Positions 1 through 53,957 of a stretch of 53,957 nucleotides of DNA are shown here, piece by piece. Under the pieces are notes generated by a model. That model ran no database searches. It was not told the origin of the DNA and worked only from the letters and a program-made list of their open reading frames with translations. Position 1 is the stretch's first letter, and each line of letters begins with the position of its first letter. The position numbers and the translations under genes were made by a program. Source of the stretch: a virus; IMG/VR virus record IMGVR_UViG_3300028388_005701, positions 1-53,957 of that record. The stretch is one strand, 5' to 3'.

Positions 1-1
1 C

Positions 2-154
2 ATATGTGGTAGTATGCGGAGTGCCAGTGACATAATGGATAGAATCAACGATAAAACTGATTTTCCGATATCTGGTAAAATAATCATGCAGACCAAAACG
101 AATAGAGTTGCCGTGAATGGTATATTAGTTAAAAGGGTTCACAATCAAAGATGA
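2..154 (+). CDS. C-terminal end of an unidentified protein (5' partial)
   Basis: An open frame enters from the left edge and runs about 50 codons to a TGA that overlaps the ATG of the next gene (ATGA-type overlap), as expected for coupled phage genes. The visible sequence is basic at the end (LVKRVHNQR) with no recognisable motif. The start lies outside the window, so neither family nor function can be given. Confidence 0.5.
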   Translation: MCGSMRSASDIMDRINDKTDFPISGKIIMQTKTNRVAVNGILVKRVHNQR

Positions 155-450
155 TAATCATGACTAATCGTACAACAAAAATGGACTGGGATATGTTGGT
201 GGGTATAATCTTATTAACACTGATATTATTGGTGGCTATGAGTTGCAATGACGATAAGACGAAATGCACCTGTACAATATACTACCAAAACTATTCAGCT
301 AATCAGTACAGTGAAGTTATTTATACAGGCAAAACCATTAAGTGGTGTGATCGTAGGGGTAAAGAGTTTACGTTTCTCTATGAGCATCTGAATGATACTG
401 CTGGTGTTGATAATGTACACTGGTTGATTTCTGACTGTAAAACTAAATAA
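151..450 (+). CDS. small cysteine-rich lipoprotein
   Basis: 99 codons from ATG 151; ATG 160 is an alternative start. A hydrophobic segment at about residues 14-31 ends in AMSC, a plausible lipobox, so the mature protein would be a lipid-anchored domain beginning CNDD. The domain has a CxC pair, a WC and a terminal SDC, a cysteine pattern shared with the next gene. SCN-type lipoboxes are typical of Bacteroidota and their phages. Function is unknown; surface exclusion or envelope modification of the infected cell would be a guess. Confidence 0.6.
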   Translation: MIIMTNRTTKMDWDMLVGIILLTLILLVAMSCNDDKTKCTCTIYYQNYSANQYSEVIYTGKTIKWCDRRGKEFTFLYEHLNDTAGVDNVHWLISDCKTK

Positions 451-451
451 T

Positions 452-784
452 ATGGCAAAGAAAAAAACACGTAAGAGCAAAACCAAGAAGAAGAAATCAA
501 CCCCCGCACAAAGAAAAATAGGCTTTTTCTTCTTTTTCTCTCTATTTATAGTCCTGGCTATACTGTATGACATAGCCTACCCTGATGTTGAAGTGTTACC
601 AAGGAAGGTGGTAAGATGTGAATGTCACATATATGATAAATATCCGGAGGAAGGAAACGCGAGGTGGGTATACGAAGGCATAACCGAAGAGGAGTGTAGA
701 ATGAAAGAAGTGGAACTATTTAATACTAAAGGAGTAAAAGAGGATGGTGACTATTGGGGCAGTGAAATCAAAAATTGTAGATAG
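452..784 (+). CDS. small membrane-anchored cysteine-rich protein
   Basis: 110 residues, starting one base after the previous stop. A very basic N-terminus (about 20 residues rich in K/R) is followed by one transmembrane segment (FFFFFSLFIVLAILYDIAY). The outer domain has CEC near its start, another Cys mid-domain and a terminal NC, with a VYEGIT segment matching VIYTGKT of the upstream lipoprotein. The two therefore look like paralogous domains on different anchors (TM helix versus lipid). Orientation N-in/C-out is inferred from the basic head. Function unknown. Confidence 0.6.
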   Translation: MAKKKTRKSKTKKKKSTPAQRKIGFFFFFSLFIVLAILYDIAYPDVEVLPRKVVRCECHIYDKYPEEGNARWVYEGITEEECRMKEVELFNTKGVKEDGDYWGSEIKNCR

Positions 785-806
785 AAATGGAAAAGCTGGT
801 GTGAAC

Positions 807-1241
807 ATGATAAAACAATTCAGGGGTAAATACAGATGGCTAAGCAACTTTGAACCAGTGGAGATAGAACTGGGCGGTATTACCTATCCATCAGTAGAGC
901 ACGCCTATATGTCCGCAAAAAATGATAGTGAAGAGTGGAAGATGTACTGCAGTGATGATAGTAATAGTGCTGGAAAGGTAAAGGTAAAGAGTAGAGAAGT
1001 AGACCTCATAGATGGATGGCACAATAAAAAGTTAGCCATTATGGAGATATGCTTACGTCAGAAATTCGTCCAGGAGCCATATAGGACAAAGCTTTTGTCC
1101 ACTGATGATATCTATATACAGGAGGGTAATTTCCATAATGATAAATTTTGGGGTGTATGCCTCAAAACAGATGAAGGACTCAATAACCTCGGTAAGTTGA
1201 TAATGAAAATAAGAGGTGAAATCAACATGGAGTTGTTTTAA
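807..1241 (+). CDS. NADAR family protein (YbiA-like N-glycosidase)
   Basis: The start is placed at ATG 807 because the family begins close to the F-x-G-x-Y-x-WLSNF motif, seen here as FRGKYRWLSNFEP, followed by YPSVEHAYMSAK. Both are diagnostic for the NADAR (DUF1768) family; the C-terminal FWGVCL is also typical. Length (144 aa) fits a single-domain member. Known members cleave N-glycosidic bonds in riboflavin-pathway intermediates, and some remove ADP-ribose from guanine bases in nucleic acid. In a phage, reversal of a host ADP-ribosylating defence, or processing of the phage's own ADP-ribosylation, is an inference. The window also holds ADP-ribosyltransferase-like and Nudix genes. Confidence 0.85.
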   Translation: MIKQFRGKYRWLSNFEPVEIELGGITYPSVEHAYMSAKNDSEEWKMYCSDDSNSAGKVKVKSREVDLIDGWHNKKLAIMEICLRQKFVQEPYRTKLLSTDDIYIQEGNFHNDKFWGVCLKTDEGLNNLGKLIMKIRGEINMELF

Positions 1242-1307
1242 TGTCCAATCGCCATACCCCTGGTATTTCCGAGATCGGTCTCCAATTTTTCATATCAATA
1301 CTACCAC

Positions 1308-1832
1308 TCACAATACTTCATTTTTGCAAGCATTACAGATCCACTTACCACCTGTCCAGCTGACATCTTTAGTATATTTTTCGCCAACCAGTGTTGCGAT
1401 ATTGAGACACGGCTGGCAATTACCACATTCGTACCAGGGTTCATCAGTAACAAACTCCATTACAGTATCGGCATCCATAGAATCCCTGGCATCAGTTTCA
1501 TAATTAGGGTCGAATACATCCTGTGTACGCAATACCATCTTTTTTTGCTGTGGGGTTATACCTAAGGCTGTCCAATCGACAAAAGGCTCTGCAGCTGGCT
1601 CTACCCTAAAGAGTTTACCCTGGCGTCTGTTCGTTTCAGAGTATACCTCTATGAGACCTTTTCTATCAATAGACGAAATATAGCCAGCGATAGAATATGG
1701 GTTGTACCCCTCACCAGCTTTTTTTATAATACCTCTAGTACGGCCATGAACACCATCGTTAGTATTGAGCATTTCTAATACTGCTAACTCCAGCACCCAG
1801 GATTCCATTTCATTCAACTTTATTTTATCCAT
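1308..1832 (-). CDS. putative winged-helix plus zinc-finger protein
   Basis: 174 residues. The N-terminal half (MESWVLELAVLEML... to about residue 75) reads like a winged-helix domain: helices followed by IAGYISSIDRKGLIEV, a typical recognition helix and wing. The C-terminal part carries CGNCQPC and, near the end, WICNACK, two Cys pairs that can form a zinc ribbon. It could be a DNA-binding regulator. Its start overlaps the end of the decayed formyltransferase gene by 8 bases. The family was not recognised. Confidence 0.6.
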   Translation of the reverse strand: MDKIKLNEMESWVLELAVLEMLNTNDGVHGRTRGIIKKAGEGYNPYSIAGYISSIDRKGLIEVYSETNRRQGKLFRVEPAAEPFVDWTALGITPQQKKMVLRTQDVFDPNYETDARDSMDADTVMEFVTDEPWYECGNCQPCLNIATLVGEKYTKDVSWTGGKWICNACKNEVL

Positions 1833-2368
1833 AGTTTTTTATTTTATTATACACACTAATTAGACTACTAATAGGAACATCTAACCAATCACCTAGGTTA
1901 TCAAAGTAGATATCTTTATCTGATGACTTGTGGTATGTAGCAAAAAGATGGTCCTGCGGAGTGGGTATAATAAGATTATTTTTGATAGCATGCCAACTCT
2001 CAACAAACAAACACTCGATTAAACCCGTGACTGCACAATTATATCGCCATAGTCTAGCTTATCATCCATCAGATGAATAGTAAGTATCATTCAGCCAACT
2101 CCACAGGTTAGGGTCACTGCCACGGTTATAGGGCAGGTATGAAATATGGAGATTGATAATGCGATCACCCCTGACTTTATCAGACATAGCATCAATAATA
2201 TCAGGTGTGATGATATGCCTATAGCCATACGATATAATGAAATCGGGATCCAAATCCATAACATAGTCGATTGCTATGGGATCACTGGTGAACAATAACT
2301 TGTTCACCAATATTGCGGAGATAGTTAACAATAGCTGAGTCAGCATACCCCAAAAATAAAATTTTCAT
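1825..2368 (-). pseudogene. decayed formyltransferase (methionyl-tRNA formyltransferase/GART-like)
   Basis: Pieces of one formyltransferase are spread over three frames. Frame 1 starts at ATG 2368 (MKILFLGYADSAIVNYLRN) and stops at 2282. Frame 2 carries DFIISYGYRHII and NLHISYLPYNRGSDPNLW, which includes the catalytic N and H of the family. A short third frame near 2019-2072 carries DDKLDYGDIIVQ with the catalytic Asp. Frame 2 resumes with LFVESWHAIKNN and PQ...TYHKSSDKD. The spacing between the DYGD block and the C-terminal block is much shorter than normal, so small deletions as well as frameshifts are present. This indicates real decay, not only sequencing error. Related enzymes transfer formyl groups from formyl-tetrahydrofolate. 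Confidence 0.75.
2287..2308. repeat. perfect 9-bp inverted repeat at a frameshift site
   Basis: GGTGAACAA and TTGTTCACC flank a 4-base loop inside the formyltransferase remnant, exactly where the reading frame changes. Hairpins of this kind promote replication slippage, so this could be where the indel arose. Confidence 0.6.
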
Positions 2369-2374
2369 AGTGGT

Positions 2375-3273
2375 CTATTTTAGTACATTATCGATATTAC
2401 CAGACACATTACCTGCTTCCCATTGTTCCCTAAGATCTTCACAATGACCGACAACCTTGATGGTTCTGTAACTAGATAAGGCATCAAAATCTCCATAGAC
2501 ATTAGATCCCCAAGTCTGGTAGTCATCATCCCATACGACACAGTGATAAGATCCATCTATGGTTTCAGTAGGGTCGTCGCCGTACCCATCGGCAATAATG
2601 ATATCACCTTCTCTGATCTGAGTATCACTGTCATCAGTCCAGGATGTCAACTGGTATTGATCTTTCACTGCATCAGGACCATCGATAGCTGCTAATAGCC
2701 GTTTGACTTTATTAATATCCTTCTCTGTATGAGGGGTACCCCCAGTGTTTAATTCCAGATACCAGTTCAAAACCTCCTTATGAGTCTTAAGGTTATTAAT
2801 ATTGAACTGGATAGTAACATCGGCCATCCTGGGATCACCGAGATCAGATGCTACATACCCATCAAATACAGGTACCTTATCATCGAGATATTCAAGCATA
2901 GTGGTTATGCGTTGGAGACCATCAACAATTACAAAATCCTGGTAGGCATCGGGATTGATTTTATTGAATGCCATCCAAAATGGATAATTGAGAAATACGG
3001 GTGTGGTGTGGCCACCCATTAACAAAAATTCCATAAATTTGGTTTTCTGCTCAATAGTCCACACTCTACCGTCCACACTCTACCCCTCTGAAAATCTGGG
3101 CATAATTTAAGACCATAGTCAACGATGTATTTGTTGATATGGTCTTTCAGATAGTCCATCGGGACATCTACTTGGTAGCTGCCCCGACGAGTTAATTTTG
3201 GTAAGTCCTTGTATGTCATTGATGGGTTATTTTTTGCTAAATTCGTATAGGTTTCACATTTATAATCAGTCAA
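2375..3273 (-). pseudogene. DUF262 (ParB/GmrSD-N-like) protein interrupted by a 14-bp duplication
   Basis: The N-terminal part (from ATG 3273) ends its family match at CPDFQRGRVWT. The remainder continues in another frame as GRVWTIEQKTKFMEFLL, then IVDGLQRITTMLEYL and FNINNLKTHKEVLNWY...LNTGGTPH. These are the conserved DUF262 blocks: QRG-x-VW, DGxQRxTT and LNxGGxP. The break is a direct tandem duplication of 14 bases. Removing one copy restores one frame of about 290 codons. DUF262 domains occur in GmrSD-type restriction enzymes and in many phage proteins of unknown role. An acidic C-terminal extension follows. It is non-functional as written unless translation shifts frame. Confidence 0.8.
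3057..3084. repeat. 14-bp tandem duplication (GTCCACACTCTACC x2)
   Basis: Two identical, directly adjacent 14-base copies lie inside the DUF262 gene and shift its frame. The second copy repeats the codons for GRVWT. A length not divisible by three explains the break fully. Confidence 0.95.
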
Positions 3274-3472
3274 AGTTATATCCAGTGAGATTTTCGATCA
3301 TGATCTTCTCGTTGTCTGTGAACTGACCGATAGACCTGTTGTAATCAGTATCGGGTATGGTCTCATTGTCCATATCAACTTCAAGATCAATAATACCCAC
3401 ACCTTTTTCTTCCAATGTCATACAGTTATCCTTCAATGAAATCAGTTTAAAATTCTTGGCTTTGATCTTCAT
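3266..3472 (-). CDS. hypothetical protein, 68 aa
   Basis: Starts MKIKAKNFKLISLKDN and ends LTGYNFD. Acidic in the middle, with no signal peptide or membrane segment. Its stop overlaps the start of the DUF262 gene by 8 bases, so the two were translated together. A TATAAATA box lies 11 bases upstream of the start. Not recognised. Confidence 0.55.
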   Translation of the reverse strand: MKIKAKNFKLISLKDNCMTLEEKGVGIIDLEVDMDNETIPDTDYNRSIGQFTDNEKIMIENLTGYNFD

Positions 3473-3482
3473 GATTTTATTT

Positions 3483-3490
3483 TATTTATA
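3483..3490 (-). promoter_or_regulatory. TATAAATA box (T4-late-promoter-like)
   Basis: An exact match to the T4 late promoter -10 consensus on the minus strand, ahead of the 3266-3472 gene. The DNA is AT-rich and several chance matches are expected in the window, so this is only a candidate. Confidence 0.25.
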
Positions 3491-3567
3491 CTGTGTATAT
3501 AAATTAGTTTCATACTTGACGAAAGCATTGGTGGTGGATACCAATTCAGGCCCACCACCAAAATGCA

Positions 3568-4383
3568 TTAGTCGTCTTCCTCCTGTATCGGAGCGTGACC
3601 CCAAGCACAAGGTAAACTAGTAATAGGTTCGCCGAAGCCTAGGGGCTTAACAGTACCATCGGTAAAATACACAATTACAGCACCCTGTATTATGGTATTA
3701 TAGAATGCATCTGCTATCTGTTCATCAACACTGGGGTTGGGATGAAAGAATACGTTAGCCGGATTAATAGATCCAGTTACATAGTCATCACCAACACCGT
3801 CGATAGGTATAGCACTACACATAGCACCAGCAGTAATGCCATTATAGGCGGTCATAAAATTAATCTGCTGGTGGGTTACATTAAGATTGGTAAAGGTAAA
3901 GCTACTTTTACCAAGACCCCAGATGGGTGTAAATCCTGGATGACCGCTGTAACCTGTGTGTGACCAACTGTTGCAATTACCATAATCAGTAATAGGCCAT
4001 CCTGGCATGTTATACCATGCATCACCAGATTTGTGGAACGAAAACGTACCGCTAAATACGACTCTATCGATAGTTTTGCTACCGTTATACTTATCGGCCT
4101 TAATGGTAACGTAAGTAGGTGTACCGGATGATGATGGTAAGGGTCCGCACCATAAAAGTTGGAAAAATTGGGAATCAAAATCGCCAGATGCCTTACTAAT
4201 GTTTCTATCCCAACAGGATTTTTCGTTAGCGTATTTCACCTTTCTTGGGTGATTTTTGGCTAACCAGTTCTCCACCTGCTGCATTTGTTCAGGAGTGTAC
4301 TTCCTAGTATCCGGCGTTGATAGTTCATCGCTGTTACAGGAAAAGAAGAACAACAATAAAATTAAAAAAGGTAGATGCTTCAT
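3568..4383 (-). CDS. large lipoprotein with paired cysteines
   Basis: 271 residues. The signal peptide MKHLPFLILLLFFFSC ends in a lipobox-like FFSC, followed by NSDE, so an outer-membrane or periplasmic lipoprotein is likely. The mature part is rich in G, S, T, Y and W and looks like a secreted beta-sheet protein, with isolated Cys residues (SCWDRN, LWCGPLP, NCNSW, AMCSA, LPCAW). The N-terminal half resembles the lipoprotein at 15573-16337: a charged helix, a Cys, F..LWC/F.WC, then a TIKAD/TIKVD strand. The two may be distant paralogues. A phage-coded host-surface modifier is the likeliest role, by inference. Confidence 0.7.
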   Translation of the reverse strand: MKHLPFLILLLFFFSCNSDELSTPDTRKYTPEQMQQVENWLAKNHPRKVKYANEKSCWDRNISKASGDFDSQFFQLLWCGPLPSSSGTPTYVTIKADKYNGSKTIDRVVFSGTFSFHKSGDAWYNMPGWPITDYGNCNSWSHTGYSGHPGFTPIWGLGKSSFTFTNLNVTHQQINFMTAYNGITAGAMCSAIPIDGVGDDYVTGSINPANVFFHPNPSVDEQIADAFYNTIIQGAVIVYFTDGTVKPLGFGEPITSLPCAWGHAPIQEEDD

Positions 4384-4404
4384 AAAAACTATTTAAAATG
4401 ATTA

Positions 4405-4446
4405 ATAAAAACAATATGTATCAGATTGATTACATACTGTTTTTAT
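4405..4446. terminator. AT-rich hairpin, possible bidirectional terminator
   Basis: The 16-base arms (4405-4420 and 4431-4446) pair with one G-T mismatch around a 10-base loop. An A-run precedes and a T-run follows on both strands, the polarity expected of a terminator, although the stem is GC-poor. It lies between the lipoprotein gene and the short gene ending at 4443. Confidence 0.45.
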
Positions 4447-4564
4447 CCCTCAACTGGTATTACCGTGAAACCATTAAAGGTCAGGATGTACCAGTATCGC
4501 CACCTAATAAAGCGGTATAGTAGAGTCCATCCCGAGTATTTCTATGAATTGTGTATTTGATCAT
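4443..4564 (-). pseudogene. small gene with a frameshift
   Basis: ATG 4564 overlaps the TGA of the upstream gene as ATGA, good evidence of a real coupled start. The first frame reads MIKYTIHRNTRDGLYYTALL and stops at 4481. The next frame continues plausibly as ILTFNGFTVIPVEG to a TAA at 4443, just at the hairpin. The 122-base span is one base short of whole codons, so one indel splits a protein of about 40 residues. Not recognised. Confidence 0.4.
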
Positions 4565-5028
4565 ATGTATTCCCATGGGCCACCTTTTGATTCATCAATC
4601 TCTTGATTTTTAATGCTCTTAAGTTCATTGGTGCAGGCCTGAAATCCATCAAGATAATCGTCACTGTTGGGTTTATCTTTACGAATCGTTAGTTGCCTAT
4701 CTAGTAACACAACAGCATCTTCAAGTGTGGCACAGGCGATATCATCAACGATTTGACTAATACAAGTATGGAAAGTATTGTGTACCCATTCACTTGTGAT
4801 AACGATGCCCATATGATAGACCAATTTGAACACATTAACGACATGAGGATCAATATGAATAAGCCTGCTATCGTCATACAAATCAATAGCTTGGTTAAAA
4901 TAAAAGACATTAAGCCCAGGTACAATTGCATCAACCTTAATATACAACTCATAGGAGCTAATCATACCTGTACCAAGAATGGTTCTTATGCATCCGAGTA
5001 CCTCGTAAACCTTACTATCGTGTATCAT
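4561..5028 (-). CDS. hypothetical protein, 155 aa
   Basis: MIHDSKVYEVLGCIRTILG start. Predicted mostly helical with an acidic, hydrophilic C-terminus (NEL..SIKNQEIDESKGG) and no signal peptide or clear membrane helix. It ends in an ATGA overlap with the small broken gene downstream. Not recognised. Confidence 0.6.
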   Translation of the reverse strand: MIHDSKVYEVLGCIRTILGTGMISSYELYIKVDAIVPGLNVFYFNQAIDLYDDSRLIHIDPHVVNVFKLVYHMGIVITSEWVHNTFHTCISQIVDDIACATLEDAVVLLDRQLTIRKDKPNSDDYLDGFQACTNELKSIKNQEIDESKGGPWEYI

Positions 5029-5166
5029 TTTTATTTGTTTTATTTGTTTTAACGTTGATGGTTTTGTATACAGATACAGACTGAGGGATCAACCATAAAG
5101 TGGAAGACCCCTCAGCTTAACACCTAAAACCCATTATTCATTTCAACTTATTTACTCATGGAAGTG

Positions 5167-5901
5167 TTATTTGGTTTCACCTACTAATACAGCCATCCAT
5201 TTATTTTTATGCTTAGGATGTTCAACCCAATACTTGGAATCACCTTTACCGATAAGATCAAAGCGTCCAAACTTGTTACGAATAGTGGGTTTGAACTGTC
5301 TGGTCTTACTGATATTACCGAAACAAGCTACATAGTCTCGTGCCTTGGACTTGAATACAATACCAAGTTCAGGGATCTCAAAGGTACGCTTACCTGATGG
5401 AGTGATGCGTTTGAAGATCTTATAACACGGGCATCCGTAAAGATCACTGAATTTGCGCTGTTGACTGGTCTGGTCTTTGTATCGTTCAACGATCATGTAG
5501 TCATCCCAAAGTACTTCATCAAAAATGTCCTGGGTACGCTTGATATGGGCCTCAAGGATGGCAACTTCGGGACCAGTCATGAAATCAAAATCATCGATGG
5601 TCAAGGCGTGAGCTGCTACTGAGTTGAATTGTGAGAAAGGTACCCATTGAGGTTGATCGGTGATAAGTGTACCAGCGTCGTTGTACTTAGTGTGTAGTAG
5701 TACGGTGTAATGGGTATGGCTGGTAGACAGATCAGTATGGTTGTTCAGGTAACTTTCACATTGGGCGATGGTATCTAATGGGTACTGATCCAACACTCCA
5801 TTTTGTTGAGCAAGAGTACGGGTAAAGCCTTTGAAGGCTCCGCTGTTTTTAAATGCAGACAATTCCCCGTTGGTATGGTGTATTTTGATGTGATAATTCA
5901 T
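5167..5901 (-). CDS. hypothetical protein, 244 aa
   Basis: A soluble protein beginning MNYHIKIHHTNGELSAFKN. It has a YGCPCYKIFKR segment and a basic C-terminal third (KTRQFKPTIRNKFGRF, HPKHKNKW) that could bind nucleic acid. A TDQPQW stretch resembles TDQPKW in the interrupted tag-bearing gene at 8393-8734, perhaps by chance. No domain recognised; a single-gene unit between two small intergenic spaces. Confidence 0.65.
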   Translation of the reverse strand: MNYHIKIHHTNGELSAFKNSGAFKGFTRTLAQQNGVLDQYPLDTIAQCESYLNNHTDLSTSHTHYTVLLHTKYNDAGTLITDQPQWVPFSQFNSVAAHALTIDDFDFMTGPEVAILEAHIKRTQDIFDEVLWDDYMIVERYKDQTSQQRKFSDLYGCPCYKIFKRITPSGKRTFEIPELGIVFKSKARDYVACFGNISKTRQFKPTIRNKFGRFDLIGKGDSKYWVEHPKHKNKWMAVLVGETK

Positions 5902-6065
5902 AAGGTTGTTTTATAATAAATTTAATAATATGTCTACTGAATAAGGGTGATTAGTATAACTTTACTTTATGTAGATACTAATATCAAATTGGTTTCGTAT
6001 ATCAACTGGTAGGACTGGTTATCACAGGTCTTATGGGTTGCACTGATATATAGAGAAACATTATC

Positions 6066-6413
6066 ATGGAAAAGATAAAAACATTCGAATCATTTATTGG
6101 TGAAAGAAGAAGCAGGAGTAGGGTTTGGGATAGACTAAGGATGCCTAGGATTGATAAAGAGAAGTTCAAGAGAAGTTGGGAGAAGGCTATGGATGCTATG
6201 ACAGGCCGTAAAAGAAGAGATGATGTGTTAAGTATGCTAACCAACGATGAATCAGCATATAACAAATTCAGAAGAGATCCTGACTATTACGTGCAGCAGG
6301 CTGGCGATCCTCACGAAAAGGAGGCATTAAACATGATAGACAAGTACAACGTAGGTTTTACTGATCTGATGGGTATCTATAATGACGAATCCGATTTAAG
6401 GAACATCTACTAG
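6066..6413 (+). CDS. small basic protein with T4 internal-protein-like N-terminus
   Basis: 115 residues on the plus strand. MEKIKTFESFIGE is close in character to the capsid-targeting N-termini of T4 internal head proteins (as I recall, MKTYQEFIAEA), with a potential prohead-protease site FIGE. The body is strongly basic (RRSRSRVWDRLRMPRI, KEKFKRSWEKAM), as expected for a DNA-associated internal head protein, and then acidic at the end. Packaging in the head is inferred. It stands alone, unlike the minus-strand array of tag-bearing genes. Confidence 0.6.
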   Translation: MEKIKTFESFIGERRSRSRVWDRLRMPRIDKEKFKRSWEKAMDAMTGRKRRDDVLSMLTNDESAYNKFRRDPDYYVQQAGDPHEKEALNMIDKYNVGFTDLMGIYNDESDLRNIY

Positions 6414-6503
6414 ATAAGTTACACTCCCTGCACCAATTGGATTATCATTACCACAAGAAGGACACTTATTAGTACCAGGAATATTTGCATACCCAGTTGT
6501 ACC
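6396..6503 (-). pseudogene. zinc-knuckle-like coding remnant without start
   Basis: A frame of 35 codons open after a TAG reads GTTGYANIPGTNKCPSCGND and ends LVDVP. The CPSCGN motif is protein-like, but there is no ATG in frame and the 3' end overlaps the convergent plus-strand gene. It could be the tail of a lost zinc-ribbon gene. Low confidence. Confidence 0.25.
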
Positions 6504-6546
6504 CTCCTATCGAATTTATGTTTTAATTTCATATGCATAAATATTA

Positions 6547-6840
6547 TCAGCTATCCATTTCATCGGCATAGCCTTTATCATCAATGGGGTCATCATCTTC
6601 AAACGCATCCAATTCACCACTGCAGTAACCACAATTACGACATATAACATTAGCGTGCTCAGAATCCCAATTGATCCAGGCGCTATTGTGTGAGGTATCA
6701 GGTGATATTTCAATGGTTTTTGGTAATTTCCTATAATACCGTAGCGGTTGCTCGGTTATCATGGAGATAATCATATTCAAGTTATCTATGCCGACAGTGT
6801 GGCAACGGGGGCATTTAGGGTATAGTGGTTTGTCTATCAT
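6547..6840 (-). CDS. small zinc-ribbon protein
   Basis: 97 residues with two Cys pairs, KCPRCHT near the start and VICRNCGYC near residue 68, forming a likely treble-clef or ribbon. An acidic tail follows (DAFEDDDPIDDKG). The start overlaps the stop of the upstream gene by four bases (ATGA). Zinc-ribbon proteins of this size are common in large phages and may bind nucleic acid or protein. Exact role unknown. Confidence 0.65.
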   Translation of the reverse strand: MIDKPLYPKCPRCHTVGIDNLNMIISMITEQPLRYYRKLPKTIEISPDTSHNSAWINWDSEHANVICRNCGYCSGELDAFEDDDPIDDKGYADEMDS

Positions 6841-7100
6841 ACTGCCAAGCTTGCTTTACGTATTTCCAAATGTTTTTCTAATCTCTCATTTATCAATTCC
6901 AAATCGTGGTCGGGGCTGTCCTTTCTATACGCATCCACTATGGAGCTGATCACCTGCTTGCGATTCATGCCATCTGGGCATAATGTAGGTGTATCAGTAG
7001 TAATAACACGTTCTGATATAACCCAAATATCCAAGAAATCGGTGATATCACCACCTTTCTTGTATATCACATTGAAAAACATCACCTTTCTTTTTTTCAT
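6837..7100 (-). CDS. hypothetical protein, 87 aa
   Basis: Starts MKKRKVMFFNVIYKKGG. The second half (PDGMNRKQVISSIVDAYRK to LEKHLEI) is helical and resembles the same part of the next upstream gene (PGDTPDDKIIEGLVNVYDK), so the two could be diverged duplicates. Linked to both neighbours by four-base overlaps. Function unknown. Confidence 0.55.
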   Translation of the reverse strand: MKKRKVMFFNVIYKKGGDITDFLDIWVISERVITTDTPTLCPDGMNRKQVISSIVDAYRKDSPDHDLELINERLEKHLEIRKASLAV

Positions 7101-7402
7101 GATTTTATGGCATCGTCCTTGTGGATACTAATATCCAGCTTAATGATGTCACACATTTCATCTAATCTTGTGATGATACTATCCATAACCTGGGTGTTAC
7201 CCTTAGTAACTTTATCATACACATTAACGAGACCCTCTATGATCTTATCATCAGGGGTATCTCCAGGCCATAGATGAGGTACAGATACTCCGTGTAGACC
7301 CTCATGTAGTTTGGATATATTAACAAATTGGCCCCTTTTATCACCCAGCTTTACTACCAGAGTCTTGGCCACCAGAGTGGTTTTTTCGTTTTCCTTTAAC
7401 AT
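7097..7402 (-). CDS. hypothetical protein, 101 aa
   Basis: Starts MLKENEKTTLVAKTLVVKLG. Small, soluble, alpha/beta in pattern. Its first 20 codons overlap the end of the upstream 219-residue gene in another frame, a long overlap for this genome. That leaves some doubt about the true end of the upstream gene. Shares a helical C-terminal pattern with the following gene. Confidence 0.55.
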   Translation of the reverse strand: MLKENEKTTLVAKTLVVKLGDKRGQFVNISKLHEGLHGVSVPHLWPGDTPDDKIIEGLVNVYDKVTKGNTQVMDSIITRLDEMCDIIKLDISIHKDDAIKS

Positions 7403-8000
7403 AATTATTTTTCTTTATTGTATAACTTATTTGGTCAGTAGGTATCAATAACAATTTTTGTTCGTGACGAGACTGAAAAAAATCGTTAATTTTGATAGTA
7501 CCGACAAGAGCTTTATCCTTATAGAGGTTTCCGGTTTCAAAGTTGATAGATATACCATCTTGCAGATGGATAGAGACCTCATTTTGAGGAACATACTTAG
7601 TGGTAATACTATTAACATAAAAACGATCAAAATAAGGCATCATGGGGTAAAAATCGTCGACAACAAGAAATTGAGTATCTTCATAGATTATAACATCCTG
7701 GTTAGGTCGATAATTAGCAAAATCGTTATTGATTATATCATTAAAGAGGATGTTGATGGTATATCTGTGAGATTCTGTGGTTGATAAACCCATAAGTTCA
7801 CAGGCAGAAATGGCAAAATCGTTGACAGATACGGTGGCACCTTCGGTATAACCAATGACTTTGTGGCCATTATAGATGAGCTGGTAAATGTGGGTGATAT
7901 CTCCGGTGTCGGTATTGACTTTCATTTCGTGGGTGGCACAATTGTGCTGATCTCCGCTGTAGGGTTCATGGTAAAAAGTGATGCCTCTTAGTGTTTCCAT
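7341..8000 (-). CDS. hypothetical protein, 219 aa
   Basis: Starts METLRGITFYHEPYSGDQHN. It contains short strand-rich segments and no membrane helix. The final stretch (KGKRKNHSGGQDSGSKAG) is low-complexity and lies entirely in the overlap with the next gene. It may be a frameshifted tail rather than the native end. Family not recognised. Confidence 0.6.
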   Translation of the reverse strand: METLRGITFYHEPYSGDQHNCATHEMKVNTDTGDITHIYQLIYNGHKVIGYTEGATVSVNDFAISACELMGLSTTESHRYTINILFNDIINNDFANYRPNQDVIIYEDTQFLVVDDFYPMMPYFDRFYVNSITTKYVPQNEVSIHLQDGISINFETGNLYKDKALVGTIKINDFFQSRHEQKLLLIPTDQISYTIKKNNYVKGKRKNHSGGQDSGSKAG

Positions 8001-8073
8001 AACGATGAATTTTATTTTGTTTTATTTAGCAGGAGACTATATATAAGTTTCACTATTAACAAATAAAAAAACG

Positions 8074-8466
8074 ATGAATTGGAAGATTTTAATGCTGCTG
8101 GTGGTATCGGTGGCAGCATGTTCAATAGAAAAAGTACCTACATTAGAATGCCCTGAATTAAGAAAAGCATTGGATGATCTACCAGAAAAAACTATAGTCG
8201 ATAAAGGTGATAATACAAGGGGTGCTATGAGAAGACAGATAGATAGTTATCATTCGAATTATAGACCATACACATTCGGCAAATCGGTAAAGCAGTATTA
8301 TACTGAAAGATATGAAGAATGGATAAAAGATACCAGCTGTAGTTGTGATGATGTTAGAAGGAAAGTGTTGTCGCAATTATTAAAAACAGACGTTAAGTAT
8401 TTAAGGACCAGAGACACCATCTGGAATCCCAAAACACCAGCAAAATATTGGAAAAAGAATGAATGA
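8074..8466 (+). CDS. small lipoprotein
   Basis: 130 residues. The signal peptide MNWKILMLLVVSVAAC ends in a VAAC lipobox. The mature part is charged, with CPELRK, a CSC pair in the middle and a basic end (YWKKNE). An isolated plus-strand gene flanked by minus-strand genes. Its 3' end overlaps the convergent, interrupted tag-bearing gene by 74 bases. Envelope location is inferred from the lipobox; function unknown. Confidence 0.65.
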   Translation: MNWKILMLLVVSVAACSIEKVPTLECPELRKALDDLPEKTIVDKGDNTRGAMRRQIDSYHSNYRPYTFGKSVKQYYTERYEEWIKDTSCSCDDVRRKVLSQLLKTDVKYLRTRDTIWNPKTPAKYWKKNE

Positions 8467-8734
8467 AATATGTTACAGCAAGATCTTGTAACATTTTAAC
8501 AGTCTTGGTGGCTTCCTGTTTGGACATCATACAATAATCATCAATTCCAGCATCTGATACATCACCATAAAACGCCGCAGCCGATATCCATTTAGGTTGG
8601 TCAGTAAAATCTTCAAAATAAGAGTTGTATATGGTATACACGTAAACGGTATAGTACTCTCTGGCTAACCCCTGAGCTTCATCAATTGCTCATGGAGACT
8701 CATTTACACTTCCAAATTTTGGTAATCTTTTCAT
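8393..8734 (-). pseudogene. tag-bearing putative internal head protein with an in-frame TGA
   Basis: ATG 8734 opens the family tag MKRLPKFGSVNESP, then a TGA at 8690-8692. The same frame continues without a break as AIDEAQGLAREYYTVYVYTI, including a second E/A site (IDEA) placed as in the sister gene at 13713-14369 (VDEA). A single TGG-to-TGA change explains it. The frame runs past its probable original end into the antisense of the lipoprotein gene. The leader (CAATAATAATG) matches those of intact family members. Read as a pseudogene; low-level readthrough cannot be excluded. Confidence 0.75.
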
Positions 8735-8796
8735 TATTATTGATTTTGTGAACACAATAGTGTACCCACCAGCGTTAATGATACTAACTACGTGGT

Positions 8797-9186
8797 TTAC
8801 TTTTCATAAATATTCTGGGCGACCATCACTCCGGATGATTCTGGGTCGACATAAACCTCAACCTTATATTTATCAGATTCTACTTCGAATTCAGTATATT
8901 CGTCAATATTTGGTTCACCATCACAATAAAACATCACTGAGCCAGCAAACGAACTATAACTAATTTCAGCAGAATTAACGGTAACGCCAAGCTTGCTGGC
9001 CAATTTATCCAGGTTTCTGATGAATACACTGGATTTAACCGCATCGACTAATCTAGTGATATGCAAAGCCGTAGAATAGCTATCCTCAGCTCTATCATCC
9101 TCGAATCCTATATTACGGACCCAGGATGATTCATTGATTCGTTGAGAGGATTCGTTTATTTCGTTAAATTTTGGTAATCTTTTCAT
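8797..9186 (-). CDS. tag-bearing putative internal head protein
   Basis: The start is set at ATG 9186, where the family tag MKRLPKFNEINESSQRINES begins. It has two INES sites in tandem, matching the T4 prohead-protease consensus (I/L)xE before S/A/G. The 129-residue body is acidic and alpha/beta (SAEISYSSFAGSVMFYCDG, YKVEVYVDPESSG). Packaging into the head with removal of the tag is inferred from the T4 internal proteins. No enzymatic motif seen. Confidence 0.75.
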   Translation of the reverse strand: MKRLPKFNEINESSQRINESSWVRNIGFEDDRAEDSYSTALHITRLVDAVKSSVFIRNLDKLASKLGVTVNSAEISYSSFAGSVMFYCDGEPNIDEYTEFEVESDKYKVEVYVDPESSGVMVAQNIYEK

Positions 9187-9263
9187 TATTGTTGATTTTG
9201 TAAATGTATTAAAAAATGATAATTTTTTAGTAAGAGCGCATAAACTGGGACCCAACGGGTATA

Positions 9264-9659
9264 TTAATAGCCACTATATCTGATCCTCATATTATCGCCA
9301 GGTAGAGCATTTGATCTGATAAAGTCAGCAGCCTTGCCAGCCAACCAGTCGAATTCTGAAGCGGTAACAAACATGTTATACTTTGTCAGTATTTTATCGA
9401 TTTTTGCTACTAGATGATAAGTTCCGCGACCAGTGGCATCTCTTCTGTTGCGATTAATTTCAACGTAACGCCTGTAAGATTTTTTAAAATCGCTTTCCAA
9501 ATCATACCACAGTTCATCATAGGTATAATTATGTAAAGGACCAGTGGCTAATTCATTATCATCAGATGACCTAACACTGGTCAATTGGTCATAAAAATAT
9601 TGGCTATGCTTTAGGGGCTGTCCAGCCCTATAGTTTTCGAATAACGGTAATCTTTTCAT
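9264..9659 (-). CDS. tag-bearing putative internal head protein (variant tag)
   Basis: 131 residues beginning MKRLPLFENYRAGQPLKHSQ. It keeps the MKRLP-x-F head, but the (I/L)xE site is degenerate (FENY), so cleavage is less certain. The body is basic in the middle (FKKSYRRYVEINRNRRDATG) and ends RIRYSGY. Its ATG overlaps the TGA of the upstream Nudix gene by four bases. Packaging inferred from tag and neighbourhood only. Confidence 0.65.
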   Translation of the reverse strand: MKRLPLFENYRAGQPLKHSQYFYDQLTSVRSSDDNELATGPLHNYTYDELWYDLESDFKKSYRRYVEINRNRRDATGRGTYHLVAKIDKILTKYNMFVTASEFDWLAGKAADFIRSNALPGDNMRIRYSGY

Positions 9660-10165
9660 GATTTTGTTAATGATCTAATTTGTGATTTGGAATTTTTGAT
9701 GAGATAATCTAAACCGAAATGTTTGTTATCCAATTTCAATAACTCATCGTATGTAATCCACTTATAGTCCTCCGATTCCCAGTTGAGTACTGGCACAAAT
9801 TCATCTTGGACTACACCAGCAAAATTGTGATATTCAAAGGTACCATCTGGGGATTTGTAGACTGCGAGTGGTAGCACTTGCAGCAAATCCCTGGGGTTTT
9901 GTTGCGTTTCTTCTTCAAATTCTCTGGCTGCAGCGGTTTTTGGTAGGGTTTCATGATCATCGATCTTCCCACCAATAGTGCCCCAGGTTCCAGGTTCGTT
10001 AACATACGAAGAACGAAGGATGACCATAATTCGACCAGTAGATTTGGCTATTGGTAGTATACCAGCGCCACGATTACCCCAAAAACTACCACCTTTAGTG
10101 TTGGTATAGATGGTGTAATCATCTGACTCGCTAAGATACTGTTGAAAAGATTTGATGTTGTCCAT
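9656..10165 (-). CDS. Nudix hydrolase with possible capsid-targeting N-terminus
   Basis: The start is placed at ATG 10165, giving MDNIKSFQQYLSESDD; LSES is a potential prohead-protease site. The Nudix box is clear: GGKIDDHE then REFEEETQ, with one extra residue in the central spacer compared with the standard GX5EX7REUXEEXGU. Nudix enzymes split nucleoside diphosphates linked to another group (dNTPs, ADP-ribose, NAD, capped RNA); the substrate cannot be told from sequence. The gene sits inside the tag array and shares a looser tag, so a packaged, injected hydrolase is an attractive inference. The window has a second, tagless Nudix gene. Confidence 0.8.
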   Translation of the reverse strand: MDNIKSFQQYLSESDDYTIYTNTKGGSFWGNRGAGILPIAKSTGRIMVILRSSYVNEPGTWGTIGGKIDDHETLPKTAAAREFEEETQQNPRDLLQVLPLAVYKSPDGTFEYHNFAGVVQDEFVPVLNWESEDYKWITYDELLKLDNKHFGLDYLIKNSKSQIRSLTKS

Positions 10166-10217
10166 TCTGCTTTTTTTATTTTGGTGGCGTGATCTAGGTA
10201 GATAACGGCATCCATCA

Positions 10218-10676
10218 TTAATAGATAGCGGACTGGATATCAAAATTCAGAATGGTACCTGGACCTCCTATGTTGGTTGGCGATACAATATAAGGCACAT
10301 CCATACCCTGTATTTTAATAACGCCAGAGTCCTCGACGCTGACATCGGCAAATTTCACCTCTGCGGTAATATAAAATACACCAGGATCGTAATCGTTGTG
10401 TACACCAAATGAAGCGTCCTCAATAGCTGGTTTGCCAATACTTACCCAATATCGATTCATCCACATTGACAACTTTTTTGAAGACATTATATCCTTGGCA
10501 CGTTTCATGTGCTTAGCAACATATCTGATCTCAGATGCGGCGTGCTCACCAGCTATTTCGAACCAATCCCATCCCTTAGGATCAGCGTCAGACATATCAA
10601 CCTTTATATTGGTCAACTCTGGGTGCTTATCAACAGCTTCGTTGATCATCTGATTAAACTTTGGTAATCTTTTCAT
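10218..10676 (-). CDS. tag-bearing putative internal head protein
   Basis: 152 residues starting MKRLPKFNQMINEAVDKHPE; the processing site would be INE before A. The body has a helical stretch (AASEIRYVAKHMKRAKDIMS) and a strand-rich C-terminus (FYITAEVKFADVSVEDSGVI). No catalytic motif. Packaged-protein role inferred from the tag. Confidence 0.75.
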   Translation of the reverse strand: MKRLPKFNQMINEAVDKHPELTNIKVDMSDADPKGWDWFEIAGEHAASEIRYVAKHMKRAKDIMSSKKLSMWMNRYWVSIGKPAIEDASFGVHNDYDPGVFYITAEVKFADVSVEDSGVIKIQGMDVPYIVSPTNIGGPGTILNFDIQSAIY

Positions 10677-10736
10677 TGTTTATTCTTTTGACGAAAATTT
10701 CAATTTATATATCTTTATACCCAAGGCGTATCAGTA

Positions 10737-11054
10737 TTAATTTTGAATCGGGTTTTGTACTTGTACTGGCACTTCAATAACTAATTCTTCTTCAATGCGC
10801 ACGCCATCCCATTCTGACAGTGGAGCAAAACGATTTGCAGCAAATGATGGCTCAAAGGTGCCCATACCCGATGGGTGTTTTATTGGTTCGTTGGTGATCT
10901 CATTTAACCACACTGCTAGCCGCCCATCGGATAGTCTGAAACAACTCCTAATGGTGTACAATTTATCTTTCACTGGTAGGTTCTGGAAGAATGGAAGAGA
11001 ATTTGGATCAAATGTAGCATTGGTACATATCACCTCTTGATTTTTATGTAACAT
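10737..11054 (-). CDS. small phage SH3-like protein
   Basis: 105 residues without the tag. The pattern YTIRSCFRLSDGRLAVWLNE, then NEPI...EPSFAANRFAPL, belongs to a small family I recall from many phages, with a beta-barrel-like fold and no firm function. An acidic hydrophobic tail follows. It sits inside the tag array, perhaps as a passenger. Confidence 0.6.
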   Translation of the reverse strand: MLHKNQEVICTNATFDPNSLPFFQNLPVKDKLYTIRSCFRLSDGRLAVWLNEITNEPIKHPSGMGTFEPSFAANRFAPLSEWDGVRIEEELVIEVPVQVQNPIQN

Positions 11055-11090
11055 TTTTATTTATTATAATAGTTCAACAAAAACTGGTTT

Positions 11091-11573
11091 TTATTTTATC
11101 ACAACATCAGATGTAGTCATTATATTAAAGAATGCTGCAGCATCTCTATTGACAACCCTCCGGACTTTGAGATTCACACCAAGCTTACCCATAAGTTTGT
11201 TGAAATCATGGTAGGTATACCCCCAAAAGTACTTTGAGTCCTTTTTATCTTGGTCATAGAAACGTACCAATACTCTAAATGATCCGTTTTCAAATTGTAC
11301 CGTCAAATCCTCATAGTGCGGGTGAAAAAAATTGATGTGTCCATGGCCATTATACGTATACTCAGTGGTGACACCACCATAAGTTGATTTCCTGTGTTTT
11401 ATGGCCGGATCTTTGCTAGTAAAGCCCAGGGCATATAGATCATCAATATACAACTGACGCCATGCATCCCCTGGAGTTCTAGGGTAGTATTTCCCCCTAA
11501 CAGATTCATACCCATTACTGGCATAATCAATGTCCTGTTTACTGTATTGTTCAAAAAGCTTTATTGGTTGCAT
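11091..11573 (-). CDS. putative internal head protein with loose tag
   Basis: 160 residues starting MQPIKLFEQYSKQDIDYASN. The head resembles the looser tags of the Nudix and the 367-residue genes (IK-x-F-x-QY) more than MKKLPKF. No clear (I/L)xE site is seen, so processing is doubtful. The body is rich in aromatic residues (YFWGYTYHDFNKLMGKLGV). No family recognised. Confidence 0.6.
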   Translation of the reverse strand: MQPIKLFEQYSKQDIDYASNGYESVRGKYYPRTPGDAWRQLYIDDLYALGFTSKDPAIKHRKSTYGGVTTEYTYNGHGHINFFHPHYEDLTVQFENGSFRVLVRFYDQDKKDSKYFWGYTYHDFNKLMGKLGVNLKVRRVVNRDAAAFFNIMTTSDVVIK

Positions 11574-11581
11574 AATGTCTT

Positions 11582-11629
11582 TTATATTAATAATGCCATT
11601 ATATCTTTGGATTTTGGTAATCCTTTCAT
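11582..11629 (-). pseudogene. vestigial capsid-targeting tag
   Basis: A 15-codon frame, MKGLPKSKDIMALLI, preceded by the same leader type as its neighbours (CAATATTTAAAAATTAATAATAATG is cognate with other array leaders; key part AATAATAATG). It looks like the head of a tag-bearing gene whose body was deleted. The short length alone would be chance-level, but start motif plus leader make a remnant likely. Confidence 0.5.
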
Positions 11630-11634
11630 TATTA

Positions 11635-12738
11635 TTAATTTTTAAATATTGGAAATTTTTCAGGATGTTTAACCTTGGCTAGTTCACCTTTATGATTAAG
11701 GTAACCCTCCAGGGTGCCACCACCATTTTTCTTAATATCTTTCCATATTAGATGAACCCATTTCATAACTGTTGGGTATCTAGAGGCCCACTGTTTAATG
11801 TTATGGAATTCATTTGATACAAAGGTACCGATCTCTTGTTTACGATAATGACTATCAGGATAAGTGGCCCAGTCAATAATCCTGGCCCAGATATTAGTGC
11901 CATAGGTACCCGCCATAGGTACAATTTCAGATGTGAAGTTGCTCTTTATTAGTTTATCAACAGTGGTGTCGTATTTTTTGGATAATTTAGTCAGCTGTCT
12001 ATCTCTCTGTAACAACCCCAACGCATTTTTGGTATTGGCGTCGTCCATAACGGCATAGAGAGCTATGATACCAAATAAACCCCTGACAAATGCATCTTCA
12101 GGCTCATTAGCATGCTGAAGATACTTCTGGAACCACTCGGCATTATACTGATTCTCGACACTAGCACCTTTATAATGCCTGTGGTTATAATAAGATTCAT
12201 TATCATACGGATAAAAATAAATACCTAACTTAGTAGCTAATGCCCAACATTCGTTGAATATCTCAAAATACCGATCATCAAGCTTGCCAACATAAACATG
12301 GATCTCTTTGATATATCTAGATATGTTCTTGATTATGGGTTTGTCCAAAAATAGACGTTCTTCATGTTCATCATATCTGGTGATATTATCTATCTTTGAT
12401 TTTTTAGGATCTTTGTTGACATTCCAATATTCAACCGGAGAAGATGGGCCTAAATTGGATAGCGCATCACCATCAAAGACAATGGTAACCTTACCACCAG
12501 ATTCGGCCAGACTACGACCATAACCGATTTTGGCATTTCCGGTAGTAGAGAAAGACACGAAATAGGGCTTACCTTTATTAAGCTTATCATCAGACTTGGT
12601 ACCGAAGGCGATAGATGCCCTCAAGGAATTGGTACGCAGGATTTGCACCAGATTGGTGAGCTGGGTAAAATGAAAAGTTGTACGAGAAAGAGACTCGTAC
12701 AACCTTTGATATTGATTAAAAGATTTGATATTGCGCAT
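11635..12738 (-). CDS. large putative packaged protein, possibly ADP-ribosyltransferase-like
   Basis: The start is set at ATG 12738: MRNIKSFNQYQRLYESLSRT, where LYE before S is a good prohead-protease site. The 367-residue protein then has FHFTQLTNLVQILRTNSLRA, YFVSFSTTG and IGYGRSLAE. This resembles the opening of proteins with an ADP-ribosyltransferase-type fold (H-F/T, 'n-L..IL', strand with FxS). The match is partial and no catalytic Glu was assigned. T4 packages and injects the ADP-ribosyltransferase Alt, so the analogy is attractive but inferential. The C-terminal half is helical and unrecognised. Confidence 0.65.
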   Translation of the reverse strand: MRNIKSFNQYQRLYESLSRTTFHFTQLTNLVQILRTNSLRASIAFGTKSDDKLNKGKPYFVSFSTTGNAKIGYGRSLAESGGKVTIVFDGDALSNLGPSSPVEYWNVNKDPKKSKIDNITRYDEHEERLFLDKPIIKNISRYIKEIHVYVGKLDDRYFEIFNECWALATKLGIYFYPYDNESYYNHRHYKGASVENQYNAEWFQKYLQHANEPEDAFVRGLFGIIALYAVMDDANTKNALGLLQRDRQLTKLSKKYDTTVDKLIKSNFTSEIVPMAGTYGTNIWARIIDWATYPDSHYRKQEIGTFVSNEFHNIKQWASRYPTVMKWVHLIWKDIKKNGGGTLEGYLNHKGELAKVKHPEKFPIFKN

Positions 12739-12743
12739 TATTA

Positions 12744-13184
12744 CTACTGTGTTGCTATAAACAAAGCATAGGGGGTATTGGGTTGAATTGGTAACCACCC
12801 CAAATCAGATGAATTTCTGATTGCAAACTGAAAATCACTAGACCAGTTTTCTTCATCAACCATAGATGGATCTACATCTTCAATAGGCACACAACAAATG
12901 ATTTGGGTACCCATATCACCACCATCAATCTCACCATGAATATACCATTTGATATTGGTTAAATTCACATCCAGCCCCAATTCCTTTTTGATTTCGTTTT
13001 TTAAATCTGCTATTGAAGACGGACTTTCTACAGCCTCTTTTTGCCCTATAAAAAATGCCGCAGCGTCGATAATATTATCAGCAGCCCAATTCGATGTGAA
13101 GCTGACTTTTGGCCGTATGTCTACTGACTCATTAGTATTTTGGTAAGATTCGTTTACTTCTCCAAATTTTGGTAATTTTTTCAT
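12744..13184 (-). CDS. tag-bearing putative internal head protein
   Basis: 146 residues, starting MKKLPKFGEVNESYQNTNES with VNE before S as the first site. The body has a helix-rich part (AADNIIDAAAFFIGQKEAV) and an acidic, Trp-containing C-terminus (EENWSSDFQFAIRN). Six bases separate its stop from the downstream gene start. No function visible beyond the tag. Confidence 0.75.
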   Translation of the reverse strand: MKKLPKFGEVNESYQNTNESVDIRPKVSFTSNWAADNIIDAAAFFIGQKEAVESPSSIADLKNEIKKELGLDVNLTNIKWYIHGEIDGGDMGTQIICCVPIEDVDPSMVDEENWSSDFQFAIRNSSDLGWLPIQPNTPYALFIATQ

Positions 13185-13252
13185 TATTTGTTTTTTTATT
13201 ACTATAAGAGTTTAATTTATATATTTACAGATTATCATGCTGTGGTCCAGGT

Positions 13253-13654
13253 CTACCACAGATCCTCCATTAGATCGAAATTTATGCTTAGATCTAGATC
13301 GGTTCCAATGATGTTTATATAACCCGCATCATCGCCATAAGTATACATATACTTACTCTTGGGTAATTTCCTGGCTTCTAATTTCGCGGCCCCCACATTT
13401 GTTACTGAACCTTTATGGCCTTTGTAAATACCAATAATATCTTCTGGCTGTAGCGGATAGGTATCCATAACTATATCTAACAATTCTTCATAAATCAGGA
13501 TATCATGCAACTCCTCTACATACTTCGATGGATCACCTTTGCATGCGATAATAGCCAAATACTGATAAATGCTGAACTCCTGTTTACCAGCTAATACTGC
13601 TGATTCACTAATCGACTGTTTGTTTAGATCTTGATATTTCGGTAATTTTTTCAT
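13253..13654 (-). CDS. tag-bearing putative internal head protein
   Basis: 133 residues beginning MKKLPKYQDLNKQSISESAV, with ISE before S as the likely site. Body: helical (YQYLAIIACKGDPSKYVEEL), then strands ending DLSINFDLMEDLW. No domain recognised. Confidence 0.72.
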   Translation of the reverse strand: MKKLPKYQDLNKQSISESAVLAGKQEFSIYQYLAIIACKGDPSKYVEELHDILIYEELLDIVMDTYPLQPEDIIGIYKGHKGSVTNVGAAKLEARKLPKSKYMYTYGDDAGYINIIGTDLDLSINFDLMEDLW

Positions 13655-13712
13655 TGTAATATAATTTTATGTGGTTAATTATGGATATAATAAAAAATAC
13701 CCGTGTTTAATT

Positions 13713-14369
13713 CTATTTAAGGAAAAAACTAAATTCTATATAGGCAGTGCCATTTTTATTGTGGTTGGCCATTATCTTAACCTTAATCGGCCCACCATTG
13801 ATATTACGATTGTCTAGCTGGTTACTAGCCAAATTGACTGTCAGCCTATTTGATACAAAATGGGAGACCAATGAATCAACCACTGATTCCATATCACTAG
13901 CGGCAACGGTAGCGCTATTGACAATCACCATATTACTATCTTTACTGAAATATTTAGAATCCCAATGCCCCAATTCTGGTAACAACCTACGCAATCTAAG
14001 ATTTTCCACACCGCTTACTAACAATTTGTAGTTGTCCATGAACACATCGGCCTTATCATCTTTACGATACAGGTATTTATTATAGTTAACAAGGTTATCA
14101 TTTAATTCCATAAGCTTGTTACGCAGCATCCCCTTTTTATAAAAATCGAGATTGTATAGCTTGATGGCTTTGTCGGATATGTTATCACCCAGAGTGGTGG
14201 CGAACGCAGCGGCTAGTTTATCTAATGCTTTTTTGTTCAATTCTCGTATGCCTTGATTTATGGCGTTGACGATTTTGGCCACAATTTTTGTCTCTATATC
14301 ATCCAGATATCCGGCCTCATCAACTCTTTGGGATTCGTTTATTTCATCGAATTTTGGTAGCTTTTTCAC
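13713..14369 (-). CDS. tag-bearing putative internal head protein, GTG start
   Basis: 218 residues. The GTG at 14369 is chosen because it opens the tag MKKLPKFDEINESQRVDEAG, with INE/S and VDE/A sites. A long helical part (KALDKLAAAFATTLGDN, NKLMELNDNLVNYNKYLYRK) is followed by an alpha/beta part (NMVIVNSATVAASD, KVKIMANHNKNGTAYIEF). The same helix-then-strand order appears in the tagged genes at 18212-18994 and 19909-20577, suggesting one subfamily. Function unknown. Confidence 0.75.
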   Translation of the reverse strand: MKKLPKFDEINESQRVDEAGYLDDIETKIVAKIVNAINQGIRELNKKALDKLAAAFATTLGDNISDKAIKLYNLDFYKKGMLRNKLMELNDNLVNYNKYLYRKDDKADVFMDNYKLLVSGVENLRLRRLLPELGHWDSKYFSKDSNMVIVNSATVAASDMESVVDSLVSHFVSNRLTVNLASNQLDNRNINGGPIKVKIMANHNKNGTAYIEFSFFLK

Positions 14370-14396
14370 TATTATTGATTTTGAATCTAGAAATTA

Positions 14397-14840
14397 TTAT
14401 GATGCAGCCCAAGTAGGATATACAGTACCCCAACCATCCTCGAACAATTCAACAGTGATACTGATTTTGTATCTACCATTGTAAGTGGTTGTATAAACTT
14501 CTTTAAGCTCTCCAGCTCCGTGGTGAATATAGAGTGTCGGGAATATAATATCTCTCAGCTGCACATTTCTACCGTCCATATTGACACCGGAACTTGGTGC
14601 TTCATGGGTATCGTACCAAAGGTCAGCATCGTATCCTCCAGTGATTATCGATTTAAGCCACGATCTGAATTCTGGTGATGCAAATACTTCCTGATAGGCA
14701 TTATGTAAGCTTATCATCCATACAAGATCCATAGTAGCATTGTCATCTACGTGTTGTTCGCGGCCATAGACTTTATACACATTACTTTCGTTAATGGATT
14801 GTTCGTTGATCGTATCGTTGAACTTTGGTAACTTTTTCAT
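14397..14840 (-). CDS. tag-bearing putative internal head protein
   Basis: 147 residues with the tag MKKLPKFNDTINEQSINES (two candidate sites). The central helix AYQEVFASPEFRSWLKS is close to AYLDYFNTPDFDKWLTE of the tagged protein at 17306-17797, so these two are likely paralogues. The C-terminus is strand-rich (RYKISITVELFEDGWGTV). A TATAAATA box lies about 36 bases upstream. Confidence 0.75.
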   Translation of the reverse strand: MKKLPKFNDTINEQSINESNVYKVYGREQHVDDNATMDLVWMISLHNAYQEVFASPEFRSWLKSIITGGYDADLWYDTHEAPSSGVNMDGRNVQLRDIIFPTLYIHHGAGELKEVYTTTYNGRYKISITVELFEDGWGTVYPTWAAS

Positions 14841-14876
14841 TATTATTGATTTTTAAATATTGTATTGTAACCTATT

Positions 14877-14884
14877 TATTTATA
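14877..14884 (-). promoter_or_regulatory. TATAAATA box (T4-late-promoter-like)
   Basis: Exact minus-strand match to the T4 late -10 consensus, in the gap upstream of a tag-bearing gene. Internal head proteins are late in T4, which fits, but chance matches are expected in AT-rich DNA. Confidence 0.25.
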
Positions 14885-14886
14885 AG

Positions 14887-15222
14887 CTATGCCTCGAAAT
14901 GGTAGCAATGCAAGTCAAGTTCCGTATTAGTTTCGAGCTTGATAGGTTTCCACACTAAAGCATCACCGTGATAAACTTTGATGAGTTCAGCAACAGTACC
15001 TTCAATATCAGTGATATGCTCATGGGTGGCACCATCATACCTTTCTATGAAATAGACGGTCTCCTGTAATGATTCTTGAGGATCACAAAGCACCAAAATG
15101 GTGTATTTTCCGGTTTCTAGCCCATCACAGGATTTGCCCATCAACGGACCTATTTTATGTAACTTAGCGCAGCCTGGAGCAAGATATCTTGCTGTCTGGG
15201 TATTAATTTCGAGGGATTTCAT
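14887..15222 (-). CDS. hypothetical protein, 111 aa
   Basis: Starts MKSLEINTQTARYLAPGCAK. No tag and no signal peptide. Beta-rich with YTILVLCDP and TVYFIERYDG, and ending LDLHCYHFEA. Interrupts the array of tagged genes. Not recognised. Confidence 0.6.
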   Translation of the reverse strand: MKSLEINTQTARYLAPGCAKLHKIGPLMGKSCDGLETGKYTILVLCDPQESLQETVYFIERYDGATHEHITDIEGTVAELIKVYHGDALVWKPIKLETNTELDLHCYHFEA

Positions 15223-15261
15223 GTTGTTTTTTATTTTTGACCAAAAAATACTGGTTTGCCT

Positions 15262-15531
15262 TTATTCACACCTCTTCATTTTAAATGTTACCGCATCGGT
15301 TATTTTAGGAGTAACAGCTCTGCCATATTCCAGGCATCTTTTGGTTGTAACATTATCCACTGAATCGGTACGTACCACATTATCATCGGAACCCAAAAAA
15401 TCAATAACACACTGGTCACATTGTGCACCATTTGATGTATAGATTGGGTAGATACTTTCGGTGTTATAGCAAGATAAGACCGTGAACATCAGGAACAGTA
15501 AAATTATTAGATTTTTCATTTCATTTTTCAT
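15262..15531 (-). CDS. small cysteine-rich lipoprotein
   Basis: 89 residues from 15531; an inner ATG at 15519 is equally possible. The signal peptide IILLFLMFTVLSC ends in a VLSC lipobox. The mature domain has CDQC, a later KRC and a terminal KRC, like the small Cys-rich proteins at 151-784. The cysteines probably form disulfides outside the cytoplasm. Function unknown. Confidence 0.65.
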   Translation of the reverse strand: MKNEMKNLIILLFLMFTVLSCYNTESIYPIYTSNGAQCDQCVIDFLGSDDNVVRTDSVDNVTTKRCLEYGRAVTPKITDAVTFKMKRCE

Positions 15532-15572
15532 TTGGCTTATAAAATTTGGGGTACATATCAGCCATATCGTTA

Positions 15573-16337
15573 TCAGTTGGCTATACCAGCCATATTATAG
15601 GTATTACAGGATGTAGAATAACTACCCCATTGATCCCATTCATGTTCTGACCATAAATCGTAACCTGTACCATTGGGTTTAACCACCAGCGTAGCATCCA
15701 TATAGACCTGGTAGAAAAAATTGATGGCGTTAGCGTTGCTACCCTTGTTACTTATGATATCAGCCAGAGTTGCCTGCCATACGGTATTACCACCATCCAA
15801 TGGGTTAGCCACGGTAAATGTAGTGGTGTTGATATTGGTATGGGTAGCCACATCGAAATTGGTAGTAGCTGTGATACTGCCTGGAGAACTGCCAGAATTG
15901 CTATTTATCTCAGCATAGTAGACATTGCCATAGCTATCGGTACCAGAACAGGCAGAATAACCAACAGTCAGTGTGGTGCGCACACTGAATTCAACATCAA
16001 AATTAGTAGCAGGTCCACTGTAATTATTGAAATCGACTTTGATAGTGCCATCGCCATTGATATGGCACCAGGTGAATCTACCAAAGGAGCTAGAATAATC
16101 ACCGATACCATCAGTGTTAGTACGATCACAAAAACCTTTGGCATCAATACCAGCGTTTGGGTTGGCCCTGTATTTGCTCATATGGTCGTCGAATTCGACT
16201 TGGATTTCATCGATAGTCATTCCAGGGAATTTAACCTCTAGCAATGAGATATCAGGCCCTTTATCGGCATCTTCTGGGTGTAAAAAATTGCAACTACCTA
16301 GCAGTGCAATAGCGAAAACGAATAGTAAATTTCTCAT
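15573..16337 (-). CDS. large lipoprotein, beta-rich
   Basis: ATG 16337 is preferred over an upstream TTG. The signal peptide MRNLLFVFAIALLGSC ends in LGSC (lipobox), followed by NFLHPED. The mature part of about 235 residues is Gly/Ser/Thr/Asn-rich with strand patterns and a few Cys (KGFCDR, FTWCH, YSACSG, STSCN). The order charged helix, Cys, F-x-WC, TIKVD is shared with the lipoprotein at 3568-4383. Likely exposed on the host envelope after early expression; an infection-exclusion role is only a guess. Confidence 0.7.
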   Translation of the reverse strand: MRNLLFVFAIALLGSCNFLHPEDADKGPDISLLEVKFPGMTIDEIQVEFDDHMSKYRANPNAGIDAKGFCDRTNTDGIGDYSSSFGRFTWCHINGDGTIKVDFNNYSGPATNFDVEFSVRTTLTVGYSACSGTDSYGNVYYAEINSNSGSSPGSITATTNFDVATHTNINTTTFTVANPLDGGNTVWQATLADIISNKGSNANAINFFYQVYMDATLVVKPNGTGYDLWSEHEWDQWGSYSTSCNTYNMAGIAN

Positions 16338-16370
16338 AGTCAATTGTTGTTTTGATTTAATTGTTGATAT

Positions 16371-16529
16371 TCAATCAGTAAATGCTACCAATTCTGGTTC
16401 TAGTTTTGTCACCTCTTCTTTGATCACCCGATTCCAATAATTGGAAGTTAAATTATCCAACTTATCCTCACAATTCGGACATTCCACTGGTTGCGGATCT
16501 CCTGGTTTTATAGTTATTTTATTGCTCAT
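16371..16529 (-). CDS. small protein with a CPNC motif, 52 aa
   Basis: ATG 16529 overlaps the TGA of the preceding gene as ATGA. The reading MSNKITIKPGDPQPVECPNC continues to VTKLEPELVAFTD. A single CxxC pair suggests metal binding by a dimer or a short ribbon. Real coding is supported by the coupling and by the sensible composition. Confidence 0.5.
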   Translation of the reverse strand: MSNKITIKPGDPQPVECPNCEDKLDNLTSNYWNRVIKEEVTKLEPELVAFTD

Positions 16530-16807
16530 CATTTATGGATTTTATCATATAGACCCTCAAAATCCTTAAGCTCAATCCAATCAGTAAGTTCGATACAATT
16601 GATCATAGCTGCTTGGCTATCATTGTACTTTTTTCGACTGCGACTACTGTCATTAAACCCAAGCCAGCCTAGCATAGTTTGAAGAGCATCTGCTCTATTA
16701 ACAATACCCAGTTGTTTTCTTACAACGTTGGTATACAGCTTGGATTCAGAGCCATCGTGATAACTAATAGTCAGTAACCACCCAGCTACTCTTGTTTCAT
16801 CTGCCAT
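16529..16807 (-). CDS. hypothetical protein, 92 aa
   Basis: The start is put at ATG 16807 (MADETRVAGWLLTISYHDGS), because the longer frame would begin inside the upstream gene. Soluble, ending DWIELKDFEGLYDKIHK. Coupled to the following 52-residue gene by an ATGA overlap. Family not recognised. Confidence 0.55.
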   Translation of the reverse strand: MADETRVAGWLLTISYHDGSESKLYTNVVRKQLGIVNRADALQTMLGWLGFNDSSRSRKKYNDSQAAMINCIELTDWIELKDFEGLYDKIHK

Positions 16808-16823
16808 TGTTTGTATTATTTGA

Positions 16824-17132
16824 TCACAGTACCCGCCCAGGAGTGCTGTGAATAGGTATAGAATCTTCAATAGTAACACCAAATACTACCACCGTCAACC
16901 CGTTATCATATTCATAGTAGGGTTTGCCATCACCGTGTTTGCCATCCCAATTCCAGTGTTCTTTTGGATCATGCATAAGGAATTCCGTTTTCGCATTACC
17001 CCATTTATTGTTGTATCCGGAGTAAGTTGATATGTACACATCTTTCTTATCACTTCTGGCCTTATCTATCACACCTATGATGGATTTATCAAGCATGTCA
17101 TAGACCTCTACTATTTTCTTCTTTATCCTCAT
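16824..17132 (-). CDS. hypothetical protein, 102 aa
   Basis: Starts MRIKKKIVEVYDMLDKSIIG. A soluble alpha/beta protein with a Trp/His-rich middle (KEHWNWDGKHGDGKPYYEY) and ending TPGRVL. No signal peptide or tag; no family recognised. Confidence 0.55.
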   Translation of the reverse strand: MRIKKKIVEVYDMLDKSIIGVIDKARSDKKDVYISTYSGYNNKWGNAKTEFLMHDPKEHWNWDGKHGDGKPYYEYDNGLTVVVFGVTIEDSIPIHSTPGRVL

Positions 17133-17241
17133 TTTACCTGATGTACAGTATCAATAATCAACAGTTTCCTATATACGTCTTAGTTTGGGCATGCAGTAAA
17201 AGTTTTTCTCACCCATCTGATGGGCATCAACCACTGGTATG

Positions 17242-17280
17242 AATTGTGCCATACAATTTTTTATTCTGCATGGCACAATT
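17242..17280. repeat. 11-bp perfect inverted repeat between genes
   Basis: AATTGTGCCAT (17242-17252) and ATGGCACAATT (17270-17280) around a 17-base loop, just past the stop of the tagged gene at 17306. It could end or protect the array transcript. There is no clear T-run after the stem on the minus strand, so a factor-independent terminator is uncertain. Confidence 0.5.
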
Positions 17281-17305
17281 AAGTAACAGGTTTCACCATC
17301 CAGGG

Positions 17306-17797
17306 TTAAAAGTAGGTTGCGGAAACATGCATGAGATTGCTATCCGGATAGGCAATATAGCCGACGCCAAGCTTGAAACCATTAACATCTTTTGGTGTCA
17401 TATCAGACCAGTCGACCTCTTCATCTCCTATATCGCCCTCGAATTTGAACGATATTTCAGGAATAGTACCATCCACTTTCTCGATAGTGATACCAGCTAT
17501 TTTTGTGGGAGCATCTGCACCATAAAATTCAAGCCTACCACTATTTCTATCTAGTGTAATACCCAGTTTTCTTTCTCTCTCAGTCAACCACTTATCAAAG
17601 TCTGGAGTGTTGAAATAATCAAGATATGCCTGGACTACGGCAAAGGACAATACAGTATTTCTAGTCCACGCATTGTCGGCATCCCACATACTAATACCAT
17701 ATTTGGCAATAACCGGATGCTTAATATTTTCCATCACTGGTTGCGGTTCTTGGCTACTACTTTCGTTCACCTCTCCGAATTTTGGTAATTTTTTCAT
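17306..17797 (-). CDS. tag-bearing putative internal head protein
   Basis: 163 residues; tag MKKLPKFGEVNESSSQEPQP with VNE/S. The body contains AYLDYFNTPDFDKWLTE, similar to the tagged protein at 14397-14840, and a strand-rich acidic part (PEISFKFEGDIGDEEVDW). Probably a paralogue of that protein. Packaging inferred. Confidence 0.75.
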   Translation of the reverse strand: MKKLPKFGEVNESSSQEPQPVMENIKHPVIAKYGISMWDADNAWTRNTVLSFAVVQAYLDYFNTPDFDKWLTERERKLGITLDRNSGRLEFYGADAPTKIAGITIEKVDGTIPEISFKFEGDIGDEEVDWSDMTPKDVNGFKLGVGYIAYPDSNLMHVSATYF

Positions 17798-17831
17798 TTT
17801 GATAGTAAATTTTTATTGTTGTGTTCATTTT

Positions 17832-18215
17832 TCATTTTGATAAGAAATCATCTCTGTACATAATCAACAGATCACCAGTAACAGTGCCAGTAGATCCTAC
17901 GTACTTCGGTAATCTGTCAGATACATCATAGGATTCGTCACTTTTATGGAGAGTGGCTTTACCGTAACCACCGAAGCCTACTTTATAGATCAATCTATCA
18001 CCATTTGAAAAATCAATGGTTAGGTCGGTTTTATCTTCACTGATTATACCAGTAGTATTTACCACTGTAACAGGCTCCAATACAACTTTGAATCCTCTTA
18101 TCTCAGCGATTTCTTCCTTTTCATTTGACAAATCACCGATAACATCCACTCGCCAGGATTCGTTTACTGATTCAGCAGACTCGTTGATATCTTGAAATTT
18201 TGGCAATCTTTTCAT
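17832..18215 (-). CDS. tag-bearing putative internal head protein (SNGD subfamily)
   Basis: 127 residues; tag MKRLPKFQDINESAESVNES. It belongs to a clear three-member subfamily with 19045-19443 and 19471-19872: (V/I)WRxDV near the tag, TDLTIDFSNGD in the middle, and GTVTGDLLIMYRD at the end. The beta-rich body is unrecognised. ATG 18215 overlaps the upstream gene end by four bases. Confidence 0.78.
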   Translation of the reverse strand: MKRLPKFQDINESAESVNESWRVDVIGDLSNEKEEIAEIRGFKVVLEPVTVVNTTGIISEDKTDLTIDFSNGDRLIYKVGFGGYGKATLHKSDESYDVSDRLPKYVGSTGTVTGDLLIMYRDDFLSK

Positions 18216-18994
18216 TTTTTTATGTTTTTATAAACATTTATTCTAACACGACCATCAAATTTGTAACCAGGACCACTATAATCACTAAAAGACAGTTGCA
18301 TAGTACCAGCGTTACCATTAACCACTGTCCGTTCAACTTTGGCTTCGTCTATTGTGGTAATGATGGTCAGTTTGATTCTGTTTTGTTTACAGAATTTTGT
18401 GGCGTATGATTTCATTTCTTCAAAAATACGGTCATAATCACCATTGAATATAATTATATTTTCTAATTCGTAATTGTTGTCCGTTTTGATCAACTGAGCA
18501 CCAAATTCAGCACCAAGTAAATATTCAGCATCGTATTGGCTGAGGATGTGATCAATAAATCCGCCCAACCCAATGTATTCCAGCCACTCCATGAAATTAT
18601 TAACATCATCCACAAAAGCTTTACCACCATCCATAGCCGCAGACACTGGTAGTAGATCAGCTCTGAGTTTTGACACCCTATCAATCATTTTTCTAGCGAC
18701 GACTCTCCATCTGTGTGCTATTTGTTTATCGGAATAAGAAGATTTTTCTAAATAATCACTAATATTCCCATCCATATGTACTTTAGTGCGGCCTATAGAT
18801 TTTTTCACATCAGCCAAACCAAATTTATTGCCTATGGTAGGTTTTAAATTCATGCCAATATCAATTAGTTGTTCGATATTGTCCATATTACGGAATATTT
18901 CAGATATGATTTGGTCAAGATTCGCACCTGATGATTCGTTTATTGATTGTGAAGATTCATTAATTGATTCCCAGAATTTAGGTAACTTTTTCAT
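18212..18994 (-). CDS. tag-bearing putative internal head protein, 260 aa
   Basis: Tag MKKLPKFWESINESSQSINE with two INE/S sites. A long helical N-terminal part is followed by an alpha/beta segment (YELENIIIFNGDYDRIFEE) and a strand-rich end (YKFDGRVRINVYKN). This order matches the tagged proteins at 13713-14369 and 19909-20577. The largest protein with the strict tag. Function unknown. Confidence 0.76.
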   Translation of the reverse strand: MKKLPKFWESINESSQSINESSGANLDQIISEIFRNMDNIEQLIDIGMNLKPTIGNKFGLADVKKSIGRTKVHMDGNISDYLEKSSYSDKQIAHRWRVVARKMIDRVSKLRADLLPVSAAMDGGKAFVDDVNNFMEWLEYIGLGGFIDHILSQYDAEYLLGAEFGAQLIKTDNNYELENIIIFNGDYDRIFEEMKSYATKFCKQNRIKLTIITTIDEAKVERTVVNGNAGTMQLSFSDYSGPGYKFDGRVRINVYKNIKK

Positions 18995-19044
18995 TGCTTA
19001 TTATTATTTTTTTTTGATTACACAGTTTGAATCGACATATTTCT

Positions 19045-19443
19045 TTATTTGATCGAGTACTTCCGATAGGCAGCTAGTAGATCACCTATTAGCGTATCAT
19101 GATCACCTGTATGTGGTTCTACCCCTCGTATTACTCTACCGTTGATAGCGAATTCTATCTTAGGGTCCATTGTAGGAAGCTTCTCCGCACGATATTCGTA
19201 AAGTACGACATCACCATTAGTCATAGTGATCCTCAAATCTGTGCTGTCATATGTTATCTCTCCTTCTACACTCTTCACTCTAATTTCAGTAGTCATAGCA
19301 AAGTCCATCGCTGCGCGTTTCTCCTGAGAGGTACTAAACATTCCATCTACACTGGCACTCCAGTTAACGGATTCCTGTATGCTTGAGTATCTCTTATTAG
19401 TGGATTCATTAATTGATTCTCCGAATTTTGGTATTTTTTTCAT
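19045..19443 (-). CDS. tag-bearing putative internal head protein (SNGD subfamily)
   Basis: 132 residues; tag MKKIPKFGESINESTNKRYS, with a second candidate site IQES. It shares TDLRITMTNGD and DTLIGDLLAAYRKY with two neighbouring genes. Its leader AAAACTTTAACAAAAAATA is nearly repeated before 19909-20577, evidence for duplication of gene plus leader. Confidence 0.77.
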   Translation of the reverse strand: MKKIPKFGESINESTNKRYSSIQESVNWSASVDGMFSTSQEKRAAMDFAMTTEIRVKSVEGEITYDSTDLRITMTNGDVVLYEYRAEKLPTMDPKIEFAINGRVIRGVEPHTGDHDTLIGDLLAAYRKYSIK

Positions 19444-19470
19444 TACCTATTTTTTGTTAAAGTTTTATTG

Positions 19471-19872
19471 TTATTTATTAGTTTTGCCTAACATCATATC
19501 CCTATACATGATCAGTAGATCTCCAACCAGTGTACCAGTAGAACCAGAATAGTAGTTATTAAACTTGTTAAGTTTATTACCGATCTGTCTCCCTTCGATC
19601 TCCATTGACATAATACCGGTATCAGCAGCAAATCCGGCCATATAGGTTATTGTATCACCATTTGACATAATTATGGTAATATCAGTATTATCCTCATCTA
19701 TCAGACCAGTCACAGATTGTACAGTAATAGGCTCGTATATCACCTTGAAATCAGAGGCAAAATCTTTTTCACTTCTGGCATCAAAAGGCTCTAGTACATC
19801 AGCCCTCCAGACAGTCTCATTTATGGGTTTCGATGATTCGTTTATCTCTTTGAACTTTGGTAATCTTTTCAC
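19471..19872 (-). CDS. tag-bearing putative internal head protein (SNGD subfamily), GTG start
   Basis: 133 residues. The GTG at 19872 is chosen because it begins the tag MKRLPKFKEINESSKPINET. Closest to 17832-18215: VWRADV versus WRVDV, TDITIIMSNGD, and GTLVGDLLIMYRD. A recent duplicate. Packaging inferred from the tag; no enzymatic motif. Confidence 0.78.
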   Translation of the reverse strand: MKRLPKFKEINESSKPINETVWRADVLEPFDARSEKDFASDFKVIYEPITVQSVTGLIDEDNTDITIIMSNGDTITYMAGFAADTGIMSMEIEGRQIGNKLNKFNNYYSGSTGTLVGDLLIMYRDMMLGKTNK

Positions 19873-19908
19873 TGTTTATTTTTTTACACCTAGATAATAA
19901 AAAGTCTG

Positions 19909-20577
19909 CTAATAGTCAGTAACCTTTGGGTTGTTAGCCATAAAGCTCACTATATGAACACGCACGGAATGCGTATCATTTCTATATTCTGTATCACCTA
20001 TATACACACAAAGTTTACCGCTTCTTCTGGCATTTAATTCCTGGGGTTTTGAACGAGCTACCCAGCTATTATTATACACTACCACATCATTTCTACCGGA
20101 TAATCTGGATATCAGTTCATCTCCGGAGGCCATTAAATAGCCCTTAACAACAAAAAAATGATCACCGCCATTCTGGAGATCATACTGCAAACCTGGTGGT
20201 TTTGTGTCTATATCATCAAGAGCCGATTTTAAAAAACTATCTACTCTATTAAAATTGCTGACTATATCGACACTATCGACACTATGCTTTCTATTGTCAA
20301 ACCTGTAGTTATCAAGTTTAGTGGCCATGGACCGTAGTTTTTTTGATAGATTTTTGTTGTAGGCATTGGATTGCCTAACAGCTATGGCATACGACGCGCT
20401 TGATAACTTACCAGATAAACTTTTGAAATTAGGCTTGGGTGCTGGCGATGTATTAATCTTAGCGGCTGTACTTTCTAGATGATCGATAACACCAGAAATC
20501 GTATCGTGGGTACTGGTATTTGCCTCATTGATAGATTGAGATTCGTTTATTTCTTTGAATTTTGGTAATCTTTTCAT
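19909..20577 (-). CDS. tag-bearing putative internal head protein, 222 aa
   Basis: Tag MKRLPKFKEINESQSINEAN with INE/S and INE/A sites. The first half is helical and basic (YNKNLSKKLRSMATKLDNYR). The second half is alpha/beta (DVVVYNNSWVARSKPQEL, KLCVYIGDTEYRND) ending in a strand (VRVHIVSFMA). Its layout resembles two other large tagged proteins. First gene of the array in transcription order. Confidence 0.76.
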   Translation of the reverse strand: MKRLPKFKEINESQSINEANTSTHDTISGVIDHLESTAAKINTSPAPKPNFKSLSGKLSSASYAIAVRQSNAYNKNLSKKLRSMATKLDNYRFDNRKHSVDSVDIVSNFNRVDSFLKSALDDIDTKPPGLQYDLQNGGDHFFVVKGYLMASGDELISRLSGRNDVVVYNNSWVARSKPQELNARRSGKLCVYIGDTEYRNDTHSVRVHIVSFMANNPKVTDY

Positions 20578-20618
20578 TGTTTATTTTTTGTTAAAGTTTT
20601 ATCGTTATTTTTTGGCTA

Positions 20619-20790
20619 TCATTCTACACCAATCAGAAGTGCATATTCATGATCAAGCACATATCCCAGCTCACTGCTCCAATCATTGACCATGTGGCCT
20701 AACCTCCAGGTTTCGCTTTGCCATTTCTCACTATCGGTCTTAATATCATTTAAATCAATGGCATACACTGCTGCACCACTTTTTCATCAT
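20619..20790 (-). pseudogene. small gene probably broken in an A-run
   Basis: A clean protein-like frame ends at 20619: KSGAAVYAIDLNDIKTDSEK, then SETWRLGHMVNDWSSELGY and ALLIGVE. It has no ATG, but an ATG at 20787 lies one frame away, separated only by a run of five A. With four A the product would start MKSGAAVYAIDL (about 54 aa). This is either a real homopolymer mutation or an assembly error. A GTG at 20768 could alternatively start a 49-residue protein. Confidence 0.45.
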
Positions 20791-20814
20791 TTGATATATT
20801 TAATTTATGTATTT

Positions 20815-22863
20815 CTAGGAACTGTGCCAGACATATTTAGCGTTGCCACAGTTGTATGTTTTCATGAATCCCAGCTCGTCCATTATTGTAGTCTCTGATC
20901 TGGTATCGGTTTTACTAATTACACCTTTCTTCACAAGATTCTTTTTAGAAAATTGCCTGCGATTGTACCTGAACCCAAACACATCGACATAGAAATAGCC
21001 TGGAACTGTATTATGGCTAAATTGCATACCCAGTTTATCATACACCGATCCGGTAAAGAAGTCAAGGAATGCGTAAGTATAAATCTCTTTGGGATCATAA
21101 TTACGCAAGAAATACTTAAACATCTTAGAGGCACCACCAACCACGGAAAAACCGATACTGGTAGCTAATCTCCCAATCTCCCAAAGAGATTCAGATTTAT
21201 TCCTAAGATTAAAGGTCATCACCGATCTAAGTTCATCTTCGTAGAATAGACCAAGATAGACAGATCCTACTAAGTGACCCTGGATATGATTTTTATCCAG
21301 GAAATCCTTGACATCCTTGAATTGTAGCACACGGAGATCAGTCTTACGAGCATAAATACGAGTACAATTCTGTAGGATAGCATTGGATATAATGGACTTA
21401 ACGATATCTTGACGATAAATCCAATCAGTCTCCCAAATCTGGATAAGACGGATACCTTTTGATAGAGCATGATTGTATTTTTCTTGGTGGTAATTACGAT
21501 GCTTTATTCTGGTGCTATGCCAGTATGAACCGTTGTACTCGATACCAAGCTTAAGCTCCGGAAGGTAAATATCAATCTCATAGGGGTTGATTGGTGATCT
21601 GGTATTGGTCACGACTTCACCATTATAGATAGATTCGACCCAGGCCGCTACATCTTTCTCTGCTTGGGATCTCATCTCACCGATTGGATTACAATGAGTG
21701 CAAAGTTCTATCCCATGTTTAATGACCCTATCCCTGGCGAACCCCGATGAAGTAGTGAATATTTCTCCACACTTCTTATGTAGGAAGGACACCTCTAACT
21801 TATTCTTGAAGGATACCACTTCATATGGCAGATTTGAATCTATAAACCTGTTATTCCAGATTCTAGATGCCTCAGTCTTAGATTTAGTTCTCAGATACGG
21901 ATCATTAAATGGATGCATACCGGAGTCTTGCATTTCTTTGTACAATTTTTGGAATCCAGCAGACTGCATGGGATGTTCTGTGCCCCATCTTTCCAGACTG
22001 GCTCTCTTGTATTCATTCTTAAAATTATCGGTTAGTACATACCATCTTTCGCCGTACTTCTCAAGATTGGCTTGTTCCAATTTCTCCCTAAGTGGACCGT
22101 GATTCCAGTTGTGCTCAACGCCGTACTTTTCGACCATGGTAGCCCTTTGTTTCTTGATAGCATCATTATCTTTTATGCCTTTAGAGATTTTATCGCGCAT
22201 CCATTCATCTTTACAATCGTTACATGGCTTATATGCATGGCCCACACCGTTGTAATTTCTGCCAAAATCAGCATCATTTTCACCACAATATTCGCATTTG
22301 GGTATGTCCTTTATACCATGCACAAGATGGTGAATACGGCGACTATTGGTACTGTCATCCGGCAAGAAGCTGGTGTATTTTTTAATAAAGGTGTCTAACT
22401 TCATATTCCTAACGGTTATACCAACTTTCTTAGTACCATAAACCTGTTTAAGAATATCAGTCAATTCCTTTTTGGTATAAGATACGTCTTTCTGCTCCTC
22501 TGGTAATTCATAGCCATCGCCGTACTGGGATTGTTTAGCCCTTAGTGCTCTGTAAGCTTTAGAGCACTCTTTGCTACAGGGCTTATAGCCATAAGTGGTA
22601 CCTTTGTGTTGATTTTTAATCACCACACCAATCTTGCCCCATTTGTTACTAACACCACCGCAGCTAGGGCATTTACCTGGATCAATATTATTTTCTATAA
22701 CATGCCAGCACCTTCTGTTAGTCTTAGCATCATTGGGTAGGAAATTAGTAAAAAACGTAAGACGCTCCAGCAATTCCTTACGTCTATTGACCATATTAGT
22801 CAGATTGGTAGGTGATTGCTCTTTGAGAGATATTAATGTTGATCTTAGTTCGTTATAATCCAT
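20815..22863 (-). CDS. putative Vsr-like (EDxHD-type) homing endonuclease
   Basis: 682 residues from ATG 22863. Two Cys4-type modules lie at about 65-100 (CPSC...CSKEC) and 190-217 (CEYC...CNDC), each after an SRR/NRR-xxH motif. Three short repeats follow (EKYGVEHNW, EKYGERW, ERWGTEHPM) of the kind used for DNA contact. A nuclease core sits at about 400-450: SQAEKDVAAW, YEIDIYLPELKLGIEYNGSY, WHS, then WETDW. The E/D, IEYNG and H fit the Vsr-like fold of the phage homing-endonuclease family described with fractured, split-intein genes. Free-standing, next to the capsid genes; it likely spreads itself by cutting related phages. The C-terminal 150 residues resemble a GNAT-like or repair domain but were not assigned. 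Confidence 0.75.
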   Translation of the reverse strand: MDYNELRSTLISLKEQSPTNLTNMVNRRKELLERLTFFTNFLPNDAKTNRRCWHVIENNIDPGKCPSCGGVSNKWGKIGVVIKNQHKGTTYGYKPCSKECSKAYRALRAKQSQYGDGYELPEEQKDVSYTKKELTDILKQVYGTKKVGITVRNMKLDTFIKKYTSFLPDDSTNSRRIHHLVHGIKDIPKCEYCGENDADFGRNYNGVGHAYKPCNDCKDEWMRDKISKGIKDNDAIKKQRATMVEKYGVEHNWNHGPLREKLEQANLEKYGERWYVLTDNFKNEYKRASLERWGTEHPMQSAGFQKLYKEMQDSGMHPFNDPYLRTKSKTEASRIWNNRFIDSNLPYEVVSFKNKLEVSFLHKKCGEIFTTSSGFARDRVIKHGIELCTHCNPIGEMRSQAEKDVAAWVESIYNGEVVTNTRSPINPYEIDIYLPELKLGIEYNGSYWHSTRIKHRNYHQEKYNHALSKGIRLIQIWETDWIYRQDIVKSIISNAILQNCTRIYARKTDLRVLQFKDVKDFLDKNHIQGHLVGSVYLGLFYEDELRSVMTFNLRNKSESLWEIGRLATSIGFSVVGGASKMFKYFLRNYDPKEIYTYAFLDFFTGSVYDKLGMQFSHNTVPGYFYVDVFGFRYNRRQFSKKNLVKKGVISKTDTRSETTIMDELGFMKTYNCGNAKYVWHSS

Positions 22864-23166
22864 GCTTTTATTGATTATAAATATGCTACAAACCAAGGTT
22901 TCTTAATCAGAGAAAACCATTAATTATAGTGGTTACAGATCAGTGAAAAATATGCAGGCTGTGCGGTTAATAACCTCCATCCTCAAAAGTGATATTGATA
23001 CCTATTATTGTGGTAATCGCTATGATTAAATTTAAAAACAGAGGACGGAGAATATAGTACTCACATTAAAGGAAAGAGTGGGGAGAGTAATATGAAAATG
23101 GCCCAGAAACCCCGTCATTAGCGGGTTCTGGGCCATAAAATATACTATGAGAAAACTATTCTTCTA
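22864..23166. other. intergenic stretch between endonuclease and capsid genes
   Basis: About 300 bases with no convincing gene; the best frames are under 25 codons without a start context. It contains the hairpin at 23100-23134. A TATAAATA at 22876-22883 on the plus strand has no plus-strand gene behind it and is probably chance. The endonuclease promoter could lie here but was not identified. Confidence 0.5.
23100..23134 (-). terminator. strong hairpin after the major capsid gene
   Basis: Arms GGCCCAGAAACCCCG (23100-23114) and GCGGGTTCTGGGCC (23121-23134) pair over at least 9 perfect GC-rich bases plus an imperfect extension, loop TCATTA. On the minus strand it lies 33 bases after the capsid stop and is followed by ATTTTC, a weak T-run. 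Likely ends or stabilises the abundant capsid transcript. Confidence 0.75.
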
Positions 23167-24888
23167 TTAGTTCAACGCGAATCCGTTGGCTTCCTCTACT
23201 AAGAAAGTCAAGTAATTGGTCTCTGGGGCACGACCTCCTTCGGCCAGCGCGTATCGAGACTTGAGCGCTTCTTTTGGGGCCATGGTGCCCTCAGCGATGG
23301 TACTAATCTTCTCTGCTAAGAGATATGGGCACATCTTGATTCCAGGATCGGTTTCGTTACCTTTACGGAATACTGCTACCCGTCCATCGTTTACATCCAT
23401 CAGAGGATCTTCGTAAACTTTGATACCGTTCAGTGTTCCCACAAAGTAAAGCCCTGCGTCGTTCAAGTCGTTGTTGAATGGTGCTGCAGTAAATCCGCGA
23501 ACATCCCTCAAGGCGCTAGCCAAATTGGTGTTCATCACTGCACAGTCACCACGTCCTCTGCGTGAGCGGTTGTTGATCAAGGCACTGGCCTGTGTAATGC
23601 GTGTTACCAGTCTACGCTGCATGGAACTGAGATTCTCAGAAATAGCAGAAGAGTTAGGCAACGTACCAGCTGCTCCAGGAATTGTCAGAGCGGTAGATCC
23701 GTCAGCGCCCAGGTAAGACTTGGCAGATCCGGTATTACCAGCTGTATCCATGTACAAGTTCAGGTTGTTAGAACTGCTGTTCTGTACCAGATTATAGTGG
23801 TGCTGCCATCCGAGTGCGAAAATACGGCCCAGGATATGATCATTGATGTGCTGGCTCAGTTGATCCTGCAGTACAGTATCACCAAGTTCAAGCGCATTGA
23901 TTCCATGATCCATTTCCAGGTCTTGGATTTGCTCGGTAGTGTATTCGATATCAATGTGTACGGTCTCGGCTGCGATGTTCCGGCTCCAAGTCCTCAATGC
24001 CATTGAGCGGTAGTAAGAACGCTCCCCTACCTTACGGCTCATAGGTGCGTTGTATCTTGCTCCATCCTGGCGACCCATGAACCATGCGCTGGTATCATTA
24101 AGCCCTGCTCCAGACATACCACCAATGAAGTTGGTAAATCCTTCCACGTAATCTACAGAATCAGGATCAAACCCGAGGTAGTTGGATGCATCGGTATAAA
24201 TGGCTGCGCTGTTTCCGGAAGTATCAAAGAACTCTTTAACCACTTGGCTTGTCCAGTCAGTACCAGATGCTCCAGAGTTATCCTTCTGTTCGTCCAATTT
24301 GAAAACGTAAGACCCGTCAAGACGGTGCTTACCTACGTAATAAACATCGACGATATCTTCACCAGCGGCGGCGGCAGTTTTGATAGTGTACTTAGTACCA
24401 ACTGTAAGAGTTGGTGCAGTACCAGTAGCAACACCTTTTACCTTAACCACAAGGGGCTTTTTGGTAGTAGATTCCAGACGGCCATCGCCGTATACAGGTT
24501 CTACGATGTAGAGTGTTCCGGATGATTTTTCCATGGGTACAACAGGTACCAGTTCAAAACCGATTGTGTTGGCCATTACCTCAATAAAGACTCCGAAGAG
24601 GTTGGAATAAACTTCTCCAGACCCGCGATCACCAGGATCTCCATAAAAGTTGGCTAATCCGGTATTGGGATTGTTACCGAGGGCAATACCACCACGACCA
24701 GGAGTACCATCCAATGTGGCAGTGGACTCATTAAGTGCGCGGACGTGTGCCATACGGGCTATTACTTGCAGCGCCTCTTCGTTGAGGTTACGCTTGGTTG
24801 CACGGTTACCGATCTTTGATTTGATCTTAGGTACCCATTTATCGATAATTTGCCTGCGTTCCAGCAAAGCTTGCTTTTTTCTTAACAT
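23167..24888 (-). CDS. major capsid protein (T4 gp23-like)
   Basis: 573 residues. It shows the gp23 pattern: a helical N-terminal prosequence, an acidic and glycine-rich middle, and a C-terminal core with RRGRGDCAVMNTNLASAL, NGIKVYEDPLMD, KGNETDPGIKMCPYLLAE and PKEALKSRYALAEGG. A prohead cleavage site is visible at residues 52-55, LNE before S, giving a mature start STATLDG; T4 gp23 loses 65 residues in the same way. The gene is more GC-rich and codon-biased than its surroundings, as expected for the most abundant virion protein. Co-transcribed with the protease/scaffold gene 36 bases upstream. Confidence 0.93.
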   Translation of the reverse strand: MLRKKQALLERRQIIDKWVPKIKSKIGNRATKRNLNEEALQVIARMAHVRALNESTATLDGTPGRGGIALGNNPNTGLANFYGDPGDRGSGEVYSNLFGVFIEVMANTIGFELVPVVPMEKSSGTLYIVEPVYGDGRLESTTKKPLVVKVKGVATGTAPTLTVGTKYTIKTAAAAGEDIVDVYYVGKHRLDGSYVFKLDEQKDNSGASGTDWTSQVVKEFFDTSGNSAAIYTDASNYLGFDPDSVDYVEGFTNFIGGMSGAGLNDTSAWFMGRQDGARYNAPMSRKVGERSYYRSMALRTWSRNIAAETVHIDIEYTTEQIQDLEMDHGINALELGDTVLQDQLSQHINDHILGRIFALGWQHHYNLVQNSSSNNLNLYMDTAGNTGSAKSYLGADGSTALTIPGAAGTLPNSSAISENLSSMQRRLVTRITQASALINNRSRRGRGDCAVMNTNLASALRDVRGFTAAPFNNDLNDAGLYFVGTLNGIKVYEDPLMDVNDGRVAVFRKGNETDPGIKMCPYLLAEKISTIAEGTMAPKEALKSRYALAEGGRAPETNYLTFLVEEANGFALN

Positions 24889-24924
24889 GATTATTCTATC
24901 TTTTTTTCGTTAGCGTTTAAAAAA

Positions 24925-26733
24925 TTAAAGTTGTAACAAAGAATCGATTACGTTGTCGTCGTAGCCGAGATTGCTAATTTCCACTGAGACGGCTTCTTTG
25001 TGGATCTGGTCAGATTCGTTAATACGAACCAAGCCTGGTTTTTCTACCAGAACACTTTCCCAGAACATCTCGATTTCATACGCATTACGCAGATTCTTTA
25101 GTTTAGAAAGTCCAATGAGCTGTTTACGCTCAGTATCACCCAAAGAATTCCAGCTATGCACTAAATTCTCAGGGATAAAGGAAACGATATCAGTGTTAGG
25201 ATTTTGTTTGGCCTCATTAATGATGCCAGTAATCCTTTGGACATTCAGCCTTTCATTTGCAGCTACCTTTTTAATTTTGCCCGCTACCCTTGCCTTTGTA
25301 TCGGCATTAAGACTGTCAAAAGTCGCGATACCTTCCTTATCCAAGCCAATTAGGAATGGATAAGATTCATATAGCCTTGATACCTTTTCATTAACCTGTT
25401 TTTGGTTTAAGCTAAAAATGGTATTCTCTACTACACCATTAAGACCCTTCAGATCTATGATCTCATTGGTTCTTCTGGATGTGGCTCTAGTAGATTCATA
25501 TATCTTATTAGTACGTTTCGATTCGTTAGTTGGTACACCCTCTATTCTATCACCGATTTCGTTGACTCTTTCAACTATCGCGTCGTTGTGGTCAACCAGT
25601 TTATTGGTGAACTTAGTGGTGAAGTTAGCGTAGTCATGGAGTTTGTTAACCCTTTCAACTATCAGGTCATTGTGGTCAGTGAGATCATTGACTCTTTCAA
25701 CTATCAAGTCATTGTGATCAGTGAGACTATTAACCCTTTCAACTATCAGGTCATTGTGGTCAGCCAACTTATTGGCAAAACTGGTGATAGTGTTGGTGTA
25801 TTCGATGAGGCTATTGTGCTCATTTACTGATTTGTTGAAGTTCTCGGCTACGTAGTTAGAATAATCAGTAAGCTGATTAACACGCTCGGCTATCATATCA
25901 GCGAACTCTATCAGCTTATCAAGCTTTTGTTCTAAATCACCACTTTTGTCCATTTGAGCTGTTGCGCGATCCAACTTCTCAGTGATGCTATTGATATGGT
26001 CTGCTGTCATGTCAAGGTACTTAACAATGGCCTTGTTTGGGCCAACAGCTTCATTGATGGTATTGCGTCGCCTTCTTACGCGATTAGCAGCTTTAGTAGT
26101 ATTATTCACTGTTTTTATTTTTTTGTTATCATTATTAACCCATTCTGTTATGTAGACCAGGTTTTTGTTAATCTCCTTCCCAGCAAACACTTCGTTGACT
26201 CTGTTGAGTTGTGCATCAGCAAAGCCAGGATTATCGACAATATCATAGGTGTAGATACTATCAAGAGTAACATCTCCAGACTCGTTGATATAACCGGATG
26301 CCCTAGAAGAAATATGTAGAGGAACACCAGCGTCGGCAATGGCTTTTGCCTTTTTGCCCTCTGGTGTATCTAAAAGTTCGATCTTAATTCTTACAGTATC
26401 ATTTTTTTCTTCGTAATATAGATCAACGATTTTATGGCTAACATTTTTCATGGAAACGGCAAAACCATCTGGGTGATCAAGCTCCCCCAACAATCTGTTG
26501 GATTGAGCCTTTTCTCTTAGGGCTTTGATGTGACCTAGGTAGTCATCCCTGTCATAGATACGACCATTATTGTTGCGCTCGAAGTTAGCGCACATACCTT
26601 CGAATACATATTTACCAGAACTTGATTTGCTAAGGGGTTGATCCATAGCCTCTCTGATAAAATATTTTCCGGTATTATCGGACGCACCGTTAGCCAACGC
26701 GGGGCTATCAATAATTTGAGTTGTATTAGACAT
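24925..26733 (-). CDS. prohead protease fused to scaffold core protein (T4 gp21 + gp22-like)
   Basis: 602 residues. Residues 20-185 are a gp21-type serine protease: YVFEGMCANFERNNNGRIY, ELDHPDG with catalytic His 87, ISSRASG with catalytic Ser 142/143, and YDIVDNPGF. A basic linker then has NTINEAV (site INE/A at 226-229). From about 230 to 430 comes a long coiled-coil scaffold with tandem repeats of LTDHNDLIVERVN. More sites follow (IINEA, RINES). In T4 these are two genes, gp21 and gp22. A single polyprotein would put protease in the core at fixed ratio and free it by self-cleavage at INE/A. The order protease-scaffold then capsid matches the T4 head module. Confidence 0.9.
   Translation of the reverse strand: MSNTTQIIDSPALANGASDNTGKYFIREAMDQPLSKSSSGKYVFEGMCANFERNNNGRIYDRDDYLGHIKALREKAQSNRLLGELDHPDGFAVSMKNVSHKIVDLYYEEKNDTVRIKIELLDTPEGKKAKAIADAGVPLHISSRASGYINESGDVTLDSIYTYDIVDNPGFADAQLNRVNEVFAGKEINKNLVYITEWVNNDNKKIKTVNNTTKAANRVRRRRNTINEAVGPNKAIVKYLDMTADHINSITEKLDRATAQMDKSGDLEQKLDKLIEFADMIAERVNQLTDYSNYVAENFNKSVNEHNSLIEYTNTITSFANKLADHNDLIVERVNSLTDHNDLIVERVNDLTDHNDLIVERVNKLHDYANFTTKFTNKLVDHNDAIVERVNEIGDRIEGVPTNESKRTNKIYESTRATSRRTNEIIDLKGLNGVVENTIFSLNQKQVNEKVSRLYESYPFLIGLDKEGIATFDSLNADTKARVAGKIKKVAANERLNVQRITGIINEAKQNPNTDIVSFIPENLVHSWNSLGDTERKQLIGLSKLKNLRNAYEIEMFWESVLVEKPGLVRINESDQIHKEAVSVEISNLGYDDNVIDSLLQL
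25555..25770. repeat. 42-bp coding repeats in the scaffold
   Basis: Three near-identical units of 42 bases, plus two diverged ones, encode LTDHNDLIVERVN-type 14-residue repeats in the coiled coil. Base identity between units is high (CTTTCAACTATCAGGTCATT recurs), so expansion by slippage is recent. Confidence 0.85.
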
Positions 26734-26790
26734 CTTTATCGTGTTTGCACTTTCTTTATTTATTTGTAAGCTAAGAATTTAAATTTTATA

Positions 26791-26798
26791 TATTTATC
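26791..26798 (-). promoter_or_regulatory. GATAAATA box ahead of the head-gene operon
   Basis: One base off the T4 late consensus TATAAATA, about 58 bases upstream of the protease/scaffold start. The same 8-mer precedes the tail sheath gene (46585-46592) and the holin gene (49378-49385), all late-type functions. A late promoter is plausible but unproven. Confidence 0.35.
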
Positions 26799-26847
26799 GG
26801 GAAACCAGGATAATGATTGAGGCACTATAAAATATCAAAAAGTTGTT

Positions 26848-27492
26848 ATGCAAAAACTAAACGGTATGCTTCATCTGAAGCAAGATTTTTTAAAAAAAGG
26901 CGTGGTAATAGGTGCAAAAGGTAACCATTATGATTTCGTCAACTTCGATATAGACCAATATGGTGCCACCCTTGGTGATCTGGTGCGTGGTACCGCCAAA
27001 ATCTCAAGATATGTCGGTAATACCAGGGGTTTCTATAGTGTGGCACAACACTCAGTATTGGGAGCAAGAGCACTGCTGCTGCACGGAGAGGTAGATGCTG
27101 CTATGCAATTTCTATTCCACGACTTAGGAGAAGCCGTATACGGTGACTTTTCCGGACCAATCAAAAGGTTGATGGAATCATCCCTGGAAGGTCATGAATC
27201 TTTTGACATCAAAAAGTTGATGGATGCAGTTGATAGAGAGATATGTGTAAAGTATGGCGTAAAATGGCCACACGATGATCAAGTCCATATCGTAGACAAA
27301 AACTTGGCGCAGTACGAGTTGACCAACATGATGATGTTTAACAATCATGGGGAATACTGGGATCATGATTATGCCTATCAACAATGGTGCGCAACCTATA
27401 AGGAAGTCAGAACACACCAGTTAATAGCTAGTGGCAAAGCTGAATATGAGATTAACAGAATTGTAGAAATCGAGGTTGATACAATACAGTAG
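26848..27492 (+). CDS. HD-domain phosphohydrolase (YfbR-like 5'-nucleotidase)
   Basis: 214 residues. The HD metal site is visible as YSVAQHS (first His), FLFHDLGEAVYGD (HD plus the DLGE motif) and a later DKNLAQYE Asp. This layout is typical of YfbR-type deoxyribonucleoside 5'-monophosphatases and related phage HD enzymes. It probably dephosphorylates nucleotides during nucleotide-pool takeover; the substrate is not certain. First gene of the long plus-strand block, starting 114 bases after the divergent head operon. Confidence 0.85.
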   Translation: MQKLNGMLHLKQDFLKKGVVIGAKGNHYDFVNFDIDQYGATLGDLVRGTAKISRYVGNTRGFYSVAQHSVLGARALLLHGEVDAAMQFLFHDLGEAVYGDFSGPIKRLMESSLEGHESFDIKKLMDAVDREICVKYGVKWPHDDQVHIVDKNLAQYELTNMMMFNNHGEYWDHDYAYQQWCATYKEVRTHQLIASGKAEYEINRIVEIEVDTIQ

Positions 27493-27501
27493 AAAACTAA
27501 T

Positions 27502-27509
27502 TATAAATA
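27502..27509 (+). promoter_or_regulatory. TATAAATA box upstream of a lipoprotein gene
   Basis: Exact match on the plus strand, 27 bases before ATG 27537. A candidate promoter only; chance matches of this 8-mer are expected. Confidence 0.22.
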
Positions 27510-27536
27510 TCAAACAAAAAAAACAATTTGAAAATC

Positions 27537-28130
27537 ATGAAACACAATATTATTTTGTTATTGACGCTGTTCATGGTCACAATCTTTAGCTGTAATAGCA
27601 ATAAGCAGGTACAGGTAGAAGAGTACGAGCTGGATTGGCATGGCCTAGACGACACTGATACATCGGCTGGCTATAATTTTTGGTCAGATTTCAGAATGGA
27701 CACGTTAAATATGGATAGCGTGAGGTACAATCCGGAAGAAGATGTCAGAATACTGCACTCAGAGCCGTTCAACCCATCATTTGGTGTGGATAAGTCATTA
27801 ACGCTAGAAGACTATATCGGTAGTGCACTGGTGGTACACGATTATGAATCATGGTGTCCATATGGTGGTGTCAACATCAATAACATCAACCCCGACACAC
27901 TATCCCAAACACATGTACGCATCATTAGGACACTTATAAAATACGTATGTGAGCCTAGTGGTAACATGTGTGAATCAAGGGGATGGATGGCTTTTAAAAC
28001 CAATTATTACAGGAGCGATAACGGACCTGACATTACCAGCAGTGAACCTATGGAGCTGTTTTTGGAAACTGGGTACCATATTAGTGAAAACGCAGTGGTA
28101 ATAAGAACAACTTTATTCAAATGGGAGTAA
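27537..28130 (+). CDS. lipoprotein, about 197 aa
   Basis: ATG 27537 is preferred to the TTG nine bases upstream. The signal peptide HNIILLLTLFMVTIFSC ends in IFSC (lipobox) followed by NSNK. The mature part is acidic with ESWCPYGG and VCEPSGNMCESRGW cysteine pairs, likely disulfide-bonded in the periplasm. No family recognised. Overlaps the next gene by 10 bases. Confidence 0.68.
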   Translation: MKHNIILLLTLFMVTIFSCNSNKQVQVEEYELDWHGLDDTDTSAGYNFWSDFRMDTLNMDSVRYNPEEDVRILHSEPFNPSFGVDKSLTLEDYIGSALVVHDYESWCPYGGVNINNINPDTLSQTHVRIIRTLIKYVCEPSGNMCESRGWMAFKTNYYRSDNGPDITSSEPMELFLETGYHISENAVVIRTTLFKWE

Positions 28131-28321
28131 TACACAAGGACCATAACGACAAAGTTTTATCAAAGGGTGATAAAGTTGTGTTCATTGATACCAAATCATC
28201 AAGATTTGTTAATGGCACAATTTTATCCCTTGGTAAAAGTAGGGTTACCATCGGTTATGAAAACAGAAAAGGGATATACGATATGACCACTAGGTTTCCT
28301 GATAAAGTAATTAAAATGTAA
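28121..28321 (+). CDS. small KOW/SH3-like protein, 66 aa
   Basis: A short beta-rich protein: KVLSKGDKVVFIDTKSSRFV, then NGTILSLGKSRVTIGYENRK. The DxV-x-F and GxI-x-x-L-x-x-xRVTI pattern is typical of small SH3/KOW-type barrels common in phages. Possibly nucleic-acid binding. Overlaps the preceding lipoprotein gene by 10 bases. Confidence 0.6.
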   Translation: MGVIHKDHNDKVLSKGDKVVFIDTKSSRFVNGTILSLGKSRVTIGYENRKGIYDMTTRFPDKVIKM

Positions 28322-28363
28322 CTAGAAAACCACGATCAATAAAAACAATAAAAGCACAAAAAG

Positions 28364-28834
28364 ATGAGAATTTACAAAACACAAATCTTGTTACCGAAGT
28401 CACAGAGCGGTTCGAAGATGAAAACCACCAATTGGATGATAGAGGCAGAAAGTCTGGAAGAAACCGTAGAGGTATTCCACAAATTTTTACTGCCCCAACT
28501 GCAGGAGCAATACCCAAACAACGGTGATCTTATTGAAATCAAATCCATAACCCTCCAGGACCTCAAGGGGTATTTCGGTGATACTGATGACTCAAATATT
28601 TACACGGCTGTTGTGATGTTCAGGGATCCCGAAACTGACAAAGACATCAAAGAAACTTGGTTGGTGTACTCAGAAAACATCGAGTCTTGCTACAACTGTA
28701 TCGAGGATACCTTTAGCCACGGTGGCGACATGGAAACCATCATGGACTTCGAGACCAAATCAGTGAAAATACTGGCAATCGAAGAGCTGGTAAGAGTCGG
28801 TTCGAGAACATCGACTATCTTGACCGCAGTTTAA
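28364..28834 (+). CDS. hypothetical protein, 156 aa
   Basis: Starts MRIYKTQILLPKSQSGSKMK after an A-rich leader (CAAAAAG). Soluble and acidic, alpha/beta, with WLVYSENIESCYNCIEDTF in the middle and a KSVKILAIEELVRV strand-helix near the end. Not recognised. Confidence 0.62.
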   Translation: MRIYKTQILLPKSQSGSKMKTTNWMIEAESLEETVEVFHKFLLPQLQEQYPNNGDLIEIKSITLQDLKGYFGDTDDSNIYTAVVMFRDPETDKDIKETWLVYSENIESCYNCIEDTFSHGGDMETIMDFETKSVKILAIEELVRVGSRTSTILTAV

Positions 28835-28908
28835 TATCAAATTGGTAATTTTTTGTTCAGGGGGGAGCAGGCGTATTGAAATGTCTGTTCCCATATTAAT
28901 ATAGAGAA

Positions 28909-29148
28909 ATGAAAGGATACGTAACGGTTGAACAAGCTATGGAAATGGAAGTATTGGGGTTTATAGCTGGTTACCTTTTCTACGCTGGTACCAAACCAAC
29001 TACGGAAATCGGTAAGCTGGTTATTGAATATTTCAAAGATAGACCACATTACATACCAGCCATAGATAGCGCAATGGGCAAGATGGCTAAATTGGAAACC
29101 ACTGCTGATCCTGATGATACATCTGGTAAAAGAATAAGCGATGAATAG
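28909..29148 (+). CDS. hypothetical protein, 79 aa
   Basis: MKGYVTVEQAMEMEVLGFIA start. The segment GFIAGYLFYAG..PTTEIGKLVIEYF resembles GFIEGVLMMNPEMNQKELDA in the next gene, so the two may be a duplicated pair. Overlaps it by 8 bases. Function unknown. Confidence 0.58.
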   Translation: MKGYVTVEQAMEMEVLGFIAGYLFYAGTKPTTEIGKLVIEYFKDRPHYIPAIDSAMGKMAKLETTADPDDTSGKRISDE

Positions 29149-29380
29149 TAAAGCAGAAGCTAGACAATGGAGAATATACGGGTTCATAGAGGGTGTGTTG
29201 ATGATGAATCCTGAAATGAACCAGAAAGAATTGGATGCGATAGTCACCAGTAAATTCTCTGGGTTAAGTTGGCATTGGGATACAATGGTTGTGGCCAGTT
29301 ATCTGAACGACAAGGAATGTATGGATGAAATAAAATCATCAAATCAGAAAGCTATCAATAAGTTAAACAAAACACAATAA
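29141..29380 (+). CDS. hypothetical protein, 79 aa (possible paralogue of its neighbour)
   Basis: Starts MNSKAEARQWRIYGFIEGVL. Same length and same GFI-x-G core as the preceding gene, with a basic Lys-rich end. Helical; no family recognised. Confidence 0.58.
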   Translation: MNSKAEARQWRIYGFIEGVLMMNPEMNQKELDAIVTSKFSGLSWHWDTMVVASYLNDKECMDEIKSSNQKAINKLNKTQ

Positions 29381-29384
29381 AAAA

Positions 29385-30212
29385 ATGAAATTGAAACTAC
29401 TACTATTAGCGTTGTTGCTACCATTAGTAACAGTAGCACAGAACCGACAACGGGATCTGGATTCCGATTGCATACGCCGTGGTATAGACACCATAGAGTC
29501 GATGAGATCACCTGAGTTATCAAACGAGCATGATCTAATATGGCCAAATACTGGTAGCACAGATGTTGCCTATATAGGCATACTAGGTAATAATGCCTGG
29601 GCAACGCTGTATTTTGACTGCGTGTTACAGATAGACACTCTACAAACCGTGGGTGAAGCATTGGATTTTATGTACGATAAAAAACCAGCACAGAATCACA
29701 CAACCAGGACTATCACTGGTACCGAAAGATCCAATATGGATTCCATAATCAACCACCATAGAGATCATCTACGGGTAAGGGGTGTACCGATTGGTAGGGG
29801 TGGTGTATTCGGTAAACCAAATGATTACTATGGCTATACTGGTACTAAACCAAAAATGTACAGCCAGCAAATGCCAGTAGCCGAATATAGTTGGTTTACC
29901 AAAATGGGTATATCATTCATCAATGGAGACAGCACCGATTTATCATTGCATAACCTACTTTATACCAATGATTACTATGTGGATGGTGTAGAGGTAGACA
30001 GTATCATTATGAATCTCAAATGGGGCATACGCGGTACTGGGGTACCAGTGACAATAACCCACCTTACCAACAGAGATCAAGATATAACCGATACTAGTGG
30101 TACTGAATACCTCATAGTTGATTTATGGGCAGACGACGTGTTCTCACTAACTTTCGATGAAAACATGAACATGATCCCTGATTACCAAATAGTAAAAAAG
30201 CATAACAAATGA
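29385..30212 (+). CDS. secreted protein, 275 aa
   Basis: A clear cleavable signal peptide, MKLKLLLLALLLPLVTVAQ, with an AQ end typical of Bacteroidota secretion. The mature part has few Cys and reads as a mixed fold (TLYFDCVLQIDTL, SIINHHRDHLRVRG, TEYLIVDLWADDVF). Ends in an ATGA overlap with another secreted protein, so the two may act together outside the cytoplasm. Function unknown. Confidence 0.68.
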   Translation: MKLKLLLLALLLPLVTVAQNRQRDLDSDCIRRGIDTIESMRSPELSNEHDLIWPNTGSTDVAYIGILGNNAWATLYFDCVLQIDTLQTVGEALDFMYDKKPAQNHTTRTITGTERSNMDSIINHHRDHLRVRGVPIGRGGVFGKPNDYYGYTGTKPKMYSQQMPVAEYSWFTKMGISFINGDSTDLSLHNLLYTNDYYVDGVEVDSIIMNLKWGIRGTGVPVTITHLTNRDQDITDTSGTEYLIVDLWADDVFSLTFDENMNMIPDYQIVKKHNK

Positions 30213-30712
30213 AAAACCTATTATTATTGTTATTATTGATCCCAGCGATGTCCTACCAGCAATCCCAATCCGTTGATGCCATGCTATATGGGTCAGGAAT
30301 CCATATGGTGTCCGGCGAAGAATTCGTGGTAGATGAAAATAAGGGATTGGTGGTGGTCACTGATACATCAGTGGCATTTTATGGTATTGATCTAAAAGGT
30401 GATCCCTATTTCAAATATTCCTATAAGGCACTGGAGAGAAATAAAAATAACATCATCACATTTGACACAAAGACCAATAAACACCACATAATCCTACTAA
30501 CGAGGGGTTTTGATGAGGTTGTTAATAGAGTTATTACCAGGATAGAGGACATCTGTGATAATGGTAAGAGCAGGGTTATCTATGAAGAAGATACCTATCA
30601 ATCAGTATTATTAGACGGGTACCTAAGAGCTGGTGGTTTTTTACCAGAACTAGAGCCACCGAAGATCCCAGAATTTGAACTGACAAGGTATCGTAAACAG
30701 TATAAATTATGA
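30209..30712 (+). CDS. secreted protein, 167 aa
   Basis: The signal peptide MKNLLLLLLLIPAMSYQQ is followed by a beta-rich soluble part (NKGLVVVTDTSVAFYGIDLK, HHIILLTRGFDEVV). Translationally coupled to both neighbours through ATGA overlaps. Not recognised. Confidence 0.65.
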   Translation: MKNLLLLLLLIPAMSYQQSQSVDAMLYGSGIHMVSGEEFVVDENKGLVVVTDTSVAFYGIDLKGDPYFKYSYKALERNKNNIITFDTKTNKHHIILLTRGFDEVVNRVITRIEDICDNGKSRVIYEEDTYQSVLLDGYLRAGGFLPELEPPKIPEFELTRYRKQYKL

Positions 30713-31050
30713 AAGAAATAGTATCTGACCTAAAATCACTGAAAAAAGCGTTGGAATACTATGGGTTAGTACAGAGCAGCGATGAATCTAAGGTGGCTGT
30801 GGTATTTACCAGCGATGAATCTGGTCATATCATGTTCAATAACGAAGGCGATAAGGTTGATAATGACCAGACTTCGGTTATTGATACCATACTCGCGAAC
30901 CCGAAATACCCCAAGGGTTATGATGGTCTACAATTATCCACAGAAATGATGGAATGGAGTGATATAGAGGAATATCATGAGATCAAAAATTTGGTTGATG
31001 AATTCATATATCAATACAAAAAAGATTTAGCACAATCCAAAACCACATAA
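30709..31050 (+). CDS. hypothetical protein, 113 aa
   Basis: MKEIVSDLKSLKKALEYYGL start. Alpha/beta with acidic helices and a C-terminal helix ending YQYKKDLAQSKTT. Shares a strand-then-helix pattern with the next gene, perhaps a distant duplicate. No motif. Confidence 0.58.
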   Translation: MKEIVSDLKSLKKALEYYGLVQSSDESKVAVVFTSDESGHIMFNNEGDKVDNDQTSVIDTILANPKYPKGYDGLQLSTEMMEWSDIEEYHEIKNLVDEFIYQYKKDLAQSKTT

Positions 31051-31052
31051 CC

Positions 31053-31391
31053 ATGAAACAAACCAACAGTACAGTTATATCGAGTCTCCTAAGGTTAATG
31101 ACCAATCTCAGGAGTGCATTAAAGTGGAAGGGTTCTTTGACGCGCAAATCACGTGGTAATATGAGGCTAATCATAAACGGTGATGGATCTGGTAAGATTG
31201 TGTTCATAGGTTCTAACCCACCTGATAACGAAACCAGGCCAGGCCATATGCTGGGAGAATACAACCTGTATATAGCCAAAAGACCACTGAGCTGGGATAA
31301 TGAATATGAAATGGTGGAGGTACTATCTACTATCAGGGGTCTCATTAAACTGTACAAAGAAGCCAGAAAAGAAACTCCTAGTAAATCATAA
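31053..31391 (+). CDS. hypothetical protein, 112 aa
   Basis: MKQTNSTVISSLLRLMTNLR start, basic N-terminal region, then strands (MRLIINGDGSGKIVFIGS) and a helical end (IRGLIKLYKEARKE). Directly precedes the clamp loader gene by 11 bases. Not recognised. Confidence 0.58.
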   Translation: MKQTNSTVISSLLRLMTNLRSALKWKGSLTRKSRGNMRLIINGDGSGKIVFIGSNPPDNETRPGHMLGEYNLYIAKRPLSWDNEYEMVEVLSTIRGLIKLYKEARKETPSKS

Positions 31392-31402
31392 AAAGTATAA
31401 AA

Positions 31403-32371
31403 ATGGACAAAGATAAACTGTTAAGAACACCATTCATCGAGCTGTTTGCACCAAAAAATTTGGACGAAATGGTATTGCCATCAAGGATCAGAGAAGAACT
31501 AACTGGTGGTGTATACGATAACCTATTATTCCACGGGTTACCTGGGATCGGAAAATCACAAACTGCCAAAGTATTGTGTGCCAATATGAATTCTATGTAT
31601 GTTAATGCATCGGCAGAAGGTAAGATTGATATCATCAGAGGTAGATTGACTGACTTCGCAGCAAATCAACAATTAGATGGTATCGGTGACGAGGGTAAGG
31701 TTTTGTTCTTCGACGAGCTTGAAGGAGCATCATCTCAATATTTCAGCGCATTACGGGGATTCATGGATCAATACAAAACTGTGAGGTACATTGGTACCAC
31801 CAATTACATCAGTAAGATACCAGACCCTATCAAGTCAAGATTCAGGTGCATCAATTTCGATTTTATTAACGATGCGGAGAAAAAAGAGGTAAGAAAATCC
31901 TACGCCAAACGAGTGGTTGATATTTGCAAGCAGATAGACATGGATTTTGATGTTGGTGGATTAAAAAGGTTGCTGAATCTGTATTTTCCAGACTTCCGTA
32001 CCATCCTGCAGACCATGCAAAAACTTTATGTCAACAAGCTACCATTGACAGAGGCATCACTAAGCCAGACCATATACAGCTATAAAGACATATACGAAAT
32101 GGTTTGTAACACCAATTTGAAACCAGAAGATGTCCATACCAAGGTATTGGGGGAATACTACAACGATACCATCGGGATCTTATCAGCTATGGGTAACGAT
32201 TTCATACAGTATATTCTGCAGGAAAAAACCGACTTCATACCTGGAATCCCTCTAATTATCATCGAGGTAGCTAATTACCAGGCTCTATTGCCGATGGTTA
32301 TAGACCAGCAATTACTAGTAAAAGCGTGTTTGTATAAAGTAAACAGTATTATCAAAAATTGTAGAGGATGA
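31403..32371 (+). CDS. sliding-clamp loader large subunit (T4 gp44-like AAA+ ATPase)
   Basis: 322 residues, the normal length. Walker A GLPGIGKS at 45-52, Walker B LFFDE at 101-105, sensor 1 GTTN at 131-134, and SRFRC in the arginine-finger/SRC position (145-149). T4 gp44 with gp62 loads the gp45 clamp for DNA polymerase and late transcription. The context of 5' nuclease and a possible gp62 nearby fits a replication cluster. Ends in an ATGA overlap with the lysin gene. Confidence 0.88.
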   Translation: MDKDKLLRTPFIELFAPKNLDEMVLPSRIREELTGGVYDNLLFHGLPGIGKSQTAKVLCANMNSMYVNASAEGKIDIIRGRLTDFAANQQLDGIGDEGKVLFFDELEGASSQYFSALRGFMDQYKTVRYIGTTNYISKIPDPIKSRFRCINFDFINDAEKKEVRKSYAKRVVDICKQIDMDFDVGGLKRLLNLYFPDFRTILQTMQKLYVNKLPLTEASLSQTIYSYKDIYEMVCNTNLKPEDVHTKVLGEYYNDTIGILSAMGNDFIQYILQEKTDFIPGIPLIIIEVANYQALLPMVIDQQLLVKACLYKVNSIIKNCRG

Positions 32372-33183
32372 AATTAACAGAATACGGGTCAGCTACTGGC
32401 CTTATCAGATTTGTTGGTGTCAACAAGACAAAAATAATGATCAGTATCTTTGTATTGGCATATCTAACCGTATCCATGATGAATGCTACCAATAAAGATT
32501 ACTCTAGAATGGGGCATGATGAGATATTGGAATCATTGAACAAGGGGTCATCGAATGTGACTAACCAAAAAAGATATTCTTTTGTTATTGATTATGAAGA
32601 GGGAACTAGTGGCATCGTACCACAAAAACCAAAAGTAGTAAAGGCCGCTGTTAAAGAGGTGGAGGGGCAGGAGAAAAATGTCAGACCACCGTTGGGTTAC
32701 AAGTTCACCGACAAAGTAGTAAAAAGAAAGGTTACCAAAAAGGATAGGCTGGATTATATAGCAAGGTACCACGGATTGGCTCAAAAACACATGAAGAAAC
32801 ACAAAATACCAGCTAGCATAACTCTGGCGCAAGGTATATTGGAATCCAATAGTGGATTTTCCAGGCTTGCTATATATAACAATAACCACTTCGGTATAAA
32901 GTGTTTTAGCAAAACCTGTAGCAGGGGGCATTGCACGAATTATACAGACGATAGCCACAAGGATTTTTTCAGAGTATATCAATCAGTGAGTGGTTCTTAC
33001 GAAGGTCACTCTAGATTGTTAAAGAAACAAAGGTATCGGAAATTATTCAAGCTCAAGATAACAGATTATAAGGGGTGGGCACACGGGCTAAGGGCGGCTG
33101 GGTATGCAACCGATAAGAGGTATGCATATAAGTTGATAGGCATCATAGAAAGATTCAAACTTTATAAATACGATAAGATATGA
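32368..33183 (+). CDS. membrane-anchored glucosaminidase (GH73/FlgJ-like lysin)
   Basis: 271 residues. One N-terminal transmembrane segment (about 22-39), a charged linker to about 125, then a glucosaminidase domain. That domain has KIPASITLAQGILESNSGFS with catalytic Glu 159, NNNHFGIKC, and the C-terminal YRKLFKLKITDYKGWAHGL and AAGYATDKRYAYKLIGIIE blocks. It cleaves peptidoglycan glycan strands. The anchor suggests a signal-arrest type endolysin or an inner-membrane-tethered enzyme. It is placed among replication genes, far from the holin at 48948-49337. Confidence 0.87.
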   Translation: MKLTEYGSATGLIRFVGVNKTKIMISIFVLAYLTVSMMNATNKDYSRMGHDEILESLNKGSSNVTNQKRYSFVIDYEEGTSGIVPQKPKVVKAAVKEVEGQEKNVRPPLGYKFTDKVVKRKVTKKDRLDYIARYHGLAQKHMKKHKIPASITLAQGILESNSGFSRLAIYNNNHFGIKCFSKTCSRGHCTNYTDDSHKDFFRVYQSVSGSYEGHSRLLKKQRYRKLFKLKITDYKGWAHGLRAAGYATDKRYAYKLIGIIERFKLYKYDKI

Positions 33184-34316
33184 TAGTAGTAGTTGATATA
33201 AGTTTGTTGTTTTATAGACATCTGCACAGAACCGCTTACAGTGTGGGTGACCATGTATATGATCTCGACCAAAAATGGGTAGAAAGCCTGAAAAAAGATT
33301 CATTCAAATCTATAATGTACGACATCAGGCAATATGGCAATAATATAGACAAATTAATAATAGCTAAGGACCAGGGCAAATCATGGAGATACGACCTCAA
33401 AGATGAGTATATAAACATAAAGTACAAGTCCACAGATAACAGGAAAAAAAACCGCAAGAAGATCAACTCCCAGGTATTAAATAAGGCTATAGAGCATTTT
33501 TGCCAAGAGATGGAAACATTCGGTATGTGTTCTATAGGATTCGATTCCATGGAAGGAGATGATATAATCTACCTGGTTACTAAGCATTATTATGAGAAGC
33601 AGATACCTAGTATAATAATAACCAGCGATAAGGATCTCATACAACTTGTGAAGGTTAATAATAATGTCAGCAATTTTATAACTATATATGATGGTGCACA
33701 TAAGAAAAAGTACCACTATATAACCGAAAGCTTTATGGATGATAACACCAAAAAGCCTGCCGATATTATGGACATATTTTCAACAGACATTAACACGAAA
33801 CACCCAGGCCTGGAGAAGGTGCTGAAGTACCACTCCATGGTGGATACCAAAAAAAGCTTGCTGACAAAAATAATGGTTGGTGACACCAGTGATAATATAC
33901 CACCATCCATGACATTCCAGATGAAAAATAAAACCCACAAATTCAGCAAAATTAACGCCAACAAGGTGTTTGACCATAACCCGTGGGTTGTGGATATAGA
34001 ACCCAATGATTTATGGGAAAATAGGGATACCAGGCTCAAGTTGGCTAAGGCGATGTTTAATGTAAAAACCACATGTAATAATTACAGGGCTATAACGGAT
34101 GCCGTTGATGCCATAAAAAGAAACATGTATTACATGTGGTTAAACGATGTGGTTTATAAGGAGTTCAGCCAACAGCACTACTATGCTACTAAGCAACACG
34201 TGTTGGATAAGTTAACCAGCGCTGCATACTTCGGAGATTATAGCCGTGGTCTACAAAGTGGAGACCTAACAAAGGGAACAATGTATAACTCAGAAACAGG
34301 TACAAAATACTTTTGA
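33180..34316 (+). CDS. 5'-3' exonuclease/flap nuclease (T4 RNase H-like)
   Basis: 378 residues. The FEN-type acidic residues are all visible: VVVDIS with D6, IAKDQGKSWR with D64, MEGDDII with E125/D127/D128, TSDKDLI with D150/D152, and GDTSDNIP at 234-241 before a helix-hairpin region. T4 RNase H removes Okazaki RNA primers and helps in recombination. The gene follows the lysin by an ATGA overlap and precedes a Nudix gene. A TATAAATA lies just upstream at 33163-33170, inside the lysin gene. Confidence 0.88.
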   Translation: MIVVVDISLLFYRHLHRTAYSVGDHVYDLDQKWVESLKKDSFKSIMYDIRQYGNNIDKLIIAKDQGKSWRYDLKDEYINIKYKSTDNRKKNRKKINSQVLNKAIEHFCQEMETFGMCSIGFDSMEGDDIIYLVTKHYYEKQIPSIIITSDKDLIQLVKVNNNVSNFITIYDGAHKKKYHYITESFMDDNTKKPADIMDIFSTDINTKHPGLEKVLKYHSMVDTKKSLLTKIMVGDTSDNIPPSMTFQMKNKTHKFSKINANKVFDHNPWVVDIEPNDLWENRDTRLKLAKAMFNVKTTCNNYRAITDAVDAIKRNMYYMWLNDVVYKEFSQQHYYATKQHVLDKLTSAAYFGDYSRGLQSGDLTKGTMYNSETGTKYF

Positions 34317-34317
34317 T

Positions 34318-34701
34318 ATGATAAGATGCGCAGTTTGCAAGATTTATGTTAACAACGAGGTACTGCTATTACAAAGACACAACCACGACAGGACTACCAG
34401 TGGATGGTGTCTCCCAGGCGGTAAGATTGATGACCACGAAAGAATCATCGACGGTATAGAGCGTGAGGTAATGGAGGAAACTGGTATAGATGCCAGTAAT
34501 CTACTAACGTATAATGGACAATACCAGTCAGAGGTAAAAGGTGAGCCTGCATTAATACATGTTTATAGTATGGACTTATACAAAAAACCAGAAGTAGAAC
34601 TATCAGATGAACACCAGGGTTATGAATGGGTTTGCCTGACCACCATCGATGACCATGAAGATCTGGCTGGTAACACTATCAGAGCTTTTAAAGTATACTA
34701 A
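34318..34701 (+). CDS. Nudix hydrolase, 127 aa
   Basis: A perfect Nudix box: GGKIDDHE, seven residues, then REVMEETGI. MIRCAVCKIYVNNEVLLLQR is the usual first strand and the WCLPGG motif is intact. Single-domain. It shares GGKIDDHE with the array Nudix at 9656-10165 but has no tag, so a paralogous pair, one possibly packaged and one cytoplasmic, is likely. The substrate may be a modified nucleotide or ADP-ribose; not determinable here. Confidence 0.88.
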   Translation: MIRCAVCKIYVNNEVLLLQRHNHDRTTSGWCLPGGKIDDHERIIDGIEREVMEETGIDASNLLTYNGQYQSEVKGEPALIHVYSMDLYKKPEVELSDEHQGYEWVCLTTIDDHEDLAGNTIRAFKVY

Positions 34702-34720
34702 TTATTATAAAAATAGAAAT

Positions 34721-35155
34721 ATGGATGCATTTTTTGGTTATATGAAAGATTTCTTCCAAAATAAAGAATGGGAAGAAAAAACAGACAGCGAAAAAAACAA
34801 GAATTATTTCATGCTGCAGCGCTGGCTATCGATCAAGTACCCCGTAGAGATGAACATGTACAACCGCATCAAAGTCGACAAGCTATCCGCTACTGAATTG
34901 ATGAGGATGAGTATGCTAAGGATATACAAGGGCAGAACACCGAAGTGGGTATACACCAAAACCAAAACGGCCAAGAAAAAGAAGAAACCAAAATACGATT
35001 TCTCAAAGTATAAAAGAGAGATATCCAAAATAATGGAGACTGAAATGATAGACCAAAAGCATATGGACTATAAAATCCAGTACAATCCGGAAGGTTTAAT
35101 GGAGCGGTGTAAAAAAATGAAAGCTATACTGGATCAGAAGGTGTCTGCCTCTTGA
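34721..35155 (+). CDS. possible clamp-loader small subunit (gp62-like)
   Basis: The start is put at ATG 34721 (MDAFFGYMKDFFQNKEW), after an A-rich leader. The 144-residue, very basic protein has KNYFMLQRWLSIKYPVEMN followed by a helical part with TPKWVYTK and a Lys run. The 'N-x-FM-x-R-x-LS-x-x-x-P' pattern resembles what I recall of phage gp62-like clamp-loader small subunits, and a gp44 gene lies 2.4 kb upstream. The family is very divergent, so this is tentative. Its 3' end overlaps the convergent resolvase gene by 22 bases. Confidence 0.45.
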   Translation: MDAFFGYMKDFFQNKEWEEKTDSEKNKNYFMLQRWLSIKYPVEMNMYNRIKVDKLSATELMRMSMLRIYKGRTPKWVYTKTKTAKKKKKPKYDFSKYKREISKIMETEMIDQKHMDYKIQYNPEGLMERCKKMKAILDQKVSAS

Positions 35156-35886
35156 GCACCTCTTAATACCCAGTAAGCATCCACAACATCGTCGATGGGT
35201 TTCTTGACCATCAAATAATCAACCTTAACTTTCTCGTATTTCCTGGATTTCGGTACCCTCCTCTTCACGGTTTTACTCCTTGGTACCACAACATCACAGC
35301 TATTATTTTTGAGGTAGCTAGCAAGCGGACATCCTTTGGGTTCTTGTTGATCAATAAATGACTGCATCATGCCCCACTTATCAAGCTTACCACTACCAGC
35401 TAACTTTTTCAGGGATGGACCAGGATGAAAGGTCATGTTGAAGTTTGGTATAGCCATTTTCATGAGCTTGTGCTTCAATATACCACCCAGTTCTGCTATC
35501 TGATAAGAGGCATCACCAGTAGATCCATAAGAATAATGCTCTATACCTATGTGCCACACAGTATCTTCTGGATCATAATCACCAACATAATCCTTAATGG
35601 TTTTTACTATCAGGTTAGTTAGCGATTCGCAATTCCAAAGATGATTCATATTCCTGACATTGATACTATCATTCTTTGATAGAGTATGTCTGTTAATAAA
35701 GAACAGACCCACGTACTGGCTAATATCTACTAATAGCCCATTAGACCTCCAATCCCAATCTTTTGATTTGCTGAACGATGTTTTCGATGGAAAGGCAAAG
35801 TACTTCGGACTAGGATTATCATCAGTGGAAACAGCAATGGCTGTAGAGGTTAATGATAGGTCTATACCAACATAGATTTTTTGCAT
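35134..35886 (-). CDS. RuvC-like Holliday junction resolvase
   Basis: 250 residues with an RNase-H-type fold: YVGIDLSLTSTAIAVS (first catalytic Asp 9), HIGIEHYSYGS (Glu), FHPGPSLKKLAGSG with the helix typical of RuvC, and KKPIDDVVDAYWVL (the two final Asp). The enzyme would cut branched DNA before packaging, the job of endonuclease VII in T4. A 40-residue basic insert (VPRSKTVKRRVPKSRKYEKV) precedes the last motif. Convergent with the replication cluster. Confidence 0.85.
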   Translation of the reverse strand: MQKIYVGIDLSLTSTAIAVSTDDNPSPKYFAFPSKTSFSKSKDWDWRSNGLLVDISQYVGLFFINRHTLSKNDSINVRNMNHLWNCESLTNLIVKTIKDYVGDYDPEDTVWHIGIEHYSYGSTGDASYQIAELGGILKHKLMKMAIPNFNMTFHPGPSLKKLAGSGKLDKWGMMQSFIDQQEPKGCPLASYLKNNSCDVVVPRSKTVKRRVPKSRKYEKVKVDYLMVKKPIDDVVDAYWVLRGAQEADTF

Positions 35887-35935
35887 GGATTTTATTGATT
35901 TATAGTAAATCTATGCAAATTAGGTTTCTAAATTA

Positions 35936-36568
35936 TCAATTTTTATACGGTATGATCGACTGCTTATTGAACACAAGGTAGGAATAATCATTAGCGACGG
36001 AAATTGACATATTAATCTCATCATCGGTAAACCCCTTCTTAGATAAGTATTGCCTAATTTTATTATCGTCGTATTTAGTGGTAGTATTGCTATCGTATTC
36101 GTTCATATACCTTATGCCATCTAATGGTGCATAGGGATCGGTAGCCCCACAGAACAACTTTATATCCGTTCTATTCAGGTTATCATATGGAGATAACCTA
36201 GTATTGTAGGCTAGGTTATTATCACCAGACCACCGCACTAAGTCATCAAAGGCTTTTATGAAATCACGCACTTTCCATAGTTCTAGATCAATGAAATCCA
36301 TAAAGTTGCCCTTGAGTTTATAGGATTTGATTATTTCTGTATAATCGATACCATATAATAAACCCATTTCACCACTGTATCTATGTTTATGGCGCATGGC
36401 ACTTTCGGCAAAATTCCAGGCTTGTCTGATATTACCAAAATGGTATCCTATGTCATTGGTTTTGAATTCATCAACTGTAAATTCCCCTGAAGTACCATGG
36501 AAAACCACCAGATCCCTATTATTGTATTTCAGTATATTATTATAGGATTCAAACAGTAAGATGCGCAT
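35936..36568 (-). CDS. ADP-ribosyltransferase-like protein with tag-like N-terminus
   Basis: 210 residues. VVFHGTSGEFTVDEF, DIGYHFGNIRQAWNFA, and near the end SYLVFNKQSI are the H-G-T, FG and VF-x-x-x-x-I motifs of a phage/polymorphic-toxin ADP-ribosyltransferase-like family. The catalytic Glu was not assigned with certainty (GIRYMNEYDS is a candidate). The head MRILLFESY recalls the looser tags of the internal-protein array, and T4 injects such an enzyme (Alt). Modification of host proteins is inferred. Confidence 0.65.
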   Translation of the reverse strand: MRILLFESYNNILKYNNRDLVVFHGTSGEFTVDEFKTNDIGYHFGNIRQAWNFAESAMRHKHRYSGEMGLLYGIDYTEIIKSYKLKGNFMDFIDLELWKVRDFIKAFDDLVRWSGDNNLAYNTRLSPYDNLNRTDIKLFCGATDPYAPLDGIRYMNEYDSNTTTKYDDNKIRQYLSKKGFTDDEINMSISVANDYSYLVFNKQSIIPYKN

Positions 36569-36581
36569 TTTATTTTATGTA

Positions 36582-36974
36582 TCATATCCAATTTACCAAC
36601 TTCAAAATATTAGTGGTAAGCTGTCCTATTGGTATGGAGTAGAACATAGATACACCCATCAGATAGAAGAAGTAATGGTAGGATGCCTGATGATTTTTGT
36701 GACGTCTACGGATGTGGTATATCAAAGACAAAGCCAATAAGGCTCCGGTAATACCAAATATGACCAGGGTGATAGGTTCATACTCACCAAACACTATGCC
36801 CATAGAAATACAACAACCAATTAAGAATGAATAGAATATCCTAAGATGTGCTTCGAGTCGTGTGATATGCATTTTCCAAGTAGAAAAATTAACCTGCACA
36901 AGAAGGTGATAGAAAGCTTGGTAGAATGTAAATATAATAACAATTGGTAGTAAATAATCTAGTAGAAATTTCAT
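36582..36974 (-). CDS. integral membrane protein, 4 predicted TM helices
   Basis: ATG 36974 is chosen because it overlaps the previous stop as ATGA (MKFLLDYLLPIVIIFTFYQA). About 130 residues with four hydrophobic spans (near 5-25, 45-62, 70-90, 105-125) separated by short basic loops (RLEAHLR, RRRHKNHQ). It could be a holin or inner-membrane accessory protein; no family signature. Confidence 0.6.
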   Translation of the reverse strand: MKFLLDYLLPIVIIFTFYQAFYHLLVQVNFSTWKMHITRLEAHLRIFYSFLIGCCISMGIVFGEYEPITLVIFGITGALLALSLIYHIRRRHKNHQASYHYFFYLMGVSMFYSIPIGQLTTNILKLVNWI

Positions 36975-37444
36975 ATTATTCTTTGGTGGATTTGGCAAAG
37001 TTGTTCATCTATATAGTCTAACAAAGTATGTATGGCTGATTCAGCATCGACTTGCCAGGAAATATAGATGATGAATGCCTTGTTGCCCATATAAGATCTA
37101 TGGAGTCTAATACCATCAATGAGGTCCATCCCCTGCAGATAGTCTGGATTGGTAGGTTTGGAAAGCATTAATAAGAACCTATTACCTACGCCATCGTTTT
37201 TAAGTTTGGCATTGACTATACCACAGGATATAAACGTAGTATCAAAGTTTGATCTATACCAGCCATCGTCTCTCACATCCAACGAATCAAATGTGACTAC
37301 CAAACTTCCATCAGTAATAACAACCAGGGTATCAATAGCAATACCAGGATCAGGTTGGGGGTCGCTGTCAGATAGGACATCAGTAAAAAGTAAAAATCCT
37401 GTTAACAACAACAAAGCATAAAAATAAATTGCATTATAACGCAT
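36971..37444 (-). CDS. secreted/membrane-anchored protein, 157 aa
   Basis: The hydrophobic N-terminus YFYALLLLTGFLLFTDVL is a signal peptide or anchor, followed by an acidic linker (DSDPQPDPG) and a beta-rich domain (DTLVVITDGSLVVTFDSLDV). Coupled to the downstream multi-TM gene by ATGA, so the pair may form one envelope complex. Function unknown. Confidence 0.6.
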   Translation of the reverse strand: MRYNAIYFYALLLLTGFLLFTDVLSDSDPQPDPGIAIDTLVVITDGSLVVTFDSLDVRDDGWYRSNFDTTFISCGIVNAKLKNDGVGNRFLLMLSKPTNPDYLQGMDLIDGIRLHRSYMGNKAFIIYISWQVDAESAIHTLLDYIDEQLCQIHQRII

Positions 37445-37823
37445 CTGGTTCTGGTTTTGATGGTAGGAATTCGCTGGGTACCGCTGGTATAACGCCAGCT
37501 TCTACGCAGAGCTGGTAATGATCGAGGTTTACCTTAGCTATAGCATAAGAAAATGCCCACTCATTGAAAAATTTCTCACCAGGATCAGCATAAATTTTTG
37601 ATAATCTTGTGTTAATCGACCTAAATAGTTTATAAACTTCACCAACTATACTGGTAAGTCCAGAAATATCACTTATGTTTCTTTCTGTAGCCAACTGAGT
37701 AATCCTGGATAATAAGGTGTTGATAGTCCACTTAGCGGCCTTTACCATGGAATCAGTATCCCCAGCATCAGCTATGGATCGAAAGTTATCGACGAAATCG
37801 GAGGTGTTATTGAATTTTTTCAT
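37434..37823 (-). CDS. hypothetical protein, 129 aa
   Basis: MKKFNNTSDFVDNFRSIADA start; helical, with a Pro-rich end (VPSEFLPSKPEPDAL). The start resembles the tag only in MKKF and lacks an (I/L)xE site, so it is not counted in the tag family. ATGA overlap with the upstream gene. Confidence 0.58.
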   Translation of the reverse strand: MKKFNNTSDFVDNFRSIADAGDTDSMVKAAKWTINTLLSRITQLATERNISDISGLTSIVGEVYKLFRSINTRLSKIYADPGEKFFNEWAFSYAIAKVNLDHYQLCVEAGVIPAVPSEFLPSKPEPDAL

Positions 37824-38182
37824 GTTTTATATCTATTTAATGTGTCACCGACACACAATAATCTATGTCTCATCTGGGCGTAGGTTTCATTAACCGACGC
37901 TATGAGCTTGGCGCTAGCTTGTTGTATTTCTGATTCATACTCTACCCAGGTCTCCCATGTCATAATATTGGGTGTTGAAGGGTCATAAATAGGTGCTGGC
38001 ACCACAGAAAACTTCGTATCTTTGTGCCAGCTCCTAGCACCTTCTCCATCGGTTTCTGATTCAAAATAATAGTTACCCTGTTCATTGACATTGACAGTTT
38101 GTGGTATGATCGACATGGATTTCTCACCTAAATCCATAATCAGTCTAACTGTAGTGATTTGTGGGTCTGTTTTCTTAGTCAT
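37820..38182 (-). CDS. hypothetical protein, 120 aa
   Basis: MTKKTDPQITTVRLIMDLGE start. Strand-rich first half and a helical second half (WETWVEYESEIQQASAKLIA). Overlaps both neighbours by a few bases within one minus-strand operon. Not recognised. Confidence 0.58.
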   Translation of the reverse strand: MTKKTDPQITTVRLIMDLGEKSMSIIPQTVNVNEQGNYYFESETDGEGARSWHKDTKFSVVPAPIYDPSTPNIMTWETWVEYESEIQQASAKLIASVNETYAQMRHRLLCVGDTLNRYKT

Positions 38183-40688
38183 GATATATTTTATGTTTTA
38201 TTTCAGTATCTTTACCCATTAGCCTATAGCAAATACAACCAGGATTATCATTGGCGTATGCTATTTCTTTTTCATTGCTACTGTGTTTCATGTCTCGCTT
38301 TATACCAGCTTTAGTTGTACGCCAAACCATATCTTTGATGGCATCAACAAACTGTTTTTTGGTAAAACCAGTACCGAAGTACCTTCTATTACGGTATTCA
38401 TAAAGTAACACCTTCTTTCTATTATCAATGCCGACAGATATTTTGAGCTTGAATTTTTTCTTGAGCATAGACTTTACGCGAATTTTTACCATTTCCATGG
38501 CTTTCTTATCATCGGAGTTGATGGGTCTCTTCATTTTAACCTTGGTTTTCCACCAATCAACAGCCTCATAGGTAGCATCAACGCAGTATGATGATTGCTC
38601 CTTATCCAAATTAAGCTGCGAAGATAGACTATTAGCCAAAAAGTTGATAAATTGGTCTTCCACCACCAGTTCCTCCTTTTTATCAGCCAATATGCCCTTT
38701 AACAGCCACATATTAGTAGCGTAATATTTCCTAGAGTACCGATCATTGATATAGTATTCCAGTTCATCGATATCAATACCTTCATAATTAATAATGTTGT
38801 GATCATAGCGATCAATTAGGTAGGTTAACGGTACCTTTCTTTTATGACCATCGTAGTCAGTGTATACGGTATCTTTGGGGTTGTACCTAATACCATAAGC
38901 TATATCGGTATTTTTATCTTTGAAGTGTGCGGCATTGGGTGATTTGGATTCAATAACATGATAAATACCAGATTGAGGAGGTGGTGGGATGGCGAAATCG
39001 TTAGCATAATAGGCCAGTAACCTATCCCTATAATCCTTTTTATAAGATTCAACGCCGGATGTATCAAAGTATATGCGATCGCCAACATCGATAATCTGGT
39101 TAAGCTGTTTTAGCCATTCCAGATAATCAGGTCTACCATCACTTACGCGATTTTCTTCATCAGCCACCAATAACAGGTGGTCTTTGTAAGATTCAGGATC
39201 GAATAACGACACATTTGATGGCATATCATACACCTCTGTACGGTTAATGATACTTTGTATAACCATGAAATTTTTACTGTAGCCGTGTATAGTATCCTCG
39301 ACTTCTTCCTTATCTCTATCCCATCTGGCGTTTTCGTACTTTTCGTATAATTTAGTCAGATCATCAGATAACGGGAATAACCTAGGACCAAAATCCATAT
39401 TGTCATCACAGATTCTGTATAGATTCTCACCATTCCTGATTAATAGGTAAGGCACCTTATTATTCACATTAATGATACTATCTACCCAAGGATCTCTGGT
39501 ATAAACCTTGTTATATCGCCTTGGTTTAAGCAATACTATGCACTTGGGTTCGGGTACCAATTTTAAGTAATTATCATCCTCCACAACCCATTTATCAAAA
39601 TCTGACATGTTGTAAAAGTCAAAACCACCATCGGACGGATCGCCTATCTCTTCGTCCATATACAAAGTCATCTGCCTGATGTGCAATTTGTCATCTTGAG
39701 AGGCATTCTCCCCTTCCCCAATTTGTACCAATTCTGTGCTAATACCAGCATAGATCTCCAGGACAGCAATAACTTTCATTATAGACTTTATCTTCTTCTG
39801 GAATACAGATAAAGTTTTGTTAAGATCGGATATCATTAATGAATGAATAGCCTTTATATCAGCTATCTTTCTGTTAACAGCGGCTTTTATCAAATTGGCC
39901 TTGTTCCTGCTTCTAAACGCCTCTGATACCATGGATTGCAAGTATTCCTTGCTGGCTGTGCTCATAACTGCGGTGGTGTCTACAGCAGGTTCTTCACCAG
40001 CAGCTGGTATAATACCCTTAATATCACCACCATCCATTTCTGAATGAACTAACCTCATGAGTGTTTGGCCGTCAGGGTATTGGTCATTACAGATAGCAAA
40101 ATTTTCAAGAAAAAACGCCGCAGAAATTTCATCAGTAGTGCTGTACGAATAATAGCCCTCATTTGCTAATTTGACATAAACCACAAGATCATAAATCTTG
40201 TGGCCCATAGGATTCTCCTTGGTATCATTGGTCTTTTTGCTATCTATGATTTTTTTAACGAACACATCAACAACCTCGTTGATGGAGCCATTATTTATCA
40301 TAACCACATTGCTATTACCTGGCCCTTTGGAGTCTTTGGTTTTAAGAAGATTATGGCACTGGTTTACCAAAAAATCAGTGATTAAACTATCTGGTCGTTC
40401 ATGATCACCCAGATCATTGGTATAGTTATTATCCTTGGCCACTGCATATTTGTAGCCAATAACGCGCCGCCAGTCGTCATCATCATGTTCTGCGGTTACA
40501 GAGTCATTGGATATGACTATCCATTGCCAGGACATATCCTGCGCTAGTATCTTCTGACCTTTTGTTAACCTGTATTCTTTAGGCATAACATCCACGGTTA
40601 TTTCACCTTGTGTTATACCTTTAGATTCAAAATCGGCAGAAATGGTATCTCTGACTTCCAAATAATATTTGTTATCTATCATTGACAT
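38175..40688 (-). CDS. large protein of unknown function, 837 aa
   Basis: Contains an acidic N-terminal region, a long helical segment (about 225-310, SKEYLQSMVSEAFRSRNKAN onwards) and a C-terminal basic, helical domain (MKRPINSDDKKAMEMVKIRV, RNRRYFGTGFTKKQFVDAIK). A Pro-rich IPPPPQSG motif sits near 590. No signal peptide or Walker motif. Large size and position between small genes and the tail genes suggest a virion or DNA-interacting protein, but no family match could be made. It is not a gp20-type portal by any motif seen. Confidence 0.65.
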   Translation of the reverse strand: MSMIDNKYYLEVRDTISADFESKGITQGEITVDVMPKEYRLTKGQKILAQDMSWQWIVISNDSVTAEHDDDDWRRVIGYKYAVAKDNNYTNDLGDHERPDSLITDFLVNQCHNLLKTKDSKGPGNSNVVMINNGSINEVVDVFVKKIIDSKKTNDTKENPMGHKIYDLVVYVKLANEGYYSYSTTDEISAAFFLENFAICNDQYPDGQTLMRLVHSEMDGGDIKGIIPAAGEEPAVDTTAVMSTASKEYLQSMVSEAFRSRNKANLIKAAVNRKIADIKAIHSLMISDLNKTLSVFQKKIKSIMKVIAVLEIYAGISTELVQIGEGENASQDDKLHIRQMTLYMDEEIGDPSDGGFDFYNMSDFDKWVVEDDNYLKLVPEPKCIVLLKPRRYNKVYTRDPWVDSIINVNNKVPYLLIRNGENLYRICDDNMDFGPRLFPLSDDLTKLYEKYENARWDRDKEEVEDTIHGYSKNFMVIQSIINRTEVYDMPSNVSLFDPESYKDHLLLVADEENRVSDGRPDYLEWLKQLNQIIDVGDRIYFDTSGVESYKKDYRDRLLAYYANDFAIPPPPQSGIYHVIESKSPNAAHFKDKNTDIAYGIRYNPKDTVYTDYDGHKRKVPLTYLIDRYDHNIINYEGIDIDELEYYINDRYSRKYYATNMWLLKGILADKKEELVVEDQFINFLANSLSSQLNLDKEQSSYCVDATYEAVDWWKTKVKMKRPINSDDKKAMEMVKIRVKSMLKKKFKLKISVGIDNRKKVLLYEYRNRRYFGTGFTKKQFVDAIKDMVWRTTKAGIKRDMKHSSNEKEIAYANDNPGCICYRLMGKDTEIKHKIYHD

Positions 40689-40689
40689 A

Positions 40690-41193
40690 TTAAAGTAGTT
40701 TGTCTATGGCATCTGCCCAGGAACACATGTCGTCATACCATACTCCAGGCTTAGTAGTAGTATAGATGAATGGTTCACGATCAAAAAGTGCTGCGAAGCT
40801 AATATCCTGTCGTGTATTGGGGAAAGGCCACTTGTAATCATATATCTCACCAATCCTCAAGCTATCATAGAAAGATTCGACGATTTCCCAGTCATATCCC
40901 CCAATAAAGAGGCCGTGCATACGCCTGTCATACATAGACTTTAACTCGCCAGCGCTATCAATTTTACAAACATTTATCAGTACACTAGTAGCAGCACACC
41001 CAACACAAACCTCATGGCCCTTAGTATCGATATCAGATGTTAAGTAGGTTTCCATATCAATCCCAAACCATTTAAGATCACCAGCTGCTTTGGTGGCATC
41101 AACCATCAATCTTATGTGGTTTGATACCTTTGATAAATCATATGATTTTTTAAGTCTGGGTACATAGGCCATGCCAGTTAAATTGATATCCAT
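40690..41193 (-). CDS. hypothetical protein, 167 aa
   Basis: MDINLTGMAYVPRLKKSYDL start. Mixed alpha/beta with a VCVGCAATSVLINVCKI segment (three Cys close together) and Trp/Tyr-rich second half (YDYKWPFPNTRQDISFAALF). Starts an operon with the 837-residue gene two bases away. Not recognised. Confidence 0.6.
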   Translation of the reverse strand: MDINLTGMAYVPRLKKSYDLSKVSNHIRLMVDATKAAGDLKWFGIDMETYLTSDIDTKGHEVCVGCAATSVLINVCKIDSAGELKSMYDRRMHGLFIGGYDWEIVESFYDSLRIGEIYDYKWPFPNTRQDISFAALFDREPFIYTTTKPGVWYDDMCSWADAIDKLL

Positions 41194-41198
41194 AATTT

Positions 41199-41510
41199 TT
41201 ATTTTATATGAGTTACTAATCCAGATTCCCTGTTTAAAGTATTGTAATCAAATATCCATTTATCACCAAAGTAGACGTTGGTGCCATAGAAGGTAATAGT
41301 TTTTGGGTTTTCTATTATGGATTCATGGAGCACCGCCTTGGTTTTTTTATCCATGAAAGACGCTAGTCCATTAGAATACACCCATATTTCCAAATTCCCA
41401 TAAACCAGGATAAGGACTCCAGGCCTACTGATCCTGAAATCCTTATCCCTTTGTTGGAACAATGCCCAATCTACCCATAGTCTATGCCAGTAATCTATAT
41501 CCTTTGTCAT
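41199..41510 (-). CDS. hypothetical protein, 103 aa
   Basis: ATG 41510 (MTKDIDYWHRLWVDWALFQQ) is preferred because an A-rich leader (AAAAAAAACA) precedes it. Beta-rich (VLILVYGNLEIWVYSNG). No family recognised. Confidence 0.57.
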   Translation of the reverse strand: MTKDIDYWHRLWVDWALFQQRDKDFRISRPGVLILVYGNLEIWVYSNGLASFMDKKTKAVLHESIIENPKTITFYGTNVYFGDKWIFDYNTLNRESGLVTHIK

Positions 41511-41555
41511 TGTTTTTTTTAATTTAAACAATTAGGATTTACTGGTTTTGATATT

Positions 41556-41825
41556 TTAACGAGGGTCATAGCTGGTAAAGAATGAAGGTTCTGCCCAGAA
41601 TACCAATGATTCCTTGTTGACTTCTAATACACCCTTTGTTCTTCTGAGAATTCTAGTAACGGTAGGTAGTGCTTTATTGGTCAACCTACCTTCAATGTCA
41701 TGTTTAACACAGTGTGGATAAACCATATTGGCCACATCAACTGCCCTGAAATCCTCTTCAACTGGTATGCTATCCCTAAATTTGGCCAGCCAAACTGGTA
41801 TAACCTCTAATTCACGATTTTTCAT
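41556..41825 (-). CDS. small winged-helix-like protein, 89 aa
   Basis: MKNRELEVIPVWLAKFRDSI, then DFRAVDVANMVYP and TRILRRTKGVLEVNKESLVF: a helix-turn-helix followed by a wing-like strand pair. Possibly a small DNA-binding regulator. Coupled to the upstream gene by ATGA. Confidence 0.5.
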   Translation of the reverse strand: MKNRELEVIPVWLAKFRDSIPVEEDFRAVDVANMVYPHCVKHDIEGRLTNKALPTVTRILRRTKGVLEVNKESLVFWAEPSFFTSYDPR

Positions 41826-42430
41826 AGGTATTTAATATGTTTTATTGGATTAAATAATTCTATTTCATAGTCATAACTATCTCTAACCTGCGATTCACAG
41901 TCTAGCATGGCCAGGTCGCTAGCCTGCATATCCGCATACTTGTAGTCATCTGCCTCTACTATATGATACTGACCAGCTTCATTATCGATCTTGACCAGCC
42001 ACTTTTTGGGGATGATATACTTTTTATCATCAAAGTCGGGTGTTAAGATATCGGGTGGCAAATCAGAAACCCATAGAATATCCTTGATAATATTTGTCGG
42101 TATCCTATAGCCAGTCCTATCAATGATGACATAACCGTTAAGTTCAAAAATCCGTTGCGTTACAGTGATAATAGCACTACAAGCCATATCAACGGCATCA
42201 CCGAAATTGTCTGCGACCCCACGACTTATGTTTTCAGCAGTCCTATCAGCTATACGACTAATACTTGGCTGACAACCGATGGGGTCAGCTTTGTATTCAG
42301 CAGCCATAAGATATATAGTATCGGAATAAGCATCGAGGTGTTGCTGGCTAGTGATTACATACGCGTAGGGGGATACTACTGATGATCTATCGTGATAATT
42401 AATCTTTGCTATAGATAAGAAACTGCCCAT
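41822..42430 (-). CDS. hypothetical protein, 202 aa
   Basis: MGSFLSIAKINYHDRSSVVS start. Helical first half (AENISRGVADNFGDAVDMAC), strand-rich second half (PKKWLVKIDNEAGQYHIVEA). No domain recognised. First gene of its minus-strand group. Confidence 0.6.
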   Translation of the reverse strand: MGSFLSIAKINYHDRSSVVSPYAYVITSQQHLDAYSDTIYLMAAEYKADPIGCQPSISRIADRTAENISRGVADNFGDAVDMACSAIITVTQRIFELNGYVIIDRTGYRIPTNIIKDILWVSDLPPDILTPDFDDKKYIIPKKWLVKIDNEAGQYHIVEADDYKYADMQASDLAMLDCESQVRDSYDYEIELFNPIKHIKYL

Positions 42431-42488
42431 ATAATAATTGTTTATATTTTATGAATCTAAATACTAAAAAAATAAAAGTTTCGTAGTT

Positions 42489-42839
42489 ATGAATATGAGA
42501 TCAGAATTAGTAGAAAAAATATCAGAACTTGAATTGGTAGGAGCATTGATAACCAATGATTTAGATGAGAAATTCTACGATGCCAAATCAAAAGGATACG
42601 ATAGTTTGAAGAAAGAGGTAATTGGTATGCTATCGGATGGTAGCGATACTGATTTAAAACGCCAGCTAATTTCATGCACAATAAAATTGGACGACATGAA
42701 AGCAGCTATGAAAGCAGCTGATCAAAAATCCATAGAGGATAAGGGAGAGGCAGAAGGACAACTGGTTGGTATTACTGATATAGGCAATGTGATCAATGAG
42801 TACAACAACAAGATAGCAGCAGCCAATATTAAAAAATAA
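42489..42839 (+). CDS. small coiled-coil protein, 116 aa
   Basis: Almost wholly helical and charged: MRSELVEKISELELVGALIT, KLDDMKAAMKAADQKSIEDK. An isolated plus-strand gene between tail and upstream minus-strand genes. Could be a small structural or regulatory protein. No family signature. Confidence 0.6.
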   Translation: MNMRSELVEKISELELVGALITNDLDEKFYDAKSKGYDSLKKEVIGMLSDGSDTDLKRQLISCTIKLDDMKAAMKAADQKSIEDKGEAEGQLVGITDIGNVINEYNNKIAAANIKK

Positions 42840-42884
42840 GGCTGCTGCTCAATGGGGCGTTTACCAGTCTAAAATCACGGCTTC

Positions 42885-43451
42885 TTATACTATCTTGGAA
42901 TCGACGATTAGATCTTTGACGTCCTCTGCTGCCCAGGATATGTCCATCTGGTAAATAGCCTCGTTGTTGTATTCTAAATCCATGGATTGTGGCGCTGTTG
43001 TCGGAAAGATCTTACCACATTCAATCTTCCTAATAACGTCACCATCTTTTTTGTGAAGTTCAAGGACTAATTGACCGACGTAGTTGTTTTTCAACCCCAT
43101 AGCGCCAGTATTGTTATCCCAGATTAGCGCTATCCAGTCTTTAATGACGTTTAATGGGTACATAACAGCATTCCCATCGACATTAACTTCAAATGTGGTA
43201 TCAAAGTCAATATTGGTATCAACTACTGTACCAGCAAATCTGCGCTTGGTATTACGGTATCCTTGCTCAACAGTATCTGGCATTTTATCCACGTCCAGAC
43301 CAGTTATTTTAGTGATCTGTTCGCTTAACAATTCAGTGCCGTGTACTGCTCTTAGTGGTTCGGGTAGGATGAAAGTGGCCCTCCATAGTGTTAAATACAC
43401 AGGCTCATCGTTATTCATATTCACCCTACTTGATCTAAAATGATATGCCAT
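42885..43451 (-). CDS. tail tube protein (T4 gp19-like)
   Basis: 188 residues, close to T4 gp19 (163). MAYHFRSSRVNMNNDEPVY is followed by YLTLWRATFILPEPL, VDGNAVMYPLNVIKDWIALI and a C-terminal MDISWAAEDV. The pattern 'N.F.V.F..P' start, dominant strands and DISW.ADD-like end is that of gp19. It would polymerise inside the sheath as the rigid tube. Directly downstream of the sheath gene, as in T4. Confidence 0.8.
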   Translation of the reverse strand: MAYHFRSSRVNMNNDEPVYLTLWRATFILPEPLRAVHGTELLSEQITKITGLDVDKMPDTVEQGYRNTKRRFAGTVVDTNIDFDTTFEVNVDGNAVMYPLNVIKDWIALIWDNNTGAMGLKNNYVGQLVLELHKKDGDVIRKIECGKIFPTTAPQSMDLEYNNEAIYQMDISWAAEDVKDLIVDSKIV

Positions 43452-43465
43452 TTTTTACTTATTTT

Positions 43466-45970
43466 TTATAACGCGGTAAACCCACCAATAAGGGGATCAC
43501 CAGATGCCGTCAATGTTATACGATTAATGAATCTTCTAGCTACTGCTGTTGGTTCAATAATAACATCAACAATAGCAGTGTTTTCTCTAATGATAGAATC
43601 GGTGTTGTTGGATCTATCAAAAACCACCTGATAGTTATCTCTAATAACCGAATAAGCGGTTTGGATCTTAGATAGGTAGTTATTTAATAAGCTACTAACT
43701 TCAATCCTGAGAGGATCATCGTTAAATTCGAACACGTAGTTTTCTAGTATGTTTTCGATATCAATAGTCAACGATATCAATAAATCCCTTACGTGCAGGT
43801 TGTTAAGCGCTGATCTAACAGTCTGGTAAGATGTTTGATTACCATAAACGGTAATGTTACCATTTTGCCGCTGGATTATGGGGTTAATACCCTTGGTTTC
43901 CAACAACCCTCTATCTTCTTTATTAAGTTTATATTCAACCCCTATCAGGTTACCAGAAGTACCATTATATGACAGAACACCACGTCTGTTAGCGACTGGC
44001 TTGAATGGTTGACCAGCTCTGTATTTTCTCATGAAAGCATTACTAACTAACGCAGCTGGTGGAAACACCACGTCGTTATCTCCATCCCTGATAATAACAT
44101 TAGGGGCGAAGAACCCAACAAACGATGCACCGTCGGTTTCCAGCGGCATGGTATACAAAAACGAAGGATTCTCTGATCTATTACCACCGTCTTTGATGTA
44201 TTGCACATCTAGTATCGGCAAAGGATCAGCGGCTGTAGGTGTGGTAGTAAATCTGGGATTTGTAGAATCTGCGAACTCCTTGAACGAAGGCGCGTTGAGC
44301 AGAGCTAGGCATCGCTGTCTATCCCTGGCCAGCTTAGCAAGATAAGATTTACTACCAGTCTCCAAACCGTTATTAAATGTATCGACTATATAACGGAAGT
44401 TGATCATATCGGGATCTACTAATGCATCCCTCATATTAGTTCCAGTCATCACTGAATAGATATCCTTTACACGATCATTGGTGCCATTGGGCATGTGGTG
44501 GGCTTTATAGGCAAACCCAGCCTGGTATATCATGTTGTATTCAGTGATAAAATTCTCGAAATCCTTATACCTAGTGATGACATCACTGCCACTAATATTT
44601 TTGGCGATCTTTATTTTCTCTGTACAGGTGATTTCTATGGTGTCATTAATGTCGTCATTATCAGTATCGATATTGACCATGGTATCGATCCTGGTCAAAA
44701 TCTCATTACCATCATCGTCTAGCCCCACTAAGAAATCATCAAATGATACCTTACCAGCATCAGCAATGGCTATCCTCACCACGTTATCGGTAACTTTTTC
44801 AGTAACGGCTATATCAGTATTAAGATCCCCGATAACCGACACTATGTTAATAGAATCAGCAGCGGTGATAGCATAGCTATTAGAATCAAATGTAGTGGTT
44901 ACGGCTGGTGCAGTACCAGCTCCTGCGGCTGTTGACAAATCAGCATCTGTGTATAACTCTAACTTCAATATATCTCTATAGTCATCAGCAGCATCCACAC
45001 CACCAGCAGCGATAGATTCTACAAATTTGATATAGTAGGTATCGGTGCTGTCAGTAATTGTGTCACCATTAGCAAGCAATCCTGCCTGATAATCGGTGTA
45101 TATAGGATGGAACTTATCGACAACATAATAGGTATCAGTGCCGTCTGCTGTAAATCTATCCGGTGATGGAGTGTAGGTAACCTCATCAGTGCCAACACCA
45201 GTCAGAGCAACATCAACGAAAGAACCAGAGGTACTGGTTTCGCTAGCCTTAAAATCGTTAGTTGCGACTATGGTGATCAGTGAACTGGTTTTGGTAACCG
45301 AAGTTACCTCTAAAACAGGACTAGCTACTGGTACACCAGCGGTATTACCAGCACTTGTCCTAGTGCCAGCTATCAAATCACCAACAGCTGCATTGGCCTC
45401 AAGCCATGCGAAATCGGTATGGGCGTCGGTGAAGGTAATCGTTACCTTCCCAGTTGCATAATTTATGGTACGACCAGCATCGTCATCAAGTGTCTGGTCG
45501 GTATTGGTAGCTGATTGGGTATAAACCTTATCCTCTTTGATGCGCTTCTTGTAAGAAAGGAAATCAACTTCAGACAGAGCTGTGTCAATTAAAGAGTGAC
45601 CCACCAAATCGAGGTTTTTGGTGTTAGTACCAAACTCTATAGCATTAATTTGCGATTTATCAACAGCACAAAGAATACCAAACCTAGTATACTGGTTATT
45701 AATAACATCCTCAATATAGTAAGGCACTCCCTGCTGGTCTTTGAAATTTGGTATCAAACACCCAGTGTATACTTGACGTAGATTGACTTCTGCCCTAGAC
45801 AGGAAATCTGTGAGTTTATCCTTTATTAATCCTTTAGAATTAAAAAATTCTCCATAAACCGGATCAGTATCAAGCTGTGAATATTTGTCGGGACCGAAGT
45901 TACCATCGATGGCAAAAACGTCAACAAAATAATCACTAATAAAATCATGGGGTTTCAGGTAAGGTGGCAC
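43466..45970 (-). CDS. tail sheath protein, C-terminal part (gp18-like)
   Basis: 834 codons from a GTG at 45970, but family motifs begin upstream in this frame: WYANDSVPPYLKPHDFISDY. The match shows the start lies within a longer gene whose N-terminal part is in another frame. VFAIDGNFG and TDFLSRAEVN are gp18-type. The C-terminal sheath core is NFRYIVDTFNNGL, LAKLARDRQRCLALLNAPS, AFMRKYRAGQPFKPVANRRG, and YQTVRSALNNLHVRDLLISL. About 300 Thr/Asp/Ala-rich residues around 150-450 form an inserted beta-rich domain absent from T4 gp18. Together with the N-part the sheath would be about 1,030 residues versus 659 in T4. Confidence 0.85.
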   Translation of the reverse strand: MPPYLKPHDFISDYFVDVFAIDGNFGPDKYSQLDTDPVYGEFFNSKGLIKDKLTDFLSRAEVNLRQVYTGCLIPNFKDQQGVPYYIEDVINNQYTRFGILCAVDKSQINAIEFGTNTKNLDLVGHSLIDTALSEVDFLSYKKRIKEDKVYTQSATNTDQTLDDDAGRTINYATGKVTITFTDAHTDFAWLEANAAVGDLIAGTRTSAGNTAGVPVASPVLEVTSVTKTSSLITIVATNDFKASETSTSGSFVDVALTGVGTDEVTYTPSPDRFTADGTDTYYVVDKFHPIYTDYQAGLLANGDTITDSTDTYYIKFVESIAAGGVDAADDYRDILKLELYTDADLSTAAGAGTAPAVTTTFDSNSYAITAADSINIVSVIGDLNTDIAVTEKVTDNVVRIAIADAGKVSFDDFLVGLDDDGNEILTRIDTMVNIDTDNDDINDTIEITCTEKIKIAKNISGSDVITRYKDFENFITEYNMIYQAGFAYKAHHMPNGTNDRVKDIYSVMTGTNMRDALVDPDMINFRYIVDTFNNGLETGSKSYLAKLARDRQRCLALLNAPSFKEFADSTNPRFTTTPTAADPLPILDVQYIKDGGNRSENPSFLYTMPLETDGASFVGFFAPNVIIRDGDNDVVFPPAALVSNAFMRKYRAGQPFKPVANRRGVLSYNGTSGNLIGVEYKLNKEDRGLLETKGINPIIQRQNGNITVYGNQTSYQTVRSALNNLHVRDLLISLTIDIENILENYVFEFNDDPLRIEVSSLLNNYLSKIQTAYSVIRDNYQVVFDRSNNTDSIIRENTAIVDVIIEPTAVARRFINRITLTASGDPLIGGFTAL

Positions 45971-45974
45971 ACTA

Positions 45975-46553
45975 TCATTTGCATACCATGGTTATATCAG
46001 ATTTCTTAACCAAAAATGTTATTGGTGTGTTGGATAGGTTAACCAGATTCAAAATATAATCGTTCTGCGCCTGCAGTCTAGTGGCCAGTAGATAATCTCT
46101 ATCGGCTGTCCAGAATCTCTCTTTATTGAAGTAGGAGCTGTACAGCTTAGATCCGGCGACGGGGTTAACCTCGCCAGTGGATGTACTGAAAGCATTATAA
46201 GATGCATAATCAGCGTCATATTGACCACCACTTTCTTGGTCCTGGGTCTTTAGTAAATTAAGGGCGAGAACTGGACCCTCTTCCAATGCTACCTGTAAGC
46301 TGCGGTGAAAGAAAGAACCTTTATTTTCAAGGGTTCTATCGATATCACCAAACAGCCTGATAGCCGTTGCGATATCGTTTCTCTCTATCAATACTGGTAT
46401 ATTGAATGGGCCTTTTTTACTGAAACCCACCACCAACCTCAAAATAGGCGATGTGTCCACCGCAGGTGATTGGGATTCATCCTGGTATACAGTATAAACA
46501 CCAGAGGCTGCATATTGATTAGAGTATAAGTCTCTCAATGTTATATTAGCCAT
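45975..46553 (-). CDS. tail sheath protein, N-terminal part (gp18-like)
   Basis: 192 residues: MANITLRDLYSNQYAASGVY, then RLVVGFSKKGPFNIPVLIER, ending FLVKKSDIT followed by an out-of-family tail MVCK and TGA. The next frame picks up at WYANDSVPPYL, so the gene appears broken by one base near 45985. In intact sheaths the 'V+KSD.T..WY...VP.YL.P.D' region is continuous. Contraction of the sheath drives injection, so a true null would be lethal. Assembly error, frameshifting or in-trans assembly must be considered. Confidence 0.82.
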   Translation of the reverse strand: MANITLRDLYSNQYAASGVYTVYQDESQSPAVDTSPILRLVVGFSKKGPFNIPVLIERNDIATAIRLFGDIDRTLENKGSFFHRSLQVALEEGPVLALNLLKTQDQESGGQYDADYASYNAFSTSTGEVNPVAGSKLYSSYFNKERFWTADRDYLLATRLQAQNDYILNLVNLSNTPITFLVKKSDITMVCK

Positions 46554-46584
46554 TTTCTAATTTCTTTTAGTTAAATTGTTGTCT

Positions 46585-46592
46585 TATTTATC
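46585..46592 (-). promoter_or_regulatory. GATAAATA box ahead of the tail genes
   Basis: Lies 32 bases upstream of the sheath start; identical to boxes ahead of the head operon and holin gene. Candidate late promoter. Confidence 0.35.
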
Positions 46593-46638
46593 TTAACAGC
46601 TTAAATTAAATTTAGCGAATACATAAGGTAAAATACTG

Positions 46639-46902
46639 ATGAATATACTAAATGGCCAGGACAACCAGTTAGACATTATTGATAAATGGTTAGAAAGCGA
46701 ATACGGAACAGAAAAGATGGGTAGGACTTGGGATGGTAGAAATTTAATTATATCCATGAAAGATGGTAATATACTGAAGTTTACCAGATCTGAACTGATA
46801 TCAAAAGCAGTTTTACCGTTGCCTAAAAGAAAAAATGAAATATTGGATTTCTTTCCAGAATTAACCGAGTCAATAGATTCTATTCAATCGGATAGCAGGT
46901 AA
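46639..46902 (+). CDS. hypothetical protein, 87 aa
   Basis: MNILNGQDNQLDIIDKWLES start; small, soluble, with a strand pair (RNLIISMKDGNILKFTRSEL) and an acidic end. Divergent from the sheath gene and convergent with the terminase gene, overlapping its end by 19 bases. Not recognised. Confidence 0.55.
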   Translation: MNILNGQDNQLDIIDKWLESEYGTEKMGRTWDGRNLIISMKDGNILKFTRSELISKAVLPLPKRKNEILDFFPELTESIDSIQSDSR

Positions 46903-48905
46903 CCATAATCGTCGGCTATATCGGCTATGTCCTCATCATCAGTGCTGATACCCATTTTTTCATTTACCACAGTAATAAATTCATCAGGTAAATGGGGTAA
47001 TAATTCCTCAATTTGATCAACATATTCATCACTATACATATACAGCGCCATATTACGAAACGTATCGAAACAGTCATCCTGGCCTATTTGTGATTTGTAC
47101 TTACCATTTTCGTTTTTGGCCATACTCAACGACTCATCAACAGATACCTTCTCTGTTGGCACTAGCCTACCAGCATCTATGTAATTTTTCGCTAGCTTAA
47201 CACCCTGATCAACGTTAGGGCTAGTCATCTTGAGTCCTGGCCTCTTAGTAACACTATCTATACGATGATAGAATTTTACTATAGTTTCTTCAGAATCAAA
47301 CTTGCTCCTGCTGTCCTCCATGTTCTCCAAAAGACTGATGAAGTAATTACCCTCTTTATTCATTTCCAATACCATATTCAGGTTAACAGCATGGGATAAC
47401 TCTAACTCCTCATCATCATCAGTGTCACTATAATGCTCAATAACTCTTTTAAGACTACTTGGTGTTTTGGTGATTTCAGGTTCTTCTACAGCAAAACTAT
47501 CAACTATCAAATAGTACAGAAGTGCAGCAACATTCGGTATGTCTATAACATTGGACCTGAACATACCGACCTGCACAGCCTTAAAGAAATCAGCAAACTT
47601 GGTAAATATTTTCTGTGAGTCTATTTCCCTCCTGCTCATGGGTAAAATCTGGAAGATATTGGCCACGAAAAAGTCACCACCACCACCCTCTGATGTATCT
47701 ATGCTGATGACAAACTGATACCTATTATCCGATAGTTTAGAAAGATCAAAATTTTCATACCAAGTTATATAATAATCTGGCCTAGCATTGTCCATGATAT
47801 CATCAAGGGAATCACCCATTCTTTCTATCCACCTATCAAGCATATCAGACATATCTTTGTGGACAAATGATTGGTTTAGAGCTTTCATTCTTCTAGATGT
47901 GTTTGATTTAAATAATAATTCACTACCAGCAAGAAACTGATTGCCGTATTCTTGATTGAAATCTTCTACAGAACCCAAATCAGCTATGGTATTTTTTCTC
48001 CACTGCTCATCCCTACCAGGAACATCATACCAGTCTATTCTTATGGGATTATAGAAATTGATACCATTGAGGGCATTTATATAGATCTCATAAAATTTGT
48101 TTAGCCCTCTTGGTGTGGATGTTATGACAACCTTTGATATTTCCGAAGATGATATGGTTGGATAAACAGTCCTATAGAACTTATTGAGATACCTATAATC
48201 TATCAGTGCAAATTCATCCATATACAGTAAATGTACGGTAAAAGATGCACCGGAGTTAGATGTTGTGGTCTGAGCATGAATTCTACAGCCATTATCAAAC
48301 TTCATGCTCATGACATTCTTAACTTCAAACCCAGGTTTCATATAGAATGGTAGGTTTTCTATGATGACGCCTATTTTATCCATAAGCTCCTTGACCTTAT
48401 CACCATTCTGGGATATAACCATAACATTTCTGTCTTTATGGAACAGAACGTACCAGACTATATAAATGGCACTAATGATGGTATTATGACTAAGAATGTT
48501 GTTGGTGTAATATCGATGATCTGGGTGATCGACCGTAGCATCAAACATCGATTGCCTATACCCAACATTCTCCATAACAGCAACCCTACTAAGACCAGTA
48601 GTAGTAATTATCCTATCACCCACAGACAAGTCGGCAATCCTGATTTCATTTGCATTACTATCGAAAACTAGGTGATCATCAGCAGCATACAAATAATCAC
48701 CATTATCCAAAACCAAATAATAGGTTTCAAACAGCTTTGTTCTGTGTATGTGGGTCACCGGTTGATAACCGCTATCGGTAAGTACACTAACGCCGTTTAT
48801 GGTATGGGATGATACGATCTTGGTGGTTTCATCGCCATATTTCAACTTCTGTAACCAATACAGAACCTTCTCTATTATACTGATAATTATGCCCATAAAA
48901 AACAT
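46884..48905 (-). CDS. terL: large terminase, C-terminal half with C-terminal split intein
   Basis: Starts at ATG 48905 (MFFMGIIISIIEKVLYWLQK); ATG 48896 is an alternative. The first 141 residues are the C-part of an intein ending in YYTNNILSHN, followed by the extein TIISAIYIVWYVLF. The extein has the ATPase Walker B LLYMDEFAL, coupling motif VVITSTPRGLNKFYE, and a nuclease domain with FVISIDTSEGGGGDFF and IGQDDCFDTFRNMALYM. Joined to the other half by splicing it gives a protein of about 644 residues (T4 gp17: 610). This motor packages DNA and cuts concatemers. It has no Walker A of its own, so it needs the N-half. Confidence 0.9.
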   Translation of the reverse strand: MFFMGIIISIIEKVLYWLQKLKYGDETTKIVSSHTINGVSVLTDSGYQPVTHIHRTKLFETYYLVLDNGDYLYAADDHLVFDSNANEIRIADLSVGDRIITTTGLSRVAVMENVGYRQSMFDATVDHPDHRYYTNNILSHNTIISAIYIVWYVLFHKDRNVMVISQNGDKVKELMDKIGVIIENLPFYMKPGFEVKNVMSMKFDNGCRIHAQTTTSNSGASFTVHLLYMDEFALIDYRYLNKFYRTVYPTISSSEISKVVITSTPRGLNKFYEIYINALNGINFYNPIRIDWYDVPGRDEQWRKNTIADLGSVEDFNQEYGNQFLAGSELLFKSNTSRRMKALNQSFVHKDMSDMLDRWIERMGDSLDDIMDNARPDYYITWYENFDLSKLSDNRYQFVISIDTSEGGGGDFFVANIFQILPMSRREIDSQKIFTKFADFFKAVQVGMFRSNVIDIPNVAALLYYLIVDSFAVEEPEITKTPSSLKRVIEHYSDTDDDEELELSHAVNLNMVLEMNKEGNYFISLLENMEDSRSKFDSEETIVKFYHRIDSVTKRPGLKMTSPNVDQGVKLAKNYIDAGRLVPTEKVSVDESLSMAKNENGKYKSQIGQDDCFDTFRNMALYMYSDEYVDQIEELLPHLPDEFITVVNEKMGISTDDEDIADIADDYGYLLSD
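48483..48905 (-). other. C-terminal split-intein segment (blocks B, F, G)
   Basis: 141 residues. After a hydrophobic/amphipathic helix (MGIIISIIEKVLYWLQKLKY) comes the Hint fold: VLTDSGYQPV, YLVLDNGDYLYAADDHLVF (block B with DDH), ADLSVGDRI, then FDATVDHPDHRYYTN and ILSHN (blocks F/G ending His-Asn). The next residue is Thr, the required +1 nucleophile. Block A is missing, being in the other gene. A 141-residue C-part is far longer than the 35-40 residues of ordinary split inteins. Confidence 0.9.
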
Positions 48906-48937
48906 TTTTGGGGCATACTGTAAGGTATGCCCCAAAA
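48906..48937. repeat. perfect 13-bp inverted repeat abutting the start codon of the C-half
   Basis: TTTTGGGGCATAC and GTATGCCCCAAAA around the loop TGTAAG. On the minus strand the second arm ends at the base before ATG 48905. Polarity is the reverse of a standard terminator (T before, A after on both strands), so it may act on translation or RNA processing. Confidence 0.8.
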
Positions 48938-48947
48938 CTAGTCAAAA

Positions 48948-49337
48948 TTATGACAGTTGTGCCTGGTCAGTTGGCTGCTCGGGTTCGATAGGATCCTTTT
49001 TCTCCTTTCTTACCTTTTCTAGATAAGACCAACCACCACCCAGTAAACCTATGACGATAGCGATAGCAGTTAATACTATATCTTCGTTATACCAGCCGCC
49101 TAACACCCCGAAACCAGCCAATGCTGTGAGGATGTGGCGTATGGTACCCCATAGTTTGTCAGTCCTTTCTTCTTTATCGGTGGAATTCCATGAGAACACC
49201 AATCCGGCGACCATCAAAGAGCCACTCATGATAAATTCTGATATGTCTTCAGACACTGTACCCTGCCACACTAAAAAACCAGATAGGAAGGTAACAACAT
49301 GCCTAACCAGACCTAACCATTTTTCGTTACTATTCAT
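48948..49337 (-). CDS. holin-like protein with tandem duplication
   Basis: ATG 49337 (MNSNEKWLGLVRHVVTF) is preferred over a TTG upstream. Two similar halves: WLGLVRHVVTFLSGFLVWQG..SEDI and LWGTIRHILTALAGFGVLGG..NEDI, each followed by a second hydrophobic span and a W-S motif. This gives four TM segments and a charged tail (KVRKEKKDPIEPEQP). The RH-x-x-T-x-x-x-G pattern resembles the Pam3-gp28-type phage holin family. It would permeabilise the inner membrane for lysis. Lies between the two terminase halves. Confidence 0.75.
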   Translation of the reverse strand: MNSNEKWLGLVRHVVTFLSGFLVWQGTVSEDISEFIMSGSLMVAGLVFSWNSTDKEERTDKLWGTIRHILTALAGFGVLGGWYNEDIVLTAIAIVIGLLGGGWSYLEKVRKEKKDPIEPEQPTDQAQLS

Positions 49338-49377
49338 AATGAACAATGTTTATTGATGTTTATTAATCTATTCAGCT

Positions 49378-49385
49378 TATTTATC
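49378..49385 (-). promoter_or_regulatory. GATAAATA box ahead of the holin gene
   Basis: Same 8-mer as before the head and tail operons, 41 bases before ATG 49337. Candidate late promoter. Confidence 0.33.
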
Positions 49386-49392
49386 TGAATGA

Positions 49393-50172
49393 TTAATAAA
49401 CACTAACCGTTTTTTTGTTGTCCATATTCCAAAACTTAGTACCTCCGTGGCTTATCAACCTGTGTCTATGAAAATGACCAAAAAACCAATTGTCAACTGT
49501 TGATTGGAATTTGTTATACACAGTGGTTAGGAATTTTCTTTCATTGATGATGTCATTGGCTATGTATGTGTTGCTAATACTAACCTGTGCGGTGGGTGGT
49601 ATGATGTGAGGGGCTGTGTGGGTGGCAATCATATTTATGTCAAAATGCTCATTTATATACCCCAGCCATTTTTTGTTGGGTTCAAAAGATTCAAATGGCC
49701 ACCAATTGCGGCCATACTCCCTTTTATCCCTATCGATGCTGGTAGCACCACCCAGGCAAAACGCAGTTTTATCTCTCCATTCTAGTATAGAATAATCAGC
49801 AACTAAAATTATGTTAGACAGTGATCTAATGTATTTAACATCGGACTTTATTTTATCGACACATTTTTTGGTATATTCCATTCTTTCGAAAAAGGCGCTG
49901 AGCTTAGACTTATTGCTGGTGAACAGAAAGGGATAGTCATGGTTACCCCTGATAATATAAAGATAGGAATTCTTTGAGCAGAGTATTCTATTCAACTTAT
50001 TAAGTATGTGTTTGCCCTTAGACAGATCAAAATGCCCGTTAGGGAAGAAGTCACCAAGCTGTAATAGATTAGTGTTTTCAGGTAGGTATTTTATGTGGTG
50101 GTAATCCCCGTGGAGATCACCTATGACTTTCAAATCATACTTGCTAATCAGCTGATGTTTGACCAATATCAT
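49393..50172 (-). CDS. calcineurin-like metallophosphoesterase
   Basis: 259 residues with the metal-binding motifs in order: VIGDLHGDYHH, QLGDFFP, IRGNHDYPF, MIATHTAPH and FFGHFHRHR. Such phage enzymes hydrolyse phosphoester bonds in nucleotides, RNA ends or phosphoproteins; the substrate is unknown. Lies between the exonuclease and the holin gene, inside the split terminase locus. Confidence 0.85.
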   Translation of the reverse strand: MILVKHQLISKYDLKVIGDLHGDYHHIKYLPENTNLLQLGDFFPNGHFDLSKGKHILNKLNRILCSKNSYLYIIRGNHDYPFLFTSNKSKLSAFFERMEYTKKCVDKIKSDVKYIRSLSNIILVADYSILEWRDKTAFCLGGATSIDRDKREYGRNWWPFESFEPNKKWLGYINEHFDINMIATHTAPHIIPPTAQVSISNTYIANDIINERKFLTTVYNKFQSTVDNWFFGHFHRHRLISHGGTKFWNMDNKKTVSVY

Positions 50173-50199
50173 TAGTTATGATTATACTAAGGTTAGCTA

Positions 50200-50886
50200 T
50201 TACTCTAGGTATTTTATGACCCTTTCATAAGCCATCATAAGAGTGGTAACATCTCCCTCACAATACTCTTGGATAGCATCAAGATCCTGGTCATCCCAAT
50301 AAACTGTATGCAGGTCAGCCCCACTCATTTTTTCTTTGGGTGATGGTATACCAAGCACCTGACACAGTAAATCTAGTGTGCACGCATTCCTACCACCAAA
50401 CTTCCACAGCTCGTGTGTGTCAACCAGGTGCTTAAGTTCCCATGGCTTTTTACCAGTTGTGTTTATGATTTTGGGAATCTTTAGGCCCTTTATGATAAGT
50501 CGTTTGACTAAAAATGGAACGTCAAAATTCTTAATATAATGCCCACAAAGTTTGTGGATTCTCAAATCGTTATAATGAGTATCTAGTAGATTTTTGATGC
50601 TGACCAAAACACTCATTTCATCTTCATCACAAAATGATTTTAGCTTGTAACCACCGCCATTTTTGAAGCCAAATGTTGCGCAAACTATTTTTGAGAATTC
50701 TGGATGAACCCCAGACATTTTGTTATATGATTCTTCTGGTGTTTCATAATCCCCACCCCTGGAGTAATATTTTTTGTGTATATCATCCCACGCGTATTTC
50801 ATCCCGCTGTTTAATCCATTATAGCTTTCTACAATAGAAACTGTTTCTAGGTCAAAGAAAAGAAAGTTTTTATCCAATGTCGCCAT
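50200..50886 (-). CDS. DEDDy-type 3'-5' exonuclease
   Basis: 228 residues. Exo I: NFLFFDLET (Asp, Glu); Exo II: LCGHYIKNFDVPFLVKRL (Asp); Exo III: YCEGDVTTLM (Tyr, Asp). A PolB-type proofreading-like exonuclease without a polymerase domain, frequent in Bacteroidota and their phages. It may trim 3' ends in repair or recombination. Its first 40 bases overlap the end of the N-intein gene, so it was either inserted there or has truncated the N-intein. Confidence 0.85.
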   Translation of the reverse strand: MATLDKNFLFFDLETVSIVESYNGLNSGMKYAWDDIHKKYYSRGGDYETPEESYNKMSGVHPEFSKIVCATFGFKNGGGYKLKSFCDEDEMSVLVSIKNLLDTHYNDLRIHKLCGHYIKNFDVPFLVKRLIIKGLKIPKIINTTGKKPWELKHLVDTHELWKFGGRNACTLDLLCQVLGIPSPKEKMSGADLHTVYWDDQDLDAIQEYCEGDVTTLMMAYERVIKYLE

Positions 50887-51026
50887 GATCTCAGGTAATT
50901 TATTAAATCCATCAATAAAAATTCGATAGTATACCTATTACTACCCATTTTGTATAACTTATATATGGGTATGGTTTTGTTAATACCATTAATTTCCACA
51001 TCAATTGTGGTATCCCACGCAACACA
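50847..51026 (-). other. N-terminal split-intein segment (block A)
   Basis: 59 residues beginning CVAWDTTIDVEINGINKTIP and IYKLYK: block A with the catalytic Cys 1. It is similar to the short N-part of the AceL-TerL atypical split intein as I recall it (CVYGDTMVETEDGKIKIEDL). A hydrophobic helix (IEFLLMDLINYL) follows. The last 13 residues (SWRHWIKTFFSLT) are an out-of-frame reading of the exonuclease start and are probably not native. Confidence 0.88.
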
Positions 51027-51362
51027 CTTACCAGATTGTCTGGAAGACAATAGTATATTCTTGCGATACTTATCAAACTGTATTAGGCAGGTTTTTTGGT
51101 AATCTCTGAGCTTAACTATCCTTATACCCTCATCAGTCATCACATTAGCATAATTTTCACCAAAGTATATAGGATCTAATGCACATTTAGCTTTCTCTTT
51201 TAACTCAAGGGATGTGTACCCGTAGTTAATGTCAGGCGCTCTCAGTGCGGTATTGTTTTTAAAGAATGGTGTTTCTTTCGGTTTTACTCCGTTTTTTTCT
51301 ATGCTTCTTAAGAGTTCTTCGACCTTTGCGGTGGTCCAAACTTTATTGGACGATATTACCAT
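50847..51362 (-). CDS. terL: large terminase, N-terminal half with N-terminal split intein
   Basis: 171 residues. The first 112 are the start of a T4-type large terminase: FGENYANVMTDEGIRIVKLR, DYQKTCLIQFDKYR and NILLSSRQSGK, which ends inside Walker A. Residue 113 is Cys, opening the intein. Without the ATPase core this half cannot work alone; it must trans-splice with the product of 46884-48905. Its start overlaps the upstream gene by 20 bases, its end overlaps the exonuclease gene by 40. Confidence 0.9.
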   Translation of the reverse strand: MVISSNKVWTTAKVEELLRSIEKNGVKPKETPFFKNNTALRAPDINYGYTSLELKEKAKCALDPIYFGENYANVMTDEGIRIVKLRDYQKTCLIQFDKYRKNILLSSRQSGKCVAWDTTIDVEINGINKTIPIYKLYKMGSNRYTIEFLLMDLINYLRSWRHWIKTFFSLT

Positions 51363-53268
51363 TATTTAGTATTTTCAGTAGTTGATTAGTATCAAGCCTC
51401 AATTTACCTGCCAGCCTGCTGGCATTTATATCATTAACAACTTTACCATCATTAATCACTAAGTTATCAACATCTGTATTTTCGTATATCTTGGTGAATT
51501 TTCTAGACATAAACACCATAAAGGATTCTCTCAGATCACGCAGGTTGGCCAATCTAACACCATCAATATTTTCTCTGATTTCATATATCCAGCTGTAATT
51601 TTCACTAACAGCCAGCCTGTTGACATCGACACCATTTACAGAGATAATGGGTGTACCAGACTCATTAAAAGAGACAGTATTATAATTACCACCGACATCC
51701 TTACAATAAGCTACTATGCTGCCAGCTTCCGGCATTTCAGAACATTCAATGAGTATATTAGTACCCTCAGTTATTAGCGTGCTGAAGGCTTTGTATTCAA
51801 AAGCTATTGAATTATCAGTTAGCAAGCCCATGATACCAGACAGCTCACCAACTGCATCGCAGCCAGTAACAATCACCAATCCATAATGGCTGCTGTTAAC
51901 GTCGTTGTCCAGCACCATGATGTTATCTGGGTTTATATCGTAATAATCACTATTCTTTACTAGGTATTTATACAGATCACTGCCATTCTTGAAAGAATTA
52001 TGATCAACCAGTATTGACCAGTTATCAATCTCGGATATGTTCGGATGTCTTAGTATTTCACTGGCATTGTTGATATGAGATATAGCACCAAGATCATAAG
52101 ATTCATTGGCGGCTACCTGCCCCTCAGGATTACCAGCATCACCATTTAATTCAGCATCGGTTTTACCTTTACGACCATCTGTGTACAAAATACCACCCTC
52201 TCTATCCTTGCGTATCTCCAAACTTAATTCATTTGGTACAAGATGCCCAATATTGATGTGAGATATGTTATACTTGCTAGTCATATCGTCTATCTTGCTG
52301 ACCGCCTCAAGGTATTGGTCATTGCTTATGAGAGGCACAATAGTAGACTCCCATTCATCATCAAATGAGGACTGGTTATCACCAAGATGCTTACTGAGTT
52401 CAGACCTTATCTGCATGAAGGAATGCAGTTGGTGGTTTTCACCAAATAGTGCTATGTCCTTTAGTTCGCCAATGGCCGCTGATAGTTCTTCTTCATTCAT
52501 CTTGTTAGCAGCAGCATATATACTCATACTGCCAGTCGGATCATGCTTATTAAGATAAGAGTCCATTATAACATCGAATTTGTTCCTGCTATCATCTGTT
52601 ACCACATAGTCCAGGTATTCAAGATATCTAGCCATTTCGCTAATATCGGCGCTGGGTGTGTAGTCAGTTCTGGCGAATTTTTTAGTCATCTCCTTAATAG
52701 CCATACGCTGCTCATGCTTATCATCAAGCACATTGAATCCGACATCATTGCCAACAGAATCCAGCAATCTCAAGAATTTATCAGTAGCATCACCCTCGTA
52801 GTCATCAGTAGAGAAATCAACCTCTGGGAATTCATCTTGTAAATCCACTAATCCATCGTTGAATTTATCTACCATCTCCTTGGTTATATCACTGGACTTA
52901 TACTTTTCTCTGTCGCCATTCAACACCTCCATAGAGTTATCGTTGAACAACTTTAATAGTTTAGTCTTAGTGTAGGCAATCTTTTTCTTGGGTGTCTCAC
53001 CACTAGCTTCATTAAGCGGATTCAGACCACCTATCTGCCCGACTGCTTGGAGGACTTTTAGAAAGGCATCTGTGGGTTCACCCTCGTAATCGTCAACCTC
53101 AAAATCAGTGTCTGGGTGCTTTTTCTTAAGCTGATCCATTTCTTTCTTGAACAAGTTGACCATAGCATCAGTTATATCTGATTCCTTATATTTCTCTCTT
53201 TTACCATCTGCAATCTCTATGGAGTTTTTGTTAAGGAGACCAAGCAATGTCTTTTTATCATACTTCAT
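51343..53268 (-). CDS. repeat-containing protein of unknown function, 641 aa
   Basis: Two N-terminal repeats of about 85 residues: LLGLLNKNSIEIADGKREKY..SDIT...DYEG and LLKLFNDNSMEVLNGDREKY..SDIT...DYEG. After repeat one comes NPLNEASGE, a prohead-protease-like site LNE/A; later AANESYD. The rest is acidic and mixed. Expression just ahead of terminase suggests a head or packaging role, possibly processed in the prohead. No family recognised. Confidence 0.68.
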   Translation of the reverse strand: MKYDKKTLLGLLNKNSIEIADGKREKYKESDITDAMVNLFKKEMDQLKKKHPDTDFEVDDYEGEPTDAFLKVLQAVGQIGGLNPLNEASGETPKKKIAYTKTKLLKLFNDNSMEVLNGDREKYKSSDITKEMVDKFNDGLVDLQDEFPEVDFSTDDYEGDATDKFLRLLDSVGNDVGFNVLDDKHEQRMAIKEMTKKFARTDYTPSADISEMARYLEYLDYVVTDDSRNKFDVIMDSYLNKHDPTGSMSIYAAANKMNEEELSAAIGELKDIALFGENHQLHSFMQIRSELSKHLGDNQSSFDDEWESTIVPLISNDQYLEAVSKIDDMTSKYNISHINIGHLVPNELSLEIRKDREGGILYTDGRKGKTDAELNGDAGNPEGQVAANESYDLGAISHINNASEILRHPNISEIDNWSILVDHNSFKNGSDLYKYLVKNSDYYDINPDNIMVLDNDVNSSHYGLVIVTGCDAVGELSGIMGLLTDNSIAFEYKAFSTLITEGTNILIECSEMPEAGSIVAYCKDVGGNYNTVSFNESGTPIISVNGVDVNRLAVSENYSWIYEIRENIDGVRLANLRDLRESFMVFMSRKFTKIYENTDVDNLVINDGKVVNDINASRLAGKLRLDTNQLLKILNNGNIVQ

Positions 53269-53294
53269 TGGTAATTGTTTTATTGACAGACTCT

Positions 53295-53957
53295 TTATTG
53301 TATTTCATTCATTTTTTTCAACTTATCTATGGATTTGTCATAGGAATTACCCATAACAATTACCGAAATGATAAGATCCTTGATATGGGATATGGTCATA
53401 TCCTCGGTATCGTTGACCCACCTCTTTATGTTTATTGATTCAATATCGGATGGTTTTAATTTACCTCTAATAAAGAATTCCCTAACTTCTGGGTTTGGGG
53501 TTGAAATCTCGTATAAAGAATCAAACCTGGAAGGCCTATTCTTTATATTCATGGGTATCTTATCTATATAATTGGTGGTAGCAATATAACAAATGTTGTC
53601 GACCTGCAGGTTACCGTCCAATAAGGTCAAAAACTGCTTGAGGCTATTGTAGCTAATAAAGGAGTCAAGTTCCTCTATGATAGCCAATATCGGTTTGTCA
53701 GGCTCAAGCTGTCTTATAGTGGTGACCATTGGTATGAACCTACCAAGATCTTCAACATTAAGCACTATGCCATCGTACTCATCAATTATGCGATCGCACA
53801 TCAAGTTGATAATAGTAGTTTTACCAGTACCTTGCATACCATGCATTAAAATACCACGTTTATAAGTAATACCATATTCAGCGTACTTATCTCTTCTGCC
53901 CCAAAACACTTCCAATTCATTAATAATCTCCTGTGTAGTGGGGTCAGGCATGGTAAA
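53295..53957 (-). CDS. AAA+ ATPase (5' partial)
   Basis: The frame runs to the window edge; the ATG at 53951 is probably internal. Walker A GMQGTGKTT, Walker B ILAIIEELD, sensor 1 IATTNYIDKIP and an arginine-finger candidate NRPSRFD are all present, as in the BCS1/FtsH-like AAA clade. The enzyme would remodel proteins or nucleic-acid complexes; adjacency to terminase and the repeat protein may mean a role in head morphogenesis or DNA metabolism. Confidence 0.8.
   Translation of the reverse strand, partial: FTMPDPTTQEIINELEVFWGRRDKYAEYGITYKRGILMHGMQGTGKTTIINLMCDRIIDEYDGIVLNVEDLGRFIPMVTTIRQLEPDKPILAIIEELDSFISYNSLKQFLTLLDGNLQVDNICYIATTNYIDKIPMNIKNRPSRFDSLYEISTPNPEVREFFIRGKLKPSDIESINIKRWVNDTEDMTISHIKDLIISVIVMGNSYDKSIDKLKKMNEIQ

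Follow-up and report, generated by a model that had tools for sequence, protein, structure and literature searches.

The window analysed here, a 53,957-nucleotide stretch from the record of an uncultured T4-related virus whose host probably belongs to the Bacteroidota, carries on its minus strand, between positions 8,393 and 20,577, an array of genes sharing one N-terminal tag, summarised as MK[KR][LI]PK[FY]..(.)[IV]NE[S/A]. The array comprises 12 intact tagged genes, one diverged copy, one copy interrupted by an in-frame stop and a vestige (Table 1). Six-frame translation yields 13 matches to MK[KR][LI]PK[FY], corresponding to the 12 intact genes and the interrupted one; each of the 13 coincides with a minus-strand start codon in the 8.7–20.6 kb interval, and 100 dinucleotide shuffles give none. 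A preceding sequence-only reading had counted 13 intact genes, of which 12 stand, the thirteenth being the diverged MKRLPLFENY gene (start 9659) with no usable cleavage site; the interrupted gene and the vestige that it reported are both present. Recoding of the TGA in the interrupted gene was considered and rejected; the other genes remain open under translation table 11, and the gene is therefore taken to bear an ordinary interruption or a sequencing error. Position 4 is L or I and position 7 is F or Y in all 13 copies of this leader, designated class A, and the distance to the first predicted cleavage site is 12–13 residues in the intact genes, with a single leader of 17.

Table 1. Tagged genes and associated head genes in the window. 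A slash within a leader marks a predicted cut; minus-strand genes start at the higher coordinate.
Feature	Coordinates	Strand	Leader or site	Remarks
Class-B-like leader	6066..6413	+	MEKIKTFESFIGE/R	opposite strand, outside array
t01, interrupted	8393..8734	-	MKRLPKFGSVNESP, then in-frame TGA	TGA at codon 15; frame runs on to 8393
t02	8797..9186	-	MKRLPKFNEINE/SSQRINE/S	129 aa; start placed at 9186 rather than at the TTG of the longer ORF (9255)
Diverged member	9264..9659	-	MKRLPLFENYRAG...	leader without [ILV]xE[SA] site
Nudix hydrolase	9656..10165	-	MDNIKSFQQYLSE/S	class B; PF00293, E 3e-17
t03	10218..10676	-	MKRLPKFNQMINE/A	152 aa
Class-B-like leader	11091..11573	-	MQPIKLFEQY	without clear cleavage site
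Vestigial tag	11582..11629	-	MKGLPKSKDIMALLI, then stop	
ART-like protein	11635..12738	-	MRNIKSFNQYQRLYE/S	class B; 367 aa; N-terminal domain of predicted ADP-ribosyltransferase (DarT/Tpt1-like) fold
t04	12744..13184	-	MKKLPKFGEVNE/S	146 aa
t05	13253..13654	-	MKKLPKYQDLNKQSISE/S	133 aa; first site degenerate, second intact
t06	13713..14369	-	MKKLPKFDEINE/SQRVDE/A	218 aa; GTG start; orphan body, pI 9.1
t07	14397..14840	-	MKKLPKFNDTINE/QSINE/S	147 aa
t08	17306..17797	-	MKKLPKFGEVNE/S	163 aa; orphan body
t09	17832..18215	-	MKRLPKFQDINE/SAESVNE/S	127 aa; t11/t12 family
t10	18212..18994	-	MKKLPKFWESINE/SSQSINE/S	260 aa; orphan body
t11	19045..19443	-	MKKIPKFGESINE/STNKRYSSIQE/S	132 aa; t09/t12 family
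t12	19471..19872	-	MKRLPKFKEINE/SSKPINE/T	133 aa; GTG start; body homologous to t09, t11
t13	19909..20577	-	MKRLPKFKEINE/SQSINE/A	222 aa; two sites; pI 9.2
gp23-type major capsid protein	23167..24888	-	ALNE/S	predicted maturation site, residue 54/55
Prohead protease (S77/gp21-type) with coiled scaffold-like C-terminal part	24925..26733	-	multiple [IL]xE[SA] sites	
Possible further member	35936..36568	-	MRILLFE/SYNN...	FHGT motif resembling other ART-like proteins

The array is adjoined by the genes for the major capsid protein (gp23, PF07068, E 3e-32) and the prohead protease, the latter matching phrog_207 (E 5e-33) and scoring 25.9 bits against PF03420 (S77), just below the 27-bit cut-off. 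Identity to the closest related capsid proteins reaches only about 40%, and the position of the maturation site is retained in the capsid proteins of MaF61 (IYE/S) and PTm1 (INE/N). The sites previously proposed in the phage's own head proteins are found as LNE/S at residues 52–55 of the capsid protein and INE/A at residues 226–229 of the protease–scaffold linker, with further sites along the scaffold region (IYE/S 411, LYE/S 454, INE/A 505 and INE/S 571). The same [IL]xE/[SA] sites thus occur in these two proteins and at the ends of the tags, in agreement with the earlier proposal that the tags end by the prohead-protease rule. A search for the late promoter TATAAATA reveals no enrichment (8 matches against 8.4 expected). 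A derived element, ATRYATAAAWT, occurs five times, in each case just upstream of head or tag genes or of the array; having been found after the fact, it is a lead only.

Cleavage motifs are concentrated in the tags, with 19 of the 20 sites in the 12 tagged proteins falling within the first 26 residues; for xE/S-type sites this corresponds to 19 in 312 tag residues against 1 in 1,650 body residues. Every one of the 12 carries at least one [ILV]xE[SAT] site in this segment, t04 and t08 only with V at P3. The depletion of the bodies is weak in this phage (1 site against 5.2 expected, P 0.03) and none is found in the tagged bodies of phage PAU, and for these reasons it is not counted as proof. Most tags hold two tandem sites, a feature overlooked in the sequence-only reading.

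Behind the leaders, the bodies diverge. Pairwise comparison bears out the description of them as unrelated or weakly related, revealing a single paralogous trio, t09, t11 and t12 (genes starting at 18215, 19443 and 19872; E 1e-24 to 3e-6), with similarity among the remaining pairs at or near noise. Nine of the 12 bodies have a pI of 4.1–5.4, one of 6.0 and two above 9; this predominant acidity, contrasting with the basic T4 internal proteins, had not been remarked in the sequence-only reading. Searches against PHROG and Pfam find no family among the bodies except Nudix, no homology of the bodies to T4 internal proteins is found, and tblastn of the t06, t10, t12 and t13 bodies against phages returns zero matches. 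The best phage match of t08, in a Serratia phage, has an E of 0.05 and is taken as chance, and an AlphaFold model of the t12 family was discarded at pLDDT 48.

A second tag class, M..IK.F, which had also escaped notice, is represented by the leaders MDNIKSF, MRNIKSF, MEKIKTF and MQPIKLF, all with I4 and F7. One such leader precedes a Nudix hydrolase and another the 367-residue product of 11635–12738, whose AlphaFold model (pLDDT 83) has as its best Foldseek match DarT (7omw; E 8.5e-5, prob 1.00, moderate TM of 0.46). H.T, S and ExE(D/E)R are invariant over 19 homologues, and by its modelled fold and conserved catalytic motifs this protein is assigned to the ART superfamily, its activity being predicted. 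Sequence searches of the PDB with the protease and the ART give nothing useful.

Several ART homologues in other phages likewise begin with a leader common to unrelated neighbours on the same contig. In 7 of 14 IMG/VR contigs, the best own-contig match of the leader outscores 92% or more of the size-matched samples drawn from other contigs, with clear own-contig matches to MIKLK.. (five times), MSRA..ILE, MRATEF and MKIQQLFE; the other seven contigs have no within-contig leader match, and some have short flanks. The E-[SGA] that immediately precedes the ART domain was rejected as independent proof of cleavage: the conserved E is also present where the domain is embedded in a long multidomain protein, and where R follows, and does not by itself identify a cleavage site.

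The three internal proteins of T4, which took decades to assign, each block a different GmrSD restriction enzyme. Their leaders read MKTFKEF or MKTYQEF, and in T4 as here, the internal proteins and Alt combine a short leader, bearing hydrophobic or aromatic residues at positions 4 and 7, with a following [IL]xE/[AS] site. Mutagenesis of the T4 capsid targeting sequence assigns residues 4 and 7 to targeting and residues 8 and 10 to processing (PMC9026906), and T4 IPI–III inhibit GmrSD enzymes (PMC12373910). The attributes of a T4-type targeting leader, namely a shared short leader, residues 4 and 7, the [IL]xE motif, and a gp21-type protease with scaffold, are all found in this phage; both phages, moreover, place unrelated bodies behind near-identical leaders in a multi-copy family and encode a gp21-type protease together with a gp23-type capsid protein. 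The present phage differs in having 12–13 members in a cluster, together with leaders of a second class, against three internal proteins plus Alt, a tag of 12–13 residues with a spacer 2–3 residues longer, usually two tandem sites, and mostly acidic bodies in place of the small basic mature proteins of the T4 family (pI 9.0–9.7). On these sequence features, the array is a variant of the internal-protein system of T4, and an unusually large one.

The closest parallel in scale is Sphingomonas (Sphingobacterium) phage PAU (JQ362498), a distant gp23 relative (30% identity in the capsid protein) in which one leader, MKT[LI]xxL[YF]E(S/A), heads 19 proteins, likewise with tandem LYE/..LNE/ sites; in five of them the second LNE site fits the strict motif. 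The exact tag of our array has no IMG/VR match beyond this record, and the PAU set uses a different one. Among the PAU set are the annotated scaffold and a pair of proteins that bear the annotation 'internal capsid protein', and its genes cluster around the portal–protease–scaffold–capsid genes, similar to the arrangement here. N-terminal sequencing of the mature PAU capsid protein (520 of 585 residues) places its start no more than one residue away from where a cut behind LME64 would fall. PAU differs in its leader (MKT[LI]xxLYE) and in having the scaffold as a separate tagged gene, and no common bodies are found. The earlier view of a large expansion of T4-type cargo consequently holds in number, but not as something unique, because the PAU set is equally large.

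Other head-delivered proteins resemble the array in part. The inner-body and ejection proteins of phiKZ and SPN3US are numerous, undergo cleavage at xxE by a gp21-type protease and leave the head together with the DNA; several of their propeptides are long (>100 residues), in contrast to the common 12–13-residue leader here. Head-packaged ARTs and polyvalent proteins (Alt, VIP2 and MuF fusions) parallel the ART- and Nudix-domain proteins of this phage, which are also predicted to be packaged and injected; the former are fusions, whereas here delivery apparently goes through a short cleavable leader common to unrelated neighbours.

Collectively, and at the level of sequence, the adjacency of the gp23 and protease genes, the confinement of sites to the tags, peptide-level selection, the PAU parallel and the ART leaders lend strong support to the capsid-targeting and prohead-protease reading first advanced from the sequence. 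Packaging of the tagged proteins into the head is likely, and we consider it very probable that the tag is a phage-specific T4-type targeting leader whose bearers enter the prohead, are cut by the S77 protease and are ejected with the genome. Specifically, M-K-[K/R]-[L/I]4-P-K-[F/Y]7 would bind the prohead core, that is, the scaffold part of the protease–scaffold fusion, building at least about a dozen different proteins into the prohead; the S77 (gp21-type) protease would then cut after [I/V]-N-E, mostly at two close sites, releasing the bodies from the core. The freed bodies would remain in the DNA-filled head and be ejected into the host, where we infer that they would probably serve in early anti-defence or host takeover. 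The Nudix hydrolase and the DarT-like ADP-ribosyltransferase probably enter the same head through the second leader class (M..I4KxF7).

Alternatively, the tag might admit scaffold, core or inner-body structural parts that are degraded or retained rather than ejected, as with T4 gp67/gp68 or PAU gp152. The tag on the annotated PAU scaffold, shared with the other tagged proteins of that phage, is consistent with such a role, as is the additional effect of T4 IPIII on head assembly (PMC9026906). This explanation is nevertheless unlikely, since the bodies are nearly site-free whereas the scaffold region here carries several sites, since they are mostly unrelated to one another, unlike a structural core, and since the Nudix and ART enzymes behind second-class leaders make sense as delivered activities.

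A recently duplicated or recombined DNA cassette carrying promoter, ribosome-binding site and translation start, and devoid of any peptide sorting role, could account for the three true paralogues and for the 12–15 bases upstream of the starts, which are alike in groups (AAATCAATAATA or AAAAAATAAACA, followed by ATG). Across tag codons 2–7, however, synonymous positions are near saturation (pS 0.59) while the peptide is kept (pN 0.058), and selection therefore acts on the tag peptide and not on its DNA; spacer differences are whole codons, and the conserved part includes the protease site of the phage's own capsid protein, leaving this account highly improbable. There is equally little to recommend a signal that directs or processes the proteins elsewhere (at the host membrane, in a replication compartment or by a host protease), given a hydrophilic leader with neither hydrophobic core nor lipobox, a cleavage motif equal to that in the capsid protein and scaffold of the phage itself, and leaders of this type that are specific to each phage and, in PAU, label head proteins.

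More widely, large gp23-type phages may possess an open 'address label' system, in which a leader peculiar to each phage fits that phage's scaffold and unrelated effector genes are captured by fusion to it; here it would equip the phage with an injected anti-defence arsenal of a dozen-plus mostly acidic orphans, the tandem site providing two-step or fail-safe release. We offer this wider proposal tentatively, giving it slightly less than an even chance. Were it true, anti-defence arsenals could be read straight from genomes through the label, and if the leader alone marks packaged and injected proteins, genomes of uncultured phages would yield ready catalogues of proteins that are candidates for anti-defence and takeover roles; at least 12 such candidates, without recognisable relatives and probably for Bacteroidota hosts, come from this contig. 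Leader capture might also explain how phages acquire new cargo. The array tag is, in addition, a candidate orthogonal packaging tag; in the array leader peptide MKRLPKFNEINESSQRINES, cuts are predicted after both E residues.

The minus-strand array joins a short common leader, or tag, to bodies that are largely unrelated to one another. A six-frame scan of the window recovers 13 copies of the class A motif MK[KR][LI]PK[FY], each at a minus-strand start codon between 8.7 and 20.6 kb, and the same motif is absent from 100 dinucleotide shuffles. Twelve genes carry the canonical tag intact; the sequence-only reading had counted thirteen intact genes, one interrupted gene and one vestige, a figure that stands if the diverged member, whose leader MKRLPLFENY is without a cleavage site, is included. 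Across the copies, codons 2–7 give pS 0.59 and pN 0.058 (0.67 and 0.11 with the NES codons added), and the spacer from F7 to I/V-N-E differs in length by one whole codon. At the sequence level, the common leader is kept by selection on the tag peptide and not on the DNA. Kinship among bodies is seen only in the trio of array genes t09, t11 and t12 (identity 44% to 30%), in agreement with the earlier description of the bodies as unrelated or weakly related. Searches by tblastn with five bodies gave no credible phage homologues, and the exact window tag was not found in any further IMG/VR record.

The predicted protease motif [ILV]xE[SAGT] is almost confined to the leaders: the N-terminal 26 residues of the 12 proteins hold 19 occurrences, against 1 in 1,650 body residues. 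Eight of the 12 carry two sites, 5–11 residues apart, as in MKKLPKFWESINE/SSQSINE/S (slashes mark predicted prohead-protease cuts); in array gene t07, the residue after the first site is Q. The motif recurs in the phage's own capsid protein (ALNE/S, residues 52–55), at a position corresponding to IYE/S in phage MaF61 and INE/N in PTm1, and at least five times in the scaffold region of the fused protease, in line with the earlier remark that capsid protein and protease-scaffold linker carry the same site as the tags. For phage PAU, published N-terminal sequencing shows that 520 of the 585 capsid protein residues remain after maturation (PMC5646251); cleavage behind LME64 predicts 521, within one residue of that value.

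In T4, the IPIII leader alone is enough for packaging, the leader acting in targeting mostly via residues 4 and 7 and in processing via residues 8 and 10, and the protease follows an L/I-x-E rule (PMC9026906). The genomic T4 leaders are MKTFKEFTSTTTPVSTITE/A, MKTYQEFIAE/A and MKTYQEFIAE/A, with cut positions after PMC9026906. Position 4 is L/I and position 7 is F/Y in 13 of 13 class A copies, and I4 and F7 occur in the class B leaders MDNIKSF (Nudix), MRNIKSF (ART), MEKIKTF and MQPIKLF. The window set differs from T4 in a spacer 2–3 residues longer, in its tandem cleavage sites and in member number; bodies have a pI of 4.1–5.4 in 9 of 12 cases, whereas T4 internal proteins have a pI of 9.0–9.7. 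T4 IP1-3 share homology only in the leader and each block distinct GmrSD enzymes, and the T-even phages together have at least 10 different reported internal proteins (PMC12373910).

The motif search in related phages that had been proposed, made by scanning whole genomes for common N-termini, reveals a parallel set in PAU, where 19 proteins open with the phage's own tag, MK[TSG][LI]xx[LM][YF]E, and five have a second strict-form site (LYE/.KLNE/). Most of these genes lie near the portal-protease-scaffold-capsid genes, and the set includes the annotated scaffold gp152 and both 'internal capsid protein' entries, gp142 and gp154, a label for which the PAU record gives no basis. PTm1, pT24 and MA9V-1 have smaller, looser sets, each in its own style (e.g. 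MKNFFSFINE/A and MKTFFNFVNE/S in MA9V-1). Because the window tag turned up nowhere else in IMG/VR, and that of PAU in a single contig besides PAU, the tags are, by these searches, phage-specific, as would be expected if each fits its own scaffold.

Besides the head genes, the IMG/VR virus record (53,957 bases, G+C 38.6%, no tRNA genes found) has genes for a contractile tail sheath, the large subunit of terminase and a clamp loader subunit of the T4 type. A Bacteroidota host is likely, since the closest capsid proteins belong to Bacteroidota phages: Flavobacterium phage MaF61 (37.5% identity), Tenacibaculum PTm1 (30%), PAU (30%; host since reclassified as Sphingobacterium, PMC3738902) and Prevotella Lak phages. 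Among IMG/VR capsid relatives, a single contig reaches about 41%. A homing/HNH endonuclease separates the capsid gene from the array, and several putative lipoproteins have Bacteroidota-like lipoboxes (e.g. LLGSCN, FFSCNS, IFSCNS).

Coordinates and supporting matches of features in the window
Feature	Position	Strand	Details
gp23-type major capsid protein	23167-24888	-	PF07068 E 3e-32; phrog_138
Protease-scaffold fusion	24925-26733	-	phrog_207 E 5e-33; PF03420 Peptidase_S77 25.9 bits, cut-off 27
Homing/HNH endonuclease	20815-22896		693 aa; phrog_3339, E 2e-104
Diverged array member	9264-9659
Interrupted array member	8393-8734	-	TGA at codon 15
Array vestige	11582-11629		16 codons
Class B Nudix hydrolase	9656-10165
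Class B ART protein	11635-12738	-	367 aa; leader MRNIKSFNQYQRLYE/S
Class B orphan	11091-11573
Class B orphan	6066-6413
FHGT-motif protein	35936-36568		MRILLFESYNN...
Putative lipoprotein	15573-16343
Putative lipoprotein	3568-4383
Putative lipoprotein	27528-28130
ATRYATAAAWT	36572-36582	-
ATRYATAAAWT	26783-26793	-
ATRYATAAAWT	20802-20812	-
ATRYATAAAWT	13214-13224	-
ATRYATAAAWT	10702-10712	-

The second leader, class B (M..IK.F..), is found on a Nudix hydrolase, an ADP-ribosyltransferase (ART)-fold protein and two orphans. The first-domain model of the ART protein (pLDDT 83) matches the ART-fold enzymes DarT (E 8.5e-5, probability 1.00, TM 0.46) and Tpt1, and the H.T, S and ExE(D/E)R motifs are invariant. 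Homologues occur in Vibrio jumbo phages, Salicola phage SCTP-2, an uncultured 484-kb phage and 29 IMG/VR loci, and in several cases their leaders recur on unrelated same-contig neighbours: contig L083 has MIKLK.. on several genes, L085 has MKI(Q/N)QL on three, and several genes each carry MSRA..ILE in L103 and M(R/K)(A/S).EF in L104. For 7 of 14 ART leaders, the own-contig match beats at least 92% of size-matched N-termini samples from other contigs (Fisher-combined P about 6e-5). Published surveys make an independent case for frequent head packaging and injection of ARTs and Nudix enzymes in phages (PMC9503650). The conserved E just ahead of the ART domain does not count as cleavage evidence by itself, since ART domains within long proteins have it too, and it is also found before arginine. 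Tagged HGT/HGS/HWT neighbours at L083 (9318-9971), L085 (9131-9610) and L081 (1050-1918) resemble ARTs as well, and tagged sets may hence hold many ADP-ribosyltransferases. The FHGT-motif protein is possibly a second packaged ART-like protein. At L096, L097, L098, L101 and L105 in IMG/VR, the same ART domain is found close to the C-terminal end of long multidomain proteins. These have LxE/G-like junctions and are possibly polyproteins that the prohead protease cleaves.

Protease and gp23 genes are encoded alongside the array, and PAU has a parallel set. In the proposed pathway, the leader would bind the scaffold and bring each body into the prohead, the phage protease would cut the leader off, and the body would remain in the head and then enter the host together with the DNA. 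There the bodies would counter host defences or serve takeover, by analogy with T4 IP1-3. Packaging and cleavage of the tagged proteins are highly probable, ejection into the host is probable, and it is moderately likely that most members act against defences or in takeover. The principle is already known from T4 and related phages; new are the size and compactness of the window set and of the PAU set (the latter apparently undescribed in the literature searched), the cleavage sites in tandem, a cargo of mostly acidic orphans, and evidence for unrelated large phages each putting a private leader on common effector domains.

Finally, ATRYATAAAWT, a possible late promoter, has only five copies, all on the minus strand, just upstream of the protease-scaffold gene, the array's upstream gene, array genes t04 and t03, and the FHGT-motif gene; the count compares with 1.8 expected for an element defined post hoc.

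Follow-up and report, generated by a model that had tools for sequence, protein, structure and literature searches.

A phage large terminase gene broken at Walker A, probably by a naturally split intein from a large family

Introduction

The large terminase (TerL) of the phage represented by IMGVR_UViG_3300028388_005701, an enzyme of the T4 gp17 type, is encoded by two separate minus-strand open reading frames (ORFs). Sequence motifs and structural models together make it very probable that a naturally split class 1 intein breaks the terL gene and that trans-splicing reassembles a TerL of 644 aa. The window, i.e., the whole stretch of DNA analysed, is the entire IMG/VR record of 53,957 bases and was treated as a genome fragment; the phage is T4-like and probably a large one. 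Judged by its relatives in sequence, the intein is one of a large family and less singular than an earlier reading made from the letters alone (the sequence-only reading) had implied, and most parts of the system are already known one by one.

In many phages, among them those of 735 kb and 462 kb, trans-splicing at the ATP-binding loop probably generates the DNA-packaging motor. Because TerL would then be made from two ORFs, searches that expect a single terL ORF miss or mis-rank such phages. The family also offers dozens of natural candidate split inteins, potential ligation tools whose N-part is longer and whose helical tails are conserved, and it is a means of studying the origin of split inteins and their persistence after endonuclease loss.

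The split terL locus

The features of the locus are as follows.

50847-51362, minus strand: N-half ORF, 171 aa
51027..51362, minus strand: N-extein, first 112 aa of TerL, ending ...NILLSSRQSGK (Walker A up to Lys)
50850..51026, minus strand: IntN, 59 aa, Cys1 CVAWDTTIDVEINGINKTIPIYKLYK..., block A followed by a tail that is hydrophobic and possibly helical
50200..50886, minus strand: gap gene 1, predicted 3'-5' exonuclease (DNA_pol_B_exo2; PF10108 E=5.3e-14, phrog_25228 E=5.8e-32)
49393..50172, minus strand: gap gene 2, calcineurin-like metallophosphoesterase (PF00149 E=3e-8, phrog_1649 E=4e-18)
48948..49346, minus strand: gap gene 3, holin of the Pam3 gp28 family (PF23987 E=3.1e-13)
48906..48937, minus strand: hairpin of a perfect 13-bp stem and a 6-nt loop, right next to the C-half ATG
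46884-48905, minus strand: C-half ORF, 673 aa from ATG; an alternative earlier TTG start is possible at 48935
48483..48905, minus strand: IntC, 141 aa, ending NNILSHN
46887..48482, minus strand: C-extein, TerL residues 113-644, 532 aa, starting TIISAIY

Both halves are assigned to the large terminase by PHROGs (best E=9.8e-17 among the terminase matches of the N-extein), and the C-half by Pfam as well (C-extein, PF03237 E=1.2e-15), with T4 gp17 matching the C-extein at E=7.9e-22. Besides Thr+1, the C-extein contains Walker B (LLYMDEFA), the coupling motif and the nuclease domain, together with the Walker B DE and the invariant acidic residues D402, E513, D609 and D610 (alignment numbering). 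The two halves lie 1,909 bases apart with three genes inside, in agreement with the sequence-only reading, which had placed the C-half 1.9 kb downstream behind three other genes. These are the exonuclease, whose ATG overlaps the end of the N-half ORF, the phosphoesterase and the holin, and no endonuclease was found among the Pfam and PHROG matches of this gap. That reading had also named an intact terL elsewhere, or loss of the splicing residues, as evidence against splicing; within the 54-kb genome fragment there is no second terL, and Cys1, His-Asn and Thr+1 are intact in the window.

Several other features lie in the neighbourhood. The hairpin at 48906-48937 (-25.9 kcal/mol for 71 nt, z = -4.66) could, from its sequence and position, be a holin terminator or a translational control element of the C-half; it was rejected as a family feature, as no comparable hairpin precedes the C-half in relatives. 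An endonuclease-like ORF of 695 aa at 20818-22902, ~24 kb away, is related to some gap endonucleases of relatives. The neighbouring tail-sheath gene carries a frameshift, and errors or real breaks thus do occur near terL.

The junction at Walker A

T4 gp17 aligns to the N-extein as far as its chain residue 191 (SRQLGK), and to the C-extein from residue 193. The latter corresponds to C-extein residue 2, so that Thr+1 equals gp17 residue 192 and no gap is left between the two sides. Among the matches listed, Lys112 to Thr+1 is contiguous to the base in 60 of the 72 relatives having both parts; the remaining 12 comprise five intein-carrying loci and seven with alignment slips of 3 to 21 bases. 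Because of the gp17 alignment and these contiguous relatives, the insertion point read from the sequences is between Lys and Thr of Walker A. The predicted ligated TerL comes to 112 + 532 = 644 aa with the junction ...SSRQSGKTIISAIY... and a restored P-loop SRQSGK-T. The sequence-only reading had proposed that terminase similarity stops after SSRQSGK and gives way to block A from Cys, that splicing completes the P-loop, and that the product has about 644 residues, all of which agree with this comparison.

Identity of the intein parts

Intein profiles that excluded the window were built from its relatives and run against 1,421 six-frame window ORFs. The IntN profile found the N-half (E = 1.7e-5, with the match limited to the first 28 residues) and the IntC profile found the C-half (E = 2.9e-47); nothing else among these ORFs was significant. 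The Pfam Intein_splicing model matched IntC below its cut-off (E=1e-4).

The motif set points in the same direction. Cys1 directly follows SGK, and block G reads ILSHN followed by T, with His-Asn and Thr+1 present. IntC holds, in order, an N-terminal hydrophobic helix MFFMGIIISIIEKVLYW, block B (AADDHLVF), block F (FDATVDHPDHRYYTNN) and block G (ILSHN). The blocks B, F and G, the ILSHN end and the return to terminase at TIISAIY claimed earlier are therefore all present, except that block B reads A-D-D-H, with its His in place and Ala instead of the Thr of T-x-x-H; the Ala and His of this AxxH are invariant throughout the family alignment. The split lies between blocks A and B, with the 59-aa N-part and the 141-aa C-part first described. 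Beyond block A, the IntN tail of the window is hydrophobic and diverges from the family tail motif, which makes the case for helix docking weaker for the window than for its relatives.

The intein parts are also predicted to form a Hint fold. A profile made from IntC parts and three one-chain relatives, 43 family members in all, matched VidaL (7e-13), gp41-1 (1e-10) and CatC (1.8e-9) in the PDB, and the profile of the short IntN piece gave no intein match there. L099, a natural one-ORF relative, was modelled by AlphaFold2 to represent a complete intein; MAFFT misplaced the IntN rows when they were co-aligned with a one-chain relative, so the folding alignment held cis and IntC rows only. The model is a Hint domain (pLDDT 86.6), with the inteins VidaL, Cat and gp41-1 as best PDB matches, in which a single long helix (residues 43-74) lies between blocks A and B. 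When aligned, split members are broken after helix 27-37, in the region of this long helix. The model of the window C-half (pLDDT 74) begins with a helix at residues 2-17, follows the Hint strand order of L099 and continues into a gp17-like fold; Foldseek placed it on VidaL with an rmsd of 2.2 A over 103 columns and on gp17 with E=3.1e-18.

A family of inteins at the same site

Viral scans and uniform re-annotation yielded at least 73 distinct inteins at the TerL Walker A site. Among the matches listed, 55 are split with both halves visible, six are cis, and 12 have their N-half out of view. A homing-endonuclease-like gene occupies the gap in 43 of the 55 split members listed, mainly Vsr/PF18741-like (PD-(D/E)XK), the others being of the DUF7487 type or GIY-YIG. 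The halves are adjacent (≤63 bases apart) in nine of these 55, and the gap holds only ordinary genes in three, these being the window, L115 and LR756501 (the 735-kb phage), with gaps of 1.9, 5.4 and 12.4 kb, respectively.

Splicing residues are well kept among the matches listed: Cys1 in all 61 relatives whose IntN was extracted, +1 as Thr in 63 and as Ser in 10 of the 73, and His-Asn in 68/73. The same break, with Cys1 and Thr/Ser+1, occurs in more than 50 other loci; together with the motif set, the Walker A junction and the Hint fold, this recurrence makes trans-splicing, as first proposed, the best-supported reading. IntN has a median length of 54 aa in 51 distinct sequences and exceeds 37 aa in 50 of the 51 listed; the greater length of the N-part comes from the position of the split, which in most members is within an extra helix. 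The tail motif [KR]-x-x-[LI]-[YWL] is found in 46 of these 51 listed; the IntN alignment comprised 36 IntN sequences. The five without it (L117, L219, L220, L223 and L229) lack the helices in both IntN and IntC by eye. We found no description of the family at this site in the openly readable literature.

Proposed mechanism and origin

In the proposed mechanism, the two terL halves would each give a protein of their own, N-extein-IntN and IntC-C-extein, and IntN and IntC would associate into one Hint fold, possibly aided in docking by the hydrophobic helices beside the break. Cys1 would attack the Lys-Cys bond and the N-extein would be transferred to Thr+1, whereupon the terminal Asn would cyclise and release a seamless TerL of 644 aa whose SRQSGK-T P-loop is complete. 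A P-loop ATPase chain that has the Walker A Lys and lacks the next Thr is not expected to bind MgATP. Neither half is therefore expected to bind ATP productively alone, and DNA packaging, as far as the sequence tells, should depend on trans-splicing unless another terL is present.

As to origin, adjacent halves recur across several clades of exploratory trees. The pattern in the sequences suggests that a free-standing endonuclease gene was inserted in the intein gene first and later lost, the split usually persisting; in the window, the endonuclease would be gone from the break and its place taken by three ordinary phage genes. One-ORF members with the helix (L099, L213 and L180) nest inside split clades of the same exploratory trees, so that fusion after endonuclease loss is likelier than the reverse for them, which we offer as a lead. 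A more tentative idea, which we consider somewhat doubtful, is that the amphipathic helices (IntN tail and IntC head) are a docking pair, by which the split is stable and outlasts the endonuclease, the halves drift apart, and activation of the motor needs a two-protein assembly.

Alternative explanations

Dassa et al. reportedly described, in 2009, genes fractured by split inteins, with Vsr-like homing endonucleases between the halves. The locus may be an ordinary fractured gene of that kind with nothing new, an explanation that is compatible with trans-splicing and to which we give a substantial chance, short of even. The homing-endonuclease-like gap gene in 43/55 split relatives among the matches listed speaks for it, as do the TerL split inteins AceL and GOS, already published (PMC11766414). 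Against it stand the three ordinary genes that the window has in place of a gap endonuclease, an IntN of 59 aa, beyond the 15-37 aa of natural atypical split inteins (PMC13014065), and the conserved tail motif in 46/51 distinct relatives' IntN among the matches listed.

It is improbable that the halves never splice, either assembling non-covalently or being the remains of a terL inactivated by a decayed intein, with packaging left to an intact copy elsewhere. The window is an incomplete genome, and two huge phages with the same split have an extra TerL-like ATPase gene, which would suit such an explanation. Yet the break parts the P-loop Lys from its Thr, so that non-covalent assembly would leave the intein in the active site, and the splicing residues are conserved in the window and in the family. 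In the two huge phages, these short ATPase paralogs are the only other TerL-like genes found; their Walker A Lys is replaced by Ile, they are too short for the nuclease domain, and by sequence they look unable to replace TerL.

A very remote explanation for the separated parts is RNA-level splicing (a group I or group II intron) or a misassembly. In its favour, group I introns are reported to split terL genes in other huge phages (PMC12363816), terL transcripts are reported to be spliced in ICP1 (PMC10448857), and an exact 24-mer search of viral contigs gave no second, near-identical record. Against it, the ends at the break are coding Hint sequence with all motifs, the intervening genes are complete, and the same split occurs in independent contigs as well as in LR756500, LR756501 and Atu_ph07. 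The intron reading was rejected, as a search of 46000-52000 against Rfam, which covers intron families, gave no match at E≤1.

Comparison with known systems

The closest parallels to the trans-splicing terminase proposed here come from several directions. The IntN of natural atypical split inteins is 15-37 aa long, and their split comes after strand 2 or helix 1 (PMC13014065); among them, AceL-TerL (25/104 aa for IntN/IntC) and GOS-TerL (37/115 aa) both have Cys+1 (PMC11766414). Like the window intein, AceL and GOS are split inteins of phage TerL with a short IntN, a long IntC and the break between blocks A and B. The likeness to AceL-TerL claimed by the sequence-only reading thus holds for the split zone, after the first helix, with differences elsewhere: by published lengths and +1 residue, the window is set apart by its 59/141 aa and by having Thr instead of Cys at +1, here at Walker A, and most of its relatives have helical tails at the break, which are undescribed in AceL and GOS. 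VidaL, likewise atypically split, is the best PDB match by profile and fold, but its split comes earlier, after strand 2 (S1), and leaves a 16-aa IntN (PMC13014065). The designed Cat intein is similar through CatC, which matches in sequence and fold.

With the fractured genes of 2009, the locus shares a conserved phage enzyme gene broken by a split intein, and most relatives of the window hold a Vsr/PD-(D/E)XK-like gap gene; the window differs in having an exonuclease, a phosphoesterase and a holin in the gap instead of an endonuclease. Cis inteins such as those of Vibrio phages Kuja and VP-1 have the same insertion point, Cys1, HN and Thr+1, whereas a single ORF runs across the intein and helical tails are lacking. 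Three further phages have TerL split at Walker A as in the window, each with its own departure: Agrobacterium phage Atu_ph07 has adjacent halves and Ser1, the huge phage LR756500 has a gap endonuclease and the intein end SSQ, and the huge phage LR756501 has halves 12.4 kb apart and the intein end NLN.

Surroundings of the split terL and other genes of the window

Immediately before the C-half, the terL ORF at 46884-48905 (-) that carries the downstream part of the split intein, lies a hairpin that abuts its start codon and has no counterpart among the relatives.

48906-48937: perfect 13-bp hairpin

The closest relatives of the C-half, at about 42% identity, are the loci L002/L216 and L006/L215. 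Their contigs (38.6 and 33.6 kb) hold no detectable N-half, and the two terL halves may therefore lie far apart in these genomes.

Elsewhere in the window, an endonuclease-like ORF adjoins the major capsid gene and is akin to the endonucleases found between the terL halves of five relatives (L228, L203, L179, L177 and L226). The tail-sheath gene is split over two overlapping ORFs whose frame differs near 45,980, reflecting either a true frameshift or a sequence error.

20818-22902 (-): homing-endonuclease-like ORF, 695 aa (phrog_3339, E=2.1e-104)
45975-46553 (-): tail sheath, ORF 1, 192 aa (PHROG tail sheath)
43466-45970 (-): tail sheath, ORF 2, 834 aa (PHROG tail sheath)

TerL of other phages

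Short TerL ATPase paralogs without an intein, in which the Walker A Lys is replaced by Ile (SRQMGIT and SRQMGIS), sit in both huge phages with a split TerL.

LR756501, 700,211-701,023 (L086): short TerL ATPase paralog
LR756500, near 193,359-193,871 (L077 2333-3151): short TerL ATPase paralog

Vibrio phage VP-1 (L079, 1808-5150) appears to have two inteins in TerL: the first is a cis intein at Walker A, and the second, downstream of it, is broken by GIY-YIG-like sequence and an ORF break. Agrobacterium phage Atu_ph07 (L082, 2549-4740) has two genes that are each annotated on their own as a large terminase subunit; together they resemble the two halves, lying side by side, of a TerL broken by a split intein whose first residue is Ser1.
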